Assembly (NCBI RefSeq): GCF_018476525.1 | Contig: NZ_JAHCST010000006.1 | Coordinates: 237,342-293,074 of the forward strand | DNA: 55,733 bases | Reading direction: 5' to 3' | Source of the DNA: Acrocarpospora catenulata | Lineage (GTDB): Bacteria; Actinomycetota; Actinomycetes; Streptosporangiales; Streptosporangiaceae | Shown: positions 1 to 55,733 of the stretch, piece after piece | Position numbering within the stretch: position 1 is the stretch's first letter | Layout of the letters: the number at the start of each line of letters is the position of its first letter | Notes under the pieces: model-generated | Told to the model about the DNA's origin: nothing | Seen by the model: only the letters and a program-made list of their open reading frames with translations | The model's database searches: none | Program-made: the position numbers and the translations under genes

Positions 1-2739
1 GAGCCCCCCCCCCCCACCGCGGCGGCCAACGAGCTCAACCGGCTGCACGGTCACGGCGGTCACGACCGCGTCGGGATCGTCGCGGGCGGCAAGACGTTCC
101 GCGATGTCCGCCAGGCGTTGCACGCGCTGGGCCTTGACCCCGAGGAGCGTGCCATGGGCGGCCTCCGCCTCCTGGACCTTCGCATGATCCATCCGATCGA
201 GCCCGGCATCATCGACGCGTTCGCCGCGGGCCTCACGGAGATCATCGTTGTCGAGGAGAAACGCTCGTTCATCGAGGCGGCCATCCGGGACATGCTCTAT
301 GGGCGACCGAACGCGCCCCTTGTGACCGGCAAGCGATATCCCGATGGAACGAGCGCGTTCCCCGCGAGCGGCGAACTCGAACCCGACACGATCGCTCCCG
401 TTCTCGCGGCCCGGCTGCGCAGCTACCCGGGGTTCGAGACCGTCAAGAGCTGGGAGCTGGCCCGGCGGCCGCGACGGGATCGGCGCCTGCTCCCGCTCGC
501 GGTGCGCACGCCCTACTTCTGTTCGGGATGTCCACACAACACCTCGGCGAAGACGCCTGACGGGGCTCTGGTGGGCGCGGGCATCGGCTGCCACGGGCTG
601 GTTCTGGGCATGTCCGCCGAACGGGTCGGCGAGGTCACCGGGCTGACGCAGATGGGTGGTGAAGGCGCGCAGTGGATCGGGATGGCGCCGTTCCTGGATC
701 GGCCGCACCTTTACCAGAATCTCGGTGACGGCACCTTTCACCACTCAGGCAGCCTGGCCATCCGGGCGGCCGTGGCCGGCGGCGTGAACATCACCTACAA
801 GCTGCTCTACAACTCCGCCGTCGCGATGACCGGTGGCCAGCAGGCGCAGGGCGCGATGACGATCCCTGAGATCACGCGAAGCCTCACAGCCGAGGGCGTC
901 TCCAAAATCATCGTCACGACCGACAGCCCCAAGTCCTACCGGCGGGCCGGGTTGGCGCCGGGCACCAGGGTCTACGGCCGGGACCGGATCGTCGAAGCGC
1001 AGGAGGAACTCGCCGCGACCCCGGGCGTGACGGTCCTGATCCACGACCAGGAGTGCGCCACCGAGCTCCGGCGCAAGCGCAAGCGCGGTCTCGCGGCCGA
1101 TCCGGCGGCACGGGTGATGATCAACGAAAGGGTCTGCGAAGGGTGCGGTGACTGCGGACGCAAGTCGAACTGCCTTTCCGTGCATCCCGTGGACACGGAG
1201 TTCGGCAGGAAGACGCGCATCGACCAGTCCTCCTGCAACAAGGACTACTCATGCCTTGACGGCGACTGTCCCGCGTTCCTGACCGTCGTTCCGGGCAAGC
1301 GAACCAGGCACAGGCGTGACGTGGTCGCTCTCGGGGACCTTCCGGAACCGCCCGAAGCGCCGATCGCGGGTCACCACACCACCCGGGTTCTGGGCATCGG
1401 CGGGTCGGGTGTCGTCACGCTCTCCCAGATCCTCGCCGCCGCCGCGAACCTCGCCGGCCGCCAGGCCGTCTCGCTCGATCAGACCGGCCTGGCGCAGAAG
1501 GGCGGGGCCGTCATCTCCGACGTGAAAATCGGAACGGACGCCGAGTCGATGGCCTCGAAGGCGGCGTCCCAGGAGGTCGATCTCTACCTGGGCGCGGATC
1601 TGCTGGTCGCGGCGGATCCACGCAACCTCACCTCCACCGACCCCGGCCGAACGGTTGCCGTGGTGTCGACCTCCCAGGTGCCGACCGGCCGGATGGCAGT
1701 CGATGTCACGACGCGCTACCCGGACACCGCTGCGCTCATGGACGACATCCGCGAAGCGACCGATGCCGGCAGCGCGGTGTTCCTCGACGTACGCGCGGCG
1801 AGCAGTCAGCTGTTCGGCGACGATCAGTTCGCCAATCTGATCCTCACGGGGATCGCCTACCAGCTCGGCGCGCTGCCGCTTCCGGCCGGCTCGATCGAGC
1901 AGGCGATCGAAACGAACGGCGTACGCGTCGAGGAGAACACCCAGGCGTTCCGCCGCGGCAGGCAGTACGTCGCGAACCGCGGCGCGTTCGAGGCAGCCGT
2001 CTCCCCACCGTCCGAGCCGACCCTGCCGGCCGAACGTCCGGAAATCGAGGAACTGGTGCGCCGGACCGGCGTCGACGCGAGTTCTCTTCTCGGGCTAGCC
2101 GTCCGTCGGCGCGTCGGCGAACTCCTCGCCTACCAGGATCACCGGTACGCGGCCAAGTTCGCCGACATCATCGCTCGGGTTCATCGGGCCGAGAGCGAGT
2201 CTGTGCCCGGCTCAACCGCGCTGACCGGTGCCGTCGTCCAGAATTTGCACAAGCTCATGGCCTACAAGGATGAGTATGAGGTCGCGCGGCTTTCGCTGCT
2301 CCCCGAACTGGAGGCGGACATCCGCGCCCAGTTCGGAGACGGCGCCACGTTCGTCTACCGGCTGCACCCGCCAACCCTGCGGGCCATGGGCATGAAGAAG
2401 AAGATCAGTCTGGGGCCGTGGTTCCGGTTCGTCTACCGGGCACTCGTCGGCATGCGCCGTCTTCGGGGGACCTCATTTGACCCGTTCGGAAGGGCAGAGG
2501 TCCGCAGGGTCGAGCGAGCCCTGGTCGGCGAGTACATCGATCTGATCAACGCCGTTCTGAAGAGGCTTTCGAGGGAAACGATCGAACTCGCCGTACAGAT
2601 CGCCGAAGCTCCTGACGTCATTCGCGGCTACGAGCACGTGAAACTCGCCAACGTCGACCGGTTCCGCTCAACCATCGCCGTACTACTCGAAAGCTACGAA
2701 TCCCGGGCCGGGCTGATGGCAAGGGAGGGACGCGGATGA
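1..2739 (+). CDS. Indolepyruvate ferredoxin oxidoreductase family protein (5' truncated by window edge)
   Basis: The reading frame is open from base 1, so the N-terminus lies outside the window; 912 residues remain. The family catalyses ferredoxin-dependent oxidative decarboxylation of aryl- or branched-chain 2-oxo acids to acyl-CoA. The visible part carries the thiamine-pyrophosphate domain (motifs SGCPHNTS, MGGEGAQWIG, NLGDGTFHHSG and TYKLLYN), then a ferredoxin-like cysteine cluster (CEGCGDCGRKSNC followed by SSCNKDYSC), then the gamma-type domain (GIGGSGVVTLSQIL, DQTGLAQKGG). A C-terminal helical extension of about 200 residues is typical of the long fused aerobic forms. The stop overlaps the next gene's ATG by four bases, so it is co-transcribed with an SDR and a TetR gene. 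The exact 2-oxo acid is unknown. Family assignment is firm. Confidence 0.93.
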   Translation, partial: EPPPPTAAANELNRLHGHGGHDRVGIVAGGKTFRDVRQALHALGLDPEERAMGGLRLLDLRMIHPIEPGIIDAFAAGLTEIIVVEEKRSFIEAAIRDMLYGRPNAPLVTGKRYPDGTSAFPASGELEPDTIAPVLAARLRSYPGFETVKSWELARRPRRDRRLLPLAVRTPYFCSGCPHNTSAKTPDGALVGAGIGCHGLVLGMSAERVGEVTGLTQMGGEGAQWIGMAPFLDRPHLYQNLGDGTFHHSGSLAIRAAVAGGVNITYKLLYNSAVAMTGGQQAQGAMTIPEITRSLTAEGVSKIIVTTDSPKSYRRAGLAPGTRVYGRDRIVEAQEELAATPGVTVLIHDQECATELRRKRKRGLAADPAARVMINERVCEGCGDCGRKSNCLSVHPVDTEFGRKTRIDQSSCNKDYSCLDGDCPAFLTVVPGKRTRHRRDVVALGDLPEPPEAPIAGHHTTRVLGIGGSGVVTLSQILAAAANLAGRQAVSLDQTGLAQKGGAVISDVKIGTDAESMASKAASQEVDLYLGADLLVAADPRNLTSTDPGRTVAVVSTSQVPTGRMAVDVTTRYPDTAALMDDIREATDAGSAVFLDVRAASSQLFGDDQFANLILTGIAYQLGALPLPAGSIEQAIETNGVRVEENTQAFRRGRQYVANRGAFEAAVSPPSEPTLPAERPEIEELVRRTGVDASSLLGLAVRRRVGELLAYQDHRYAAKFADIIARVHRAESESVPGSTALTGAVVQNLHKLMAYKDEYEVARLSLLPELEADIRAQFGDGATFVYRLHPPTLRAMGMKKKISLGPWFRFVYRALVGMRRLRGTSFDPFGRAEVRRVERALVGEYIDLINAVLKRLSRETIELAVQIAEAPDVIRGYEHVKLANVDRFRSTIAVLLESYESRAGLMAREGRG

Positions 2740-3569
2740 CCACATCACTTCAGCAACGAACCCTTGCCGGAAAGACGATGGTGATGTCGGGCGGCAGCCG
2801 AGGCATCGGGCTCGCGATCGCGCTGCGCGCCGCAACGGATGGCGCGAACATCGTTCTCATCGCGAAAACAGCGAAACCTCATCCGCGGCTGACGGGAACC
2901 GTCCACACGGCGGCGGAAGCCATCAGGAAAGCCGGCGGCAACGCCCTGCCATGGGTTGGCGACGTTCGCTCCGACGAGAGCATCGCCGCAGCCGTCCAGG
3001 CCGGTGCCGAAATGTTCGGCGGAATCGACATCTGCGTCAACAATGCCAGCGTCCTGGACCTGAGCCCAACGGCGCGGCTCACGAGCAAGGCGTACGATCT
3101 CATGCAGGACGTGAACGTCCGCGGGACCTTCATGCTTTCGCGCGCGTGCCTGCCGCACCTCAAGCGGGCGCCGGACCCGCACATCCTGACGCTCAGCCCG
3201 CCCCTCAACCTGAGCAATCGGTGGCTGGGCGCGCACCCGGGCTACATGCTGGCCAAATTCGGCATGACGTTGGCGACTCTCGGCCTGGCCGCCGAATTCG
3301 CCGATGACGGCATCGCCGCGAACTGCCTGTGGCCGCGAACGCTCATCGCCACCGATGCCGTCGCCAATATTCTCGGCGGCGACGAGAGCATACGACGATC
3401 TCGCCGGCCGGAGATCATGGCGGATGCCGCCTATGCGATCCTGACCGGCGGCGGCCGGACCGGCCAGACCCTGGTCGACGAGAGCGTCCTGCGCGGCATG
3501 GGCCAAACCGACTTCGACCAGTACGCCGTGTCGGGCGAACCACCCGACACCGACCTCTTCTTGGACTGA
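2736..3569 (+). CDS. SDR family oxidoreductase, HSDL2-like
   Basis: 277 residues. It is a classical short-chain dehydrogenase: nucleotide-binding glycine motif SGGSRGIG near residues 18-25, NNAS near residue 100, a serine in LTLSPP, and the catalytic YMLAK (YxxxK) near residue 170. The long insertion after the second strand (IAKTAKPHPRLTGTVHTAA) and the PPLNL segment are what I associate with the hydroxysteroid-dehydrogenase-like protein 2 group, which binds acyl-type substrates. The ATG overlaps the stop of the upstream oxidoreductase (ATGA), so it is translationally coupled. I infer it reduces or oxidises an acyl or 3-hydroxyacyl intermediate in the same pathway; the substrate is not visible. 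Confidence 0.9.
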   Translation: MTTSLQQRTLAGKTMVMSGGSRGIGLAIALRAATDGANIVLIAKTAKPHPRLTGTVHTAAEAIRKAGGNALPWVGDVRSDESIAAAVQAGAEMFGGIDICVNNASVLDLSPTARLTSKAYDLMQDVNVRGTFMLSRACLPHLKRAPDPHILTLSPPLNLSNRWLGAHPGYMLAKFGMTLATLGLAAEFADDGIAANCLWPRTLIATDAVANILGGDESIRRSRRPEIMADAAYAILTGGGRTGQTLVDESVLRGMGQTDFDQYAVSGEPPDTDLFLD

Positions 3570-3612
3570 GATGACGACCCGACGCACCACCCCTGGGAAG
3601 GACGAAGTGACG

Positions 3613-4245
3613 ATGCAGACGTCATGGGAAGAGCCACCGGAGCGTGGCCGCCCCCGCCGTTCCGGTGCGGACGAGGCCATACTCAAGGCAAGTCGCGAGC
3701 TGATGTTCGAGCACGGCTACGCCGGCTTCTCGATGGACGAAGTAGCCAGTCGCGCCGGTGTCGGCCGGCAGAGCGTCTACCGCCGCTGGCCGTCGAAAGC
3801 AGCGCTGGTCGTCGCCTCGATGACCTGGACGTTCGACTCACCTGACGTTTTCAAGGACACAGGATCATTCGAGGGCGACCTTCGCGCCGGTCTGGCCATC
3901 ATGCGCGACCTCTACGGCCAGTCGAGCACAGACATTTTCGGCGACGTCTACTTCGCGATGGCGAGCGACTCGGCGGCGCGCGAACTCTTCAATCGCAACT
4001 ACGTAGCCCCACGCCGCGAGTCGCTGGCGCGAGCGATCGAGCGCGCGATCGCCCGGGGGGAGCTACGCGAGGAAACGGACGCCGTGATCGTCAGCGACAT
4101 GGTTTCCGGCCCCTTCCTCTACCGGATACTCATCGGCGATTACGAACTGAACGACTCCCTCGTGAACGCGATAGTCGAGGGAGTCATCAAGGTGTTCGGA
4201 ACAGGGCAGACGACAGATGTCGTGACGCCACCGTCAGGGACCTGA
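3613..4245 (+). CDS. TetR/AcrR family transcriptional regulator
   Basis: About 210 residues from ATG 3613. An in-frame ATG directly after the SDR stop at 3571 would give 224 residues but has no ribosome site, while GGGAAGGA at 3595-3602 suits either GTG 3607 or ATG 3613. The N-terminus after GRPRR holds the TetR helix-turn-helix: AILKASRELMFEHGYAGFSM, then DEVASRAGVG, then RQSVYRRWPSKAAL. The rest is the variable ligand-binding helical domain. It is the last gene of the oxidoreductase/SDR operon and probably controls it, though I see no clear operator because the promoter lies outside the window. Its ligand is unknown. Confidence 0.9.
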   Translation: MQTSWEEPPERGRPRRSGADEAILKASRELMFEHGYAGFSMDEVASRAGVGRQSVYRRWPSKAALVVASMTWTFDSPDVFKDTGSFEGDLRAGLAIMRDLYGQSSTDIFGDVYFAMASDSAARELFNRNYVAPRRESLARAIERAIARGELREETDAVIVSDMVSGPFLYRILIGDYELNDSLVNAIVEGVIKVFGTGQTTDVVTPPSGT

Positions 4246-4358
4246 GCGGACCCGGGCGGAAGGCCCTAAAAGCGTCCCCCCGCTTGGCCGCTCGTTGGAA
4301 CACCTCTTCTGGAACAGTGAAGCCGCTGACCCTTTCGAAGCGAGACTCACCCCGGCCC

Positions 4359-4541
4359 CTACAGGAGCCCGAGGGAGGTCATGATGAGGATGGCCAGACT
4401 GACCGTTCCGCCAAAGGCTATCCCGCCATGGCGGATCGCCTCGGTGACCCGAACGCGAGATTTGCTCACACAGGACAAAATCCCCGTGACAAGGCCAACG
4501 ATGATCCCCAGCATCACCGCAAGGGTGATCAGCAAGAGCAA
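4359..4541 (-). pseudogene. Small two-helix membrane protein, 5' end cut by IS3 remnant
   Basis: A minus-strand frame of about 60 residues encodes two clear hydrophobic stretches (LLLITLAVMLGIIVGLVTGI and IAFGGTVSLAILIMTSLGLL) separated by a basic turn SKSRVRVTEAIRHGG. The pattern looks like a genuine short actinobacterial membrane protein, not a random frame. The only start available is TTG at 4541, exactly where transposase-like sequence begins on the other strand, so the true N-terminus was probably removed by the insertion. Function unknown. It could instead be a fortuitous frame; moderate confidence only. Confidence 0.4.
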
Positions 4542-4816
4542 GGCGGTCCTGGGCTGGGCGATGGCCGATCACTACCGCACCGAGCTGATCAAGGACGCGA
4601 TCCGGATGGCAGCCGATACCCGGCTGCTCCAGCCCGGCGCCGTGTTCCACACCGACCGCGGCTCGAACTACACCAGTGACGAGTTCGGCCGCTTCCTGAC
4701 CGGTCAGGGCATCCGCCGCTCGGTCGGCCGCACGGGTGTCTCCCTCTTAGCCGGCTAATGTTTGCGTTTCTGCAGGTCAGTGACACGCCGCGATCTTCGA
4801 ATACATCGAGAGCTGG
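4530..4816 (+). pseudogene. IS3-family transposase OrfB remnant (rearranged)
   Basis: Plus-strand frame ending at 4758 contains SKAVLGWAMADHYRTELI, then FHTDRGSNYTSDEF and GIRRSVGRTGV, the hallmark stretch of IS3-family OrfB integrase cores around the second catalytic aspartate (HTDRGS). Homology stops after RTGV, just before the usual CYDNA segment. A second piece follows in another frame at 4790-4816, reading AIFEYIESW, which is the segment before the C-terminal end of the same protein. About 30 codons between them (with the catalytic glutamate) are replaced by about 45 bases of unrelated sequence. Both insertion-sequence ends are missing, so it is a dead fragment. Confidence 0.82.
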
Positions 4817-4866
4817 GCGGCGGTATCGCGAGACAAGTGAGGCACTGGCCGCGACTTGCTGTACCG

Positions 4867-4899
4867 ATGGCCGGCCCGGTTGGATTCCGGGCCGGCCAT
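4867..4899. terminator. Perfect 12-bp stem-loop terminator
   Basis: ATGGCCGGCCCG at 4867-4878 and its exact reverse complement at 4888-4899 enclose a 9-base loop. It lies 19 bases beyond the stop of the large minus-strand phosphoesterase gene (stop at 4919) and has no T-run, as is common for actinobacterial terminators. It most likely ends the HupE/phosphoesterase transcript. Confidence 0.8.
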
Positions 4900-4918
4900 G
4901 TGGTGGGGTGAGTGCGCG

Positions 4919-7900
4919 TTACGGTGCGGACACTCCGTCGAGGATGCTCACCGCGTCGGTGCCCGGGGTGACGACGAGCTTGCGGGTGAGGGTGTAGGAG
5001 CCGCCCGCCGGCACGTCGACGTTGAACCGGCTCATCACCCAGTTGCCCGCGGCGTAGACGTCGAAGGCGCCGGCCGGCGTGCCGTAGACGAGACCGAAGA
5101 CCTGCGGGTCGGTCCCGGTCATGCCGATGTACGGCTTGGTCGGGACGTACGCCGCCGTCGCGCCCGGCGGCACGATGCCGGTGCCCGGGATGACACTGGC
5201 CTGGCCGGCCGCGTCGTGGTCCATCGCGTCACCGGTCCACACGCTGAGTGGAGCCGGGCCGGAGTTGCTCAACTCCGTCGAGACCGTGGCGAAGTCGTCG
5301 CCCGGCTTCAGCGTGTACGTCGTCGTCGCCGTCAGACCCGTGAAGCCGTTGACCGGCCCGGATACCCGGACGACGGCCTTGTCGCCGGTCGCCTGGACGA
5401 TCTGGACGTCGGTCGCCGCCACCGACCGGATGTCCCACGCGCTACCGCCGGTCGGCTGGGTCGCCGAGACGTAGGGCAGGTTGATCCAGTCGAACTGGTC
5501 GGCCATGCCGCGGACGGCGATGTCGACCGGCTTGCCGCGGGTGCCACCGGAGAGCTGCGAATCGTTGTAGGCGTCGGCGATCGCCATCGAGAGCTTGTCG
5601 TTCTCGAGCATGACATCGCCGTAGCCCGCCTCGACCAGACCCGAGCCGATCTGCTTGCCGTAGCTCGCCTCGACCGTGACCGGGCTCAGCGCGATGTCGG
5701 CGACGCCGCTGCCCGACGCCGGCACGGTGACCGTGCCGGTGGCCGTCTGGTAGCCCAGCTTGGACACCCGGACGTCGTACTGACCGGTCGGGGCCTTGAC
5801 GAGGTACTTGCCCTGGGCGTCGGTGCTCGTGGTCGCGACCACCTTGCCGGCCTGCTCGAGGGCGACCCGGGCCCCGGAGACGGCGGCGCCGTCTGCGGTG
5901 ATGGTGCCGCCCGCGCGAGCGGCGTCCGGGACGGCCGGGTCGTGCAGGTCGATCTCGTCGGCCCACTTCGCGATGTTGCGGGTGGGGTCGCCACCTGAGG
6001 TCGCGTAGTCGGTCAGGTGGTAGAAGCTGAACTGCTTGGTGGCGCCGGGCGCCATCGTGGCGTCGTAGTAGAGACCCTCGATGTAGCCGTACGCACCGAC
6101 CGCGGTCGGCGTGTCCAGTGCCCACGCGAGACCGTGGGCGGCCTGGCCGTTCGTGGTGGCCGTATCGGCACCGACGTAGACGTAGTTCCCGGTCCAGCCC
6201 GAGGTCTTCAGGCCCGGGTTGATGCCGCTGAACCCGGGGATCCGGCCGTTGTCGACCGAGCTGTCGGGGTCGATCATGTAGTTGAAGTAGCCCTGGTAGC
6301 CCGTCGTGCCGGTGTTGGTCAGCTTGACCGTCAGCTTCACCATCGGAGCGTCGGGCAGGGTCTCGTAGCGGACCTGCGCCTTGATGGCCGGGTTCGCCCG
6401 GTACTGACCGTTGCCGACCACGGCAGCGCCGTCGACCGCGAGGTCGGTCAGGTCGAGCTGGTCGTTCGGCCGGTCCCACGAGTCGGGCGGCGTGAGGCTC
6501 GGACGCAGCAGCATCTCGGCCCAGTCGAGGGTTTCGGCGCCGTTGGCGTCGTTGAGCATGAGGTCCGACAGCGCGCCCTCGCCCAGACCGCCGACGCCGT
6601 TGTTGCCGCCGACGCCGTTGTCGCCGGCGGCGTACGGCGTCACGGACGCCCGGATCTTGTCGTTGGCCAGGTAGTAGTACTCCTTGCCCGTGACGACGTC
6701 CGTGCGCGTGCTGCCGTTGCCGTAGTCCGGCACGTACGTCGACTTGCCGGCGACCGGGTGGGTCACCTTGATCAGTTTCAGGTCGGCCGTCGCGTTGCCG
6801 GTGGTGCCGAGCGTGACGCTGGCCGCCGAGCGGTCGTCGGCGATCAGGCCGCGCTTGGCCGCCGTGACGGTCCAGGTCGACGCCGGCAGGCCGATCCGGT
6901 AGTGGCCCCGGGCGTCGGTGCTGGTCACCGCGGTGTCCTGACCGGCGGCGACGGCGGTGACCTTCGCGCCGGCGATCGGAGCATCCGTCTCCGGGTCGCT
7001 GACCGTGCCGGTCACCGTCGCCCAGCGCTGCGCGGACTCGCCGCCCGGCACGTAGGCGTAGAGGTTGCCGTCCCAGGCGCCCGTCACGACGGTGTTGCCG
7101 CTGACGGCCGGGCCGGCGCCCACCCAGGTGCCGATCTCGTGGCTCCACAGGATCTGGCCCGTGTCGGTGGCCAGGGCGTAGAACCTGCCGTTGTTGGCGC
7201 CGACGAAGAGCGTGTCGCCGGCCACGACCGGGCTGGACATGACGCCACCGTGGTAGATGTCGCCGGGCAGCACCCGCTCCCAGAAGACATTGCCGGTCTG
7301 GGCGTCGAGGGCGACGACGGCGCCGCTCGGGAAGCCCATGTAGACGACGCCGTCCTTGACGGCTGCGGCGCTCGGGGTCGAGCCGCTCGAGACGAGCGAG
7401 GAACGCGAGCTCCGGTAGGTCCACAGCGTCGCGCCGGTCTTGGCGTCACGGGCGGCGATGCCGTTGTTGGCACCGATGAAGACCTTGCCCTCGGCCGCGG
7501 TCGGTACGCCGTCCTGCCAGCTGCCGAGCGACTCGGCTCCGGTCCACTTGCGGGCGCCGGTGGCCAGGTCGTAGGCGAGCACGCGGTCGGCGGTCTCGTT
7601 GCCGACGTACACGGTGCCGTCCATGACGGCGGGCGTGCCGTCGCTCATGGTCGCGCCGGACATCGGGGAGGCCCAGATCTGCGCGCCGGTACGGGTGTCG
7701 AGCGCCTTGAGGACGCCCTGGCTGCCGATGCCGAAGCGGGTCTGGTAGGGCCAGAGCACGGTGTGGCCGGAGACGGCCGGCGAGTAGTAGCCGTAGGTGC
7801 GCTGGTTGTTGGGGGCCGGCGCCTGCTCGGGCACGGCCTTCCAGCGCAGCTTGCCGGTCACCGCGTCCACGGCGTAGAGCTCCGAGCCGAGGGTCGGCGC

Positions 7901-9637
7901 GAAGATCAAGCCGTCGCCGTAGGCGAGGCTGCCGTGGATCGACTGCGGCACCTGGAAGTTCCACAGCTCCTTGCCGTTCTTGAGCTGGACGGCGTGGATC
8001 CGGCTGTTGCCGTCGCCGTTCTCGTCGCGGGTGCCCGCGTAGACGACGCCGTCGTGGATGACCGGCGATCCGGTGAGGAAGGTGCCGTCGGTGCGGAAGC
8101 TCCAGGCCAGGCGGCGGCCGGCCTCCTGCGTCGGCGCGACACCGGAGTGGGCCTGGTTGCCGTGGTGCTGGTCCCAGTCACCGCCGGCGACCGGCTTGAG
8201 CGCCGGCTCGTCGGTGAAGGTGAAGTTCGCCGACTTGGTCCAGGTCTTGCCCGCCGCATCGACCACCTTCACCTCGATGCTGTGCTCACCGACCCTCTGC
8301 AGGCTGTCGGGCAGGTTGCTCTGCCAGGTGAACTCGCCGCTGCGGTGCAGCGGCATCCAGTTCTTGTCGCCGGCGATCCGGTAGCGCGCCGAGACCACCT
8401 CGTCGCCGGTGTCGTAGGCGTTGACCTGGATGCCAGGGAACTTCGCGGCCGGCACCTTCGAGCCCGGCGCGGGGCTGACGATGGTGAGGTGCTCGTTCTC
8501 GCCGTACATCCGGAACGGGTTGTCGAAACCCGGACCCGCCATGTGGATGTAGCGGAAGCCACGGGGCGCGTTGTCGATCGTGTACGAGCTCGACACGGTC
8601 TGGATGTGCTTGGCGGTCGAGGCGAACGCCGAGTTGTTCTCGACGTGATTGGAGTGCTCGTGGCCGACCAGGATCAGCTGCGCCTTGTACTGCTCGAGCA
8701 CGTCACCGAAGGCGTCGTACGTTGACGGCGAGCCGAACGGAACATTCATCGGCTGGTGGGTGAGGACGACGACCTCGATGTCGTTGGCCGGGTCGTCGTC
8801 GAGCGGAACACTCGCGGCGAGGTCGTCCTTGAGCCAGTTCAGCTCCTCCTCGAACGGCGCCGAACCGTTGTTCTCGAGCACCACGAAGTGCCGGTTGCCG
8901 TAGTTGAACGAGTACCACTCCGGACCGACGTTCTTGCGATAGTTGTCGATCCTGTCCGCGTACGCCGACCCGCTCGCGTACTCGTGGTTGCCGACGGCCG
9001 GCCACACGCCGACGGCCGACTGCTGGGTGCCGCGACGATAGGTGTCGAACTGCGCCTGGCTGGCGTCGTTGGTGAGGTCGCCGCTGACCGCGATGAAGCG
9101 CAGGTCGGTGCCCGTGGAGTTGATCTCGCGGATCTGGTCGGGCAGCTGTGCGTTGACGTGCGGGTCGGCGATGTTGGCCCAGGAGAAGGTGTCGCCGTCG
9201 GACAGGCGGTCACGGACGAGCGCGAAGTCCGCGGTCGGCGTGGCGCCGTCGGGGAGCTGGCCGAGGTTGGCCCAGAACCTCGGCTCCTTGTACTGGTCCA
9301 GGCCGAACCGGTAGCCCCGCGGCTGGCCGGCCCACACGATGTCCGTCTTGCGACGGTCGGTGGAGATCGTCAGCGAGTAGGAGCCGTCGGCGGCGGTCGT
9401 GGTGGCGACCTCGCCGTCGGAGACGCGCACGCCGGCCAGGCCGACCTCGCCGGAGTCGCGCCGGCCGTCGCCGTTGGCGTCGACGTACACGACGCCGCTG
9501 ACGGTGGCCTCTGGCGGGTCGATGGCGTGCGCCGCGTACGACGTGAGCGGGCCCGCCACGACACTGGCGGCAAGCCCCAGCGTGGCGGTGTACAGGACGA
9601 CGCGCAGGCGCGCGCGCGTCCATGTTAACGCGAACAT
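4919..9637 (-). CDS. Secreted multidomain metallophosphoesterase with PQQ-like beta-propeller
   Basis: 1,572 residues from ATG 9637, chosen because AAGGA sits just upstream and it gives a clean signal peptide (basic n-region, hydrophobic core, cleavage after SYAAHA near residue 38). Domains in order: an SdrD-B-like/calcium-binding unit (DANGDGRRDSGE); a calcineurin-like phosphoesterase, roughly residues 150-390, with metal motifs ADPH, GDLTN, GNHE, THQP and GHEHSN; an Ig-like stretch; a PQQ-type beta-propeller with repeated blocks such as YAVDAVTGKLRW and YALATDTGQILWSHEIG; then two carboxypeptidase-regulatory-like beta-sandwich units and further beta-rich domains to the C-terminus. All metal-binding motifs are intact. 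It is probably an extracellular phosphoesterase; the substrate is unknown. It lies 31 bases after the HupE-like gene. Confidence 0.9.
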   Translation of the reverse strand: MFALTWTRARLRVVLYTATLGLAASVVAGPLTSYAAHAIDPPEATVSGVVYVDANGDGRRDSGEVGLAGVRVSDGEVATTTAADGSYSLTISTDRRKTDIVWAGQPRGYRFGLDQYKEPRFWANLGQLPDGATPTADFALVRDRLSDGDTFSWANIADPHVNAQLPDQIREINSTGTDLRFIAVSGDLTNDASQAQFDTYRRGTQQSAVGVWPAVGNHEYASGSAYADRIDNYRKNVGPEWYSFNYGNRHFVVLENNGSAPFEEELNWLKDDLAASVPLDDDPANDIEVVVLTHQPMNVPFGSPSTYDAFGDVLEQYKAQLILVGHEHSNHVENNSAFASTAKHIQTVSSSYTIDNAPRGFRYIHMAGPGFDNPFRMYGENEHLTIVSPAPGSKVPAAKFPGIQVNAYDTGDEVVSARYRIAGDKNWMPLHRSGEFTWQSNLPDSLQRVGEHSIEVKVVDAAGKTWTKSANFTFTDEPALKPVAGGDWDQHHGNQAHSGVAPTQEAGRRLAWSFRTDGTFLTGSPVIHDGVVYAGTRDENGDGNSRIHAVQLKNGKELWNFQVPQSIHGSLAYGDGLIFAPTLGSELYAVDAVTGKLRWKAVPEQAPAPNNQRTYGYYSPAVSGHTVLWPYQTRFGIGSQGVLKALDTRTGAQIWASPMSGATMSDGTPAVMDGTVYVGNETADRVLAYDLATGARKWTGAESLGSWQDGVPTAAEGKVFIGANNGIAARDAKTGATLWTYRSSRSSLVSSGSTPSAAAVKDGVVYMGFPSGAVVALDAQTGNVFWERVLPGDIYHGGVMSSPVVAGDTLFVGANNGRFYALATDTGQILWSHEIGTWVGAGPAVSGNTVVTGAWDGNLYAYVPGGESAQRWATVTGTVSDPETDAPIAGAKVTAVAAGQDTAVTSTDARGHYRIGLPASTWTVTAAKRGLIADDRSAASVTLGTTGNATADLKLIKVTHPVAGKSTYVPDYGNGSTRTDVVTGKEYYYLANDKIRASVTPYAAGDNGVGGNNGVGGLGEGALSDLMLNDANGAETLDWAEMLLRPSLTPPDSWDRPNDQLDLTDLAVDGAAVVGNGQYRANPAIKAQVRYETLPDAPMVKLTVKLTNTGTTGYQGYFNYMIDPDSSVDNGRIPGFSGINPGLKTSGWTGNYVYVGADTATTNGQAAHGLAWALDTPTAVGAYGYIEGLYYDATMAPGATKQFSFYHLTDYATSGGDPTRNIAKWADEIDLHDPAVPDAARAGGTITADGAAVSGARVALEQAGKVVATTSTDAQGKYLVKAPTGQYDVRVSKLGYQTATGTVTVPASGSGVADIALSPVTVEASYGKQIGSGLVEAGYGDVMLENDKLSMAIADAYNDSQLSGGTRGKPVDIAVRGMADQFDWINLPYVSATQPTGGSAWDIRSVAATDVQIVQATGDKAVVRVSGPVNGFTGLTATTTYTLKPGDDFATVSTELSNSGPAPLSVWTGDAMDHDAAGQASVIPGTGIVPPGATAAYVPTKPYIGMTGTDPQVFGLVYGTPAGAFDVYAAGNWVMSRFNVDVPAGGSYTLTRKLVVTPGTDAVSILDGVSAP

Positions 9638-9668
9638 CAGGATCCTTCGGGGTGGGGAGAGACGGGTC

Positions 9669-10799
9669 TCAGGCCAGGAGCGGGGAGCGTTCCACGAACC
9701 AGACCAGACCGGCACCGGCGACGGCGACGGTCGCCGCGACGGTGCCGAGCGCGAGGGCACGAGCGGCGAGCGGCGTGGTCCCGGCCCTGCGCAGGAACAG
9801 CAGCGCCGGGAAAGCGAGCGCGATGATCGCCAACTGGGCGAGTTCGATGCCGACGTTGAAGGAGACCAGGCCGGCCAGCGTCGAGGCCGACAGTGGCCCG
9901 TCGACGCTGAGCGCGCCCGCGAAGCCGAGCCCGTGCAGCAGCCCGAAGCCGAAGACCACGGGCAGCCGGTGGCTCGTCCTCGGCGAGAGCAGGTTGTCGA
10001 GCGCGACGAACGCGATCGACAGCGCGATAAGCGGCTCGACGATCCACCCGGGCACGCTGACCCAGCCGATCGCGGCCAGCACCAGGGTCACCGAGTGGGC
10101 GACCGTGAAGGCCGTGGCGACCTCGACGACGTCGCGCAGCCGCTTGGCGCCCAGCAGCAGCGCCAGTAGGAACAGCACGTGGTCAAGCCCGAAGAGCAGG
10201 TGCTCTGCCCCGAGCCGGACGAAGCGCGGGATCTCGCTGAGCAGGTCGGTGCGCCCCACCGTGGCGCTGGTGTGGTCGGTGTCGAGCAACGTCGAACCGC
10301 GGCGGCCATCGATGTCGTAGGCCACCATCGTGCGGATGTCGTCGACGACGCCGTCGGAGGAGCGGAAGATGTCGCTGCGGACGGTGAGCGCGCCGGACGC
10401 CGGGCAGTCGTAGGCGAGCGCGACCCTCACCGCGCCGGAGTCGGCGAGTTCGACGCGGGCCCCGTCCTCCGCGATGCACCCGATCGAACTGCGGCTCAGC
10501 CGCAGCCGCCCGCCGACGTACACCGCCACGTCGCGCGCGTGAGCGTCCAGCGAACCGCGCCGCACCTCGGTCGGCACCTCGACGGCTGCGCCGTCCGCGC
10601 CGTCCGCGTCCGGGCTCAGGACACCGTCGAGACCCAGCAGCCGGGCCAGGACGTCGTACTCCACGTCAACGACGGCCGCGACGCCGTCGCCCTGGCCGCG
10701 CAGGTCGACCGCGACCGAGGTCGCGCGGACGTGCGCCTGCGCCGGAGCCACGGCGAGGAGCATGACAACAAGGGCGGCGAGGAACGCCAGTAGACGCAC
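9669..10799 (-). CDS. HupE/UreJ_2-type integral membrane protein
   Basis: 376 residues. The signal peptide ends at AQAHVRA, followed by an extracytoplasmic beta-rich domain (to about residue 190), then six or so membrane helices containing family signatures GAEHLLFGLDHVLFLLALLL, AFTVAHSVTL, EPLIALSIAF and FGLLHGLGFAGAL. HupE/UreJ_2 proteins are linked to nickel, cobalt or copper handling. Conserved histidines in EHLLFGLDH, AHS and HGLGF could bind metal. GTG start at 10799 is preceded by GGAAG. First gene of a two-gene operon with the secreted phosphoesterase, which suggests metal supply or membrane assembly linked to that metalloenzyme; this link is inference. Confidence 0.85.
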   Translation of the reverse strand: MRLLAFLAALVVMLLAVAPAQAHVRATSVAVDLRGQGDGVAAVVDVEYDVLARLLGLDGVLSPDADGADGAAVEVPTEVRRGSLDAHARDVAVYVGGRLRLSRSSIGCIAEDGARVELADSGAVRVALAYDCPASGALTVRSDIFRSSDGVVDDIRTMVAYDIDGRRGSTLLDTDHTSATVGRTDLLSEIPRFVRLGAEHLLFGLDHVLFLLALLLGAKRLRDVVEVATAFTVAHSVTLVLAAIGWVSVPGWIVEPLIALSIAFVALDNLLSPRTSHRLPVVFGFGLLHGLGFAGALSVDGPLSASTLAGLVSFNVGIELAQLAIIALAFPALLFLRRAGTTPLAARALALGTVAATVAVAGAGLVWFVERSPLLA

Positions 10800-10801
10800 G
10801 G

Positions 10802-10813
10802 GGAAGCACTTCC
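10802..10813. promoter_or_regulatory. Palindrome overlapping the ribosome site of the HupE-like gene
   Basis: GGAAG-CA-CTTCC is an exact inverted repeat three bases upstream of the GTG start; its minus-strand GGAAG arm is the likely Shine-Dalgarno sequence. It could be a protein site or simply a coincidence of the ribosome-binding sequence. Confidence 0.25.
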
Positions 10814-11140
10814 GTCATTGGGGGGAAAGGCGGTCGTTCCCCAACCCTGCAGTGGTCGCTCCACACCCGGCAATACGAGACGGTCCAATTCACTGACCCT
10901 TCCGCTGACGGTTACCCGCTAGCCGAAAGATGGGTTTCTGGGCGCCGAAATCCGGCTTCTAGGCCCGGCTACGAGACCCGCGCAAAGCCGCGTAAGCCCA
11001 GAACCGGCGCAGCTCGCCGCGGAAGCGGAGCTGCCGCTGCGCCTGGCCGCCGGGGCCGACGCGATTGTCGACGGCCCGGTTGAGCTCGACCACCGGCTAC
11101 CACCGGCGAGTGCTCACCGAGCTGCTCCTGCCGCGGCTGC
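10814..11140. other. Non-coding or decayed stretch with gene fragments
   Basis: No intact gene. The promoter of the minus-strand HupE operon should lie near 10820-10920. Positions 11069-11097 match 29 bases of the sigma-factor gene at 30704-30732, exactly over the conserved PVVELNRAV motif on the minus strand, so a scrap of an ECF-type sigma gene is embedded here. In the plus direction around 11023-11065 a short frame reads AELPLRLAAGADAI, reminiscent of the C-terminal end of an SDR. These are remnants, not expressed genes. Confidence 0.45.
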
Positions 11141-11620
11141 GAGACGGCGCGCCCAGCCGCCCGGATCGGCACTCGCCGGTTCGACGCGGCCGAGGTGCCG
11201 GGTGGCTACTACGGGCTGCACGCCTACGGCCGCGCGAAACTCGCCAACCTCGTTTACACCCTCGATCTGGCGAAGCAACTGCGGGGAACCGGTGTCTCGG
11301 TCTTCGCCGCCGATCCCGGGGGTGCGGTCACCGACATGACCGCCGGCACCATGCGCTCCTCCCAGGTCGTCGCTCCGTGGCTTCGGCCCTTCTGGCCCCT
11401 CGTTCTCTGGGCGTTCCGCCGCACCACCGGCGGTACCCCGTCCCAGGCGGCGCGGTCGTCGATCGTCGCGGCCACCGATCCCTCGCTCGACGATCAGACC
11501 GGCCTGATCATCGGCCGCGACGGCCGGCGGGTCACCCCGGCGCGCGGCGTGACCGCGCCGGAGCTCGCTCGCGCTGTCCAGCGCCTCAGCCGGCAACTCG
11601 CCCCGCTCGGAAGGAACTGA
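11141..11620 (+). pseudogene. SDR family oxidoreductase, C-terminal half only
   Basis: The frame keeps the catalytic YGRAK (YxxxK) in GYYGLHAYGRAKLANLVYT, the PGG..TDM segment (DPGGAVTDMTA) and the C-terminal region up to the stop at 11620, but the nucleotide-binding half (TGxxxGIG, NNAG, active-site serine) is missing. Homology fades about 18 codons upstream of GTG 11195. A protein of 141 residues could be made from that GTG but would lack the cofactor site. It is followed two bases later by another truncated oxidoreductase, so this was once an operon. Confidence 0.75.
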
Positions 11621-11622
11621 CG

Positions 11623-11930
11623 ATGCGCGTCTTCGTGGTCGGCGCGAACGGACGGCTCGGCCGCAGTGCGGTGGCGCGAGCGCTCGCCGAGGGTCACCAG
11701 GTCACCGCCTTCGTCCGGAACGCGGGCACCCTGCCCGACAACCCCGCGTTGTCGATCCGCATCGGCAGCATCACCGAACAACCCGATCTCGTCCGCCAGG
11801 CAGCGCAAGGCCACGACGCCGTACTGTCAGCCCTGGGCAACCCGTTGTGGCTGAGGGGAATGCGTGGCTCGGCCATCCTCATAAAGTCATCGGCCCGAGC
11901 GGTTACCTCTCCTCGCGCGTGCGGGGCGCC
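11623..11930 (+). pseudogene. NAD(P)H-binding (NmrA-like) oxidoreductase, N-terminal fragment
   Basis: ATG 11623 follows AAGGAA and opens with MRVFVVGANGRLGRSAVARA, an NAD(P)-binding GxxGxxG motif, and continues through TAFVRNAGTLPD and HDAVLSALGNPLWL. Homology ends near 11890; from about 11941 the same frame is merely antisense to the YchJ-like gene. Roughly two thirds of the protein is missing. The truncation point abuts the convergent YchJ-like gene, suggesting a deletion joined the two. Confidence 0.7.
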
Positions 11931-11940
11931 GTGCCGAGGA

Positions 11941-12354
11941 CTAAAGCGCTCCGAGGTACGACCAGGTGCCCTCATGCCGTACGAAACGGCTGTGCTCGTC
12001 CATGTGGCCCTCGACGTCCCGGCTGAGGTAGTGGGCGCGGAAGCGTACAGTGCCCTCGGTGTGGAAGGGGCTGCCTCCGGTTGTTTCGAGTACCTCCAGG
12101 CGTACCCATTGGAGCCCTTTGTCGAGATCGATGCGGGGTGGCCGCGTCGTCGGATGCCAGCTGCGCAGGAGGTAGGCGACGTCGCCGACGCTGAACGCGC
12201 TGTACCGCGACCGCATCAGCCTTTCCGCGGTGGGCGCGGCCGCCACCCCTTGATGCAGCGGGCCGCAGCACTCCCGGTACGGCATGGCGAGCCCGCACGG
12301 GCAGGCGGAGGTGGACGCGGAACGTGGCTGAGGCTGTGCACGACGTCGGGACAC
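11941..12354 (-). CDS. YchJ/UPF0225 family protein with SEC-C motif
   Basis: 137 residues. The N-terminus has the SEC-C zinc motif CPCGLAMPYRECCGPLH (C-x-C...CC-H), directly followed by the conserved YchJ core AAPTAERLMRSRYSAFSVGD and FHTEGTVRFRAHYL. The remaining part is the NTF2-like fold of the family. Cellular role is not established; SEC-C modules bind zinc and partner proteins. It lies 84 bases downstream of the ECF sigma-factor gene on the same strand and may be part of that transcript. Confidence 0.88.
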   Translation of the reverse strand: MSRRRAQPQPRSASTSACPCGLAMPYRECCGPLHQGVAAAPTAERLMRSRYSAFSVGDVAYLLRSWHPTTRPPRIDLDKGLQWVRLEVLETTGGSPFHTEGTVRFRAHYLSRDVEGHMDEHSRFVRHEGTWSYLGAL

Positions 12355-12438
12355 GCACCCATTGTGCCTGCCGACCGGCAGCCGCTACGCCTTCACCCGC
12401 GCCGACGTCACGAGCGGCCCGCGCGCCCGCGACGGCGC

Positions 12439-13584
12439 TCAACCGCGCAGCTGCGCGTTGAGTCGTGCGGCCTGTCGTGTGAGGTGGTCGCGTTCGGGGA
12501 GGCTGGACGCCTGCCGGGCGGCTTCGGCGTAGAGGCGGGCTGCGGTCACCGGGTCGCCGGCGCGCTCGTGCAGGTAGGCCGCGACGGCGGTATGACGGGG
12601 CAGGGCGGGGTCGAGCCCAGCCAGCGCGGCCAGACCGGCCCGCGCGCCGTCGGCCTCGCCGACCGCGACGGCCCGGTTGAGACGGGCCACCGGGTTGCCG
12701 GTGAGGCGCACCAGCTCGTCGTACCACTCGACGATCTGCACCCAGTCGGTCTCCTCGGCCGTCCTGGCGTCGGCGTGGAGCGCGGCGATGGCGGCCTGGG
12801 CCTGGAACTCGCCCAGCCGGTCGCGGGCGAGGGCCGCCTGGAGCACGTCGACGCCCTCGGCGATCAGGCGGGTGTTCCACAGACCGCGGTCCTGCTCGGC
12901 CAGAGGCACGAGCCTGCCATCGGGAGCGGTCCGTGCCGGACGCCGGGCGTGGTGAAGCAGCATGAGCGCCAGAAGGCCCGCGACCTCCTCATGTCTGGTC
13001 ACCGCGGCCAGCTGGCGAGTGAGCCGGATCGCCTCGGCGGCGAGGTCGACGTCGCCGGAATAGCCCTCGTTGAAGACCAGGTAGAGCACGCGCAGCACCG
13101 TGGCGACGTCACCTGGCTGGTTGAACCGTACGCCGGAAACGGTGCGCTTGGCCCTGCTGATCCGCTGGGCCATGGTCGCCTCCGGCACGAGATAGGCCTG
13201 CGCGATCTGCCGCGTGGTCAGGCCGCCCACCGCCCGCAGCGTGAGCGCGACGGCCGAAGCCGGGGTCAGGGAGGGGTGCGCGCACAGGAAGTACAGCTGG
13301 AGCGTGTCGTCGGCCGGCCCGCCCGGGCCGGGCACGGGCTCGCTCTCGACGCGTAGCTCGCGGTGCCGTCGCGAGGTCTCCGCGCGGGCGGCGTCGAGGA
13401 ACTTCCGCCAGGCCACGGTGATCAGCCAGCCCTTGGGATCCCGCAGCGGGCCGTCCTGCCACCCGCGTACGGCCTCGACCAGGGCATCCTGTACGGCGTC
13501 CTCGGCCGCCGCGAAGTCGGCTCCGCGGCGGACGAGAACACCGATCACCGCGGGCACCAGCTCCCGCAGCAGCGGCTCGTTCAC
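12439..13584 (-). CDS. ECF42-type RNA polymerase sigma factor with TPR extension (copy 1)
   Basis: 381 residues from GTG 13584, chosen because it forms a GTGA overlap with the stop of the DGPF gene. Sigma region 2 (AAEDAVQDALVEAVRGW, GWLITVAWRKFLDAARAE) and region 4 (LTTRQIAQAYLVPEATMAQRISRAK) are followed by a C-terminal extension of about 200 residues rich in helical TPR-like repeats with the signature NPVARLNRAVAVGEADG. This architecture together with the upstream DGPF gene defines the ECF42 group. No anti-sigma gene is present, in line with that group. A matching ECF42-type promoter precedes the pair (14038-14064). Confidence 0.92.
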   Translation of the reverse strand: MNEPLLRELVPAVIGVLVRRGADFAAAEDAVQDALVEAVRGWQDGPLRDPKGWLITVAWRKFLDAARAETSRRHRELRVESEPVPGPGGPADDTLQLYFLCAHPSLTPASAVALTLRAVGGLTTRQIAQAYLVPEATMAQRISRAKRTVSGVRFNQPGDVATVLRVLYLVFNEGYSGDVDLAAEAIRLTRQLAAVTRHEEVAGLLALMLLHHARRPARTAPDGRLVPLAEQDRGLWNTRLIAEGVDVLQAALARDRLGEFQAQAAIAALHADARTAEETDWVQIVEWYDELVRLTGNPVARLNRAVAVGEADGARAGLAALAGLDPALPRHTAVAAYLHERAGDPVTAARLYAEAARQASSLPERDHLTRQAARLNAQLRG

Positions 13585-13991
13585 TCGATCACCGTGTGCT
13601 GATGGGCCATGAACGGCCGCACCTCCAGCCACTCGTGGATCGGCTTGCCACCCGCACCCGGAGCCGCGGACAGCTCCCCGGCCAGCTCCAGCGCCCGCTC
13701 GTAGGTCTCGACGTCGATCACCATCCAGCCGGCGATCAGATCCTTGGTCTCGGCGAACGGGCCGTCGGTGACCGGCGGCCGCCCCTCACCGTCGTAGCGG
13801 ACGAACGTCCCCTCCGGGGAGAGCGCCTGACCGTCGACGAACTCGCCCGTGCCCTCCAGCCGAGCGGCGAAGTCCGCCATGTACCGCACATGGGCAGAAA
13901 GCTCCTCCGGCGTCCACTGGTCCATCGGCACGTCGTTGACCGCTGCCGGCGCGCCCCGGTAGTGCTTGAGCAGCAGGTACTTGGCCATCAT
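13581..13991 (-). CDS. YCII-related DGPF-domain protein (copy 1)
   Basis: 136 residues; the second ATG at 13988 is an alternative start, both behind GGAGGAGG. Contains the diagnostic VTDGPFAETKDLIAGWMVIDV and the family start MAKYLLLKHY. DGPF proteins are the obligate genomic partners of ECF42 sigma factors and have been proposed to be small enzymes or stress sensors, but their activity is unsettled. The stop overlaps the sigma gene start by four bases. The gene is first in the operon behind a putative ECF42 promoter. Confidence 0.9.
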   Translation of the reverse strand: MMAKYLLLKHYRGAPAAVNDVPMDQWTPEELSAHVRYMADFAARLEGTGEFVDGQALSPEGTFVRYDGEGRPPVTDGPFAETKDLIAGWMVIDVETYERALELAGELSAAPGAGGKPIHEWLEVRPFMAHQHTVIE

Positions 13992-14037
13992 GTCCTCCTC
14001 CGTACGGCACGCCCATTGTGGTCGTGTTCACCTCGGG

Positions 14038-14064
14038 GACGAAACCACATGCGGATTCTCGACA
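14038..14064 (-). promoter_or_regulatory. ECF42-type promoter of DGPF/sigma operon 1
   Basis: Reading the minus strand: TGTCGA (14064-14059), 17-base spacer, CGTC (14041-14038), 46 bases before the DGPF gene. The same elements with identical spacing (TGTCGA-N17-CGAC) precede the second DGPF/sigma pair. This fits the ECF42 consensus as I recall it (TGTCGA at -35, CGWC at -10). Confidence 0.75.
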
Positions 14065-14142
14065 TCTCTTGGCGGACTTCACAGATGGGTTCGCGGTTCT
14101 TCTCGGATACGCGGACCTCACCCAGGACCCTAGGATGCGGAA

Positions 14143-15219
14143 GTGACTGACAGCATGCGAGGACAGGCGCTGGTGGACAGGGCAGAGTCCGGGCAGGGCG
14201 GCGTCGGCCGCTGGCGCGCGGGCGTCCGCCGGGCGATCCTGATCGGCTCCCGGCCGGAGCCCTGGAGGCGTGGCCTGGTGCTCGCAGCGCTGGCGCTGCT
14301 GCTGGGCCTGCTCATGCTGCTGCACGCGAAGATCCCGAACCGGCCCGGGAACCTCGGCAGCCTGGTGGAGACCTTCCTGCCATGGTTCGGCCTGGGCATT
14401 CCGGTGCTGCTGGCCGGGGCGCTGTGGCGCCGCTCCGCCTCTGCGGTGGCCGCGCTGCTGCTGCCGGTCGTGGTGTGGGTGTACCTCTTCGGCGGGCAGC
14501 TCATCGACAAGTCCCACCCGGGCGCCGACCTCACCGTGGCCAGCCACAACGTCGGCGCCGCCAACCCCGACCCCGCCGGCACCGCCCGCGACCTGGCCGC
14601 CTCCGGGGCGGATGTGCTGGCGCTGGAGGAGCTGATCCCGCAGACCACGGGCACGTATGAGAAGGAACTGGCGAAAACCTACCCCTACCACACGGTGCTG
14701 GGCACGGTCGGGCTGTGGAGCAAGCTGCCGCTGTCGGACACCCAGCCGATCGACATCATGAACTACGGGCCACTGGCGGAAGCCATATCGGCCGATGAAA
14801 AGATGGCCCCGAACCGGGCGCTGCGCACCACGGTGGCCACGGACCACGGGCCACTGACGGTGTATGTGGCCCACCTGGGGTCCGTACGGGTGAATCCCAG
14901 GGCGGGCTTCTGGACGGCCTCGCGGAACATAGGCGTGCAGGCGCTCGGCAGGGCCATCGCCGCCGAGAAGAACAAGCGGGTGGTGTTGCTCGGCGACCTG
15001 AACGGCACCATGGACGACCGCGCGTTCGCCGACATCACCTCACAGATGCACTCGGCCCAGGACACGGCCGGGGACGGCTTCGGCTTCACCTGGCCGGCGT
15101 CCTTCCCGGTGGTACGGGCCGATGAGATCCTGGTCCGCGGCATGGAGCCGGCGAGCTCGTGGGTGCTGCCGGCCACCGGCAGCGACCACCTGCCGGTGGC
15201 GGCCGGAATCAGCTGGTGA
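14143..15219 (+). CDS. Membrane-anchored endonuclease/exonuclease/phosphatase family protein
   Basis: 358 residues from GTG 14143 (ATG 14155 is an alternative). Residues 40-125 hold three membrane helices (LVLAALALLLGLLMLL, LPWFGLGIPVLLAGALW, AVAALLLPVVVWVYLF). The C-terminal domain is the EEP fold: SHNVGAANPDP with the first metal-site asparagine, ALEEL with the catalytic glutamate, VVLLGDLNGT with Asp/Asn, and GSDHLPVAA with the Asp-His pair. Topology places the catalytic domain outside the membrane. Such proteins act on DNA, phosphoinositides or other phosphodiesters; the substrate is unknown. Divergent from the DGPF/sigma operon with about 150 bases between. Confidence 0.9.
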   Translation: MTDSMRGQALVDRAESGQGGVGRWRAGVRRAILIGSRPEPWRRGLVLAALALLLGLLMLLHAKIPNRPGNLGSLVETFLPWFGLGIPVLLAGALWRRSASAVAALLLPVVVWVYLFGGQLIDKSHPGADLTVASHNVGAANPDPAGTARDLAASGADVLALEELIPQTTGTYEKELAKTYPYHTVLGTVGLWSKLPLSDTQPIDIMNYGPLAEAISADEKMAPNRALRTTVATDHGPLTVYVAHLGSVRVNPRAGFWTASRNIGVQALGRAIAAEKNKRVVLLGDLNGTMDDRAFADITSQMHSAQDTAGDGFGFTWPASFPVVRADEILVRGMEPASSWVLPATGSDHLPVAAGISW

Positions 15220-15341
15220 ACACCGCACCGCACCGGAACCGGAGCCTGCCCCGGCCTAGCCCGGAGCGCCCCTACCTCGGGGAAACCGCGGCCTGGCTCG
15301 ACCCGCCGACCCGGCGAATTAACGGTCCTGACCACTAGCTG

Positions 15342-15376
15342 TTGACAAGTAATGTTAACGATAACAGTCTTTTCCC
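15342..15376 (+). promoter_or_regulatory. Promoter of the sugar ABC operon
   Basis: TTGACA at 15342-15347 is a perfect -35. With 17 bases of spacing the -10 hexamer is CAGTCT at 15365-15370. Transcription would then begin close to 15377, the first base of the start codon, implying a leaderless or nearly leaderless message. The operator 15353-15366 fills the spacer. Confidence 0.55.
15353..15366. promoter_or_regulatory. LacI-type operator of the sugar ABC operon
   Basis: TGTTAACGATAACA resembles the LacI/GalR-family consensus with inverted TGTTA/TAACA arms. It sits between the -35 and -10 elements, where a bound repressor would block polymerase. No LacI gene is adjacent; the only LacI gene in the window (54251) is 39 kb away. 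Confidence 0.7.
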
Positions 15377-16516
15377 ATGATGGACCCTTCCCCCCTGACC
15401 AGAATGGCCGCCATCGTCGCACTGGCCCTTGGACTCGCCGCCTGCGGCTCCACCGAGAAGACCGTCGACCAAGAAGCCGCAGCCTCCGCCTCCGCAGGGA
15501 ACGCGGGCGCACTGGTGGGCGTCACCATGCCCACAAAGTCCTCCGAGCGCTGGATCAGCGACGGCGACAACGTCAAAGCCGGGCTCGAGAAGCTCGGCTA
15601 CCAGGTCGACCTGCAGTACGCGGAGAACGACATCCCGACACAGGTCAACCAGATCGAGAACCAGATCACCAAGGGCGCCAAGCTGCTCATCATCGCCTCC
15701 ATCGACGGCACCGCCATCACCACACAGCTGCAACAGGCAGCCGACAACAAGATCCCGGTCATCGCCTACGACCGGCTGATCCGCAACAGCCCGAACGTGG
15801 ACTACTACGCCACCTTCGACAACTTCAAGGTGGGCGTACAGCAGGCCACCTCCCTGCTGACCGGCCTGAAGGTGCTCAACGCCGACGGCTCCGCGGGCGA
15901 CGCCAAGGGCCCTTTCAACATCGAACTGTTCGCGGGCTCCCCCGACGACAACAACGCCACCTTCTTCTTCAACGGCGCGATGTCCATCCTCAAACCGCAC
16001 ATCGACAGCGGCACCCTGGTCGTCAAGAGCGGCCAGACCGACTTCAAGACCGTCGCCATCCTTCGCTGGGACCCGGCCACGGCACAGAAACGCATGGAGG
16101 ACATCCTCACCAAGACCTACAGCGGCGGCGACCAGGTGAACGGCGTGCTCTCCCCGTACGACGGACTGTCGATCGGCATCCTGTCGGCGCTGAAGAGCAA
16201 CGGCTACGGCACCTCCGGCCAGCCGTACCCGATCGTCACCGGGCAGGACGCCGAGCTGGCCTCGGTCAAGTCGATCATCGCCGACGAGCAGTACTCGACC
16301 ATCTACAAGGACACCCGGCAACTCGCCGACATCACCGTCAAAATGACCGACGCCCTGCTCAAGGGCGGGACACCCGAGGTGAACAACACCACCGACTACG
16401 AGAACGGCAACAAGGTCGTGCCGTCGTACCTGCTCGAACCGATCATCGTCGACAAGAACAACTACAAGCAGGCGCTGATCGACACCGGCTACTACCAGGC
16501 ATCCCAGCTCGGATGA
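15377..16516 (+). CDS. ChvE-type sugar-binding lipoprotein
   Basis: 379 residues. Lipoprotein signal peptide with lipobox LGLAAC near residue 22. The mature protein is a periplasmic-binding-protein type I fold: [55 protein letters not shown] and [12 protein letters not shown] match the ChvE/MmsE multiple-sugar-binding subfamily. It captures a pentose or related monosaccharide outside the cell for the ATPase and permease that follow. Start chosen at the first ATG of ATGATG; the promoter position suggests no leader. The stop overlaps the ATPase start (ATGA). Confidence 0.93.
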
Positions 16517-18045
16517 ACGATGACATCCTGCGCATGCGCGCGATCACCAAGACCTTCCCCGGCGTACGGGCACTGCACGACGTGAACCTGTCGGTACGCC
16601 GGGGCGAGATCCACGCGATCTGCGGAGAGAACGGCGCCGGCAAATCGACCCTGATGAAAGTGCTGTCAGGCGTCTACCCGCACGGCTCGTACGAGGGCGA
16701 GATCACCTTCGACGGCGACCACGTGCGGTTCTCCGACATCCGCGACAGCGAGCGGCGCGGGATCGTCATCATCCACCAGGAACTCGCGCTCTGCCCGCAA
16801 CTGTCGATCGCCGAGAACATCTTCCTCGGCAACGAGCGGGCCAGGCGCGGCCTGGTGGACTGGAACCGCACCAACCACGAAGCAGGCCGACTGCTGGACC
16901 GGGTCGGCCTGCGGGAGAGCCCCGTCACCGCGGTCGCCGACATCGGCGTCGGCAAACAACAACTGGTCGAAATCGCCAAGGCCCTGGCCAAGGAAGTCCG
17001 CCTGCTCATCCTGGACGAACCGACAGCCGCGCTCAACGACGAGGACTCGGCGCACCTGCTGGACCTGCTCCGCGGCCTGCGCGAAGACGGGGTCACCTGC
17101 GTGATCATCTCGCACAAACTGAACGAGGTCGCCTCCATCGCCGACTCCATCACCATCCTCCGGGACGGGAAACTGATCGAAACCCTCGACCTGGCCGCCG
17201 ACCCGGTCACCGAGGAACGCATCATCGCCGGCATGGTCGGCCGAGACCTGGAACACCGATTCCCGCCACACGAACCGAACATCGGCACCGAGGCCCTGCG
17301 CATCGAGGACTGGACCGTCCACAGCCCCGTCCAGCGAGGACGCGTCGTCGTCTCCGGAGCCACCCTCTCGGTACGCCGCGGCGAGATCGTAGGGCTCGCC
17401 GGACTGATGGGCGCAGGCCGTACCGAACTGGCGATGAGCGTCTTCGGACGCTCCTACGGCACAGACATCTCCGGCCGGATCTACCGCGACGGCCACCAGG
17501 TCGAGATCCGGACCGTACGCGACGCCATCCGGCACGGCATCGCATACGCCACCGAAGACCGCAAACGCTACGGCCTCAACCTGATCGAGGACATCAAACG
17601 CAACATCTCAGCCGCCGACCTCGGCCGGCTGGCCCGGCGCGGCTGGGTCGACGACAACGAGGAATACCGCGTCGCCGACCGATTCCGCCACGAACTCGGC
17701 ATCAAGGCACCCAGCGTGCTCAGCGTCACCGGCAAGCTGAGCGGCGGCAACCAACAGAAGGTCGTACTGTCCAAGTGGATCTTCACCGACGCCGACGTGC
17801 TCATCCTGGACGAACCCACCCGCGGCATCGACGTCGGCGCCAAGTACGAGATCTACTCGATCATCAACCGGCTGGCCGACGCCGGAAAGGCCCTGCTCGT
17901 CATCTCCTCCGAACTACCCGAACTGCTCGGCCTCTGCGACCGCATCTACACCCTGTCGGCCGGACGCATCACCGGCGAACTCGCCCGCGCCGACGCCACC
18001 CAGGAACGCCTCATGGCCTTGATGACCAAGGAACAGCCCAGATGA
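16513..18045 (+). CDS. Sugar ABC transporter ATP-binding protein (MmsA/XylG type)
   Basis: 510 residues with two ABC domains in tandem, as in sugar transporters of the CUT2 family. First domain: Walker A GENGAGKS, signature [13 protein letters not shown] (degenerate, normal for this family), Walker [12 protein letters not shown]. Second domain: Walker A replaced by GLMGAGRTE, signature [14 protein letters not shown], Walker [19 protein letters not shown] overlaps link it to both the binding protein and the permease. It energises import of the ChvE ligand at the inner face of the membrane. Confidence 0.95.
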
Positions 18046-19226
18046 TCGCATCACTGCTCGGCAGGTCGCTGAACATCCGCCAGAGCGGCATCTACATCGC
18101 CTTCGCGCTGATCGTCGTGCTCTTCTCGATCCTGACCGACGGCGCCCTGCTACAACCGCAGAACATCTCCAACATCATCGTCCAGAACAGCTACATCCTG
18201 ATCCTGTCCATCGGCATGATCCTCATCATCATCGCCGGCCACATCGACCTGTCGGTCGGCTCAGTCGTCGCCGTCACCGGCGCGATCGCCGCCGTCCTGA
18301 TGGTCGAGTACGGCCTACCCTGGCCCCTGGCCCTCGTCATCACCCTGATCTCGGGCGGCGTCATCGGCGCCTGGCAGGGCTACTGGATCGCCTACTTCGG
18401 CATCCCCGCCTTCATCGTCACCCTGGCGGGCATGCTCCTGTTCCGCGCCCTCACCCTCACCGTCCTCGGCAACCAGGGCATCGGCCCCTTCCCCGATCCA
18501 GTACGGACACTGTCCAACGGCTTCACCGACGGCTACCTCGGCAACATCGGCCTCGGCCCGCTCGGCGGCGCCGACCTGTTCAGCCTGATCGTCGGCGCGC
18601 TCGTCATCGCCGGCATGGCCACCACACAGTGGCGCGCCCGCGCCGCCCGCCTCGGCTACCGCCAGAGCGTCGACCCGCTCCCCATCTTCCTGCTCAAGCT
18701 GCTCTGCGCCGCCGCCGTGATCATCGTCGTGGTAGTCCAGCTGGCCCGCTTCAAGAACCTCCCCTGGGTGCTGATCCTGCTCGCCTTCCTCGTTCTCGCC
18801 TACTCACTGCTCACCACCCGCGCCGTCTTCGGCCGCCAGATCTACGCCATCGGCGGCAACCTGCAGGCCGCCCAACTGTCCGGCATCAACGTCAAACAGG
18901 TCGTCTTCTGGATCTTCGTCAACATGGGCGTACTGGCCGCACTCGCCGGCGTGATCTTCGCCGGCCGCCTCAACCAGGCAGGCCCCACCGCCGGCAACGC
19001 CTTCGAACTCGACGCCATCGCGGCAGCCTTCATCGGCGGCGCGGCCGTCCAGGGCGGTGTCGGCAAGGTCGTCGGAGCGATCACCGGCGGCCTCATCATG
19101 GGCGTAATCAACAACGGCATGTCCCTGATCGGCTCCCCCAGCGAGCGCGTCATGCTCGTCAAAGGCATCGTCCTGCTCGCCGCCGTCGCCTTCGACGTCT
19201 GGACCAAACGCCGCGCGACCCGCTGA
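18042..19226 (+). CDS. Sugar ABC transporter permease (MmsB/XylH type)
   Basis: 394 residues, about ten membrane helices. Signatures: [19 protein letters not shown] and [22 protein letters not shown], and near the end the conserved cytoplasmic loop [20 protein letters not shown] that contacts the ATPase. Last gene of a three-gene CUT2 operon; no catabolic enzyme follows, and a second operator-like sequence occurs just after its stop in what looks like degraded DNA. Confidence 0.95.
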
Positions 19227-19435
19227 GCCGCGAGCTGTTAACGATCAACGTTAGCTGGACGCTGGGGAGAAGCGGCCCGCAAGCCAGCACTCGATATCCT
19301 GCAGCGCCGCTTTGGCCATAGTTCTGTGCAATAGCCCTGTTTCGACGAGGCCCGTCGCGTGCGGTGGTTGTTGGGTTTGTTGATCAGAAAAGTGCAAAAG
19401 CCCACGCCCTTTACAAAGTAAGATATCCGGTCCTC
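19227..19435. other. Unassigned intergenic stretch with a second operator-like site
   Basis: TGTTAACGAT at 19236-19245 repeats ten bases of the operator at 15353, and TAACG (19239-19243) pairs with CGTTA (19249-19253). The remaining DNA, especially 19376-19436, is noticeably less GC-rich than its surroundings and contains no convincing gene. It may be a deletion scar. Confidence 0.45.
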
Positions 19436-20107
19436 TCAACCGGCGCCGCCGGGCAAGATCAGGCCGGTCTCGTAGGCGACCACCACGGCTTGGACGCGGT
19501 CGCGCAGGCCGAGTTTGGACAGGATGCGCGCGACGTGGGTCTTCACCGTGGTCACGCTGAGGGTCAGCTGGTCGGCGAGTTCGGCGTTGCTCAGGCCGGT
19601 GGCGAGCAGGCGCAGCACGTCCAGTTCCCGAGGCGTCAGCTGGGAGAGGTCGCGGTGGAGGGTGGGCTTCGCATTGTCGCGGCGGGCGAAACGTTCGACC
19701 AGGCGGCGGGTGATGGTGGGGGCGAGCAGGGCGTCGCCGGAGCGCACCAGGCGGACCGCGGCCACCAGGTGTTCGGGGGTGACGTCTTTGAGGAGGAACC
19801 CGCTCGCCCCCGCCGCGAGCGCGGCGTACACGTAGTGGTCGAGGTCGTAGGTGGTCAGGATCAGCACGCGGGTGTCCTCGGCGCCGCCCGCGAGGATCCG
19901 CCGGGTGGCTTCGAGGCCGTCCATCCGCGGCATCCTGATGTCCATGAGTACGACGTCGGGCCTGGTACGGCGGACCGCGGCGACGGCTTCGTCCCCGTCG
20001 GCGGCCTCAGCCGCCACTTCGATGCCGTCGGCGGCGAGGATCATGCGGAAGCCCGTGCGTACCAGTGCCTGGTCGTCGGCGATGACGGCGCGCAACCGCT
20101 CGGTCAT
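19436..20107 (-). CDS. NarL/LuxR-type response regulator
   Basis: 223 residues from ATG 20107, which overlaps the kinase stop (ATGA). Receiver domain with acidic pair DD at residues 11-12, phosphoacceptor Asp56 in VVLMDIRMPRMDG, Thr in ILTTYD and Lys in GFLLKD. C-terminal LuxR helix-turn-helix LTPRELDVLRLLATGLSNAEL followed by VTTVKTHVARILSKLGLRDR. It receives phosphate from the histidine kinase encoded just upstream. Likely target is the divergent ABC/protease operon at 21751, by position only. Confidence 0.95.
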   Translation of the reverse strand: MTERLRAVIADDQALVRTGFRMILAADGIEVAAEAADGDEAVAAVRRTRPDVVLMDIRMPRMDGLEATRRILAGGAEDTRVLILTTYDLDHYVYAALAAGASGFLLKDVTPEHLVAAVRLVRSGDALLAPTITRRLVERFARRDNAKPTLHRDLSQLTPRELDVLRLLATGLSNAELADQLTLSVTTVKTHVARILSKLGLRDRVQAVVVAYETGLILPGGAG

Positions 20108-21546
20108 GTAGTCCTCCACGGGACGCGGGCCTTGATCCGGAATCCGCCCCCGGCAGTCCGTCCGGCGTCCAGAGTGCCGCCGTAGACGGCGAGCCGCTCG
20201 CGCAACCCGATCAGCCCCCTGCCGTCGCCCGTCCGCGGACCGGCGGTCCCTACTCCCCCGGTGTCAGTCACCTCGATATCCAGCCAGTCGCCGTCATGAC
20301 CGATCGTCACGGACGCGGCGGCTCCGGCTGCGTGCTTGATCGTGTTGGTGAGGGCCTCCTGGACGACGCGGTAGGCGGCGAGGTCGATCCCGGGAGGCAG
20401 CGGCCCAGGCGGCGACACCTCGACGCTCACCGGCACGCCAGCGGCGCGGACCCGTTCCACCAGGGCGTCGAGCTGGGCGAGCCCGGGTTGGGGTTCGAGC
20501 CCGTCGGCGGGCCCGTCGAGACGCTCGCCGCCAGGGCCGGCGAGCAGGCCCATGACGTTGCGCAGTTCGGCCATGGCGGCCCGGCCGCCGGACTCGATCG
20601 CGAGCAGAGCCTGCTTCGACTGCTCCGGCTCCACGTCCATGACCTTGCGGGCCGCGCCGGCCTGGATCACCATCACGCTGACATTGTGGGTCACCACATC
20701 GTGGAGTTCGGCGGCGATCCGGGAGCGCTCCTCCGCGACAGCCCTGCGCATGGCGTCTTCCTGCGCCTGCTGCAGCTCGGCGAGCCGATGCCGGCTGGCT
20801 CCCAGCTGTCGCCGCCAGAAACGGACGAAGCTTGCGAAGACGCCGACGCTCAGCAGGACGACGAACGGCCCCATCCAACTCGGCAGCCCAGGCGCGACGT
20901 CCCGGAAGGCGCCACCGGCGAGCCCGGCCGCGAGCACGAGGCCACCCATCGCCAGGAACCGGCTACGGCCGTGGACGACGGCGCCGTACGCGGCGACAGC
21001 GCAGGTCAGCACGGTGATCCAGGTGGCACTCGCGTGGGTGGCCCGCGCGGCGGCAAGCACCACCCAGAAGGTGATGAGCGGGTACCGGCGCCGCGCCGCC
21101 AGCGGCAACGCCGTCAGCGCCACAAGGAACGCGGGCGGGTCGTAGGGCAGAGGCGGGGCAGGCACGTCGCCGGGCAGGTCGCCAGGAGGTGGCAGGTAGT
21201 CGGTCGGGGGATCAGGAACCGCCGGGAGATCAGGAGCCGGCGGTGTGGGCGGAGAGTCAGGTTGGAGCCGTAAGTACTCGATCACTTCGGGGTGATCCGC
21301 GATGGGGCCGATCCCTGGATATCTCGCCGATATGGCCACCACGATGACCGTCAGAACGAGCGCGACCACCACGTCGGCGGCGAGTGCTCGGCGAGACGGC
21401 CTTGGGGGTCCGTCGCCACTCGGCCGGGGCGGGTCCGGGTAGTCCTCGTCCAGCCGGCCGTCCAGGTCGAGCACATGCCGCCACCACGGTGGTCGTTCAC
21501 CGGTTCTCACCGGGACATTGTCACCGCCTGCCTGTCCGTCACGCAT
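20104..21546 (-). CDS. NarL-type sensor histidine kinase
   Basis: 480 residues. The N-terminal cytoplasmic segment is followed by a membrane helix (about residues 55-72), a proline-rich extracytoplasmic loop (about 90-138, many PP pairs), then further helices to about residue 242. The dimerisation/phosphoacceptor domain reads EERSRIAAELHDVVTHNVSVM with His282. HATPase region: VVQEALTNTIKHA (N box), DTGG and GRGLIGLRERL (G box). The proline-rich sensory loop is unusual and may detect a cell-surface or peptide signal. First gene of the kinase/regulator operon, divergent from the ABC operon. Confidence 0.94.
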   Translation of the reverse strand: MRDGQAGGDNVPVRTGERPPWWRHVLDLDGRLDEDYPDPPRPSGDGPPRPSRRALAADVVVALVLTVIVVAISARYPGIGPIADHPEVIEYLRLQPDSPPTPPAPDLPAVPDPPTDYLPPPGDLPGDVPAPPLPYDPPAFLVALTALPLAARRRYPLITFWVVLAAARATHASATWITVLTCAVAAYGAVVHGRSRFLAMGGLVLAAGLAGGAFRDVAPGLPSWMGPFVVLLSVGVFASFVRFWRRQLGASRHRLAELQQAQEDAMRRAVAEERSRIAAELHDVVTHNVSVMVIQAGAARKVMDVEPEQSKQALLAIESGGRAAMAELRNVMGLLAGPGGERLDGPADGLEPQPGLAQLDALVERVRAAGVPVSVEVSPPGPLPPGIDLAAYRVVQEALTNTIKHAAGAAASVTIGHDGDWLDIEVTDTGGVGTAGPRTGDGRGLIGLRERLAVYGGTLDAGRTAGGGFRIKARVPWRTT

Positions 21547-21750
21547 CGGCCGTTGTGACGGGGCTCACGGTCTTTGGGGAGTACATCGCAGGGATGACCT
21601 GGCGGCCCTTCGTTCTCAGGAGGTACGCGATCTCGGTATGACGGCCGACGCGCATCGGCATGGGCAGTGCCTAGTTTCGTTCCCGCCGCTCTGGAACCTC
21701 GGTTCCGGGTTCATGACCACCTTTCGGACCACCACTCAGGAGGACACAGC
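21547..21750. promoter_or_regulatory. Divergent promoter region between the kinase and ABC operons
   Basis: About 200 bases with no gene. It must hold the promoters for both directions. The only clear element is AGGAGG at 21739-21744, the ribosome site of the ATPase gene. I could not define -35/-10 boxes or a response-regulator site with confidence. Confidence 0.4.
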
Positions 21751-22611
21751 GTGACCGCTGTCCTAGCAGCCCAGGCACTGGGCAGGAAGTACGGCAAGCG
21801 CTGGGCGCTGCGCGAGTGCACCATCGACATCCCGGCGGGCCACGTCGTGGGGTTGGTGGGCCCCAACGGAGCAGGCAAGACGACGCTGCTGAAGCTGGCC
21901 GCGGGCCAGCTCGAACCGACGGCGGGCGGCATCACCGTACTCGGCGGCCGGCCGGGCACCACGCCCGCGCAACTGGCCAGGGTCGGGTTCGTCGCCCAGG
22001 ACACCCCCGTCTACGCGGGACTGACCGTCGCCGAACACCTGCGGCTGGGAGCCCGGCTCAACCCACGCTGGGACGCCGCCATGGCACGGGAGCGCATCGC
22101 GCGGCTCGGCCTCGTCCCCGCCCAACGGGCGGGCAAGCTGTCCGGCGGCCAGCGCGCCCAGCTCGCCCTCACCCTGGGCCTGGCCAAACGGCCCGACCTG
22201 CTGATCCTGGACGAGCCGGTGGCCTCGCTCGACCCACTGGCCCGCCGCGAGTTCCTGCAGGGGCTGACGGAGGCTGCCGTCGCGCACCAGCTGAGCGTGC
22301 TGCTCTCGTCTCACCTGGTCTCTGACCTGGAACGCATCTGCGACTACGTGATCGTGCTCGCCGACTCCCGCGTCCAGCTGGCCGGGGAGGTCGACCGGTT
22401 ACTGGCCGCCCATCACCGGCTCACCGGCCCACGCCGCGATCCCGACCAGCACGTCATCTCCGCCAGCCACACCGAGCGACAGAGCACGTACGTGGTCCGT
22501 AGCGACGCCCCGATCCACGACCCCGCCTGGACGGTCAGCCGGCTCAGCCTGGAAGACCTCGTCCTGGCCTACATGGACAACCGGCGAACCGTCCTGGAGG
22601 TGCAGCGATGA
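21751..22611 (+). CDS. ABC transporter ATP-binding protein
   Basis: 286 residues from GTG 21751, seven bases after AGGAGG. Walker A GPNGAGKTT near residue 38, signature LSGGQRAQLALTLGL, Walker B LLILDEPVASLDPLARRE, switch His in SSHLVSDLE. The C-terminal extension of about 70 residues is typical of partners of ABC-2-like membrane proteins. ATGA overlap with the following membrane protein marks a two-gene transporter. With the divergent two-component system next door it resembles envelope-stress or antimicrobial-peptide modules; export substrate unknown. Confidence 0.92.
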   Translation: MTAVLAAQALGRKYGKRWALRECTIDIPAGHVVGLVGPNGAGKTTLLKLAAGQLEPTAGGITVLGGRPGTTPAQLARVGFVAQDTPVYAGLTVAEHLRLGARLNPRWDAAMARERIARLGLVPAQRAGKLSGGQRAQLALTLGLAKRPDLLILDEPVASLDPLARREFLQGLTEAAVAHQLSVLLSSHLVSDLERICDYVIVLADSRVQLAGEVDRLLAAHHRLTGPRRDPDQHVISASHTERQSTYVVRSDAPIHDPAWTVSRLSLEDLVLAYMDNRRTVLEVQR

Positions 22612-23675
22612 TCTGGCTCACCTGGCGCCAGTTCCGCGGCTCGGCCACGATGGTGGCCGCCGTACTCGGGGTTCTCGCCGCCGCCCTGGCCCTGACCGGC
22701 CCGAGTCTGGCCTCCGACTACGCCGCCGGGATCGCCGACTGTACCCCGGACGACACCTGCCTCGACTTCTTCGACCGGTTCTTCGGTGAGTACGACCTCC
22801 TCTTCCTGGCCCTCACCCTCGTCGTGCTGATGCTGCCGGCGCTGGTCGGGCTCTTCTGGGGAGCGCCGTTGATCACCCGGGAGCTGGAGGCGGGCACGCA
22901 TCTGCTGGTGTGGAACCAGAGCGTCACCCGCGGGCGCTGGCTGGCGGTCAAGCTCGGGCTCACCGGCCTGGCGGCCATGGCCGCCGCCGGCGTGTGCGGC
23001 CTCGCGGTGACCTGGTGGTCCGGCCCGCTGGACAGGTCGGCCGTTCCGGAAATGGCGCAGATGGCTCCCGTGGTGTTCGGCGCGCGCGGTATCGCCCCGA
23101 TGGGGTATGCGGCCTTCGCCTTCGTCCTCGGGGTGACCGTGGGCATGCTGGTGCGCCGCACGCTGCCCGCCATGGCCCTCACCCTGGTCGTCTTCGCCGC
23201 GATCCAGCTCGCCATGCCGCTCCTCGTCCGTCCCCACCTGATGCCCCCGGTCACCGGGACCTTCGAGCTCGGCGGGGAGAACATGGACGGCCTCGACGCG
23301 CCGAGCGGCGGATCCGTGCAGATCTTCCTGAGGACGTCGGCCGTTCCCGGCCATGCGGGCGCCTGGGTCCTGTCCAGCAAGCTGGTCGATCCGTCCGGAC
23401 GTACGATCTCCAGCGGATATGGCGGCGCGGGACCGTCGTCGACGATCGTGCGGGCCGTCCCGGTCTCCACGACGTCGGGGCCCTGCTCACCGCAGGGACT
23501 ACCCGCGGGGGGATGCACGGCCGAGATCAACCGGCTCGGCTACCGGCAGCAGGCGACCTACCAGCCCCTGGAGCGCTTCTGGCCGTTCCAGTGGATCGAG
23601 ACCGGGATCTACGCCCTGCTCACCCTCGGGCTCACCTGGTTCTCCTTCTGGTGGCTCCGGAGACGCCTGTCATGA
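22608..23675 (+). CDS. ABC transporter membrane subunit with large extracytoplasmic loop
   Basis: 355 residues. Starts MIWLTWRQFR, the usual start of this actinobacterial ABC-2-like family. Helices near 12-30, 62-85, 110-135, 160-180 and 185-205, then an extracytoplasmic domain of about 110 residues, and a last helix before WWLRRRLS. The sequence LITRELEAGTHLLVWNQSVTRGRW is the conserved cytoplasmic coupling segment. Four-base overlaps on both sides tie it to the ATPase and to the protease lipoprotein. Confidence 0.87.
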   Translation: MIWLTWRQFRGSATMVAAVLGVLAAALALTGPSLASDYAAGIADCTPDDTCLDFFDRFFGEYDLLFLALTLVVLMLPALVGLFWGAPLITRELEAGTHLLVWNQSVTRGRWLAVKLGLTGLAAMAAAGVCGLAVTWWSGPLDRSAVPEMAQMAPVVFGARGIAPMGYAAFAFVLGVTVGMLVRRTLPAMALTLVVFAAIQLAMPLLVRPHLMPPVTGTFELGGENMDGLDAPSGGSVQIFLRTSAVPGHAGAWVLSSKLVDPSGRTISSGYGGAGPSSTIVRAVPVSTTSGPCSPQGLPAGGCTAEINRLGYRQQATYQPLERFWPFQWIETGIYALLTLGLTWFSFWWLRRRLS

Positions 23676-25093
23676 CCGCCGTCAGAAGGGCAGCCGCCGG
23701 GCTCGCGCTCCTGCTGGCGGCGGCCTGCACCGCGCCGACGCCACCGCGCGGCCAGGCAGGCACAACAGCCGGTACGGTCTGCGCGCCACCCTCGGGAGTC
23801 CCCGAGGCGGAGACGGCCACCACGATCGACGTCATCGAGCAGGCGTACTTCTGCATCCTCGGCAACTACTACAGCGGCCCGACGCTGGACGCCCGCTCGC
23901 TACTGACCGCCGGGTTCCTCGCCCTGACGCAGGAGATCAACCGCGGCGGGCGCGACGTGCCCGAGGCGATCATGCCGGCGCTGACCGGTGACCGGAAAGC
24001 CGACTGGGCCGCCTTCGAGACCGCCTACCGGAAGATCACCGACCAGGTCCCCGACCTGCGCGACAAGCTGGCCGTCGTCACCCTTGAGGGCATCGTGGCC
24101 GCCCTCGGCGACAACCACGCCCACTGGGCGCACGACTTCAAACGACCGCTCGACTACTACGACGGCGACGGCTACGGCCTGGGCGTTGAGGCGAACGTGG
24201 ACGTCGCGCAGGCGAACGGCGACACTCCCCGCGTCGCCCTCCCCCCGCTGTTCGTCACCACCGTACTCGGCGGCGCCGCGAAGGCCGCCGGGCTGCGCCC
24301 CGGCGACGTCATCCAGTCGATCAACGGGACGCCGCCCTTCTTCGACGGCGCGGCCACGCCGGCGATCGCCGGCCTCTACCCGGACTATCCCGAGGCGCGC
24401 CCGGTCGAGCTGCGGCTCCTGCGGCAGGCCACCGGCCGCCGCTGGACGGTCACGCTCAGGCCCGGCCCCTACGAGCGTGATCTGGCCACCCTGCAGGTGG
24501 TGCGGTCGAAACTGCTGGACGACGGCATCGCCTACGTACGGATGACCGGATTCGCCCCCGACTCCGCGAACAGGGTGTTCAAGGCGATCACCCGACTGCG
24601 CACCGGCCGGGCCCTGGCCGGCGTCGTGCTGGATCTGCGCGGCAACGGTGGCGGCAGCCCCGTGGAGGCGACCCGGCTGCTGAGCGCGTTCGTCCACGGC
24701 AAGGTCACCGCCTACCAGTGCGCCGTGGACGGCAGATGCTCGACCTCCTGGACCGACGACACCGTCGAACTGCTCCACCTGCCGCTGGTCGTGCTCGTCG
24801 ACCAGGGCTGCGCCTCGGCGTGCGAACACACCAGCGCCGCGGTCAAGGACCTGCGCATCGGCCGGCTGGTCGGCACCAGAACCGCCGGCGTGATCTCCGG
24901 CCCGGCCCGGTCGTACCTGCTCGCCAACAACACGCTCCTGGTCTTCCCCGACAGGCACCACCTGGGGCCCGGCCGTGAGGTGATCGACCGGATCGGCGTG
25001 CCGCCCGACCACTACGTACCCCTGACCGCGCAGGACGCGGCCGCCGGACGCGACCCCGCACTGGCCAAGGCCCTGACCTTGCTGCACGAGTGA
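23672..25093 (+). CDS. S41-like peptidase lipoprotein with PDZ domain
   Basis: 473 residues. Lipobox LLLAAAC near residue 20. The helical N-terminal domain ends in LGDNHAHW (His149), a PDZ domain follows (VLGGAAKAAGLRPGDVIQSINGTPP), and then the S41 core: GVVLDLRGNGGGSPVEATRL, VLVDQGCASACEH with candidate nucleophile Ser382, and GRLVGTRTAG. The lysine used by CtpA-type enzymes is absent; the His/Ser arrangement fits the tricorn-core-like branch of S41. It is anchored outside the membrane and co-transcribed with the ABC transporter, so it may process the exported substrate or an inhibitory peptide. Confidence 0.88.
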   Translation: MTAVRRAAAGLALLLAAACTAPTPPRGQAGTTAGTVCAPPSGVPEAETATTIDVIEQAYFCILGNYYSGPTLDARSLLTAGFLALTQEINRGGRDVPEAIMPALTGDRKADWAAFETAYRKITDQVPDLRDKLAVVTLEGIVAALGDNHAHWAHDFKRPLDYYDGDGYGLGVEANVDVAQANGDTPRVALPPLFVTTVLGGAAKAAGLRPGDVIQSINGTPPFFDGAATPAIAGLYPDYPEARPVELRLLRQATGRRWTVTLRPGPYERDLATLQVVRSKLLDDGIAYVRMTGFAPDSANRVFKAITRLRTGRALAGVVLDLRGNGGGSPVEATRLLSAFVHGKVTAYQCAVDGRCSTSWTDDTVELLHLPLVVLVDQGCASACEHTSAAVKDLRIGRLVGTRTAGVISGPARSYLLANNTLLVFPDRHHLGPGREVIDRIGVPPDHYVPLTAQDAAAGRDPALAKALTLLHE

Positions 25094-25105
25094 ACGGACC
25101 TCTCC

Positions 25106-26248
25106 ATGAGACAGCTCCTGGCCGTCGCCGCGGGACTGGCCGTCCTGGCCGCGTCCGCCTGCTCCTCCCCCGCACCGCCCCGGGCCGACGCCCCGCCGGC
25201 CACGCCGACCGGCCCCGCCGCCCTGCCCTCCCCCACCGGCCCCTACCCGGTCGGAACCACCGCCCTGTATCTGAAGGACGCCTCCCGCCCTGACCCCTGG
25301 AACCTCGACGCCGACGCCAGGGAGCTCAAGGTCACCCTGTGGTACCCGACCGAGCAGCGCGAAGGGCAGCGCGCGCCGTACATGACACCTAGGGAATCGG
25401 AACTCCTGCTGAAAGGCTCGGGGATCGCGAGCGCGCCGTACGACACGCTGAGCAGAACCCGCACGAACGCCATCCAAGGCGCCGAACCTGCGGGGGGAAG
25501 GTTTCCGCTGGTGGTGCTCTCCCCCGGCTTCACCCAGCCGATGAGCACCCTCACCTCCCTGGCCGAGGACCTGGCCAGCCGAGGGTACGTCGTGGCCGGG
25601 ATCGACCACACCTACGAAAGTTACGCCACCACATTCCCGGGCGGACGGGTCGCGGAATGCCTCGCCTGCGACAGCGACACCGACCCGGGCTTCGGCACGA
25701 GGACGGTCCAGGGCCGGGTGGCCGACGTCTCCTTCGTGCTCGACCAACTGCCATCGAAATGGGACGGCTCCGCCCTGATCGACCGGTCCAGGATCGCGAT
25801 GGCGGGCCAGGCGATCGGCGGGGCCACCGCCCTGGCGGCCATGGTCAAGGACCCCCGGATACGCGCCGGAATCGACATGGACGGCACCACCTACGCCCGC
25901 ATCCCCAAGACCGGGCTCGCCAAGCCGTTCCTGTTCATGGGGACGAAGCAGCACATCACCGGCGGACCCGACAACTCCTGGGACCGCGACTGGAAGCTGC
26001 TGACCGGATGGAAGCGCTGGCTCGTTCTGACGGGCACCGAACACACGTCCTTCACCGACAGCCCGCTGATGGCGGACGCCCTCGCCATCAAGCCGCTACC
26101 CGGCGCCCTGCCCGCGGCCCGCGCAGCCGAGCTCACCCGCACCTACGTGGCGGCTTTCCTCCACCGTCATCTGAAGTCACAGCGGCAGCCCCTCCTGGAC
26201 GAGCCGTCATCCCGCTACCCCGAGGTCAAGTTCTGCGCTCAATCCTGA
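25106..26248 (+). CDS. Lipoprotein of the PAF-acetylhydrolase-like alpha/beta hydrolase fold, nucleophile lost
   Basis: 380 residues. Lipobox LAASAC near residue 19. The fold matches the platelet-activating-factor acetylhydrolase/dienelactone type: LKVTLWYPTE, FPLVVLSPGF (oxyanion region), LASRGYVVAGIDH, IDMDGTTY (acid) and LTGTEHTSFTD (His313). The nucleophile elbow, normally GHSxGG, reads GQAIGG at residues 234-239, with Ala236 in the serine position and Gln for His. The protein is therefore probably catalytically dead and may bind a ligand instead. Twelve bases downstream of the protease gene, last of a four-gene operon. Its 3' end overlaps the convergent TetR gene by ten bases. Confidence 0.88.
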   Translation: MRQLLAVAAGLAVLAASACSSPAPPRADAPPATPTGPAALPSPTGPYPVGTTALYLKDASRPDPWNLDADARELKVTLWYPTEQREGQRAPYMTPRESELLLKGSGIASAPYDTLSRTRTNAIQGAEPAGGRFPLVVLSPGFTQPMSTLTSLAEDLASRGYVVAGIDHTYESYATTFPGGRVAECLACDSDTDPGFGTRTVQGRVADVSFVLDQLPSKWDGSALIDRSRIAMAGQAIGGATALAAMVKDPRIRAGIDMDGTTYARIPKTGLAKPFLFMGTKQHITGGPDNSWDRDWKLLTGWKRWLVLTGTEHTSFTDSPLMADALAIKPLPGALPAARAAELTRTYVAAFLHRHLKSQRQPLLDEPSSRYPEVKFCAQS

Positions 26249-26976
26249 GGCCCGGCAGCCGTTGACGGGAGGGCCGCGGCGATGCAGTCGAGGACGCGCT
26301 GGAGCCCGTACCTGAACTGGTCGTCGCGGCTCAGGTGCGGCTGGCGCGCCTCCATCACGATCTTGGTGAAGATCGGGTACTCCCCGCTCTTCACCAGCCG
26401 GTCGACGTACGGGTAGCTCCGCGCCATCCACTCCGACTCGCTGAGCCCGCTGCGGCGGACTTCCTCGGCCGAACTGATCTCCTCGCGGACGGTGCCCTCG
26501 ACGTAGCTGTTCAGCATGGCGACGAGGCCGAGGTTCTCGTCGATGGAGACGACGGGGTCGAGCACTCCCATCAGCCGTTCGATCAGGAGCAGCTGGTTGG
26601 GGCCGAAGCTGGGGAGTGACCGCTGCACGCCGCCGATCCACGGGTGCCTCAGCCACATGGCCCGCAGCTCGTCGGCGTAGCGGGTCAGGTCGGCGCGCCA
26701 GTCGCCCGAGGGCACGCCCGTGAGGTCGATCTCGCCCATCAGCCGGTCGGCCATGAGCTCGACCAGGTTGTCGCGGCTCGGAACGTACCGGTAGAGGGAC
26801 ATCGCGCCGGCGCCGATCTCGGCGGCGATCCGCCGCATGGTGGCGGCCTCCAGCCCCTCGGCGTCGGCGATCCTGACCGCCGCCTCGGTGATCTGCGCGC
26901 GGCTGTAGAGCGGCTTCGGCCCGCGGGCGGGGCGTTCGGGCCGCATCCAGATGTTCACGTACTCGGCGTCGGTCAC
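26239..26976 (-). CDS. TetR family regulator of the DrrAB-type exporter
   Basis: 245 residues from GTG 26976; a longer frame upstream runs through the operator region and is unlikely. The helix-turn-helix reads ITEAAVRIADAEGLEAATMR, then RIAAEIGAGAMSLYRYVPSRDNLVELM. The C-terminal domain is of the larger TetR type often found with drug exporters. It is transcribed divergently from the DrrAB genes, with two 18-base direct repeats between them that are good operator candidates. It probably represses the exporter and itself until a drug binds. Confidence 0.92.
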   Translation of the reverse strand: MTDAEYVNIWMRPERPARGPKPLYSRAQITEAAVRIADAEGLEAATMRRIAAEIGAGAMSLYRYVPSRDNLVELMADRLMGEIDLTGVPSGDWRADLTRYADELRAMWLRHPWIGGVQRSLPSFGPNQLLLIERLMGVLDPVVSIDENLGLVAMLNSYVEGTVREEISSAEEVRRSGLSESEWMARSYPYVDRLVKSGEYPIFTKIVMEARQPHLSRDDQFRYGLQRVLDCIAAALPSTAAGPQD

Positions 26977-26993
26977 CGTGCCACCCCCTACTT

Positions 26994-27011
26994 GCGTACA
27001 TCGTACCCAGT
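26994..27011. promoter_or_regulatory. TetR operator copy 1
   Basis: GCGTACATCGTACCCAGT. The core GTAC-NNN-GTAC is symmetric. An 18-base copy with one mismatch lies 41 bases further on, both between the TetR start and the exporter start. Confidence 0.72.
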
Positions 27012-27034
27012 AACTTAGCCTGGCCGACGTAACC

Positions 27035-27052
27035 GCGTACAACGTACCCAGT
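27035..27052. promoter_or_regulatory. TetR operator copy 2
   Basis: GCGTACAACGTACCCAGT, same orientation as copy 1, and overlapping the region just before the ribosome site GGAGG (27053-27057) of the ATPase gene. The 41-base period is close to four helical turns, so two dimers would bind the same face. Confidence 0.72.
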
Positions 27053-27061
27053 GGAGGGATC

Positions 27062-28003
27062 ATGGCGGATCCGGTGGTCTTCGCCGAGGGGCTGCACAAG
27101 TCCTTCGGCGACACGCATGCGCTGCGGGGGCTGGACCTGAGCGTGCCGAGAGGAACGGTCTGCGGTGTGCTGGGGCCCAATGGCGCGGGGAAGACGACCG
27201 CGGTGCGTATCCTGGCGACCTTGTCCGATCCCGATGCCGGGCACGCCCGGATCGCCGGATACGACGTCGTCCGCGAGGCCGGCCAGGTGCGCGCCAGGAT
27301 CGGGCTCGCGGGCCAGCACGCGGCCGTGGACGAGAAGCTCACCGGCCGTGGCAACCTGCGCATGTTCGGGCGCCTGTCCCACCTGTCCCGGCGCGAGGCG
27401 CACCGGCGGGCCGACGAGCTGCTCGAACGCTTCGGTCTGATGGACGCCGCCGATCGGCAGGTCACCGGCTACTCCGGCGGCATGCGGCGCCGCCTCGACC
27501 TGATCACCAGCCTCATCCTCCGCCCCGAGGTGCTCTTCCTGGACGAGCCGACCACCGGCCTGGACCCGCGCAGCCGCGGCGAGATCTGGGACAGCGTCCG
27601 CGAACTGGTGGCGGACGGCACCACGGTGCTGCTCACCACGCAGTACCTGGACGAGGCCGACCAGCTGGCCGACGACATCGCCGTCGTCGACCACGGACAG
27701 GTGATCGCCACAGGCACCCCCGACGAGCTGAAGGCCACGATCGGCGACCGCCTCGACGTCGTCCTCGAAGACCCCGCCGCCCTGCCTCCGGCGGCGACCG
27801 TGCTGACAGCCCTGGCCGGGACCGATCCCACGATGACCGGCGCCGACCGGCTCAGCGTCGCCCTGCCGGGCGGCGGCTTCCGGCTCGCCGACATCGTGCG
27901 CGAGCTCGACCGCGCCGGGGTCGCCGCGGCCGACGTGGGGCTGCGCCGCCCCACCCTCGACGAGGTGTTCCTGCGCCTCACCGACCGGAAGGAGCCGGTC
28001 TGA
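27062..28003 (+). CDS. Daunorubicin-resistance-type ABC transporter ATP-binding protein (DrrA-like)
   Basis: 313 residues. Walker A GPNGAGKTT, Q-loop IGLAGQHAAVDEKLTGR (the DrrA-family form), signature YSGGMRRRLDLITSL, Walker B VLFLDEPTTGLDPRSR, and the C-terminal regulatory part ending RRPTLDEVFLRLTDR, diagnostic of the DrrA subfamily. With DrrB it exports hydrophobic drugs. ATG 27062 is preceded by GGAGG. The stop and the next ATG share one base (TGATG). Confidence 0.95.
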   Translation: MADPVVFAEGLHKSFGDTHALRGLDLSVPRGTVCGVLGPNGAGKTTAVRILATLSDPDAGHARIAGYDVVREAGQVRARIGLAGQHAAVDEKLTGRGNLRMFGRLSHLSRREAHRRADELLERFGLMDAADRQVTGYSGGMRRRLDLITSLILRPEVLFLDEPTTGLDPRSRGEIWDSVRELVADGTTVLLTTQYLDEADQLADDIAVVDHGQVIATGTPDELKATIGDRLDVVLEDPAALPPAATVLTALAGTDPTMTGADRLSVALPGGGFRLADIVRELDRAGVAAADVGLRRPTLDEVFLRLTDRKEPV

Positions 28004-28824
28004 TGACCGACCTCGCCCCGCCGCTGGGCCGCCGCCTGCGGTGGACGTTCACCGACGGGCTGACCCTGGTCGGCCGCGAGCTGGGACGGCTGCGCCACGA
28101 CCCCGGCGAACTCGTCGCGGCGCTGATCTTCCCGGCCGTCATGGTGGTGCTGTTCGGGTACGTCTTCGGCAGCGCGATCCAGGTGCCGGACGGCGGCGAC
28201 TACCGCGAGTACCTCATGCCCGGCCTGTTCGCGATGGTGACCTTCGCCGCGGTGATGGGGGTCATGACGCGGATGGCCGCCGACGCCTCCCGCGGTGTGA
28301 TGGACCGGTTCCGCTCCATGCCGATGGCGCGCCTGGCGGTGCCGTTCGGGCAGACCGGCGCCGACCTGCTGACCGGCCTGCTGATGCTGGCCATCATGGT
28401 CGGCGCGGGCCTGCTCGTGGGCTGGCAGCCGCACCGCGGCCTGATCCCCACGGCCCAGGCGTTTCTGCTGATGGTCGTGCTGCGGTACGCGCTGAGCTGG
28501 GTGGGCGTCTATGTGGGCCTGGCAGTGAAGAACGACCAGGTCGCCGACGCGATGGTGCCGCTGTTCCTGCCGTTCACGATGCTGTCCAACGCGTTCGTCC
28601 CGACCGACGGCATGCCGGGCTGGCTGCGCTTCCTGGCCGACTGGAACCCGGTGAGCGCGCTCACCGCCGCCGCACGGGAGCTGTTCGGCAACCCGGGCGC
28701 CCCGTCCGGAAACCTGGCCTGGCCACTCGCGCATCCGGTGACCGCCGTCCTGCTCTGGTCGGCCGCGCTGCTGGTGATCTTCGTCCCGCTGTCGCTCCGC
28801 GCCTACACGCGCGGAGGACGCTGA
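28003..28824 (+). CDS. ABC-2 type drug exporter membrane protein (DrrB-like)
   Basis: 273 residues, six membrane helices. Family features: FPAVMVVLFGYVFGSAI in the first helix, YLMPGLFAM, DRFRSMPMARLAVPFG (cytoplasmic loop), FLPFTMLSNAFVPTDGMPGWLRF and WNPVSALTAAARELFG. Forms the channel for the DrrA-like ATPase. The stop is only two bases from the stop of the convergent monooxygenase gene. Confidence 0.94.
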   Translation: MTDLAPPLGRRLRWTFTDGLTLVGRELGRLRHDPGELVAALIFPAVMVVLFGYVFGSAIQVPDGGDYREYLMPGLFAMVTFAAVMGVMTRMAADASRGVMDRFRSMPMARLAVPFGQTGADLLTGLLMLAIMVGAGLLVGWQPHRGLIPTAQAFLLMVVLRYALSWVGVYVGLAVKNDQVADAMVPLFLPFTMLSNAFVPTDGMPGWLRFLADWNPVSALTAAARELFGNPGAPSGNLAWPLAHPVTAVLLWSAALLVIFVPLSLRAYTRGGR

Positions 28825-28826
28825 AA

Positions 28827-30465
<1,639 letters not shown>

Positions 30466-30476
30466 TCCTTTTCCAG

Positions 30477-31691
30477 TCAGCCCAGCTCGGCCACCTTGCG
30501 CAGCAGTACTGAGCGTTCGCGCTGGTTGGCGCAGAGCCGGGCCGCCAGCTCCAGTTCGGCGCGCGCCTCCGGTCGCCGGCCGAGGCGGGCCAGCAGCTCC
30601 CCGCGTACGGTCGGGACCAGATGCGAACCGGGGAGCCGGTCCAAGGCGATCAGCTCGTCCACCATGGCCAGGGCCTGCTCCGGACCCGAGGCCATGGCCA
30701 CGGCGACGGCCCGGTTGAGCTCGACCACCGGCGAGGGAGCGATCCGGCCGAGCGCCTCGTAGAGCAGCACGATCCGGTCCCAGTCGGTCGCCTCCACCGA
30801 CGGCGCCGACGCGTGGACGGCGGCGATCGCCGCCTGCAGGCCGTAGGGGCCGAGCCCGCGAGCCGAGGCCTTGGCCAGCGCGGCCAGCCCGCGGCGGATC
30901 GCCGAGAAGTCCCACCGCCGCCGGTCCTGGTCCGCCAGCAGGATCGGCGAACCGTCCGGGCCGGTCCGGGCAGGGAAGCGCGCGGCCGTCAGCTCGCACA
31001 GCGCGAGCAGACCGTGCACCTCCGGCTCGTCCGGCTGCAGCGCGGCCAGCGTGCGGGCCAGCCGGATCGCCTCGTAGGCGACGTCGGGGCGGAGCAGCCG
31101 GTCGCCCGACGTGGCCGTCGACCCCTCGGTGAAGATCACGTAGATGACGCTGAGCACGCCGCCCAGCCGTTCCCGGCGCTCACCGGCCGGCGGCAGCTCG
31201 AACGGCACTCCGGCCGCCGCGATCGTCTTCTTCGCCCGGGTGATGCGGGCCTGCACGGTCGGCACGGGCACCAGGAACGCGCGGGCGATCTGTTCGCTGG
31301 ACAGGCCGCCGACCACGCGCAGGGTCAGCGCCACCCGGGCCTCGGGGGAGAGCACCGGGTGGCAGCTGACGAACATCAGCGCCAGGATGTCGTCGTCGAT
31401 CCGGTCGGGGTCGATGTCCTCCTCGACCACCGGGTCGGCCGCCAGCAGAGCGTGCCGGTCCCGCAGGGCGGTCCGGCGGCGGAGCGCGTCGATGGCCCGC
31501 CGCCGGGCCGTGGCCATCAGCCAGCCGGCCGGATTGGCCGGAGAGGTGAGCGGCCACGAGGTCAGCGCCTCGGCCACCGCCTCCTGGGCGGCGTCCTCGG
31601 CCAGCCCGAAGTCGCCGGTGAACCGGGTCAGCGCGGCGACGATCCGCGCCGACTCGATCCGCCAGACGGCCTCGACGTCGGCCGGACCCAT
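30477..31691 (-). CDS. ECF42-type RNA polymerase sigma factor with TPR extension (copy 2)
   Basis: 404 residues from ATG 31691, which shares one base with the DGPF stop (TGATG). Region 2: [18 protein letters not shown] and [18 protein letters not shown]. Region 4: [26 protein letters not shown]. The C-terminal TPR-type extension contains [17 protein letters not shown], homologous to copy 1 but clearly divergent, so this is an independent group member and not a recent duplicate. Preceded by its own DGPF gene and an ECF42-type promoter. The rox gene lies 190 bases downstream on the same strand. Confidence 0.93.
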
Positions 31692-32095
31692 CAGATCCGG
31701 CCGGTGCTCTCGCTCCCGGCCCGTTCCTCGTTGTCCTGAGGCATCTCGTCGTCCCCGGCCACCCGCCGGACCTCGATCTTGGACCCGCGGACCGCCGGGA
31801 CCCGCTTGGCCCACTCGACCGCCTCCTGCTTGGAGGCGACATCAAGCAGGAAGTAGCCCCCGAACAGTTCCTTGGTCTCGCCGTACGGCCCGTCCGTGAC
31901 CACCGGGGTCTCGCCGCTGAAGTCGACGACGACGCCCCGGCCCGCATCGTCCAGTCCTTCGGCCGCGACGAACACCCCGGCCTTGACCAGCTCCTCGATG
32001 TAGGTGTACGTCGTGGCCGCCAACTCTTCGAACCCGGCCATCAGGGCCGCGTTCGACTCATCGGTGCCGCGCATGATCAGCATGTACTTCGCCAT
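31691..32095 (-). CDS. YCII-related DGPF-domain protein (copy 2)
   Basis: 134 residues. MAKYMLIMRGTDESNAAL start and VVTDGPYGETKELFGGYFLLDV, the DGPF signature with Tyr for Phe. The C-terminal tail (DDEMPQDNEERAGSES) is acidic and probably disordered. Ribosome site GAGGAGGAGA just upstream. Same operon logic as copy 1: DGPF gene first, sigma factor second, both behind a sigma-specific promoter. Confidence 0.9.
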   Translation of the reverse strand: MAKYMLIMRGTDESNAALMAGFEELAATTYTYIEELVKAGVFVAAEGLDDAGRGVVVDFSGETPVVTDGPYGETKELFGGYFLLDVASKQEAVEWAKRVPAVRGSKIEVRRVAGDDEMPQDNEERAGSESTGRI

Positions 32096-32144
32096 CGTGT
32101 TCTCCTCCTCGGCGGGGCCGCCTCTCGGCCCTCACACCCCACAC

Positions 32145-32171
32145 GTCGAACGAACGGCCCGCGGATCGACA
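32145..32171 (-). promoter_or_regulatory. ECF42-type promoter of DGPF/sigma operon 2
   Basis: Minus strand TGTCGA (32171-32166), 17-base spacer, CGAC (32148-32145), 49 bases before the DGPF start. Same elements and spacing as at 14038-14064, and nearly the same distance to the gene, supporting autoregulation by the cognate sigma. Confidence 0.78.
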
Positions 32172-32287
32172 CAGTCCCGAAGAAATCCATCCGGCCCCTG
32201 AGCGATGGCTGACGCGGACGCCATGCCGATCAGAAAGCTTAACGTCGCGGCTTTGGAAGGCGGCGACGCTCACCCTGATCCAGCGAT

Positions 32288-32303
32288 TTCCATGTAATGG
32301 GAA
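32288..32303. promoter_or_regulatory. Putative IclR operator, site A
   Basis: TTCC-N8-GGAA (TTTCCATGTAATGGGAAT in context), 39 bases before the chosen start of the peptide-binding lipoprotein. The upstream ATG at 32297 lies inside this site, one reason to prefer GTG 32342 as start. Confidence 0.62.
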
Positions 32304-32341
32304 TCGGGATTGTGGGATTTAGGGCCAGGGCTCACAGACTG

Positions 32342-33916
32342 GTGCCCGTGCTTCGACTGATCTCTGTACTCGCGTGCGGCGCCGTACTGGTCGCGGGCTG
32401 CGCGACCGCGGACGCCGGGCGGCCCGCCGGGGACGCCCTCACCGTGGGGCTGGCCGCGCCGGTGAGCTGCCTCGACCCGCACCAGACCCCGCAGACCTCC
32501 AACCTCCACGTGTCGCGCCAGCTGGTGGACTCGCTGACCGACCAGGACCCGCGGACCGGCGAGATCGTGCCGTGGCTCGCGACGTCATGGCAGGTCGGCG
32601 AGGAGGCCAAGCGGTTCACCTTCACCCTGCGCGACGGCGTGACGTTCAGCGACGGCACGCCGCTGGACGCCGCCGCGGTCGTCGCCAACCTCGACGACAT
32701 CGCCAAGCTCGGCGCGCGGTCCCCGCTCGGCGCGGGCTACCTCGCCGGGTACGCGGGAGCCTCCGCGCTCGACGCGAAGACCGTCGAGGTGCGGTTCGAC
32801 GTCCCGAGCGGGCAGTTCCTCCAGGCCACCTCGATGGTGACGCTCGGCATGCTCTCGCCAGGCACGCTCGGGAAGACCCCCGAGCAGCGCTGCGCGGGCA
32901 CGCTCGCCGGCTCCGGGCCGTTCGTGCTCGACCGGGTCGCGCTCAATGAGGAGGTACGGCTCTCCGCGCGCACCGGATACGCCTGGGCGAGCGAGCTGGC
33001 CACCCACCGCGGCGCCCCGCGCGTGCGCACGCTGACCTTCGCCATCGTCACCGACCCGAGCGTCAGGCACGGCAGCCTCCTGTCCGGGCAGCTCGACGCC
33101 GACCTGCAGGTGCTTGAGCAGAACCAGCGGTCCTTCGGCGAGCAGGGCCCCCGGTTGCTCTCCGGCACCCGCCCCGGCATCGTGTTCACGCTGCTGCCCA
33201 ACGAGACGCGGCCCGCGCTGCACGATCTCTCCGTACGGCGGGCCATCGGCGCCGCCCTCGACCGGTCGCGGTTCGCGCCGCTGCTCGCGGCGGGCGAACG
33301 CCCGGCGACCGACGTGCTCGCCACCACCACGCCCGGCTACGCCGACCGCTCCGCCGACCTGGCGTACGCGCCCGACGAGGCGGTCCGGCTGCTCGATGCG
33401 GCCGGGTGGCGGCGCGGCCCGGACGGCGTGCGCGTCAAGGGGTCGCAGCGGCTGTCGTTCGAGCTGGTCTACTCGGCCAACGAACCCTACGGGTCGGTGT
33501 ACCAGCTGATGGCCCAGCAGCTCGCCGAGGCCGGGATCGAGCTGCGGCCGACGCCGCTCGACGACGCCACCAACAGCGCGCGGCAGGGCGCGGGCGACTA
33601 CGACTTCGTCTCCTGGGCGGTGACCAGGGGCGACCCCACGGTGCTGGCCACCGTGTATCCGGTGCGGAGCGCGAACCCGCAGCGGCGCACCAAGCCGGAC
33701 GAAGTGGACAGCACGATCGCCGAGATCGCCACGGTGCTCGATCCCGCCGAGCGCGCCGAGGCCGTGGCGGCCGCGGCTGAAGCGATCATTTCCGGCGGGC
33801 ACGGCATCCCGCTCTTCGAGCAGGCATCGTCGATCGGGCTCGCGGCGCGGGTGACAGGCGTCCGCCTCGACGCGTCGGGGCGGCCGATCTTCCAGGACGC
33901 GGAGGTACGGGCATGA
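32342..33916 (+). CDS. Oligopeptide-type ABC transporter substrate-binding lipoprotein
   Basis: 524 residues from GTG 32342; an in-frame ATG at 32297 would add 15 residues but falls inside the putative operator. Lipobox VLVAGC near residue 20. SBP_bac_5 family features: LDPHQTPQTSNLHVSRQLVDSL, LATSWQVGEEAKRFTFTLRD, VTFSDGTPLDAAAVVANLDD, then LHDLSVRRAIGAALDR and YDFVSWAVTRGDP. It binds a peptide or peptide-like small molecule outside the cell. First gene of a five-gene transporter operon inside the aromatic catabolic region, hence likely to import the catabolic substrate. Confidence 0.9.
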   Translation: MPVLRLISVLACGAVLVAGCATADAGRPAGDALTVGLAAPVSCLDPHQTPQTSNLHVSRQLVDSLTDQDPRTGEIVPWLATSWQVGEEAKRFTFTLRDGVTFSDGTPLDAAAVVANLDDIAKLGARSPLGAGYLAGYAGASALDAKTVEVRFDVPSGQFLQATSMVTLGMLSPGTLGKTPEQRCAGTLAGSGPFVLDRVALNEEVRLSARTGYAWASELATHRGAPRVRTLTFAIVTDPSVRHGSLLSGQLDADLQVLEQNQRSFGEQGPRLLSGTRPGIVFTLLPNETRPALHDLSVRRAIGAALDRSRFAPLLAAGERPATDVLATTTPGYADRSADLAYAPDEAVRLLDAAGWRRGPDGVRVKGSQRLSFELVYSANEPYGSVYQLMAQQLAEAGIELRPTPLDDATNSARQGAGDYDFVSWAVTRGDPTVLATVYPVRSANPQRRTKPDEVDSTIAEIATVLDPAERAEAVAAAAEAIISGGHGIPLFEQASSIGLAARVTGVRLDASGRPIFQDAEVRA

Positions 33917-35103
33917 GCTGGAACGACTTCGACGGAGGCCGCGCGGTGGCCCCCGAGACCTTCGTCGCAGCGGCGAGCACGCTGCTGGACTCCGCGGTCG
34001 CCGCCGCGGGCGGCGGCGAGGCCACCAGGGCCCACTTCATCGCCGGGCTCCAGGCCAGCCTGAGCACCTCCGGCCCATACGCGACCCTGCGGCTGGACGC
34101 CGGGCTCGCCGACCAGGGCGTCCGGGGTGAGCTGCGGGAGAACGCCATCGCGGTGTCCGAGGTGGTGCTCGACCTGGTGCGGAGCACACCCGGCACGGGG
34201 GTGCCAGGCCCGCTGGACATCCACAGCAACTGCGTGGGTTACGCCTGGATTCCGCCGGTGGTCGATCTGCTCATCGCCGGTCCCGGCCTGCACGCCGCGC
34301 GCAACCTGTACAACGAGTGGCTGTGGCAGCTCGTGCTGCTGCGGGACGCCCTGATCCCGTTCACCGACCCGGCCCGGGTGCGGGTGCTCGCCGACGCCGA
34401 CGGCCTGACCAGGCTCCAGGACGCCCGCGACTGGTTCACCGTCCAGGTGATGACCAGGAGGATCGCCCACGCGGCGATCGTCCGGTTCGCCGCCGAGGCC
34501 GTGACGGGCGGGTACGCCGAGGGGGCCTACGGGTTCCAGCACGGGGGCGCGGTGGTCCTGCCGCCGGTCGCCCTCGACGGCGACCTGCTCGGCCCGGCGT
34601 ACCTGCTGGGCCGGCGCGATGGAACGCTGGTCGCCGAGGACACCGCGTACTTCGTCCAGGGGCGGGAGGACGGGGAGTCCGCGAGCACGCTGTCCGCCCC
34701 GGTGCGGGCGGTCGGCGACGTCGAGGTGGTCAGCCTGACCGACCGGCTGGTGCCCGGCCCGCCCGGTCCAGGCGCGACCCGCACCCTCAGCCTGGTGGTG
34801 GACTTCGACGGCCACGAGTGGACGGCCGACCTCGGGCGCGCCCTGCGCGGCCACCGCTACGCCGCCCGCCCGGCCGCCGCCGCGGCGGCGGGGGCCGCGG
34901 CCACGGTAATCGGCGCCTGGTCGGGCTGCGCGGTGCTGCGGCAGGACGGCGAGGTGGCGGTGCCGGAGGGCGGTGTCATCCCGACCGGTGGGCAGCGCGC
35001 GCTGACCCTCGCGCTGCTCGGCAGGATCCGGCCGGGCAACGTGGTGCTCTACACCGGCCAGGAGGTCGGCGGGCAGCAGATCCTCCTGGACATCCGGAGC
35101 TGA
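33913..35103 (+). CDS. Unrecognised 396-residue protein in the peptide ABC operon
   Basis: I do not recognise this family. No signal peptide and no convincing membrane helix, so it is probably cytoplasmic. The N-terminal half is predicted mostly helical (HFIAGLQASLSTSGPYATLR, DIHSNCVGYAWIPPVVDLL, YNEWLWQLVLLRD); the C-terminal half looks beta-rich with an alanine-rich stretch (RPAAAAAAGAAATVIGAW) and ends LLGRIRPGNVVLYTGQEVGG. Conserved-looking polar positions include HSNCVGYAW and FQHGGAVVLPP. It overlaps the lipoprotein stop (ATGA) and is one base from the permease gene, so it is co-translated with the transporter. It could be an enzyme acting on the imported compound. No function assigned. 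Confidence 0.85.
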   Translation: MSWNDFDGGRAVAPETFVAAASTLLDSAVAAAGGGEATRAHFIAGLQASLSTSGPYATLRLDAGLADQGVRGELRENAIAVSEVVLDLVRSTPGTGVPGPLDIHSNCVGYAWIPPVVDLLIAGPGLHAARNLYNEWLWQLVLLRDALIPFTDPARVRVLADADGLTRLQDARDWFTVQVMTRRIAHAAIVRFAAEAVTGGYAEGAYGFQHGGAVVLPPVALDGDLLGPAYLLGRRDGTLVAEDTAYFVQGREDGESASTLSAPVRAVGDVEVVSLTDRLVPGPPGPGATRTLSLVVDFDGHEWTADLGRALRGHRYAARPAAAAAAGAAATVIGAWSGCAVLRQDGEVAVPEGGVIPTGGQRALTLALLGRIRPGNVVLYTGQEVGGQQILLDIRS

Positions 35104-35104
35104 G

Positions 35105-36037
35105 GTGACCCGGTTCGTGGCGCGGCGTCTCGCGCAGGCGGCGGCCGTGGTGCTGGCGGCCTACACGCTCACCTTCGCCGCCTTCCACCTCCTTCCCGCC
35201 GATCCCGTACAGATCATGATCGGCCCGCAGAACGCGGTGGACCAGGCGCGGGTGGCCGCGCTGCGCGCCGAGTACGGCCTGGACCGCCCGGCGGCCGAGC
35301 GCTATCTCGACGGGCTGCTCGGCGCCCTGCGCGGCGACTTCGGCACGTCGTTCCAGACGGGTCGGGACGTCGGCGCGACGATCGCCGAGGCCGCGCCGCG
35401 CACGCTCGCGCTGGCGGGCGGCGCGCTGCTGGTGGCGATCCCGCTCGGCTTCCTGATCGCCTGGTCGGCCGCGCACACTCGGCGGGTGTGGCTGCGCCGC
35501 CTGCTCGGCGCGCTGCCCGGTCTGTCGCTGTCGGTTCCGACGTTCTGGCTCGGGCTGGTGCTGTTGCAGGCGTTCTCGTTCGGGCTGCCGCTGTTCCCCG
35601 CCAGGGGCGAGGACGGGCTCGCCGGTCTGGTGCTGCCGGCGGTGACGCTGGCGCTGCCGTCGTCGGCTTTCGTGGCGCAGGTTCTCCTGGAACGGCTGAC
35701 CGTGGAGATGCGGCAGCCGTACGTCGACACCGCGCGGGCCAAGGGCGCGTCGCGGGCGCGGGCGGTGACGGCGCACGCGCTGCGCAACGCCGCCATGCCC
35801 GCGCTGACCATGACCGCGCTGCTGGCCGGCTGGCTGCTGGCCGGGTCGGTCGTGGTGGAGACGGTCTTCGCGCGCAACGGGCTCGGCCGTCTGATCGAGT
35901 CGGCGGTCACCACCCGGGACCTGTCCATGCTGCAGGGCCTGGTCGTGGTGTCCACGGCGGTCGTCACACTGCTCACGCTCGCGGTGGACCTGGCCCATCC
36001 TCTGGTGGACCCGCGGCTGCGGGAGCGTGCCGCATGA
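35105..36037 (+). CDS. Peptide/nickel-type ABC transporter permease (DppB-like)
   Basis: 310 residues from GTG 35105. DppB hallmarks: MTRFVARRLAQAAAVVLAAY opening, FHLLPADPV, LRAEYGLDRP, FGTSFQTGRDV, PTFWLGLVLL, and the cytoplasmic coupling loop RQPYVDTARAKGASRARAVTAHALRNAAMP (EAA-type). About six helices. Overlaps the DppC-like gene by four bases. One half of the transmembrane channel for the substrate captured by the upstream lipoprotein. Confidence 0.94.
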   Translation: MTRFVARRLAQAAAVVLAAYTLTFAAFHLLPADPVQIMIGPQNAVDQARVAALRAEYGLDRPAAERYLDGLLGALRGDFGTSFQTGRDVGATIAEAAPRTLALAGGALLVAIPLGFLIAWSAAHTRRVWLRRLLGALPGLSLSVPTFWLGLVLLQAFSFGLPLFPARGEDGLAGLVLPAVTLALPSSAFVAQVLLERLTVEMRQPYVDTARAKGASRARAVTAHALRNAAMPALTMTALLAGWLLAGSVVVETVFARNGLGRLIESAVTTRDLSMLQGLVVVSTAVVTLLTLAVDLAHPLVDPRLRERAA

Positions 36038-36834
36038 GGCGGCGGCTCGGCGTCCTGCCGTCGGCCCTGGTGCTGCTGGCGGCCACGGCCGCCGCGCTGG
36101 CGCCCGGCCTGTTCTCCCCCGCCGATCCGCTGCGCGGCGATCTCACGGAACGGCTGCTGCCGCCGGAGGCCGCGCACCTGTTCGGGACGGACGAGCTGGG
36201 CAGGGACGTGCTGGCCAGAGTCGTGCACGGATCCGCCCCCTCGTTGCAGGCCGCGGTCATCGCGGTGGGCATCGCCGTCCTGGCCGGTTCGGCGATCGGG
36301 CTGGTGGCGGGGACCGCGCGGGGGCGGTTGGACGACCTGGTCATGCGCGCGGTGGAGGTGCTGCTCGCGGTGCCGTCGTTCCTGCTGATCCTTGTGGTCG
36401 TGGCGGTGCTCGGGCCGGGGACGCGCGAGGTGGCCTTCGCGGTCGGCGTGTCGGCGGCGGCGGTGTTCTCCCGGGTGGTGCGCGCCGAGGTCATCCGGGT
36501 CCGCGGGTCGGGGTACGTCGAGGCCGCCGCGGTGTGCGGGACCGGGCGGGCCACCGTGCTGCTGACCCATGTGCTGCCCAACGCCGCGGGGCCGGTGGCC
36601 GCGCTGGCGACGCTCGAACTGGGCAACGCCGTCCTCACCGTCGCCGCCGTGAGCTTCCTCGGCTTCGGGGCTCCGCCGCCGGCGCCCGAGTGGGGCTCAC
36701 TGATCGCCGCGGGACGGCCTTTCCTGGCCTCGGCGTGGTGGCTGACGACCGTGCCCGGTCTCGTCATCGTCGCCGTGGTGCTCGCGGTCAACCACCTCGG
36801 AAATGTGCTGCGTACGCGATCGGAGACAGGATGA
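36034..36834 (+). CDS. Peptide/nickel-type ABC transporter permease (DppC-like)
   Basis: 266 residues. DppC features: HLFGTDELGRDVLARVVHG after the first helix, the periplasmic entry, and the EAA-type loop SGYVEAAAVCGTGRATVLLTHVLPNAAGP, then LGFGAPPPAPEWGSLIAAGR near the C-terminus. About six helices. ATGA overlaps link it to DppB-like and the ATPase. Slightly shorter at the N-terminus than many DppC proteins. Confidence 0.94.
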   Translation: MRRRLGVLPSALVLLAATAAALAPGLFSPADPLRGDLTERLLPPEAAHLFGTDELGRDVLARVVHGSAPSLQAAVIAVGIAVLAGSAIGLVAGTARGRLDDLVMRAVEVLLAVPSFLLILVVVAVLGPGTREVAFAVGVSAAAVFSRVVRAEVIRVRGSGYVEAAAVCGTGRATVLLTHVLPNAAGPVAALATLELGNAVLTVAAVSFLGFGAPPPAPEWGSLIAAGRPFLASAWWLTTVPGLVIVAVVLAVNHLGNVLRTRSETG

Positions 36835-38363
36835 CCCCGCTGCTGGCCGTACGTGGCCTGACCGTGCGCTACGGGCGGGGCGGGCCGGCCGTGGACCGCG
36901 CCGACCTGACGGTGGAGGCCGGGCAGATCGTGGCGGTGGTCGGCGAGTCGGGGTCGGGCAAGTCCACGCTCGCGCATGCGCTGGCCGGTCTGCTGCCGGA
37001 CACGGCCAGGGTGACCGGGGGCTCGGTCACCTTCGGCGGCGAACGGGTGGACGGCCTGCGGGAGCGGGCGTGGCGGCGGCTGCGCGGACGGCGAATCGCA
37101 TTTGTGCCGCAGGACCCGGGAACGGCGCTCAACCCGCTGATGACCGTGCGCGCCCAGCTCGCCGAGGCGCTGCGGCTGACCGGCACCCCGAGGCCGGGCC
37201 AGGACGCCCTCGAAGACGCGCTCGGCCGCGTGGGCATCCCCGACCCGGCAGCAGTTCTCGGCCGGTACCCGCACCAGCTCTCCGGTGGTTTCCGGCAGCG
37301 CGTGCTGCTGGGCATGGCGCTTGCCGGGCGACCGGCGCTGCTGATCGCCGACGAGCCGACCTCCGCGCTCGACACCACGGTGCAGAAGACCGTGCTCGAC
37401 CTCATTCAGCGGGTCGCGGCCAGGGACGGCACGAGCATCCTCCTGATCACTCATGACCTCGGCGTCGCCGCGGACCGCGCGGACCGCGTGGCCGTCATGA
37501 CCGAGGGCCGTGTCGTGGAGGAAGGCCCGGCGGAGCGGGTGCTCGGCAGTCCGGAGGCCGCCTACACCCGGCTGCTGCTCGACTCGGTCCCCCGCCCGTC
37601 GGCCGGGCCCGCGCCGACCGCAGGGGAACCGCTGCTCGCGGTCCGTGACCTGCGCAAGGTGTATCCGGACGGCACGGTCGCGGTCGAGGGCGCCTCGTTC
37701 ACGCTGGACCGGGCGGGCACGCTCGGGCTGGTCGGCGCGTCGGGGTCGGGCAAGTCGACCGTCGCCCGCGTGATCACCGGGCTCGTCGAGCCGACGGGCG
37801 GGAGCGTGCTGCTGGACGGCGCGCCGGTCAGGGCAGGGCGGGTGCAGTTCGTCGCGCAGAACCCGTACGCGTCGCTCGACCCGCTGATGAGCGTGGGCCG
37901 CATCATCGCGGAACCGCTGCGGGCGCTGCGCGCGGGCACCAGGGCCGGGCGCCGGGAACGGGTGCGGCGCCTGCTTGAGGACGTCGGCCTGCCCCCCGAG
38001 GTCGCCTGGCGGCGGCCCTCGGCGCTCTCCGGCGGGCAGCGCCAGCGGGTCGCCATAGCCAGGGCGCTGGCGCCGTCGCCCGATCTGATCGTGCTCGACG
38101 AGCCGGTGTCCGCCCTGGACACGGTGACGCAGGCCCAGATCCTCACGCTGCTGCGCCGCCTCCAGGGCAAGCACGGGATGGCCTATCTGCTCATCTCGCA
38201 CGACCTCGCCGTGGTGGCCGCCGCCGCGGGGCGGCTCGCGGTGATGCGGGACGGCAGGATCGTCGAGTACGGCCCGACCGCCGAGGTGCTCGCCGCCCCG
38301 GAGGCGCCGTTCACCCGCGAACTGCTCGCCGCCATCCCGGGCGGGCGGGTGCGCTCAGCTTGA
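36831..38363 (+). CDS. Peptide ABC transporter ATPase, fused DppD-DppF type
   Basis: 510 residues comprising two complete ABC domains joined by a short linker near residue 260. First: GESGSGKSTLAHALAG, FVPQDPGTALNPLMTV, HQLSGGFRQRVLLGMAL, LLIADEPTSALD. Second: GASGSGKSTVARVITG, FVAQNPYASLDPLMSV, SALSGGQRQRVAIARAL, LIVLDEPVSALD. Both Walker motifs and signatures are intact, so both sites should hydrolyse ATP. The usual C-terminal iron-sulfur-type cysteines of DppD/OppD after the first domain are absent. Last gene of the operon, convergent with the hydrolases (stops overlap by nine bases). Confidence 0.95.
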   Translation: MTPLLAVRGLTVRYGRGGPAVDRADLTVEAGQIVAVVGESGSGKSTLAHALAGLLPDTARVTGGSVTFGGERVDGLRERAWRRLRGRRIAFVPQDPGTALNPLMTVRAQLAEALRLTGTPRPGQDALEDALGRVGIPDPAAVLGRYPHQLSGGFRQRVLLGMALAGRPALLIADEPTSALDTTVQKTVLDLIQRVAARDGTSILLITHDLGVAADRADRVAVMTEGRVVEEGPAERVLGSPEAAYTRLLLDSVPRPSAGPAPTAGEPLLAVRDLRKVYPDGTVAVEGASFTLDRAGTLGLVGASGSGKSTVARVITGLVEPTGGSVLLDGAPVRAGRVQFVAQNPYASLDPLMSVGRIIAEPLRALRAGTRAGRRERVRRLLEDVGLPPEVAWRRPSALSGGQRQRVAIARALAPSPDLIVLDEPVSALDTVTQAQILTLLRRLQGKHGMAYLLISHDLAVVAAAAGRLAVMRDGRIVEYGPTAEVLAAPEAPFTRELLAAIPGGRVRSA

Positions 38364-39191
38364 GCGCGGGGCGTGGTGGATGAGGTCCGCCACCTCGTCC
38401 GGGGCACCGGCGAAGACGGCGTGCCCCGCGTCGAGGGTCGCCTGGGCGAACGCGGTGGCGGGGGCCAGCTCGTCGGCGTCGCGGATCATCACGTCCTGGA
38501 GCGCGACGGGCAGCGCGCGGTCCAGGGTGGTACGGAGGTAGGTCCGGGGCACGCTCCCCCAGCGCTCGGCCGTGGCCCCGGTCGGGGTGGTGAGGAACGA
38601 CATCGGCTGGTCAGGGGTGAGGAGGGCGGCCAGGGCCAGGAAGTCGGCGCGGTCGAGGTCCGTGAAGTAGGCCGCGTGCAGTTCGTCCTGGTAGGCGGGG
38701 TCGGTGCTGCGCGGGTCGATACGCACCGCGCCGATGGCGGCGGGATCGCCCAGGTACAGGCCACCGCCGAGCGCGGTCTTCGCCTCCGGCAGGCCCAGGT
38801 ACGCGCCCGCGGGACCCAGCAGTGTGGGGACGAACGCGGCGACGTACACCAGTCCGGCCACCAGCTCGGGGGCCAGTTCGGCGACCCTGGTGGCCACCGC
38901 CCCGCCCATGCTGTGCGCGGCCACCACCGGCGGGGCGGCGAAGCGGCGGAGCGTGGCCACCACGTCCGCCGCCACGTCGTCGAGGCTCAGGTCCGCGAGC
39001 GGGGACACCTCGGTACGCAGTGCGGCGACGTCCCTGGTGAGGTAGCTCGCCGGGAAGCGGGCCCGGGCGCCGTGGCCCGCCAGGTCGAGCGCCAGGACGC
39101 GGTGGCCCCTGGCGGTCAGCGCCCCGGCGAGTGACGCGAAGTGCCCGGCCCCGTGCCAGGCCCCGTGGATCAGCACCACGTCACTCGTCAT
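38355..39191 (-). CDS. Alpha/beta hydrolase (serine esterase type)
   Basis: 278 residues from ATG 39191. Opens MTSDVVLIHGAWHGAGHF (HG oxyanion motif), nucleophile elbow VVAAHSMGGAVA, and catalytic His in TLDAGHAVFAGAPDEVA. This is the small esterase group that includes plant methylesterase/salicylate-binding relatives and many bacterial aryl-esterases. The gene overlaps the upstream hydrolase by 11 bases, so both are made together. By context it may cleave an ester of the aromatic substrate. Confidence 0.9.
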   Translation of the reverse strand: MTSDVVLIHGAWHGAGHFASLAGALTARGHRVLALDLAGHGARARFPASYLTRDVAALRTEVSPLADLSLDDVAADVVATLRRFAAPPVVAAHSMGGAVATRVAELAPELVAGLVYVAAFVPTLLGPAGAYLGLPEAKTALGGGLYLGDPAAIGAVRIDPRSTDPAYQDELHAAYFTDLDRADFLALAALLTPDQPMSFLTTPTGATAERWGSVPRTYLRTTLDRALPVALQDVMIRDADELAPATAFAQATLDAGHAVFAGAPDEVADLIHHAPRSS

Positions 39192-40068
39192 GCGACTCGA
39201 CCTCCTGCCACGTCTCCACCAGCGTCCGCGCCAGCTCGGCGGGACGCTCCTCGGGCACGTAGTGTCCGCATTCTTCCACCCAGCGCGTCGACACGTTCGC
39301 CACGGCCTCCTGGACCGTGTCCAGCCAGCCGAACCCGACGCCGTGCCGCGCGCCCACCACCAGCGCGGGCACCCGCAGCGGCCCGGCGGCGCACAGCGCC
39401 CGGTTGTCGGCGATGTCGGTCGGCAGCGCCCGGTAGTAGCCCATGGTGGCGCGTACCGCTCCGGGGGCGGCCAGGGCACGCGCGTAGACCTCCAGCGCCG
39501 CGTCGTCGATCGCCTCGGTCACGTACAGGCCCACCGTGTCGCGGCGGAACATGAACTCCAGATAGCCGCGCTCGCGACCGGCGAGCAGGAACTCCGGCAG
39601 GTCGGGCACCATGTTGAAGCCGAAGTGCCAGGACCCGCCGGTCAGCGGGTTCGCCGCCGCGAGGCTCGCACCGAGCCCGGGGATGCCCGCCTCGACGAAC
39701 GTCAGGCTGCGCACCGACTCCGGGTACAGCGCGGCGAGCGGGTAGGCGACCTGGCCGCCGACGTCGTGGCCGACGAGGTGGTAGCGGGTCAGCCCGAGGG
39801 CGGCCATGAGCTGGGCGAGGGTGGTCGCCACCGTGCGCTTGTCGTATCCCCCGGCGGGCCGCGAGCTGGCCCCGAAGCCGGGCAGATCGGGGGCCACGAC
39901 GGTGTAGCGGCCGGCGAGCAGCGGCACCACCTCGCGCCACGCGTGGGCGGTCTGCGGCCACCCGTGCAGGAGCAGCACCGCGGGCCCCTGCCCGGCGACC
40001 ACGCAGTTGATCACGTGCCCCGGGAGCCGGACGCGGATCGGGGAGAACCCTTCTGTCATGGCGACCAT
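39181..40068 (-). CDS. Alpha/beta hydrolase, epoxide hydrolase/dehalogenase type
   Basis: 295 residues; ATG 40059 is an alternative start. Motifs: LLLHGWPQTAHAWREVVPLL (HGWP), APDLPGFGASSRP, nucleophile elbow LVGHDVGGQVAY with aspartate as nucleophile as in epoxide hydrolases and haloacetate/haloalkane dehalogenases, and ECGHYVPEERPAELA with the catalytic His. Transcribed away from the CoA-transferase gene, with operator site B between them, so it belongs to the same regulon. Substrate unknown. Confidence 0.9.
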   Translation of the reverse strand: MVAMTEGFSPIRVRLPGHVINCVVAGQGPAVLLLHGWPQTAHAWREVVPLLAGRYTVVAPDLPGFGASSRPAGGYDKRTVATTLAQLMAALGLTRYHLVGHDVGGQVAYPLAALYPESVRSLTFVEAGIPGLGASLAAANPLTGGSWHFGFNMVPDLPEFLLAGRERGYLEFMFRRDTVGLYVTEAIDDAALEVYARALAAPGAVRATMGYYRALPTDIADNRALCAAGPLRVPALVVGARHGVGFGWLDTVQEAVANVSTRWVEECGHYVPEERPAELARTLVETWQEVESHDE

Positions 40069-40103
40069 GGTGCCCAGCCGAGGGCTCCGCCCGGATGGCG
40101 CGT

Positions 40104-40119
40104 TTCCATCCAGTGGGAA
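40104..40119. promoter_or_regulatory. Putative IclR operator, site B
   Basis: TTCC-N8-GGAA (GTTTCCATCCAGTGGGAAC in context) between the divergent hydrolase and CoA-transferase genes. Same spacing as sites A and C. Confidence 0.65.
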
Positions 40120-40190
40120 CCCGGCGTTGAGGGCGGTAACCGTCCGTTTCTACGGTCGCCCTGCCGGGGTCGCCGCCGCTGGGAGGTCAT

Positions 40191-41378
40191 GTGATCGACA
40201 AAATGAGGGTCCTGAGTTTCTCGCACTTCGTCCAGGGGCCCGCGGCCTCGCAGTACCTGGCCGACCTCGGGGCCGACGTGATCAAGGTCGAGCCGCCCGC
40301 CGGGTCGTGGGAGCGCAGGATCGGCAGCGCGGGCATCCGGGTCGCCGGGCGCAGTGTGACGTTCCTGGCGGTCAACAGGAACAAGCGCTCGATCGCCGTC
40401 GACCTCAAACATCCGGACGCCCGCGCCGTGCTGCGCCCGCTGATCGAGCGGGCCGACGTGCTGCTGGAGAACTACCGGGGCGGCGCACTGGAGAAGCTCG
40501 GCCTCGGGTACGAGGCGGTACGCGCGATCAAACCCGACATCATCTACGCCTCGGCCAGCGGCTGGGGGTCGCGCGGCCCGATGGCCGGGCGACCGGGAGT
40601 GGACCTGCTCGTGCAGGCGCGCACCGGGCTGGTGGACGTCACCGGCGACCGCCCCACCGCGGCCGGCACGCCCGTCGTGGACCAGCACGGCGCTGCCCTG
40701 CTCGCGATGGGCGTGCTGGCCGCCTACGCGCGCAGGCTGACCACCGGCGAGGGCACCCGGGTCGAGTCGAGCCTGCTCGGCGCGGGGCTCGACCTGCAGG
40801 CGGAATCGCTCGCGCTGTACTACTCCGGCCGCAGGACCCAGACCGACATCCGCCGCCCCGCCGAGTCGGCGTGCTGGTCGATCGACGCCCCCTACGGGGT
40901 CTACCGGCTGCTGGACGCCTCGGTGGTGATCGCGCTGAACGGGTCGGAGGACGACCTCGGCGACGCGCTCGGCTCCCCCGCGCTGGCCGGCTACGACCAG
41001 CGGGCCAGGCGGACCAAGCGGGAGGAGTACACCGCGGCGGTGGCCCGGGCGCTGGCCGGAATGACCTACGCGGAGGTGGCCTCCCGGCTGGAGCCTCGCG
41101 GATTCTGGTTCGAGCGGGTGGCCACCTACGACGACGTACGCGACGACCCCCAGGTGGCCGCGGAAGAGCTGCTCGCCGAGTTCCCGGTGGGCGAGGAACG
41201 GGCGACCGTGCTGCGCCACCCGGTCCGCTACGACGGCGAGCTGCCCGGCCTGCGCACGGCGCCTCCCGAACTCGGCGCCGACACCGTGGCGGTGCTGCGC
41301 GCGGCGGGGTTCGCCGCGGACGAGGTGGACGGCTTCCTGTCCGCCGGCGTCGTGTTCGCGGCCGGAGGCGGGAAGTGA
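40191..41378 (+). CDS. CaiB/BaiF family (class III) CoA-transferase
   Basis: 395 residues from GTG 40191, behind GGGAGG at 40181-40186. Family features: LSFSHFVQGPAASQYLADLGADVIKVEPP, NRNKRSIAVDLKHPDAR, LLENYRGGALEKLG, YASASGWGSRGP, and the catalytic Asp138 in MAGRPGVDLLVQA. It moves CoA between carboxylic acids, here presumably to activate an acid derived from the imported compound. ATG/GTG overlaps tie it to the following quinone-oxidoreductase-like gene; with MFS and IclR genes it forms a four-gene plus-strand operon. Confidence 0.94.
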   Translation: MIDKMRVLSFSHFVQGPAASQYLADLGADVIKVEPPAGSWERRIGSAGIRVAGRSVTFLAVNRNKRSIAVDLKHPDARAVLRPLIERADVLLENYRGGALEKLGLGYEAVRAIKPDIIYASASGWGSRGPMAGRPGVDLLVQARTGLVDVTGDRPTAAGTPVVDQHGAALLAMGVLAAYARRLTTGEGTRVESSLLGAGLDLQAESLALYYSGRRTQTDIRRPAESACWSIDAPYGVYRLLDASVVIALNGSEDDLGDALGSPALAGYDQRARRTKREEYTAAVARALAGMTYAEVASRLEPRGFWFERVATYDDVRDDPQVAAEELLAEFPVGEERATVLRHPVRYDGELPGLRTAPPELGADTVAVLRAAGFAADEVDGFLSAGVVFAAGGGK

Positions 41379-42370
41379 GCGGACGCGCGCTGGTCTGCAC
41401 CCAGCTCGGCGGGCCCGAGGATCTTGAGCTGGCCGAGGTGGCGACGCCGAACCCGGGGCCGGGCGAGGTGCTGGTCGGGGTCAGCCACGTGGGGCTGAAC
41501 TTCCACGACACGCTGATCATCGCGGGCACGCACGTGGTGAAGCCGGAACCGCCGTTTTCCCCCGGCAGCGAGTACGCGGGAACGGTGCTGGCCGTCGGCG
41601 CGGAGGTCACGTCGGTGCGGCCCGGCGACCGCGTGGCGGGCAACGAGGAGTACGGCTGCGCCCGCGATGCCGTACTGGTCCGGGCGGACAGGGTCACCGT
41701 ACTGCCCGGCCACGTCACCGACCGGCAGGCCGCGGCGATCCTGGTGGCCTACTCGACCGCCTACCACGCGCTCGTCCAGCGGGCCGGGCTGCGCGCGGGC
41801 GAGACGCTCGCCGTGCTCGGCGCCGCCGGCGGGGTCGGCTCCGCCGCCGTGGACGTGGGGAACCTGCTCGGCGCCCGGGTGATCGCGGGCGCCGCCACAC
41901 CGGAGCGGGCGGAGTCGGCCCGCCGGTACGGCGCGCACGAGACCTTCTCCTACGGCGGCGCCGACGCCAAGACCGCGATCAAGGAGCTGACCGGTGGGGC
42001 CGGCGCGGACGTGGTTTTCGACCCGGTGGGCGGCGCGGTGGCTGAGGCCGCGGTGCGCGCCGTCGCGTGGGGCGGCCGATACCTGGTGATCGGGTTCGCC
42101 TCCGGCGGCATCCCGCGCGTCGGGCTGAACATCCCGCTGGTCAAGGGCTCCTCGGTGGTCGGGGTGTTCTGGGGCGAGTTCGTACGGCGGGACCGCGCGC
42201 TCCACGAGCGGAACCTGGGCCAGATCTTCGACTGGGCCGCGGCCGGACGACTACGGCACCAGATCCACGACGTGCTCCCACTCGACCAGGGGCCGCGCGC
42301 CCTGCGCGAACTGGCCGACGGCAGAGTCCGCGGCAAGCTGCTCCTGCGGGCAGGCGGCCCGGCGGAATGA
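41375..42370 (+). CDS. Zinc-independent medium-chain dehydrogenase, NADPH:quinone oxidoreductase type
   Basis: 331 residues from GTG 41375 (GTGA overlap). GroES-like N-terminal domain (PGPGEVLVGVSHVGLNFHDTL, PFSPGSEYAGTV) and Rossmann domain with LGAAGGVGSAAVDVG, ADVVFDPVGG and RYLVIGFASGGIP. No structural or catalytic zinc cysteines, as expected for the quinone-oxidoreductase/enoyl-reductase branch. It likely reduces a conjugated C=C in a CoA-ester or quinone-like intermediate. Confidence 0.93.
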   Translation: MSGRALVCTQLGGPEDLELAEVATPNPGPGEVLVGVSHVGLNFHDTLIIAGTHVVKPEPPFSPGSEYAGTVLAVGAEVTSVRPGDRVAGNEEYGCARDAVLVRADRVTVLPGHVTDRQAAAILVAYSTAYHALVQRAGLRAGETLAVLGAAGGVGSAAVDVGNLLGARVIAGAATPERAESARRYGAHETFSYGGADAKTAIKELTGGAGADVVFDPVGGAVAEAAVRAVAWGGRYLVIGFASGGIPRVGLNIPLVKGSSVVGVFWGEFVRRDRALHERNLGQIFDWAAAGRLRHQIHDVLPLDQGPRALRELADGRVRGKLLLRAGGPAE

Positions 42371-43758
42371 CGACGGCCGTCCAGTCGGCGCGCAGGACGA
42401 GGATGGCGCTGGCGGCACTGCTCGGCGGCACCCTGCTCGCGCCGCTCAACTCCTCGATGGTCGCGGTGGCGCTCGCGCCCATCCAGCGCGACCTCGGGCA
42501 GCCGCTGGCGGTGACGACGTGGATCGTCACCGTCTTCTACCTGACCGCGTGCGTCTGCCAGCCGGTGCTCGGCCGGGTGGCCGACCGCGTCGGCCCGCGC
42601 AGGCTGTTCGCGGCCGGGCTGATGGTGGCGGCGGTCGCCTCCGCGGCGGCGGCCATGGTCACCTCGCTGCCGCTGCTCGTGCTGTGCCGGTGTGTGCAGG
42701 CGGTCGGCGTGTCGGCCGCGTTCCCGTGCGCGATGGTCGTCATCCGGCGCCACGGCGACGTCACGCGGCTCTCGGCGGTCGCGACGGTCAACACGACCGC
42801 GGGGGCGGTCGGCCCGGTGCTCGGCGGGTTGCTGACCTCCTGGGCCGGGTGGCAGGCCATCTTCTGGGTCAACCTGCCGGTCATGCTGGGGGCGGTGGTG
42901 GTCGCGTGGCGCACGATCGGCCCCGATGAGCGGCGGCCCGCGCGTGGCGGCCTTCTCCGCGCGATCGATCCGGTAGGGGTCGCGCTGTTCGCGGTGACGG
43001 TGGTCGGCCTGCTGCTCCTGATGCTCGCCGTCCCCGGGGTCTCGGTTCCGGGCGCGGTCGCGGTGATCGTCGCCGGGACCGGGTTCCTGTGGTGGGAGCG
43101 GCGCGCCGCCGAGCCGTTCGTGGACGTCCGCGCGCTCGCGGCGGCACGCGGTCTGGTGCCGGTGCTCGGCGCGTTCGTGCTGTTCAACCTGGCCTATTAT
43201 GGCGCGTTCTACGGGCTGCCGCCGTGGTTGCAGACCACGCTCGGGTACGACGCGGCGCACGCCGGGCTGCTGATCATGCCGATCGCGGCCACCAGCGTCG
43301 TGGCGACCGTGCTCGGCGGACCGGTCATGCGCCGGCTCGGCGTCGGGCGGACCCTGCTGGGCGGCGGCGGACTGCTGCTGGCCGGGGTCGCCGCGATCAC
43401 CACGTTCGGTAGGGCGACGCCCGCGTGGGCCATCGTGCTCGACGGCGTGGTGCTCGGCGTCCCGTACGGGCTGTGCAACCTCGGCCTGCAGCGGCTGATG
43501 TACGAGCGGGCGCCCGCCGACATGACCGGTGTGGTCGGCGGCCTGTTCCAGTCGGCCCGCTACGTCGGCGCGATCCTCGCGGTCGGGCTGGTCGGCGCGT
43601 TCGCCCCCGACAACCCCGGCAAACCCGCCGACCCGCGCGCGCTCGCGGTGGCGATGACCGCCGTCGCGGTGGCCGTGATCGTCATGCTCGCCCGTGACCT
43701 GCGGCGATCCCGAAACGATGAGGTAGCATCCTTGCACCGGACAGCTGGTCCGCGATGA
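42367..43758 (+). CDS. MFS transporter (DHA2/EmrB-QacA-like)
   Basis: 463 residues with 12-14 hydrophobic helices. Motif A region QPVLGRVADRVGPRRLFAAG after helix 2, motif C-like GAVGPVLGGLLTSWAGW in helix 5, and LNSSMVAVALAPIQRDLG in helix 1 typical of the drug:proton antiporter group. Overlaps the dehydrogenase stop and the IclR start, so it is co-expressed with the catabolic genes. It may import an aromatic acid or export a toxic intermediate. Confidence 0.93.
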   Translation: MTTAVQSARRTRMALAALLGGTLLAPLNSSMVAVALAPIQRDLGQPLAVTTWIVTVFYLTACVCQPVLGRVADRVGPRRLFAAGLMVAAVASAAAAMVTSLPLLVLCRCVQAVGVSAAFPCAMVVIRRHGDVTRLSAVATVNTTAGAVGPVLGGLLTSWAGWQAIFWVNLPVMLGAVVVAWRTIGPDERRPARGGLLRAIDPVGVALFAVTVVGLLLLMLAVPGVSVPGAVAVIVAGTGFLWWERRAAEPFVDVRALAAARGLVPVLGAFVLFNLAYYGAFYGLPPWLQTTLGYDAAHAGLLIMPIAATSVVATVLGGPVMRRLGVGRTLLGGGGLLLAGVAAITTFGRATPAWAIVLDGVVLGVPYGLCNLGLQRLMYERAPADMTGVVGGLFQSARYVGAILAVGLVGAFAPDNPGKPADPRALAVAMTAVAVAVIVMLARDLRRSRNDEVASLHRTAGPR

Positions 43759-44618
43759 CAGAACCCACGATTCTCACCATGACCGCGCCCCGAGAAGACG
43801 CCCACAAGCCCGGCCGGACGGTGTCCAGCCGGGTCTTCGCGCTGCTCAACGCGTTCTCCCAGGAGCGGCCCGCGCTCCGCCTCGTCGAACTGACCGCCGT
43901 CACCGGGCTGCCGGTCTCGACGGTGCACCGCATCGCGGCCGAGCTGGTCGAGCTGGGAGCGTTGAAGAAGGAGCGCGACGGGACCTACCGGATCGGGTTG
44001 CGCATGTGGGAGCTGGGCTCGCTGTGCCCGCAACCGCGCACGCTACGGGACGTGTCGCTGCCGTTCATCCACGACCTGTACGAGACCACGGCGGAGAACG
44101 TCCACCTCGCGGTGCTCGACGGCGACGAGGTCCTCTACGTCGAGCGGGTGTGGGGACGCCGCTCGGTCGACGTGGTCAGCCGCGTCGGCGGGCGCTCGCC
44201 GCTGCACGCCACGGGAGTCGGCAAGGTACTGCTGGCCCACGCGCCGCGCGAACTGCAGCAGGCCGTGCTGGCGGCCGGGCTGAGGCGCTACACGCCGCGC
44301 ACGATCGTCATGCCGGGCCTGCTGATGCGGGCGCTCCAGGAGATCCGGGAGACCGGGATCGCCCGGTGCGCGGAAGAGCTGTCGCTGGGCACCGTGTCCG
44401 TGGCGGCCCCCATCCACGGGCCCGACCGCCGGGTCGTGGCCGCGCTCTCCGTCGTCTCGCACACCGTCACCCACACCCGGTCGCTGGCGGCGGTGGAGCC
44501 CGCGCTGCGGCTGGCGGCGATGTCAATCTCCCGGGAACTGGCCAAGGGCTACGCGGGCGGGCCGGAGGCCGGCGGCCCGCCCGGCACCGTCACGCCGATC
44601 CGGTCAGCAGCGCGGTAG
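43755..44618 (+). CDS. IclR family transcriptional regulator
   Basis: 287 residues, ATG overlapping the MFS stop. N-terminal winged helix: SSRVFALLNAFSQERPALRL then VELTAVTGLPVSTVHRIAAELVELGALKKER. C-terminal IclR effector domain: HLAVLDGDEVLYVERVWG, RSPLHATGVGKVLLAHAP (conserved ligand-site block), RCAEELSLGTVSVAAPIHGPDRRVVAALSV. IclR proteins usually sense aromatic acids or short organic acids. It is the best candidate to bind the four TTCY-N8-GGAA sites in this region. Its 3' end overlaps the convergent ACMSD-type gene by 29 bases. Confidence 0.95.
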   Translation: MTEPTILTMTAPREDAHKPGRTVSSRVFALLNAFSQERPALRLVELTAVTGLPVSTVHRIAAELVELGALKKERDGTYRIGLRMWELGSLCPQPRTLRDVSLPFIHDLYETTAENVHLAVLDGDEVLYVERVWGRRSVDVVSRVGGRSPLHATGVGKVLLAHAPRELQQAVLAAGLRRYTPRTIVMPGLLMRALQEIRETGIARCAEELSLGTVSVAAPIHGPDRRVVAALSVVSHTVTHTRSLAAVEPALRLAAMSISRELAKGYAGGPEAGGPPGTVTPIRSAAR

Positions 44619-45579
44619 CCGTCCCCGCCTGGACGGCCGCCGCGTCCCCCGGCGCGAGTTCGAGCGCCGCGACCGTGCCGAGCGGGTCGGTGTCGGCGAG
44701 TTCGAACGGGTAGTCCGTGCCGACGAGCACGTGGTCGGCGCCGAAGTCCTCGACGAGCCGCCGCAGCAGCGGGGTCGAGAAGGTGGCGGTGTCGTAGTAG
44801 AGGCGGCGCAGGTAGTCGCTCGGCGGGCGCGGCGTGGTGCGGGGGACCGGCTTGCGCGACCAGCCGAGGTCCAGCCTGCCGAGCAGGGACGGCAGGCACC
44901 CGCCGCCGTGCGCCAGGCACAGCCGCAGGTCGTGCCGTTCCAGGACGCCGCCGAGCACGAGCCGCGAGACGGCGAGCGCGGTCTCCATCGGGTAGCCGGC
45001 GAGCTGGGGCAGCCAGTAGTCGGCGAGCCGGGGGCCGCCGGGGACGCTGTTGGGGTGGAGGAAGACGAACGCGCGGCGGTCCGCGAGGAGCTCCCACAGC
45101 GGCTCGTGCAGGGGATCGTCCAGTTCCCTGCCCAGACCGCGGGTGCCGATGGCGATGCCCGCGCACCCCAGCTCGTCCAGGCAGCGGCGGGCCTCGTCCG
45201 GCGCGGCCGGCGTGCCGAGCGGCACGTACCCGAGCGGGTCGAGCACCCCGCGATGCCCGGCGAGGAGGTCGGCCAGCGCGTCGTTGCCGCGGCGGACCAC
45301 GGCCAGGACGTCCCGCTCGTCGGCGGCGTCCGCGCACGTCACGAACGGCGGCACCGACACGAGCTGGCGGGTGACGCCCATGCGGCGCAGGTCGGCCAGC
45401 CGTTCCGCGACGTCGTACTGGGCGGGCGGCAGCGGGATCGGCGCGCCCGTCGGTATCCCGGACACCAGCGGGTCGATCCTGACCACGCCGGCGGCGAGGC
45501 CGGACAGGTCGGCGAGGCCGCGGCCGGACAACCAGGTCAGCAGTGCCGTCGGCAGCGCGTGGGCGTGAACGTCGATCAT
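44590..45579 (-). CDS. ACMSD-type amidohydrolase-superfamily decarboxylase
   Basis: 329 residues. It resembles 2-amino-3-carboxymuconate 6-semialdehyde decarboxylase: metal ligands His5 and His7 (DVHAH), His175 (FLHPN), His224 (CLAHGGGCLP) and Asp289 (GTDYPFE), at nearly the spacing of the Pseudomonas enzyme. The block PRPPSDYLRRLYYDTATFSTP also fits. It would remove the carboxyl group from the ring-cleavage product of 3-hydroxyanthranilate. Last gene of the minus-strand operon, ATGA overlap with the ligase. Related decarboxylases acting on hydroxybenzoates are an alternative. Confidence 0.88.
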   Translation of the reverse strand: MIDVHAHALPTALLTWLSGRGLADLSGLAAGVVRIDPLVSGIPTGAPIPLPPAQYDVAERLADLRRMGVTRQLVSVPPFVTCADAADERDVLAVVRRGNDALADLLAGHRGVLDPLGYVPLGTPAAPDEARRCLDELGCAGIAIGTRGLGRELDDPLHEPLWELLADRRAFVFLHPNSVPGGPRLADYWLPQLAGYPMETALAVSRLVLGGVLERHDLRLCLAHGGGCLPSLLGRLDLGWSRKPVPRTTPRPPSDYLRRLYYDTATFSTPLLRRLVEDFGADHVLVGTDYPFELADTDPLGTVAALELAPGDAAAVQAGTATALLTGSA

Positions 45580-47018
45580 CCGACCGCCTCGGCGAGTCTG
45601 GCGCGGTCGAGCCGTCCCATGAAGTCGCGGAACAGCCGGTCGGTCCGGACGACCGCGTCGACCGCCACGGGGGTGTCGCGCAGCGCGTCACGTACGTCCT
45701 GCTCCAGCGTGACGCCCTCGCTCTCGACCAGGACGGCGACGCTCGCGGGGCCGGTCGGGACGACCGCCGCCGGATATCCGGTGCGGCGCGACACGGCTGC
45801 CTCCAGATCGCTCGGGCCCACGTAGGCGTCCGCGATCCGCAGCGCGTCCTGGACGCGGTTCACGTAGTGCAGGTGGCCGTCGGCGTCGCGCCGGCAGACG
45901 TCGCCGGTACGCAGCCAGCCGTCCTCGACCGGCGTGCCCGCGGGGAACGCGTAGGCGTGCGCGGTGGTCGGGCCCCGTACCCACAACTCCCCCGCCCGCC
46001 CGGCCGGGACGTCGCCGCCGCCGGGGCCGCGCAGGCGGACTTCGGTCCCGGGGAACGGCGCGCCGAGCGAGGTGCGCAGGCGCGGGTCAAGGTGGTCGGC
46101 CGGGGCGGTCCACGCGATCGTCTTGGGCACCTCGACCTGGCCGAACACCCCGCACAGCACCTCGCCGAACAGCGCGTGCGCACGGTCGATCTCCTCGCCG
46201 GTGAACGAGGCCCCGCTGTAGATCACCAGCGCCAGGGACGACCAGTCGTGACCGGCGGCGTCCGGGTGGGCCAGCAGGGCGCGCAGCGCGGGCGGCATCG
46301 CCATCAGCACGGTCGGGCGGTGCCGGGCGGCGGCCGCCAGCAGCGCGTCAGCGCCTGGACCCTCCGGGATGACGAACGTCCCGCCCAGCATCAGCGTCGG
46401 CAGCACCATGTTGCCGAAGCCACCGGACACCGACTCAGGGCACAGCACACGCGGCTGCTCCGGCCACGGGAGGGTGTCGCGCAGCGCGGTCGCCACCGCG
46501 CCCAGCGCGCCGGCGGACAGTTCGACGCCCTTGACCGGCCCGGTGGCGCCGGAGGTGAACGCCAGCCGTACCACGGCGCTCGCAGGCGCGGCCGGACCTG
46601 CGGGCCCAGGCTCCCTCGCGGCGGTCAGCTCGCGATCGGTCAGCACCCGGACCTCAGGATGGGCCCGCAGCCAGGCGTCCAGATCCGGGTCGCCCGGCTC
46701 GGTGAGCACGGCGTCCGGCGCGACAAGGTCCAGCCGCTCGGCCAGTGCCGCGCCGCGCAGGCCCCCCGGCGGCAGGGCGGCGGACCGGTGGCCCGCCACG
46801 TAGCAGGCCGCGTTGACCAGCCACTGCAGCGGGTCGTTGGGCCGGACCTGCAGCACCGTGTCACCCGGCCGCAGGCCGGCCTCGGCCAGGGCGTCCGCCA
46901 CGCCCAGCACCAGCCGCTCCGCCTCGCGGTAGGTCAGCTCGGCGCCGCCCTGCCGGAACGCGATGAGGCCAGGACGCGCGCGCAGCGCGTCCAGCACCAG
47001 CCCGCCGATCGCCATCAC
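45576..47018 (-). CDS. Divergent AMP-binding acyl-CoA ligase-like protein
   Basis: 480 residues from GTG 47018 (GTGA overlap with the dioxygenase stop; ATG 47015 is equally possible). Adenylate-forming fold: LAFTSGATGPVKGVEL (P-loop, residues 152-167), SLALVIYSGASFT, CGVFGQVEVPKT, DGWLRTGDVCRRDADGHL (hinge region) and NRVQDALRIADAYVGPSDLE. The catalytic lysine near the C-terminus (normally GK) is replaced: FMGRLDRARL has Arg469. It is shorter than typical benzoate-CoA ligases. It probably activates an aryl or dicarboxylic acid, but the missing lysine makes the adenylation step uncertain. Confidence 0.87.
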   Translation of the reverse strand: MMAIGGLVLDALRARPGLIAFRQGGAELTYREAERLVLGVADALAEAGLRPGDTVLQVRPNDPLQWLVNAACYVAGHRSAALPPGGLRGAALAERLDLVAPDAVLTEPGDPDLDAWLRAHPEVRVLTDRELTAAREPGPAGPAAPASAVVRLAFTSGATGPVKGVELSAGALGAVATALRDTLPWPEQPRVLCPESVSGGFGNMVLPTLMLGGTFVIPEGPGADALLAAAARHRPTVLMAMPPALRALLAHPDAAGHDWSSLALVIYSGASFTGEEIDRAHALFGEVLCGVFGQVEVPKTIAWTAPADHLDPRLRTSLGAPFPGTEVRLRGPGGGDVPAGRAGELWVRGPTTAHAYAFPAGTPVEDGWLRTGDVCRRDADGHLHYVNRVQDALRIADAYVGPSDLEAAVSRRTGYPAAVVPTGPASVAVLVESEGVTLEQDVRDALRDTPVAVDAVVRTDRLFRDFMGRLDRARLAEAVG

Positions 47019-47536
47019 AGCCGCTCGTCCGGCATGACCGTGCCGCAGGACTTGCAGGTCCGCGCGGCGACGTCGCCGTAGAACCGCTGGTACGCGCCCG
47101 CCACCGGGTCGGTGCGGTAGTCGCTCACGTGGACGGCCTCCTCGTGCAGAAACTCATCGCAGGCGGGACAGAACCAGCGGAAGCGGTCCAGTTCACCCGG
47201 CCGCCGCAGCCGTTCGATGACCAGCACGAACGCGTCCGGCGCGAACCGGGGCGAGTGGGCGATGCCGGTCGGCGTGAAAATGGTCCCGCCCTCAGGGATC
47301 ACCGCGATGTCCGAGCCGCCCTCGGGCTTGCGGTAGTGCAGGTCCATGGAGCCCAGCACCATGAACATCACCTCGTCGCTCGGGTTGAGGTGGAACTCGC
47401 TGCGATATTCGCGGCCACGGGCGAGGAAGGCGAGCGACTCGCTCTCCTGCCACAGCACCTTGACCCGCCTGCCGCTCACCTGCAGTTCTCCGGCCGCCTT
47501 GCGCAGCTCGACGATGGGCATCTGGCTGGGGTGCAT
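47015..47536 (-). CDS. nbaC: 3-hydroxyanthranilate 3,4-dioxygenase
   Basis: 173 residues, the size of bacterial HAAO. Iron ligands His49 and Glu55 in YRSEFHLNPSDEVMFMVLG and His94 in TPTGIAHSPRF; substrate-binding arginines Arg45 and Arg97 are present. The C-terminal rubredoxin-like site Cys123/Cys126 (FCPACDE) and Cys161/Cys164 (CKSCGTV) is intact, typical of the bacterial enzyme. It opens the aromatic ring of 3-hydroxyanthranilate between C3 and C4. AGGAGGT precedes the ATG. Embedded between the YtcJ-type amidohydrolase and the ligase gene. Confidence 0.92.
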   Translation of the reverse strand: MHPSQMPIVELRKAAGELQVSGRRVKVLWQESESLAFLARGREYRSEFHLNPSDEVMFMVLGSMDLHYRKPEGGSDIAVIPEGGTIFTPTGIAHSPRFAPDAFVLVIERLRRPGELDRFRWFCPACDEFLHEEAVHVSDYRTDPVAGAYQRFYGDVAARTCKSCGTVMPDERL

Positions 47537-47557
47537 TGCTACCTCCTGGTGTGCTGC

Positions 47558-49126
47558 TCAGCCGAGCAGGCCGGTGTCGTACACGATCTGGCCGTCGACG
47601 ACGGTCATCAGGACCTCGATCGCGCGGAGTTCGTCGTCGGACGCGGTGAGCGGGTCGGCGCCGAGCACGGCCAGGTCGGCGAGCGCGCCCGCGGTGAGCC
47701 GGCCCTTGACCTCCTGCTCGCCGGTGTGCGCGGCGCCGGAGGTGGTGTACAGGCGCAGGGCCTCCGCCCGGGTGATCGCCTGCGTGTCCCCCACGACGTC
47801 GCCCGCCGCGTCGCGCCTGGTCGTCATGGCGTAGATGTTCTGGAACGGGTCGAGGGCGTTGATCGGATAGTCGGTGCCGGCCGCGACGCCGTCGAGCCCG
47901 AGGCCGTCCACGAGGTCGCGCAGCGGCACGGCGGCCTCGGTGCGGGCATCGCCGAGGTGGCCGGCGATGGCCACCCGGTTGTGCCACAGGAACGGGATCT
48001 GCGCGGCCACCTGCACGCCCAGCGCGCGGGCCCGGGCGATCTGGTCGGGCCGGATCAGGCTGGCGTGGATGAGCACGTCCGGCAGGAGGCCCCGGCACCG
48101 GCCGGCCTCGTAGACGTCGAGGGCGAGGTCGATCGCGGCGTCGCCCACCACGTGCGTGCCGACCGGCCAGCCCGCGCGGTGCGCCGCGCCGACCAGCTCG
48201 CCCAGCCGATCCCGGTCGGCGAACACCTCACCGTGGTAGCAGGGATCGGTGCGGTACGGCTCACGCGTGGCCGCCGTGCCGAGCGTCATGCCGCCGTCCA
48301 CCTGGAGCTTCACACCCCGGGTGAGGTAGTGCCCGCCGACGGGCCCGGGCGGTCCCGAGGCCAGCAGCGCCTCCCAGTCCGCGAGCGGGACCGACGGGTT
48401 GAGCTCGCTGGACGGCATGACCATCGCGGCCACCCGGAGCGTGGACCGCCCGTCCCCGGCCAGCTCACGCACCGCCTCGACGTCCGGTGGCCGCAACGCG
48501 CCCGCCACGACCGAGGTGATCCCGTGCCGGTTGAGCGCTCGCATGGCGGCGGTGAGCTGGGCGGCCCGCTCCGCACGGGTCCATTCCGGCACCACCCGGG
48601 CGACGGCGTGCCTGGCGCCCTCGACCAGCCTGCCGTCGTGCCCGCTGGGGTCGACGCCCGCCCGTTCCAGCGCGGCGGTGCTGACCGTCGCGGCGTGGCC
48701 CTCCGGCAGGTACACCGGGCGTCCGCCCGCCGCCCGGTCCAGCTCGTGCCGGTTGGGCCCACGGCCCTCGGCGAGCTGGAGAAGCGGGTTCCACGGCTGC
48801 CCCTGCACCCACGCGCCGGGCTCGCGGGTGGCGGCCAGCGCGGCGACCCGGTCCAGTGCGGCGTCGAGCGTGCGCACACCCGCGAACGACACGGTGTGCT
48901 CGTCCATCCCCGCGTTCTCGAAGTGGCAGTGCGAGTCGACCAGCCCGGGGATCACCGTCCGGCCCGCCAGCCGTACCACCCTGGTGGACGGGCCGGCCAG
49001 GGGTGCGACGTCGGCGTCACGGCCGACCGCGGACACCCGGCCCCCGGTCACCGCGACCGCCTCGGCGACCGTGCCGCGCGCGTCCAGCGTGTGCACCCGG
49101 CCGCCGAGCAGGACCAGGTCGGTCAT
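47558..49126 (-). CDS. YtcJ-type amidohydrolase (Amidohydrolase_3)
   Basis: 522 residues from ATG 49126 (ATGA overlap with RidA). Metal-dependent hydrolase fold: LLGGRVHTLD start, RTVIPGLVDSHCHFENAG with HxH, GVKLQVDGGMTLGTAA, GWPVGTHVVGDAAIDLALDVYE (His), LLPDVLIHASLIRPDQI (His), and AAGTDYPINALDPFQNIYAM with the catalytic Asp. Related to proteins that hydrolyse N-formyl or amide bonds of aryl compounds. In this operon a natural role is release of an amino-aromatic acid from an amide. Substrate inferred only. Confidence 0.92.
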   Translation of the reverse strand: MTDLVLLGGRVHTLDARGTVAEAVAVTGGRVSAVGRDADVAPLAGPSTRVVRLAGRTVIPGLVDSHCHFENAGMDEHTVSFAGVRTLDAALDRVAALAATREPGAWVQGQPWNPLLQLAEGRGPNRHELDRAAGGRPVYLPEGHAATVSTAALERAGVDPSGHDGRLVEGARHAVARVVPEWTRAERAAQLTAAMRALNRHGITSVVAGALRPPDVEAVRELAGDGRSTLRVAAMVMPSSELNPSVPLADWEALLASGPPGPVGGHYLTRGVKLQVDGGMTLGTAATREPYRTDPCYHGEVFADRDRLGELVGAAHRAGWPVGTHVVGDAAIDLALDVYEAGRCRGLLPDVLIHASLIRPDQIARARALGVQVAAQIPFLWHNRVAIAGHLGDARTEAAVPLRDLVDGLGLDGVAAGTDYPINALDPFQNIYAMTTRRDAAGDVVGDTQAITRAEALRLYTTSGAAHTGEQEVKGRLTAGALADLAVLGADPLTASDDELRAIEVLMTVVDGQIVYDTGLLG

Positions 49127-49539
49127 GGCCGGATCACGGCGGCCACGCACTCGACCTCGACCTGCACCCCGGTGCGGTGCGGGGTCGCGATGACCGTGGT
49201 CCGCGCGGGGAAGTGCGGGTTGCCCTCGAAGAACTCGCGGTAGACGGCGTTGAACACCGGGAAGTTGGCCACGTCGCGCACGAAACAGGTGCACTTGAGG
49301 ATGCTCTCCCGGCTGCCGCCCGCCGCCTCGACGACCGCGACCAGGTTGGTGAGCGTCTGCCTGACCTGCTCGGCGAAGTCGTCGGAGACGATGGTGCGCG
49401 TCTGCGGGTCCAGCGGCCCGGTGCCCGAGCAGTAGATGGTGTCGCCGTGCACGATCGCCTGGGACAGCGGCGCGGCCGTCCCCGTGGAGAAGCCCACGGT
49501 GGGTGCGTTGCGGGTGCTGACGGCTCGAATTTCGGACAT
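49123..49539 (-). CDS. RidA/YjgF family protein, candidate 2-aminomuconate deaminase
   Basis: 138 residues. RidA fold: QAIVHGDTIYCSGTGPLDPQT, VRQTLTNLVAVVEAAGGSRESILKCTCFVRD, and FPARTTVIATPHR with the carboxylate-binding arginine, followed by VEVECVAAV with the conserved Glu. RidA-family deaminases convert 2-aminomuconate (an enamine) to 4-oxalocrotonate in 2-nitrobenzoate and aminophenol degradation, matching the neighbouring dioxygenase, decarboxylase and dehydrogenase. General enamine/imine deaminase activity is the alternative. AAGGAGC ribosome site. Confidence 0.87.
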   Translation of the reverse strand: MSEIRAVSTRNAPTVGFSTGTAAPLSQAIVHGDTIYCSGTGPLDPQTRTIVSDDFAEQVRQTLTNLVAVVEAAGGSRESILKCTCFVRDVANFPVFNAVYREFFEGNPHFPARTTVIATPHRTGVQVEVECVAAVIRP

Positions 49540-49589
49540 GGTTGCTCCTTGCGAGTCGGACGTGCGGTCGCGGTGGGGCGGCGACCCCG

Positions 49590-51020
49590 TTACGAGATCT
49601 CCATGATGACGGCCTTGGGTTCGGTGAAGAACTCCCGGCTGTAGGTTCCGCCCTCACGGCCGACGCCGGAGTTTTTGGCACCGCCGAAAGGCGCGCGGAG
49701 ATCCCTGACGAAGAAGCAGTTCGCCCAGACGGTGCCGACCCGCAGTGCCCGCGCGACGCGGTGGGCGCGGGAGAGGTCCTGGGTGAACAGCATGGCGTTC
49801 AGGCCGTACGGCGTGTCGTTGGCCGCCGTCACCGCGTCCGCCTCCTCCTCGAACGGGAGCACCACCACGACGGGCCCGAAGATCTCCTCCTGGGTGACCC
49901 GGTCGCGCTGGCCCGCGCCGACCACCACGGTCGGCCGCACGGTCCACCCCTCGCCCACGCCGCCCGTGTGCAGCCGCGCGCCGGCCTCCGTCGCGATGTC
50001 CAGGTAACCGGCCACCTTCGTGAAGTGTTCCCGCGAGGACAGCGGGCCGATCTGCGTCGCCGGATCCTTCGGGTCGCCGAGCACGAGCGCGTCGGCCGCG
50101 GCGGTGAACCTGGCCAGGAACTCGTCGTACACCTCGCGCTGCACGTACAGCCGGCTTCCGGCCAGGCAGACCTGCCCGCTGTTGCTGAACACCGCCTGGA
50201 TGGACCAGCTGACCGCCTGGTCCAGGTCCGCGTCGGCGAAGACGATGTTCGCGCCCTTGCCGCCCAGTTCCAGGCTGACCGGGGTCAGGTTGGCCGCCGC
50301 GGCCCTGGAGATCAGCCGGCCGGTGGCCGACTCGCCGGTGAAGGTGATCCGGTCGACCAGCGGGGAGTCGGTCAGCGCCTGGCCCGCCGAGTTCGCCCCG
50401 AACCCGTGGACGACGTTGAGCACGCCGGGTGGCAGGCCGGCCTCCAGCGCCAGCCGGGCCAGGATGGTGGCCGAGGCGGGCGACTGCTCGGCGGGCTTGA
50501 GCACGACCGTGTTCCCCCAGGCGAGCGCGGGCGCGACCTTCCAGCTCGCCATCATGAGCGGGAAGTTCCACGGCGCGATGGCGGCCACGACGCCCGCCGG
50601 GTCGTACTGGGTGTAGGCGTGGTGCCCGGTCGGCATCGGGAACGTCTCGGCGGGGGTGATCTGCGCGTGGTCGGCGAAGAACCGGAAGTTCCGCGCCGCG
50701 CGGGGGACGTCGTGCCCCGTGGTCTGGGTGATCGGCTTGCCCATGTCCGTGGTGTCGGCCGCCGCCAGCTCCTCGACGTGCTTGTCCAGCAGGTCGGCGA
50801 GGCGGTGCAGGATCGCGCCGCGTTCGGCGAAGCTCATCCGCGGCCACGGACCTTCGTCGAAGGCCGACCGCGCGGCGTGTACGGCGCGTTCCGCGTCGCC
50901 GGCCGAGCCGAGCGCCACCGTGGCCCACGGTTCCCGCGTCCACGGGTCCACGGACTCGAACGCCGTCCCATCGGCCGAGGCTACCTCCTCGCCCCCGATG
51001 ACGTGCCCGAACGATTCCAC
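49590..51020 (-). CDS. Aldehyde dehydrogenase, candidate 2-aminomuconic semialdehyde dehydrogenase
   Basis: 476 residues from GTG 51020, behind AGGAGG. Complete ALDH fold: Asn152 in APWNFP, Lys175 in VVLKPAEQSP, FTGESATGR, Glu251 in LELGGKG, catalytic Cys285 in NSGQVCLAGSR, and EEIFGPVVVV. The region FTQDLSRAHRVARAL then GTVWANCFFVRDLRAPFGGAKNSGVGREGG matches the hydroxymuconic/aminomuconic semialdehyde dehydrogenase group, which has NCFFVRDLRTPFGG. It would oxidise 2-aminomuconate 6-semialdehyde made by the ACMSD-type enzyme. First gene of the minus-strand operon, preceded by operator site C. Confidence 0.92.
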   Translation of the reverse strand: MESFGHVIGGEEVASADGTAFESVDPWTREPWATVALGSAGDAERAVHAARSAFDEGPWPRMSFAERGAILHRLADLLDKHVEELAAADTTDMGKPITQTTGHDVPRAARNFRFFADHAQITPAETFPMPTGHHAYTQYDPAGVVAAIAPWNFPLMMASWKVAPALAWGNTVVLKPAEQSPASATILARLALEAGLPPGVLNVVHGFGANSAGQALTDSPLVDRITFTGESATGRLISRAAAANLTPVSLELGGKGANIVFADADLDQAVSWSIQAVFSNSGQVCLAGSRLYVQREVYDEFLARFTAAADALVLGDPKDPATQIGPLSSREHFTKVAGYLDIATEAGARLHTGGVGEGWTVRPTVVVGAGQRDRVTQEEIFGPVVVVLPFEEEADAVTAANDTPYGLNAMLFTQDLSRAHRVARALRVGTVWANCFFVRDLRAPFGGAKNSGVGREGGTYSREFFTEPKAVIMEIS

Positions 51021-51090
51021 CGCTGGTCCTCCTCTTGATCGCTGTGTCGTCAACTCTCCGCGTGCGACCGGCGCACGCTCAACGGCTGGT

Positions 51091-51106
51091 TTCCACTCGC
51101 CGGGAA
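51091..51106. promoter_or_regulatory. Putative IclR operator, site C
   Basis: TTCC-N8-GGAA (GTTTCCACTCGCCGGGAAAC in context), 71 bases before the aldehyde dehydrogenase start, in the short gap after the crotonase-family gene. Confidence 0.65.
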
Positions 51107-51112
51107 ACGCGG

Positions 51113-51889
51113 TCAGCGGCCACGCACCGCGCGTGACCACTCCGCCCACCGCTGCCCGAACTCGGGCGAGCGCACCGCCTGGATCTGCTCGGTGATCTCC
51201 CGGTCCACCGCCTCGGCGAACCCGCCACCGGCCGCCGCCGCGGCGATCAGGCGTTTGGTCGCCCGCGCCGCCTCGGGGGGCGCGGCCGCGAGCGCCTCGG
51301 CGCGGCCGAGCGCCTGCACGAGCGGGTCGGCCACGACGACGTCGAGCAGGCCGATCCGCACGGCCTCCTCCGCCGCGACCTTGCGCCCGGACAGCGCCAG
51401 CTCCGTCGCCCGCGCCGGACCGACCGCCCGGGCGAGCAACCACGACACGCCGAAGTCGGGGACCAGCGCCATCTTGATGAACGGGCTGGCGAACACCGCG
51501 CCGTCCGAGCCGATCCGCAGGTCGCAGGCGAGGGCCAGGGCCATCCCCGCGCCGACGGCCGCGCCGTCCACGACCGCCACGGTCGGCGCGTGGAACTCCA
51601 GCAACAGTTCGGCGATGGAGAACTCGCGGGTCATGCGCTCCCGCGCGTCCTGCGGCGCCTCGTTCCCCAGGTCGCCGATCGTGTCCAGGTCGCCGCCCGC
51701 GCAGAACGCGCCGCCGCGCCCGGTGAGAACCAGGGCCCGTACGGTGGAGTCGCCGTCCAGCTCGCGCAGCGCCGCCAGCAGTCCGTCGAGCAGCGTGCGG
51801 TCCAGCGCGTTACGGCGGTGCGGCCTGTCCAGCTCCAGCAGCGCGACCCCCGCTGCGGGGAACCTCACCTGAAGTCCACGTACATTCAT
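51113..51889 (-). CDS. Enoyl-CoA hydratase/isomerase family protein
   Basis: 258 residues from ATG 51889. Crotonase fold: RPHRRNALDRTLLDGLLAAL, ALVLTGRGGAFCAGGDLDTI (oxyanion hole), VAVVDGAAVGAGMALALACD, FASPFIKMALVPDFGVSWLL and ARATELALSGRKV. The first catalytic glutamate of true hydratases (PE in the fourth block) is Phe here, while the second (TEL) is present, which points to an isomerase or another crotonase activity such as the PaaG type. Divergent from the SDR with operator site D between. Confidence 0.92.
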   Translation of the reverse strand: MNVRGLQVRFPAAGVALLELDRPHRRNALDRTLLDGLLAALRELDGDSTVRALVLTGRGGAFCAGGDLDTIGDLGNEAPQDARERMTREFSIAELLLEFHAPTVAVVDGAAVGAGMALALACDLRIGSDGAVFASPFIKMALVPDFGVSWLLARAVGPARATELALSGRKVAAEEAVRIGLLDVVVADPLVQALGRAEALAAAPPEAARATKRLIAAAAAGGGFAEAVDREITEQIQAVRSPEFGQRWAEWSRAVRGR

Positions 51890-51933
51890 GGCCCTGAGCT
51901 GACCGGATGCGGGCTCCGGCCCACCAGGACCGG

Positions 51934-51949
51934 TTCTCATTGAGCGGAA
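51934..51949. promoter_or_regulatory. Putative IclR operator, site D
   Basis: TTCT-N8-GGAA (GTTCTCATTGAGCGGAAG), one mismatch from sites A-C with the same 8-base spacing, between the divergent crotonase and SDR genes. Confidence 0.5.
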
Positions 51950-52024
51950 GCCCGCAGGTGGCCGGGCCTGGTGCCACCGCGCATGATCGGAGCGCATGGA
52001 CATTCGAGGTTCGGGAGGAAATTC

Positions 52025-52789
52025 GTGAACGGGCAGCTGCGCGGCAAGACGGCGATCGTCACCGGGGCGGCGTCGGGTATCGGACGCGCGACCGCCGCGC
52101 TGTTCGCCGCCCGGGGCGCCGCGGTGCTCGCCGTGGACCGCGCCGAGGAGGGCCTGCGGGACCTGCGGGAGGAGGTGGTGGCGGCGGGCGACGACCTGGC
52201 CGTGCTGGCCGCCGACCTCACCGCGGCGGGCGTGGCGGAGCGGGTCTTCGACCACTGCGCCGAGGTGGTCGGCGCACCGGACGTGCTCGCCAACATCGCG
52301 GGCAAGGCCGGGGACCACCCGGCGGCCGACACCACGGACGAGGACTTCGAGTTCTTCCTGCGGACCAACCTCGGCACGACGTTCGCGCTGAGCCGCCGCG
52401 CGGTGCTCGCGTTCGGCGACGCGGGCGGGGCGATCGTCAACACCTCCTCGGCGTTCGCGCTGACCGGGGTCGCGGGGTCCGCGCCGTACTCGGCGGCCAA
52501 GGGCGCGGTCTCCAGCCTCACCCGCCAGATGGCGGCCGACTACGGCCGGCGGGGCATCCGGGTCAACGCGGTGGCGCCGGGCCTGATCGAGACCCCGGCC
52601 ACCCGCGCGAAGATCGCCGCAGGCGTCTTCGACGACCTGGTGACCCGGTCGCGCCCGCTGCCGAGGGTCGGGCAGCCGATCGACGTCGCGCGGGTCATCG
52701 CGTTCCTGGCGTCCGAGGAGGCGGCGTTCGTCACCGGCCTCACCATCCCGGTGGACGGCGGCTGGACCAGCACGCACTTCCGCGGCTGA
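52025..52789 (+). CDS. SDR family oxidoreductase, FabG-like
   Basis: 254 residues from GTG 52025, chosen for GGGAGGA at 52013-52019. TGAASGIGRA cofactor motif, ANIAGKAG (NNAG position), NTSSAFAL with the active Ser, YSAAK catalytic pair, and ending FVTGLTIPVDGGWTS, which is the standard FabG/3-hydroxyacyl dehydrogenase C-terminus. With the crotonase it may form the hydration/oxidation part of a CoA-linked route. Confidence 0.94.
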   Translation: MNGQLRGKTAIVTGAASGIGRATAALFAARGAAVLAVDRAEEGLRDLREEVVAAGDDLAVLAADLTAAGVAERVFDHCAEVVGAPDVLANIAGKAGDHPAADTTDEDFEFFLRTNLGTTFALSRRAVLAFGDAGGAIVNTSSAFALTGVAGSAPYSAAKGAVSSLTRQMAADYGRRGIRVNAVAPGLIETPATRAKIAAGVFDDLVTRSRPLPRVGQPIDVARVIAFLASEEAAFVTGLTIPVDGGWTSTHFRG

Positions 52790-52802
52790 CCGCGACGCGG
52801 AA

Positions 52803-52832
52803 CGGGCCGGGGCGACAGTCGGCCCCGGCCCG
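52803..52832. terminator. Terminator after SDR
   Basis: CGGGCCGGGGC at 52803-52813 and its exact complement at 52822-52832, loop of eight bases, 14 bases after the SDR stop. No T-run. Confidence 0.78.
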
Positions 52833-52884
52833 CTTCTGCGTACGCCCGGCATGGGCGATCGCTTGGGGGTGGCGGACCGGCCCC

Positions 52885-53119
52885 GTGCGCCAGCGGCCAG
52901 GTCACGGCGAGGAACGTCGGCTACCACGGTTCACTGGCGGCCGGAGCCTCCACTCAGATCAGCTTCCAGGCCACCCACACCGGCAACGCTGCAACGGGAC
53001 CCCTGAGCACTCTCCTGACGAAACCGGTTGGCGGGCAACCGGCCGGAGCCCGCCAGGCGCACAAGACGCCTGATATAGCGCTCTATTTCGTCTTAGTGCG
53101 CGTTACTGCTTGGACATAG
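52885..53119 (+). pseudogene. CBM2 (cellulose-binding) domain remnant
   Basis: A plus-strand frame reads ASGQVTARNVGYHGSLAAGA, then STQISFQATHTGN, before losing similarity near 53020; the frame stops at 53119. The block NVGYxGSLAAGASTxxxFxAxxxGN is the C-terminal signature of family 2 carbohydrate-binding modules found on secreted cellulases and xylanases. There is no start codon, signal peptide or catalytic domain, so this is the 3' scrap of a lost glycoside hydrolase gene. Confidence 0.6.
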
Positions 53120-53205
53120 GATGTCTCACTAGCCCAGCCGAAGTTTTGTGAAACGGCACCGGCTTGCACCACCTCAACCGAGTTAACGCTCACAAGGGAG
53201 AGCCG

Positions 53206-53235
53206 ATGAGCCCCAGAGACGGCGGGACGCGCTGA
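53206..53235 (+). CDS. Nine-codon mini-ORF coupled to the methyltransferase
   Basis: MSPRDGGTR starts at ATG 53206 behind AAGGGAG (53194-53200) and its TGA overlaps the methyltransferase ATG by one base (TGATG). The main gene has no ribosome site of its own, so it is probably translated by re-initiation. Confidence 0.45.
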   Translation: MSPRDGGTR

Positions 53236-54059
53236 TGCCGGACTCCATGGACACCCGATCCGCCGCCGCACGGATCAACACCTCGATCCCCCACCCGGCT
53301 CGCATCTACGACTACCTGCTGGGCGGCAAGGACAACTACGCGGCCGACCGCGAGGCGGCCGAACAACTCGTCAAGGTCTCCCCGGGCACCCGGGAGGGCG
53401 TCCGCGCCCACCGCGCCTTCCTCCGCCGGGCGGTGCGTCACCTCGCCACCGAGGCGGGGATCACGCAGTTCCTCGACATCGGCACCGGCATCCCCACCCA
53501 GGGCAACACCCACGAGGTCGCGCAGGAGGCCAACCCCGACGCCCGGGTGGCCTACGTCGACAACGACCCCATCGTCCTGGTCCACGGCCGCGCCCTGCTC
53601 ACCGGCAGCGCCACCGGACGGACCACGGTCATCGAGGCCGACCTCCGGCAGCCGGAGGCCATCCTCGGCCACCCCGAGGTCAAGGCCGTCATCGACTTCA
53701 CTCAGCCGGTGGCCGTCATCCTGGCGGGCGTCCTGCACTTCGTCCCCGACGACGAGGGTCCGCACGCGACCGTCGAACGGTTCAAGGCCGCCGTGCCCTC
53801 GGGCAGCCACCTGCTGCTGTCGCACATCACGCTCGACTTCGCCCCCCAGGTGCAGCAGGAGGAGATGAGCAAGCCGTACGACAAGAGCACCGCGCCCATG
53901 GTCCCCCGCACCCACGCCGACGTCCTGCGGTTCTTCGACGGCTGGCAGCTGGTCGAACCTGGCCTGGTCGAGGTGGTGCTCTGGCGGCCGGACGAGCCCC
54001 GCGAGTACATCCCCGGCGGTCACGCCTGGGCGTACGGCGGCGTCGCGGTCAAACCCTGA
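53235..54059 (+). CDS. SAM-dependent methyltransferase, DUF574/PF04672 family
   Basis: 274 residues. Actinobacteria-specific family with the signature HPARIYDYLLGGKDNYAADR near the N-terminus, SAM motif FLDIGTGIPTQGNTHEVA, VAYVDNDPIVLVHGRALL, and the ending HAWAYGGVAVKP. Large paralogous family in streptomycetes and relatives; the acceptor molecules are unknown. Start at 53235 follows the mini-ORF; ATG 53247 is an alternative. Confidence 0.93.
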   Translation: MPDSMDTRSAAARINTSIPHPARIYDYLLGGKDNYAADREAAEQLVKVSPGTREGVRAHRAFLRRAVRHLATEAGITQFLDIGTGIPTQGNTHEVAQEANPDARVAYVDNDPIVLVHGRALLTGSATGRTTVIEADLRQPEAILGHPEVKAVIDFTQPVAVILAGVLHFVPDDEGPHATVERFKAAVPSGSHLLLSHITLDFAPQVQQEEMSKPYDKSTAPMVPRTHADVLRFFDGWQLVEPGLVEVVLWRPDEPREYIPGGHAWAYGGVAVKP

Positions 54060-54092
54060 CCAGCTGCCGGTCGGCCAACCCCGACGGTGACG

Positions 54093-54123
54093 CGTCCTGC
54101 GGGAACAGGCCTCCCGCAGGACG
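54093..54123. terminator. Terminator after the methyltransferase
   Basis: CGTCCTGCGGGA at 54093-54104 and its perfect complement at 54112-54123, seven-base loop, 34 bases after the stop codon. Confidence 0.82.
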
Positions 54124-54250
54124 AAGGTTGATGTCAGCCATCTCGAACCGCTCGCCAGGACCGGCCGGGAAAGGCCGGCGCTCGCTCCCGGGCGTCTCGG
54201 ATCAAACACGTGTCAACGATGCCGGCGAGGCCATCAAGTAGGCTTGATCT

Positions 54251-55336
54251 ATGGATGTTATCGGTCACACGCCAGCGGGCGGCGCTCCTCGTGGCCGGTC
54301 CGCGAGCATCTGGGACGTCGCCCGGGTGGCCGGGGTCTCCCAGCAGACCGTCTCCCGTGTCATCAACGGCAAGGCCAGGGTGAGCGAGGCGACCAGGGCC
54401 AAGGTCCTGCAGGTCATCGCCGAGCTCGGCTACCGGCCCAACCGGCTGGCCCAGGCGCTGGCCGGCGGTCCGGCGCGGTCGGTCACCGTGCTGACCTCCG
54501 ACACCGCCCTGTACGGCGCGGCCGCCACGCTGCGCGGCATGGAGGAGGCGGCCAGGCGGGCGGGCTTCTCGGTGGGCATCAGCGTGCTGGAGCCCGACCT
54601 GGAGCCGGCGGAGGTCGTCCTGCGGCTCAACCGCCCCGGGGAGGCGGTCATGGTGATCGCCTTCGACGACGTGGGCGTGCGGGTGCTGCGCGCGCTGCCG
54701 CCGGACGTCCCGGTGGCCGCCGCCGTCGAACGCCGCCCGGGCGAGGGCGCGGGTCACAGCGCGGGTCACAGCGCGGGTCACAGCGCGGACGCCGAGCCGT
54801 GGCAGATCTGGCTGGATGACCGGGCGGCGGCGGCGCACGCGACCCGCTACCTGCTCGGCCTGGGGCACCGGACCGTGCACTACGTCGCCATCCCCTCCTC
54901 CACCAGCGCGCTCGCGCAGCGGACCCAGGGCTGGCGTGAGGCGCTCTTCGCCGCCGGGCGGCCGCGGCCCGAGCCGTTGCAGGGCGGGTGGAGCCCCCGC
55001 TCGGGTTACCTGGCCGTGCGCTCCCTGCTGGCGGACCGCTCGGTGACCGCCATCCTGTGCGGCAACGACGACCTGGCCCTGGGCGTCATGCGGGCCGCCC
55101 GCGAGGCCGGGCGGGAGGTTCCCGGCGACCTCAGCGTGGTCGGTTTCGACGACTCGCCGCAGTCCGCCTTCATGAACCCCTCGCTGACCACCGTCCGGCT
55201 CGACTTCGAAGGTCTCGGCCGGGCCTGCTTCGGGCTGCTGCACCGCCGGCTTGACCCGGAGGCCGCCCCGGCCGTGCCGGTCTGGAGCGAGCCGGAACTG
55301 ATCGTCCGCGAGAGCAGCGGCCCGGCACCGTCCTGA
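54251..55336 (+). CDS. LacI family transcriptional regulator
   Basis: 361 residues. DNA-binding region SIWDVARVAGVSQQTVSRVI and NGKARVSEATRAKVLQVIAE, with hinge helix YRPNRLAQAL. Sugar-binding core: TVLTSDTALYGAAATLRGME, YLLGLGHRTVHYVAIPSSTS, VTAILCGNDDLALGVMRAAR, LSVVGFDDSPQSAFMNPSLTTVR. An insertion of three AGHS units (bases 54749-54784) lies in the surface region before the first substrate-binding subdomain switches. The gene is convergent with a secreted carbohydrate-active-looking gene end. Its ligand is likely a sugar. Confidence 0.94.
   Translation: MDVIGHTPAGGAPRGRSASIWDVARVAGVSQQTVSRVINGKARVSEATRAKVLQVIAELGYRPNRLAQALAGGPARSVTVLTSDTALYGAAATLRGMEEAARRAGFSVGISVLEPDLEPAEVVLRLNRPGEAVMVIAFDDVGVRVLRALPPDVPVAAAVERRPGEGAGHSAGHSAGHSADAEPWQIWLDDRAAAAHATRYLLGLGHRTVHYVAIPSSTSALAQRTQGWREALFAAGRPRPEPLQGGWSPRSGYLAVRSLLADRSVTAILCGNDDLALGVMRAAREAGREVPGDLSVVGFDDSPQSAFMNPSLTTVRLDFEGLGRACFGLLHRRLDPEAAPAVPVWSEPELIVRESSGPAPS
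54749..54784 (+). repeat. Three tandem copies of a 12-bp unit inside the LacI gene
   Basis: GCGGGTCACAGC repeated exactly three times (54749, 54761, 54773), in frame, encoding AGHS three times. Perfect identity suggests recent slippage; copy number could vary between strains. Confidence 0.9.
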
Positions 55337-55388
55337 CCGCCCGGCGACCACGCGAGCGCCGTGGTCACCGGGTGCGCGGGAACGCGAA

Positions 55389-55420
55389 GGGCCATCGGCG
55401 CTCGGGGGTGCCGATGGCCC
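55389..55420. terminator. Bidirectional terminator between convergent genes
   Basis: GGGCCATCGGC at 55389-55399 and exact complement GCCGATGGCCC at 55410-55420, ten-base loop. It stands 53 bases after the LacI stop and faces the convergent gene that ends at 55526. Confidence 0.85.
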
Positions 55421-55429
55421 GATGCGTTC

Positions 55430-55520
55430 GCCGCCCGGCGGGGAAGCCGCCCGGCGGGGAAACTGCCCGGCGGGGAAGCCGCCCGGCGGGGAAACTGCCC
55501 GGCGGGGAAACTGCCCGGGG
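55430..55520. repeat. 16-bp tandem repeat array, about 5.7 units
   Basis: Units of (GCC or ACT)GCCCGGCGGGGAA begin at 55430, 55446, 55462, 55478 and 55494, with a partial unit from 55510. Two unit types, GCC- and ACT-starting, occur in the order G-G-A-G-A-A. Each unit contains the near-palindrome CCCGGCGGG. Intergenic, after the terminator. Confidence 0.92.
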
Positions 55521-55525
55521 AGGAG

Positions 55526-55733
55526 TCAGCGCGGGGTCAGGACCAGGCGGTAGGCCCGGTTGGCGTCCTGGTTGGCGATCGGGATGGTGAGGCTTCCGTT
55601 GGTGACGGTGTAGGCGGTCGAGGACACCGTGGTCGGCCCGGACACGTTCGTCGTGCGTCCGGTGCCCGGGGTGTACTCCAGGGTGGCGGTGACCGAGGAG
55701 CCCAGCGCGCCGATCCCGTCCACCCGGATCGAG
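55526..55733 (-). CDS. C-terminal end of a secreted, probably carbohydrate-active protein (5' truncated by window edge)
   Basis: Only the last 68 residues are inside the window; the frame is open to the edge. It ends in a beta-sandwich-like segment (VTATLEYTPGTGRTTNVSGP, TVTNGSLTIPIANQDANRAY) finishing YRLVLTPR. Such endings are common at the C-termini of secreted actinobacterial glycoside hydrolases, which would fit the adjacent LacI regulator, but no catalytic part is visible, so family cannot be stated. Confidence 0.6.
   Translation of the reverse strand, partial: SIRVDGIGALGSSVTATLEYTPGTGRTTNVSGPTTVSSTAYTVTNGSLTIPIANQDANRAYRLVLTPR

What the first reader, a model, noticed from the sequence alone, without database searches (positions are those of the whole stretch)
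44590..51020. 3-hydroxyanthranilate-type meta-cleavage operon with unusual partners
The minus-strand operon combines HAAO, ACMSD-type decarboxylase, aminomuconic-semialdehyde-type dehydrogenase and a RidA-type deaminase (the nbaCDEF set of 2-nitrobenzoate/3-hydroxyanthranilate degradation) with a YtcJ-type amidohydrolase and an acyl-CoA ligase. No kynureninase, kynurenine monooxygenase, or 4-oxalocrotonate decarboxylase, hydratase or aldolase is in the window. The route may start from an amide or ester of a hydroxyanthranilate and finish through CoA chemistry (CoA-transferase, crotonase, SDR), which I do not know as a described pathway.
Basis: partly seen in the sequence, partly recalled or inferred. 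Interest (0 to 1): 0.75.

Follow-up and report, generated by a model that had tools for sequence, protein, structure and literature searches.

The report
Second type of aminohydroxybenzoate-cleavage gene cluster
Some soil actinobacteria carry a second version of the gene set that breaks open aromatic rings bearing neighbouring amino and hydroxyl groups; its enzymes look re-tuned away from the tryptophan breakdown product it was first taken for, most likely towards a relative of 4-aminobenzoate.

Summary
The operon is real and at the stated coordinates: aldehyde dehydrogenase, RidA, YtcJ-type amidohydrolase, HAAO-like cupin, AMP-ligase-like protein, ACMSD-like decarboxylase. It is part of a 20-kb cluster shared by several actinobacterial genera. 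It is probably not a 3-hydroxyanthranilate operon. All 33 HAAO-like rows of this type (26 distinct) carry Arg-Phe where all 25 canonical rows carry Gln-Arg, and the branch between them has full support. The partner decarboxylases lack Arg51 and have Gln for Trp194, residues that contact ACMS carboxylates. Canonical loci examined carry kynureninase (6 of 10) and no clear tautomerase (0 of 10); this type carries no kynureninase (0 of 22), a tautomerase (14 of 22) and an Amidohydro_3 hydrolase (18 of 22). Seven Actinomadura loci have a PobA-like hydroxylase directly beside the dioxygenase. Best reading: modified meta-cleavage of an amide-released aminohydroxybenzoate, most likely 4-amino-3-hydroxybenzoate, as described for Bordetella 10d. 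The 'missing' lower genes are in this genome: decarboxylase and tautomerase on another contig, 92-94% identical to copies flanking the cluster in a congener. The ligase lacks the catalytic lysine, so a CoA ending is unsupported. The substrate is inferred from sequence only.

The parts
47015..47536 (-). HAAO-like cupin ring-cleavage dioxygenase, 'RF' type (R97-F98 after H94-S95-P96)
   Evidence: Pfam 3-HAO, below NCBIfam HAAO cut-offs; metal ligands H49/E55/H94, R45, E108 and four Cys kept; RF in 33/33 versus QR in 25/25 rows
44590..45579 (-). ACMSD-like Amidohydro_2 decarboxylase without Arg51 and with Gln at Trp194
49123..49539 (-). RidA/YjgF-type deaminase
   Evidence: Pfam PF01042; present in 22 of 22 loci L002-L023
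49590..51020 (-). 2-amino/2-hydroxymuconate 6-semialdehyde dehydrogenase-type ALDH
   Evidence: best solved match 2-aminomuconate 6-semialdehyde dehydrogenase, 6.7e-129; HpaE and OH_muco_semi_DH best NCBIfam, both below cut-off
47558..49126 (-). YtcJ-type Amidohydro_3 hydrolase (probable amide hydrolase)
   Evidence: PF07969 8e-76; recurrent partner
45576..47015 (-). AMP-binding ligase-like protein; catalytic C-terminal lysine position is not Lys; C-terminal domain lost in several relatives
   Evidence: PF00501
51113..51868 (-). enoyl-CoA hydratase family protein, possibly first gene of the operon
   Evidence: PF00378; present in L003, L004, L005, L007 and G562, not in L002 or L006
52025..52789 (+). 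SDR
   Evidence: PF13561; same family in L002-L008
43779..44618 (+). IclR-family regulator
   Evidence: PF01614/PF09339; same family in L002-L008 and L010
42403..43758 (+). MFS transporter
   Evidence: PF07690 (scanned as a longer frame)
41375..42370 (+). zinc-type alcohol dehydrogenase/MDR
   Evidence: PF00107
40191..41378 (+). family III CoA-transferase
   Evidence: PF02515
39181..40068 (-). alpha/beta hydrolase 1
   Evidence: PF00561
38355..39191 (-). alpha/beta hydrolase 2
   Evidence: PF12697
32342..33916 (+). SBP_bac_5 solute-binding protein of an oligopeptide-type ABC importer
   Evidence: PF00496; conserved in G522 and G562
33913..35103 (+). conserved 396-aa protein inside the ABC operon, no Pfam match
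35105..36037 (+). ABC permease
   Evidence: PF00528
36034..36834 (+). probable second ABC permease (by position; not scanned on its own)
   Evidence: gene; conserved in G522 and G562
36831..38363 (+). double ABC ATPase
   Evidence: PF00005 twice

Best explanation
The cluster is a modified meta-cleavage pathway for an o-aminophenol that carries a carboxyl group, most likely 4-amino-3-hydroxybenzoate, taken up and released from an amide. Proposed steps: (1) the ABC importer and the YtcJ hydrolase take up and free the aminohydroxybenzoate (inferred); (2) the RF-type HAAO cleaves the ring beside the hydroxyl to 2-amino-5-carboxymuconate 6-semialdehyde (inferred from family and residues); (3) RidA deaminates the enamine early and the ACMSD-like enzyme removes the carboxyl, in either order, giving 2-hydroxymuconate semialdehyde (inferred; the tautomerase argues for deamination before dehydrogenation); (4) the ALDH makes 2-hydroxymuconate; (5) the tautomerase and 4-oxalocrotonate decarboxylase, which in this genome sit on contig C126, then a hydratase, aldolase and acylating acetaldehyde dehydrogenase elsewhere, finish to pyruvate and acetyl-CoA. 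Shown by sequence: genes, conservation, residue changes, partner genes. Inferred: every substrate and the order of steps. The roles of CoA-transferase, ADH, SDR, enoyl-CoA hydratase and ligase-like protein remain unassigned; they may process the other half of the amide.
For: HAAO: 33/33 rows (26 distinct) have RF, 25/25 canonical have QR at 1yfu positions 98-99, with the metal ligands, Arg47, Glu110 and four Cys shared by all 58; the splitting branch has 100/100 support. ACMSD: Arg51 absent in 22/22 rows covering it (six of them repeats of species already counted) and Gln at 194 in the 20 that reach it, against Arg51 and Trp194 in 18/18 canonical; those residues contact the two head carboxylates of ACMS (PMC11650718, passages). 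Context: kynureninase 0/22 versus 6/10 canonical; tautomerase 14/22 versus 0/10; Amidohydro_3 18/22 versus 0/10; PobA-like 7/22 (all Actinomadura) versus 0/10 (kynureninase confirmed by profile in the five that were scanned). RidA in 22/22 indicates an amine. PobA enzymes can turn 4-aminobenzoate into 4-amino-3-hydroxybenzoate (PMC10466732 and PMC12125101, passages). Bordetella 10d degrades 4-amino-3-hydroxybenzoate by cleavage, deamination, decarboxylation, dehydrogenation, tautomerase, decarboxylase (PMC4539516, passages), and its dioxygenase is a monocupin (PMC10306065, passages). Lower pathway inside the cluster in G562 and G602, and all but a separate hydratase in L012.
Against: No assay of an RF-type enzyme was found. 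The Arg47 and Glu110 equivalents are kept, and the role of Arg99 is recalled, not tested. The ALDH is closest among solved structures to 2-aminomuconate semialdehyde dehydrogenase, which would suit dehydrogenation before deamination; and the ARO microcompartment loci, which use the 2-aminophenol route, also hold a tautomerase (PMC10470539, passages), so the tautomerase argument is not strict. Two canonical loci gave weak partial tautomerase matches at E 0.003-0.009. Actinomadura decarboxylases have an Arg close to the shortened Arg51 segment. In Bordetella the decarboxylation is described as non-enzymatic, whereas here a decarboxylase gene is conserved. The window-type cluster has no hydroxylase, and this genome's PobA homologue lies in a protocatechuate operon. 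By eye the PobA-like protein keeps the usual active-site residues, so nothing in it points to an amine. Defluviicoccus genomes show no RF-type decarboxylase. Tautomerase, decarboxylase and amidohydrolase are common families.
Confidence: 0.55

Rival explanations
1. An ordinary 3-hydroxyanthranilate (nbaCDEF-like) operon with extra genes, as first read.
For: Same enzyme families, shared catalytic residues, ALDH closest to 2-aminomuconate semialdehyde dehydrogenase; a kynureninase-family gene exists elsewhere in the genome, over the family's cut-off (the same search also rang in 10 of 14 control genomes, over the cut-off in 2).
Against: Separate branch with changed residues in two consecutive enzymes; kynureninase in 6/10 canonical but 0/22 RF loci; canonical loci form a different set in related genomes, and three genomes (G423, G543, G679) have an RF gene and a second, weak HAAO match (motif of the second not checked).
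Confidence: 0.12
2. A protocatechuate 2,3-cleavage pathway (Paenibacillus JJ-1b type, recalled): HAAO-like cupin cleaves protocatechuate, ACMSD-like enzyme removes the carboxyl, ALDH and tautomerase follow; RidA is accessory.
For: PobA-like gene beside the dioxygenase in 7 Actinomadura loci; tautomerase and decarboxylase present.
Against: RidA in 22/22 loci; Glu110 equivalent conserved; amidohydrolases are recurrent; the genome already has a protocatechuate ortho-cleavage operon with PobA.
Confidence: 0.12
3. The same logic acts on another o-aminophenol: 3-amino-4-hydroxybenzoate, an O-demethylated methoxy-aminobenzoate, or a larger amide natural product or drug.
For: Different front ends in different genera: P450 with Fer2 reductase-like gene in L010, amidase in G602, amidohydrolases, ABC importers of several types; no hydroxylase in the window cluster.
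Against: PobA chemistry points to position 3 of a para-substituted benzoate; a carboxyl beside the nascent aldehyde fits an added decarboxylase better than the 3-amino-4-hydroxy isomer (chemical inference).
Confidence: 0.18
4. Biosynthesis or hydrolysis of a benzoxazole: ligase plus amidohydrolase as in caboxamycin/nataxazole clusters (the ligase there is recalled).
For: Papers on those clusters mention an amidohydrolase and 3-hydroxyanthranilate (search listing and abstract starts only).
Against: Ligase lacks the catalytic lysine in 7/7 aligned; the conserved neighbours are catabolic; the amidohydrolase here is PF07969 and no sequence comparison with those enzymes was made.
Confidence: 0.03

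Closest known systems
4-amino-3-hydroxybenzoate modified meta-cleavage pathway of Bordetella sp. 10d (AhdA monocupin, RidA-type deaminase)
   Same: Expected step set: cupin dioxygenase, YjgF/RidA-type deaminase, semialdehyde dehydrogenase, tautomerase, 4-oxalocrotonate decarboxylase (PMC4539516, PMC6449761, PMC10306065, passages)
   Different: Here an ACMSD-like decarboxylase is conserved where the review calls the step non-enzymatic; amidohydrolase and ABC importer added; Actinomycetota; sequence relation to AhdA untested
2-nitrobenzoate/3-hydroxyanthranilate (nba/kynurenine) operon
   Same: HAAO, ACMSD, ALDH, RidA, decarboxylase homologues
   Different: RF in place of QR, Arg51/Trp194 lost, no kynureninase in the loci, tautomerase in most
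Protocatechuate 2,3-cleavage pathway (recalled)
   Same: decarboxylation of a carboxylated semialdehyde, then ALDH, tautomerase, decarboxylase
   Different: RidA and a HAAO-type cupin here
2-aminophenol meta-cleavage in the ARO microcompartment of Actinobacteria (PMC10470539, passages)
   Same: aminophenol chemistry in Actinobacteria; later-stage genes often elsewhere in the genome; tautomerase and 2-aminomuconate deaminase genes
   Different: the words 3-hydroxyanthranilate and ACMSD do not occur in that paper's main text; shell-protein genes were not searched for here, and none showed among the genes scanned

Membership tests
HAAO (3-hydroxyanthranilate 3,4-dioxygenase) | cupin with 2-His-1-Glu metal site, Arg47, Glu110 and C-terminal four-Cys site | tested here: met
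   33/33 RF rows
HAAO (3-hydroxyanthranilate 3,4-dioxygenase) | Gln98-Arg99 after the metal His (Arg99 role in carboxylate binding recalled) | tested here: not met
   0/33 RF rows, 25/25 canonical rows
HAAO (3-hydroxyanthranilate 3,4-dioxygenase) | score above curated NCBIfam equivalog cut-off | tested here: not met
   112.2 of 220; 103.7 of 145.95
ACMSD | metal ligands HxH, His177, Asp294 and catalytic His228, Arg239 | tested here: met
ACMSD | Arg51 and Trp194 contacting substrate carboxylates | tested here: not met
   (Arg51 placed by the column next to residue 52, where the typed P. fluorescens fragment begins); roles from PMC11650718
nba/kynurenine-type 3-hydroxyanthranilate operon | upper gene that makes 3-hydroxyanthranilate (kynureninase) beside it | tested here: not met
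   0/22 RF loci and none in the window; 6/10 canonical loci
4-amino-3-hydroxybenzoate pathway (Bordetella 10d) | cupin dioxygenase, RidA deaminase, dehydrogenase, tautomerase, 4-oxalocrotonate decarboxylase encoded in the genome | tested here: met
4-amino-3-hydroxybenzoate pathway (Bordetella 10d) | dioxygenase homologous to AhdA and active on 4-amino-3-hydroxybenzoate | not testable with these tools
   AhdA sequence not held; no assay
Acyl-CoA synthetase | C-terminal domain with catalytic lysine (motif position recalled) | tested here: not met
   lysine position is not Lys or is absent in 7/7 aligned; C-terminal domain missing in 4/7; the ligases of G423 and of the other family genomes were not examined

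The most novel reading that the evidence does not exclude
A second, uncharacterised branch of the HAAO/ACMSD enzyme pair, mainly actinobacterial, has been re-tuned together to open amide-released 4-amino-3-hydroxybenzoates, with a dedicated decarboxylase for the 5-carboxy semialdehyde. Different genera have bolted on different front ends (amidohydrolase, amidase, PobA-like hydroxylase, P450), and a ligase-like protein without its catalytic lysine does something other than make acyl-CoA.
Probability: 0.4. Interest if true: 0.65.

Novelty: new variant of a known kind. Interest (0 to 1): 0.5.

Why it matters
Genes of this branch are likely to be annotated as 3-hydroxyanthranilate dioxygenase and ACMSD, which would assign tryptophan catabolism where there is probably none. 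If the reading holds, it gives a gene set for 4-amino-3-hydroxybenzoate (and so 4-aminobenzoate or its amides) degradation in Actinomycetota, a simple two-residue marker (HSPRF versus HSPQR), and a pair of enzyme families for testing how substrate position is switched in cupin dioxygenases and their partner decarboxylases.

Tried and rejected
3-hydroxyanthranilate as substrate: not favoured, for the residue and context reasons given. Pathway ending through CoA chemistry: rejected because tautomerase and 4-oxalocrotonate decarboxylase belong to the cluster in relatives and exist in the genome. PobA as the missing upper enzyme in this genome: the only homologue at E 1e-20 (C1:250126) lies in a pca-type operon with two CoA-transferase, two protocatechuate dioxygenase-type, lyase and carboxymuconolactone decarboxylase/hydrolase genes, so it is not linked. 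Pseudogene reading of the ligase: dN/dS 0.32-0.43 in four pairwise comparisons points to purifying selection, so it was not called dead. The single-protein phylum search (6 of 396 genomes with any match, only the own genome of this type) was too sparse; the family search with a profile was used instead. A plasmid search gave 77 records, all under 60% identity, best listed 38% (40 of 77 rows seen; their motifs were not read). A regular-expression attempt on ACMSD N-termini printed nothing and was replaced by an alignment. No structure prediction was run. The HAAO structure paper sought for Arg99 was not held, and one search listed one paper only, on ACMSD.

Literature: searches listed, judged by titles and abstract starts, no paper that describes this gene cluster (one search showed 15 of 16, one search showed 12 of 84); 12 papers hold the term 4-amino-3-hydroxybenzoate. 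Only passages were read of PMC4539516, PMC6449761, PMC12125101, PMC10306065, PMC11650718, PMC10470539, PMC7118221, PMC10466732 and PMC9420511; other papers only in listings.


Full report
WHAT IS THERE. The ALDH is closest among solved structures to 2-aminomuconate 6-semialdehyde dehydrogenase, and two others to HAAO and ACMSD. However, the HAAO-like protein misses both curated NCBIfam cut-offs by a wide margin and the ACMSD-like protein matches no NCBIfam model.

THE UNIT IS A LARGE CONSERVED CLUSTER. A scan of GTDB species genomes with the HAAO-like protein gave 22 loci. In Acrocarpospora, Microbispora, Herbidospora, two Amycolatopsis and one Streptomyces (L002-L007) the same genes occur in nearly the same order: SDR, ALDH, RidA, YtcJ, HAAO, ligase, ACMSD, IclR, MFS, CoA-transferase and alpha/beta hydrolase, plus an ABC ATPase in L002, L003, L004 and L006. 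Pseudonocardia thermophila L008 and an unnamed relative (G423) keep most of the set in a rearranged order. G562 has everything on one contig: aldolase, acetaldehyde dehydrogenase, hydratase, ABC importer, CoA-transferase to IclR, ACMSD to enoyl-CoA hydratase, SDR, tautomerase, transporter and decarboxylase. The window genome belongs with Acrocarpospora: G522, called same genus, matches A. pleiomorpha L002 in contig length, position and HAAO sequence.

THE MISSING GENES. In L002-L006 a transporter and a tautomerase, and in all but L005 a 4-oxalocrotonate decarboxylase-like gene, lie next to the SDR. In the window genome these three sit together on another contig (C126:31218-34035); decarboxylase and tautomerase are 92% and 94% identical to the A. 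pleiomorpha copies. An aldolase homologue (73% identical) lies on C171 beside genes whose size and position fit acetaldehyde dehydrogenase and hydratase (a hydratase/decarboxylase-family match there). So the lower meta-cleavage pathway appears complete or nearly so. A kynureninase-family gene is also present, on C116 (298.7 bits, over the cut-off; the search also rang in 10 of 14 control genomes, over the cut-off in 2), outside this cluster.

TWO KINDS OF HAAO. A profile search of 297 genomes of the family found 105 with a match, with a gap in score between 11 genomes at 283-338 bits and the rest at 123 bits or less. In an alignment of 58 rows, 33 rows of the high-scoring kind (26 distinct; seven are repeats, mostly or wholly the same species drawn from two collections) have Arg-Phe, and 25 rows, including solved 1yfu, have Gln-Arg at positions 98-99; the metal ligands, Arg47, Glu110 and four cysteines are identical in all 58. 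The tree splits them with 100/100 support; the program warns of long branches on the canonical side. That Arg99 binds the substrate carboxylate in HAAO is recalled; the paper was not held.

THE DECARBOXYLASE CHANGED TOO. ACMSD-like proteins from RF loci lack Arg51 (shortened segment) in 22 of 22 rows (16 without the repeated species) and have Gln at position 194 in the 20 rows that reach it; 18 of 18 canonical rows have Arg51 and Trp194. The typed P. fluorescens fragment begins at residue 52, so Arg51 was placed by the adjoining column. In ACMSD these residues and Arg239 contact the two head carboxylates (PMC11650718, passages); Arg239 is kept. Actinomadura proteins have an Arg close to the shortened segment, so the loss is clearest in the window-type proteins. 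Two Pseudonocardia genomes whose RF locus lacks the decarboxylase encode one of this type elsewhere (L084, L085); the five Defluviicoccus genomes have no match above 35% identity.

CONTEXT SEPARATES THE KINDS. With the same queries, kynureninase lies in 6 of 10 canonical loci near full length (two more give partial matches of 256 and 84 residues) and in 0 of 22 RF loci; tautomerase in 0 of 10 and 14 of 22; an Amidohydro_3 hydrolase in 0 of 10 and 18 of 22; a PobA-like gene in 0 of 10 and 7 of 22. At a looser threshold two canonical loci give weak partial tautomerase matches. The ten canonical stretches (15 kb each) were chosen by me: seven of the 19 canonical loci and three of the five. RF loci ranged from 3.8 to 20.5 kb and some are cut by contig ends, so RF absences are less certain than presences. 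The Amidohydro_3 genes fall into three families in three lineages, and G602 has a PF01425 amidase near its RF gene. The own genome has six strong Amidohydro_3 matches (over 100 bits, the window's included) in 10.3 Mb, so recurrence by chance is unlikely, though no formal test was made.

MECHANISM. A RidA gene in all 22 RF loci indicates an amine. A tautomerase is expected if the chain passes through 2-hydroxymuconate, as when deamination precedes dehydrogenation; this is how 4-amino-3-hydroxybenzoate is degraded in Bordetella 10d (PMC4539516, passages), by a monocupin dioxygenase (PMC10306065, passages) and a YjgF-like deaminase (PMC6449761, passages). Against a strict reading, ARO microcompartment loci of the 2-aminophenol route also hold a tautomerase (PMC10470539, passages), and the ALDH resembles 2-aminomuconate semialdehyde dehydrogenase most. 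PobA-type enzymes, the type beside the RF gene in seven Actinomadura loci, can 3-hydroxylate 4-aminobenzoate to 4-amino-3-hydroxybenzoate (PMC10466732, passages). Together these make 4-amino-3-hydroxybenzoate the leading candidate. The window cluster has no hydroxylase, so its substrate may arrive already hydroxylated, as an amide.

THE LIGASE. All seven ligase-like proteins aligned lack the lysine of the C-terminal catalytic motif (motif position recalled), and four lack the C-terminal domain altogether (an eighth, in L005, is short and also shows no Lys there). It is still under purifying selection (dN/dS 0.32-0.43). It should not be counted as an acyl-CoA synthetase without an assay.

SPREAD. 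Silent-site distances between window and Microbispora genes (dS 0.11-0.22) are like those to the congener (0.11-0.24), and two congeneric genomes, G474 and G501, lack any match, which suggests transfer between genera; no formal test was made.

VERDICT. It is a new variant of a known kind, with the substrate inferred from sequence only.

Noticed in passing
L010:1222-5272: Pseudonocardia sulfidoxydans: ferredoxin-reductase-like gene, P450 and metallohydrolase directly before RidA and RF HAAO, suggesting a P450 front end (O-demethylation or hydroxylation) to the same ring cleavage.
   Followed up: partly
L021:9995-17968 and L015, L022, L023: Defluviicoccus: RF HAAO and RidA with an isochorismatase-fold hydrolase, molybdenum hydroxylase and Amidohydro_3 (an HbpS-like protein too in L021-L023), but no RF-type decarboxylase found in the genomes; perhaps a different ending.
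   Followed up: partly
window 45576-47015: AMP-ligase-like protein without catalytic lysine, C-terminal domain lost in several relatives, yet under purifying selection.
   Followed up: partly
L040:7952-14117 (genome contig C67): Another aromatic-type cluster in the same genome with tautomerase, 4-oxalocrotonate decarboxylase-like gene and Fer2 reductase.
   Followed up: no
window 28827-30287: FAD aromatic-ring hydroxylase with Rng_hyd_C domain about 2 kb beyond the ABC importer; no homologue was called in the matching stretch of A. pleiomorpha.
   Followed up: partly
window 4919-9637: Very large minus-strand gene (1572 aa) that was not examined.
   Followed up: no
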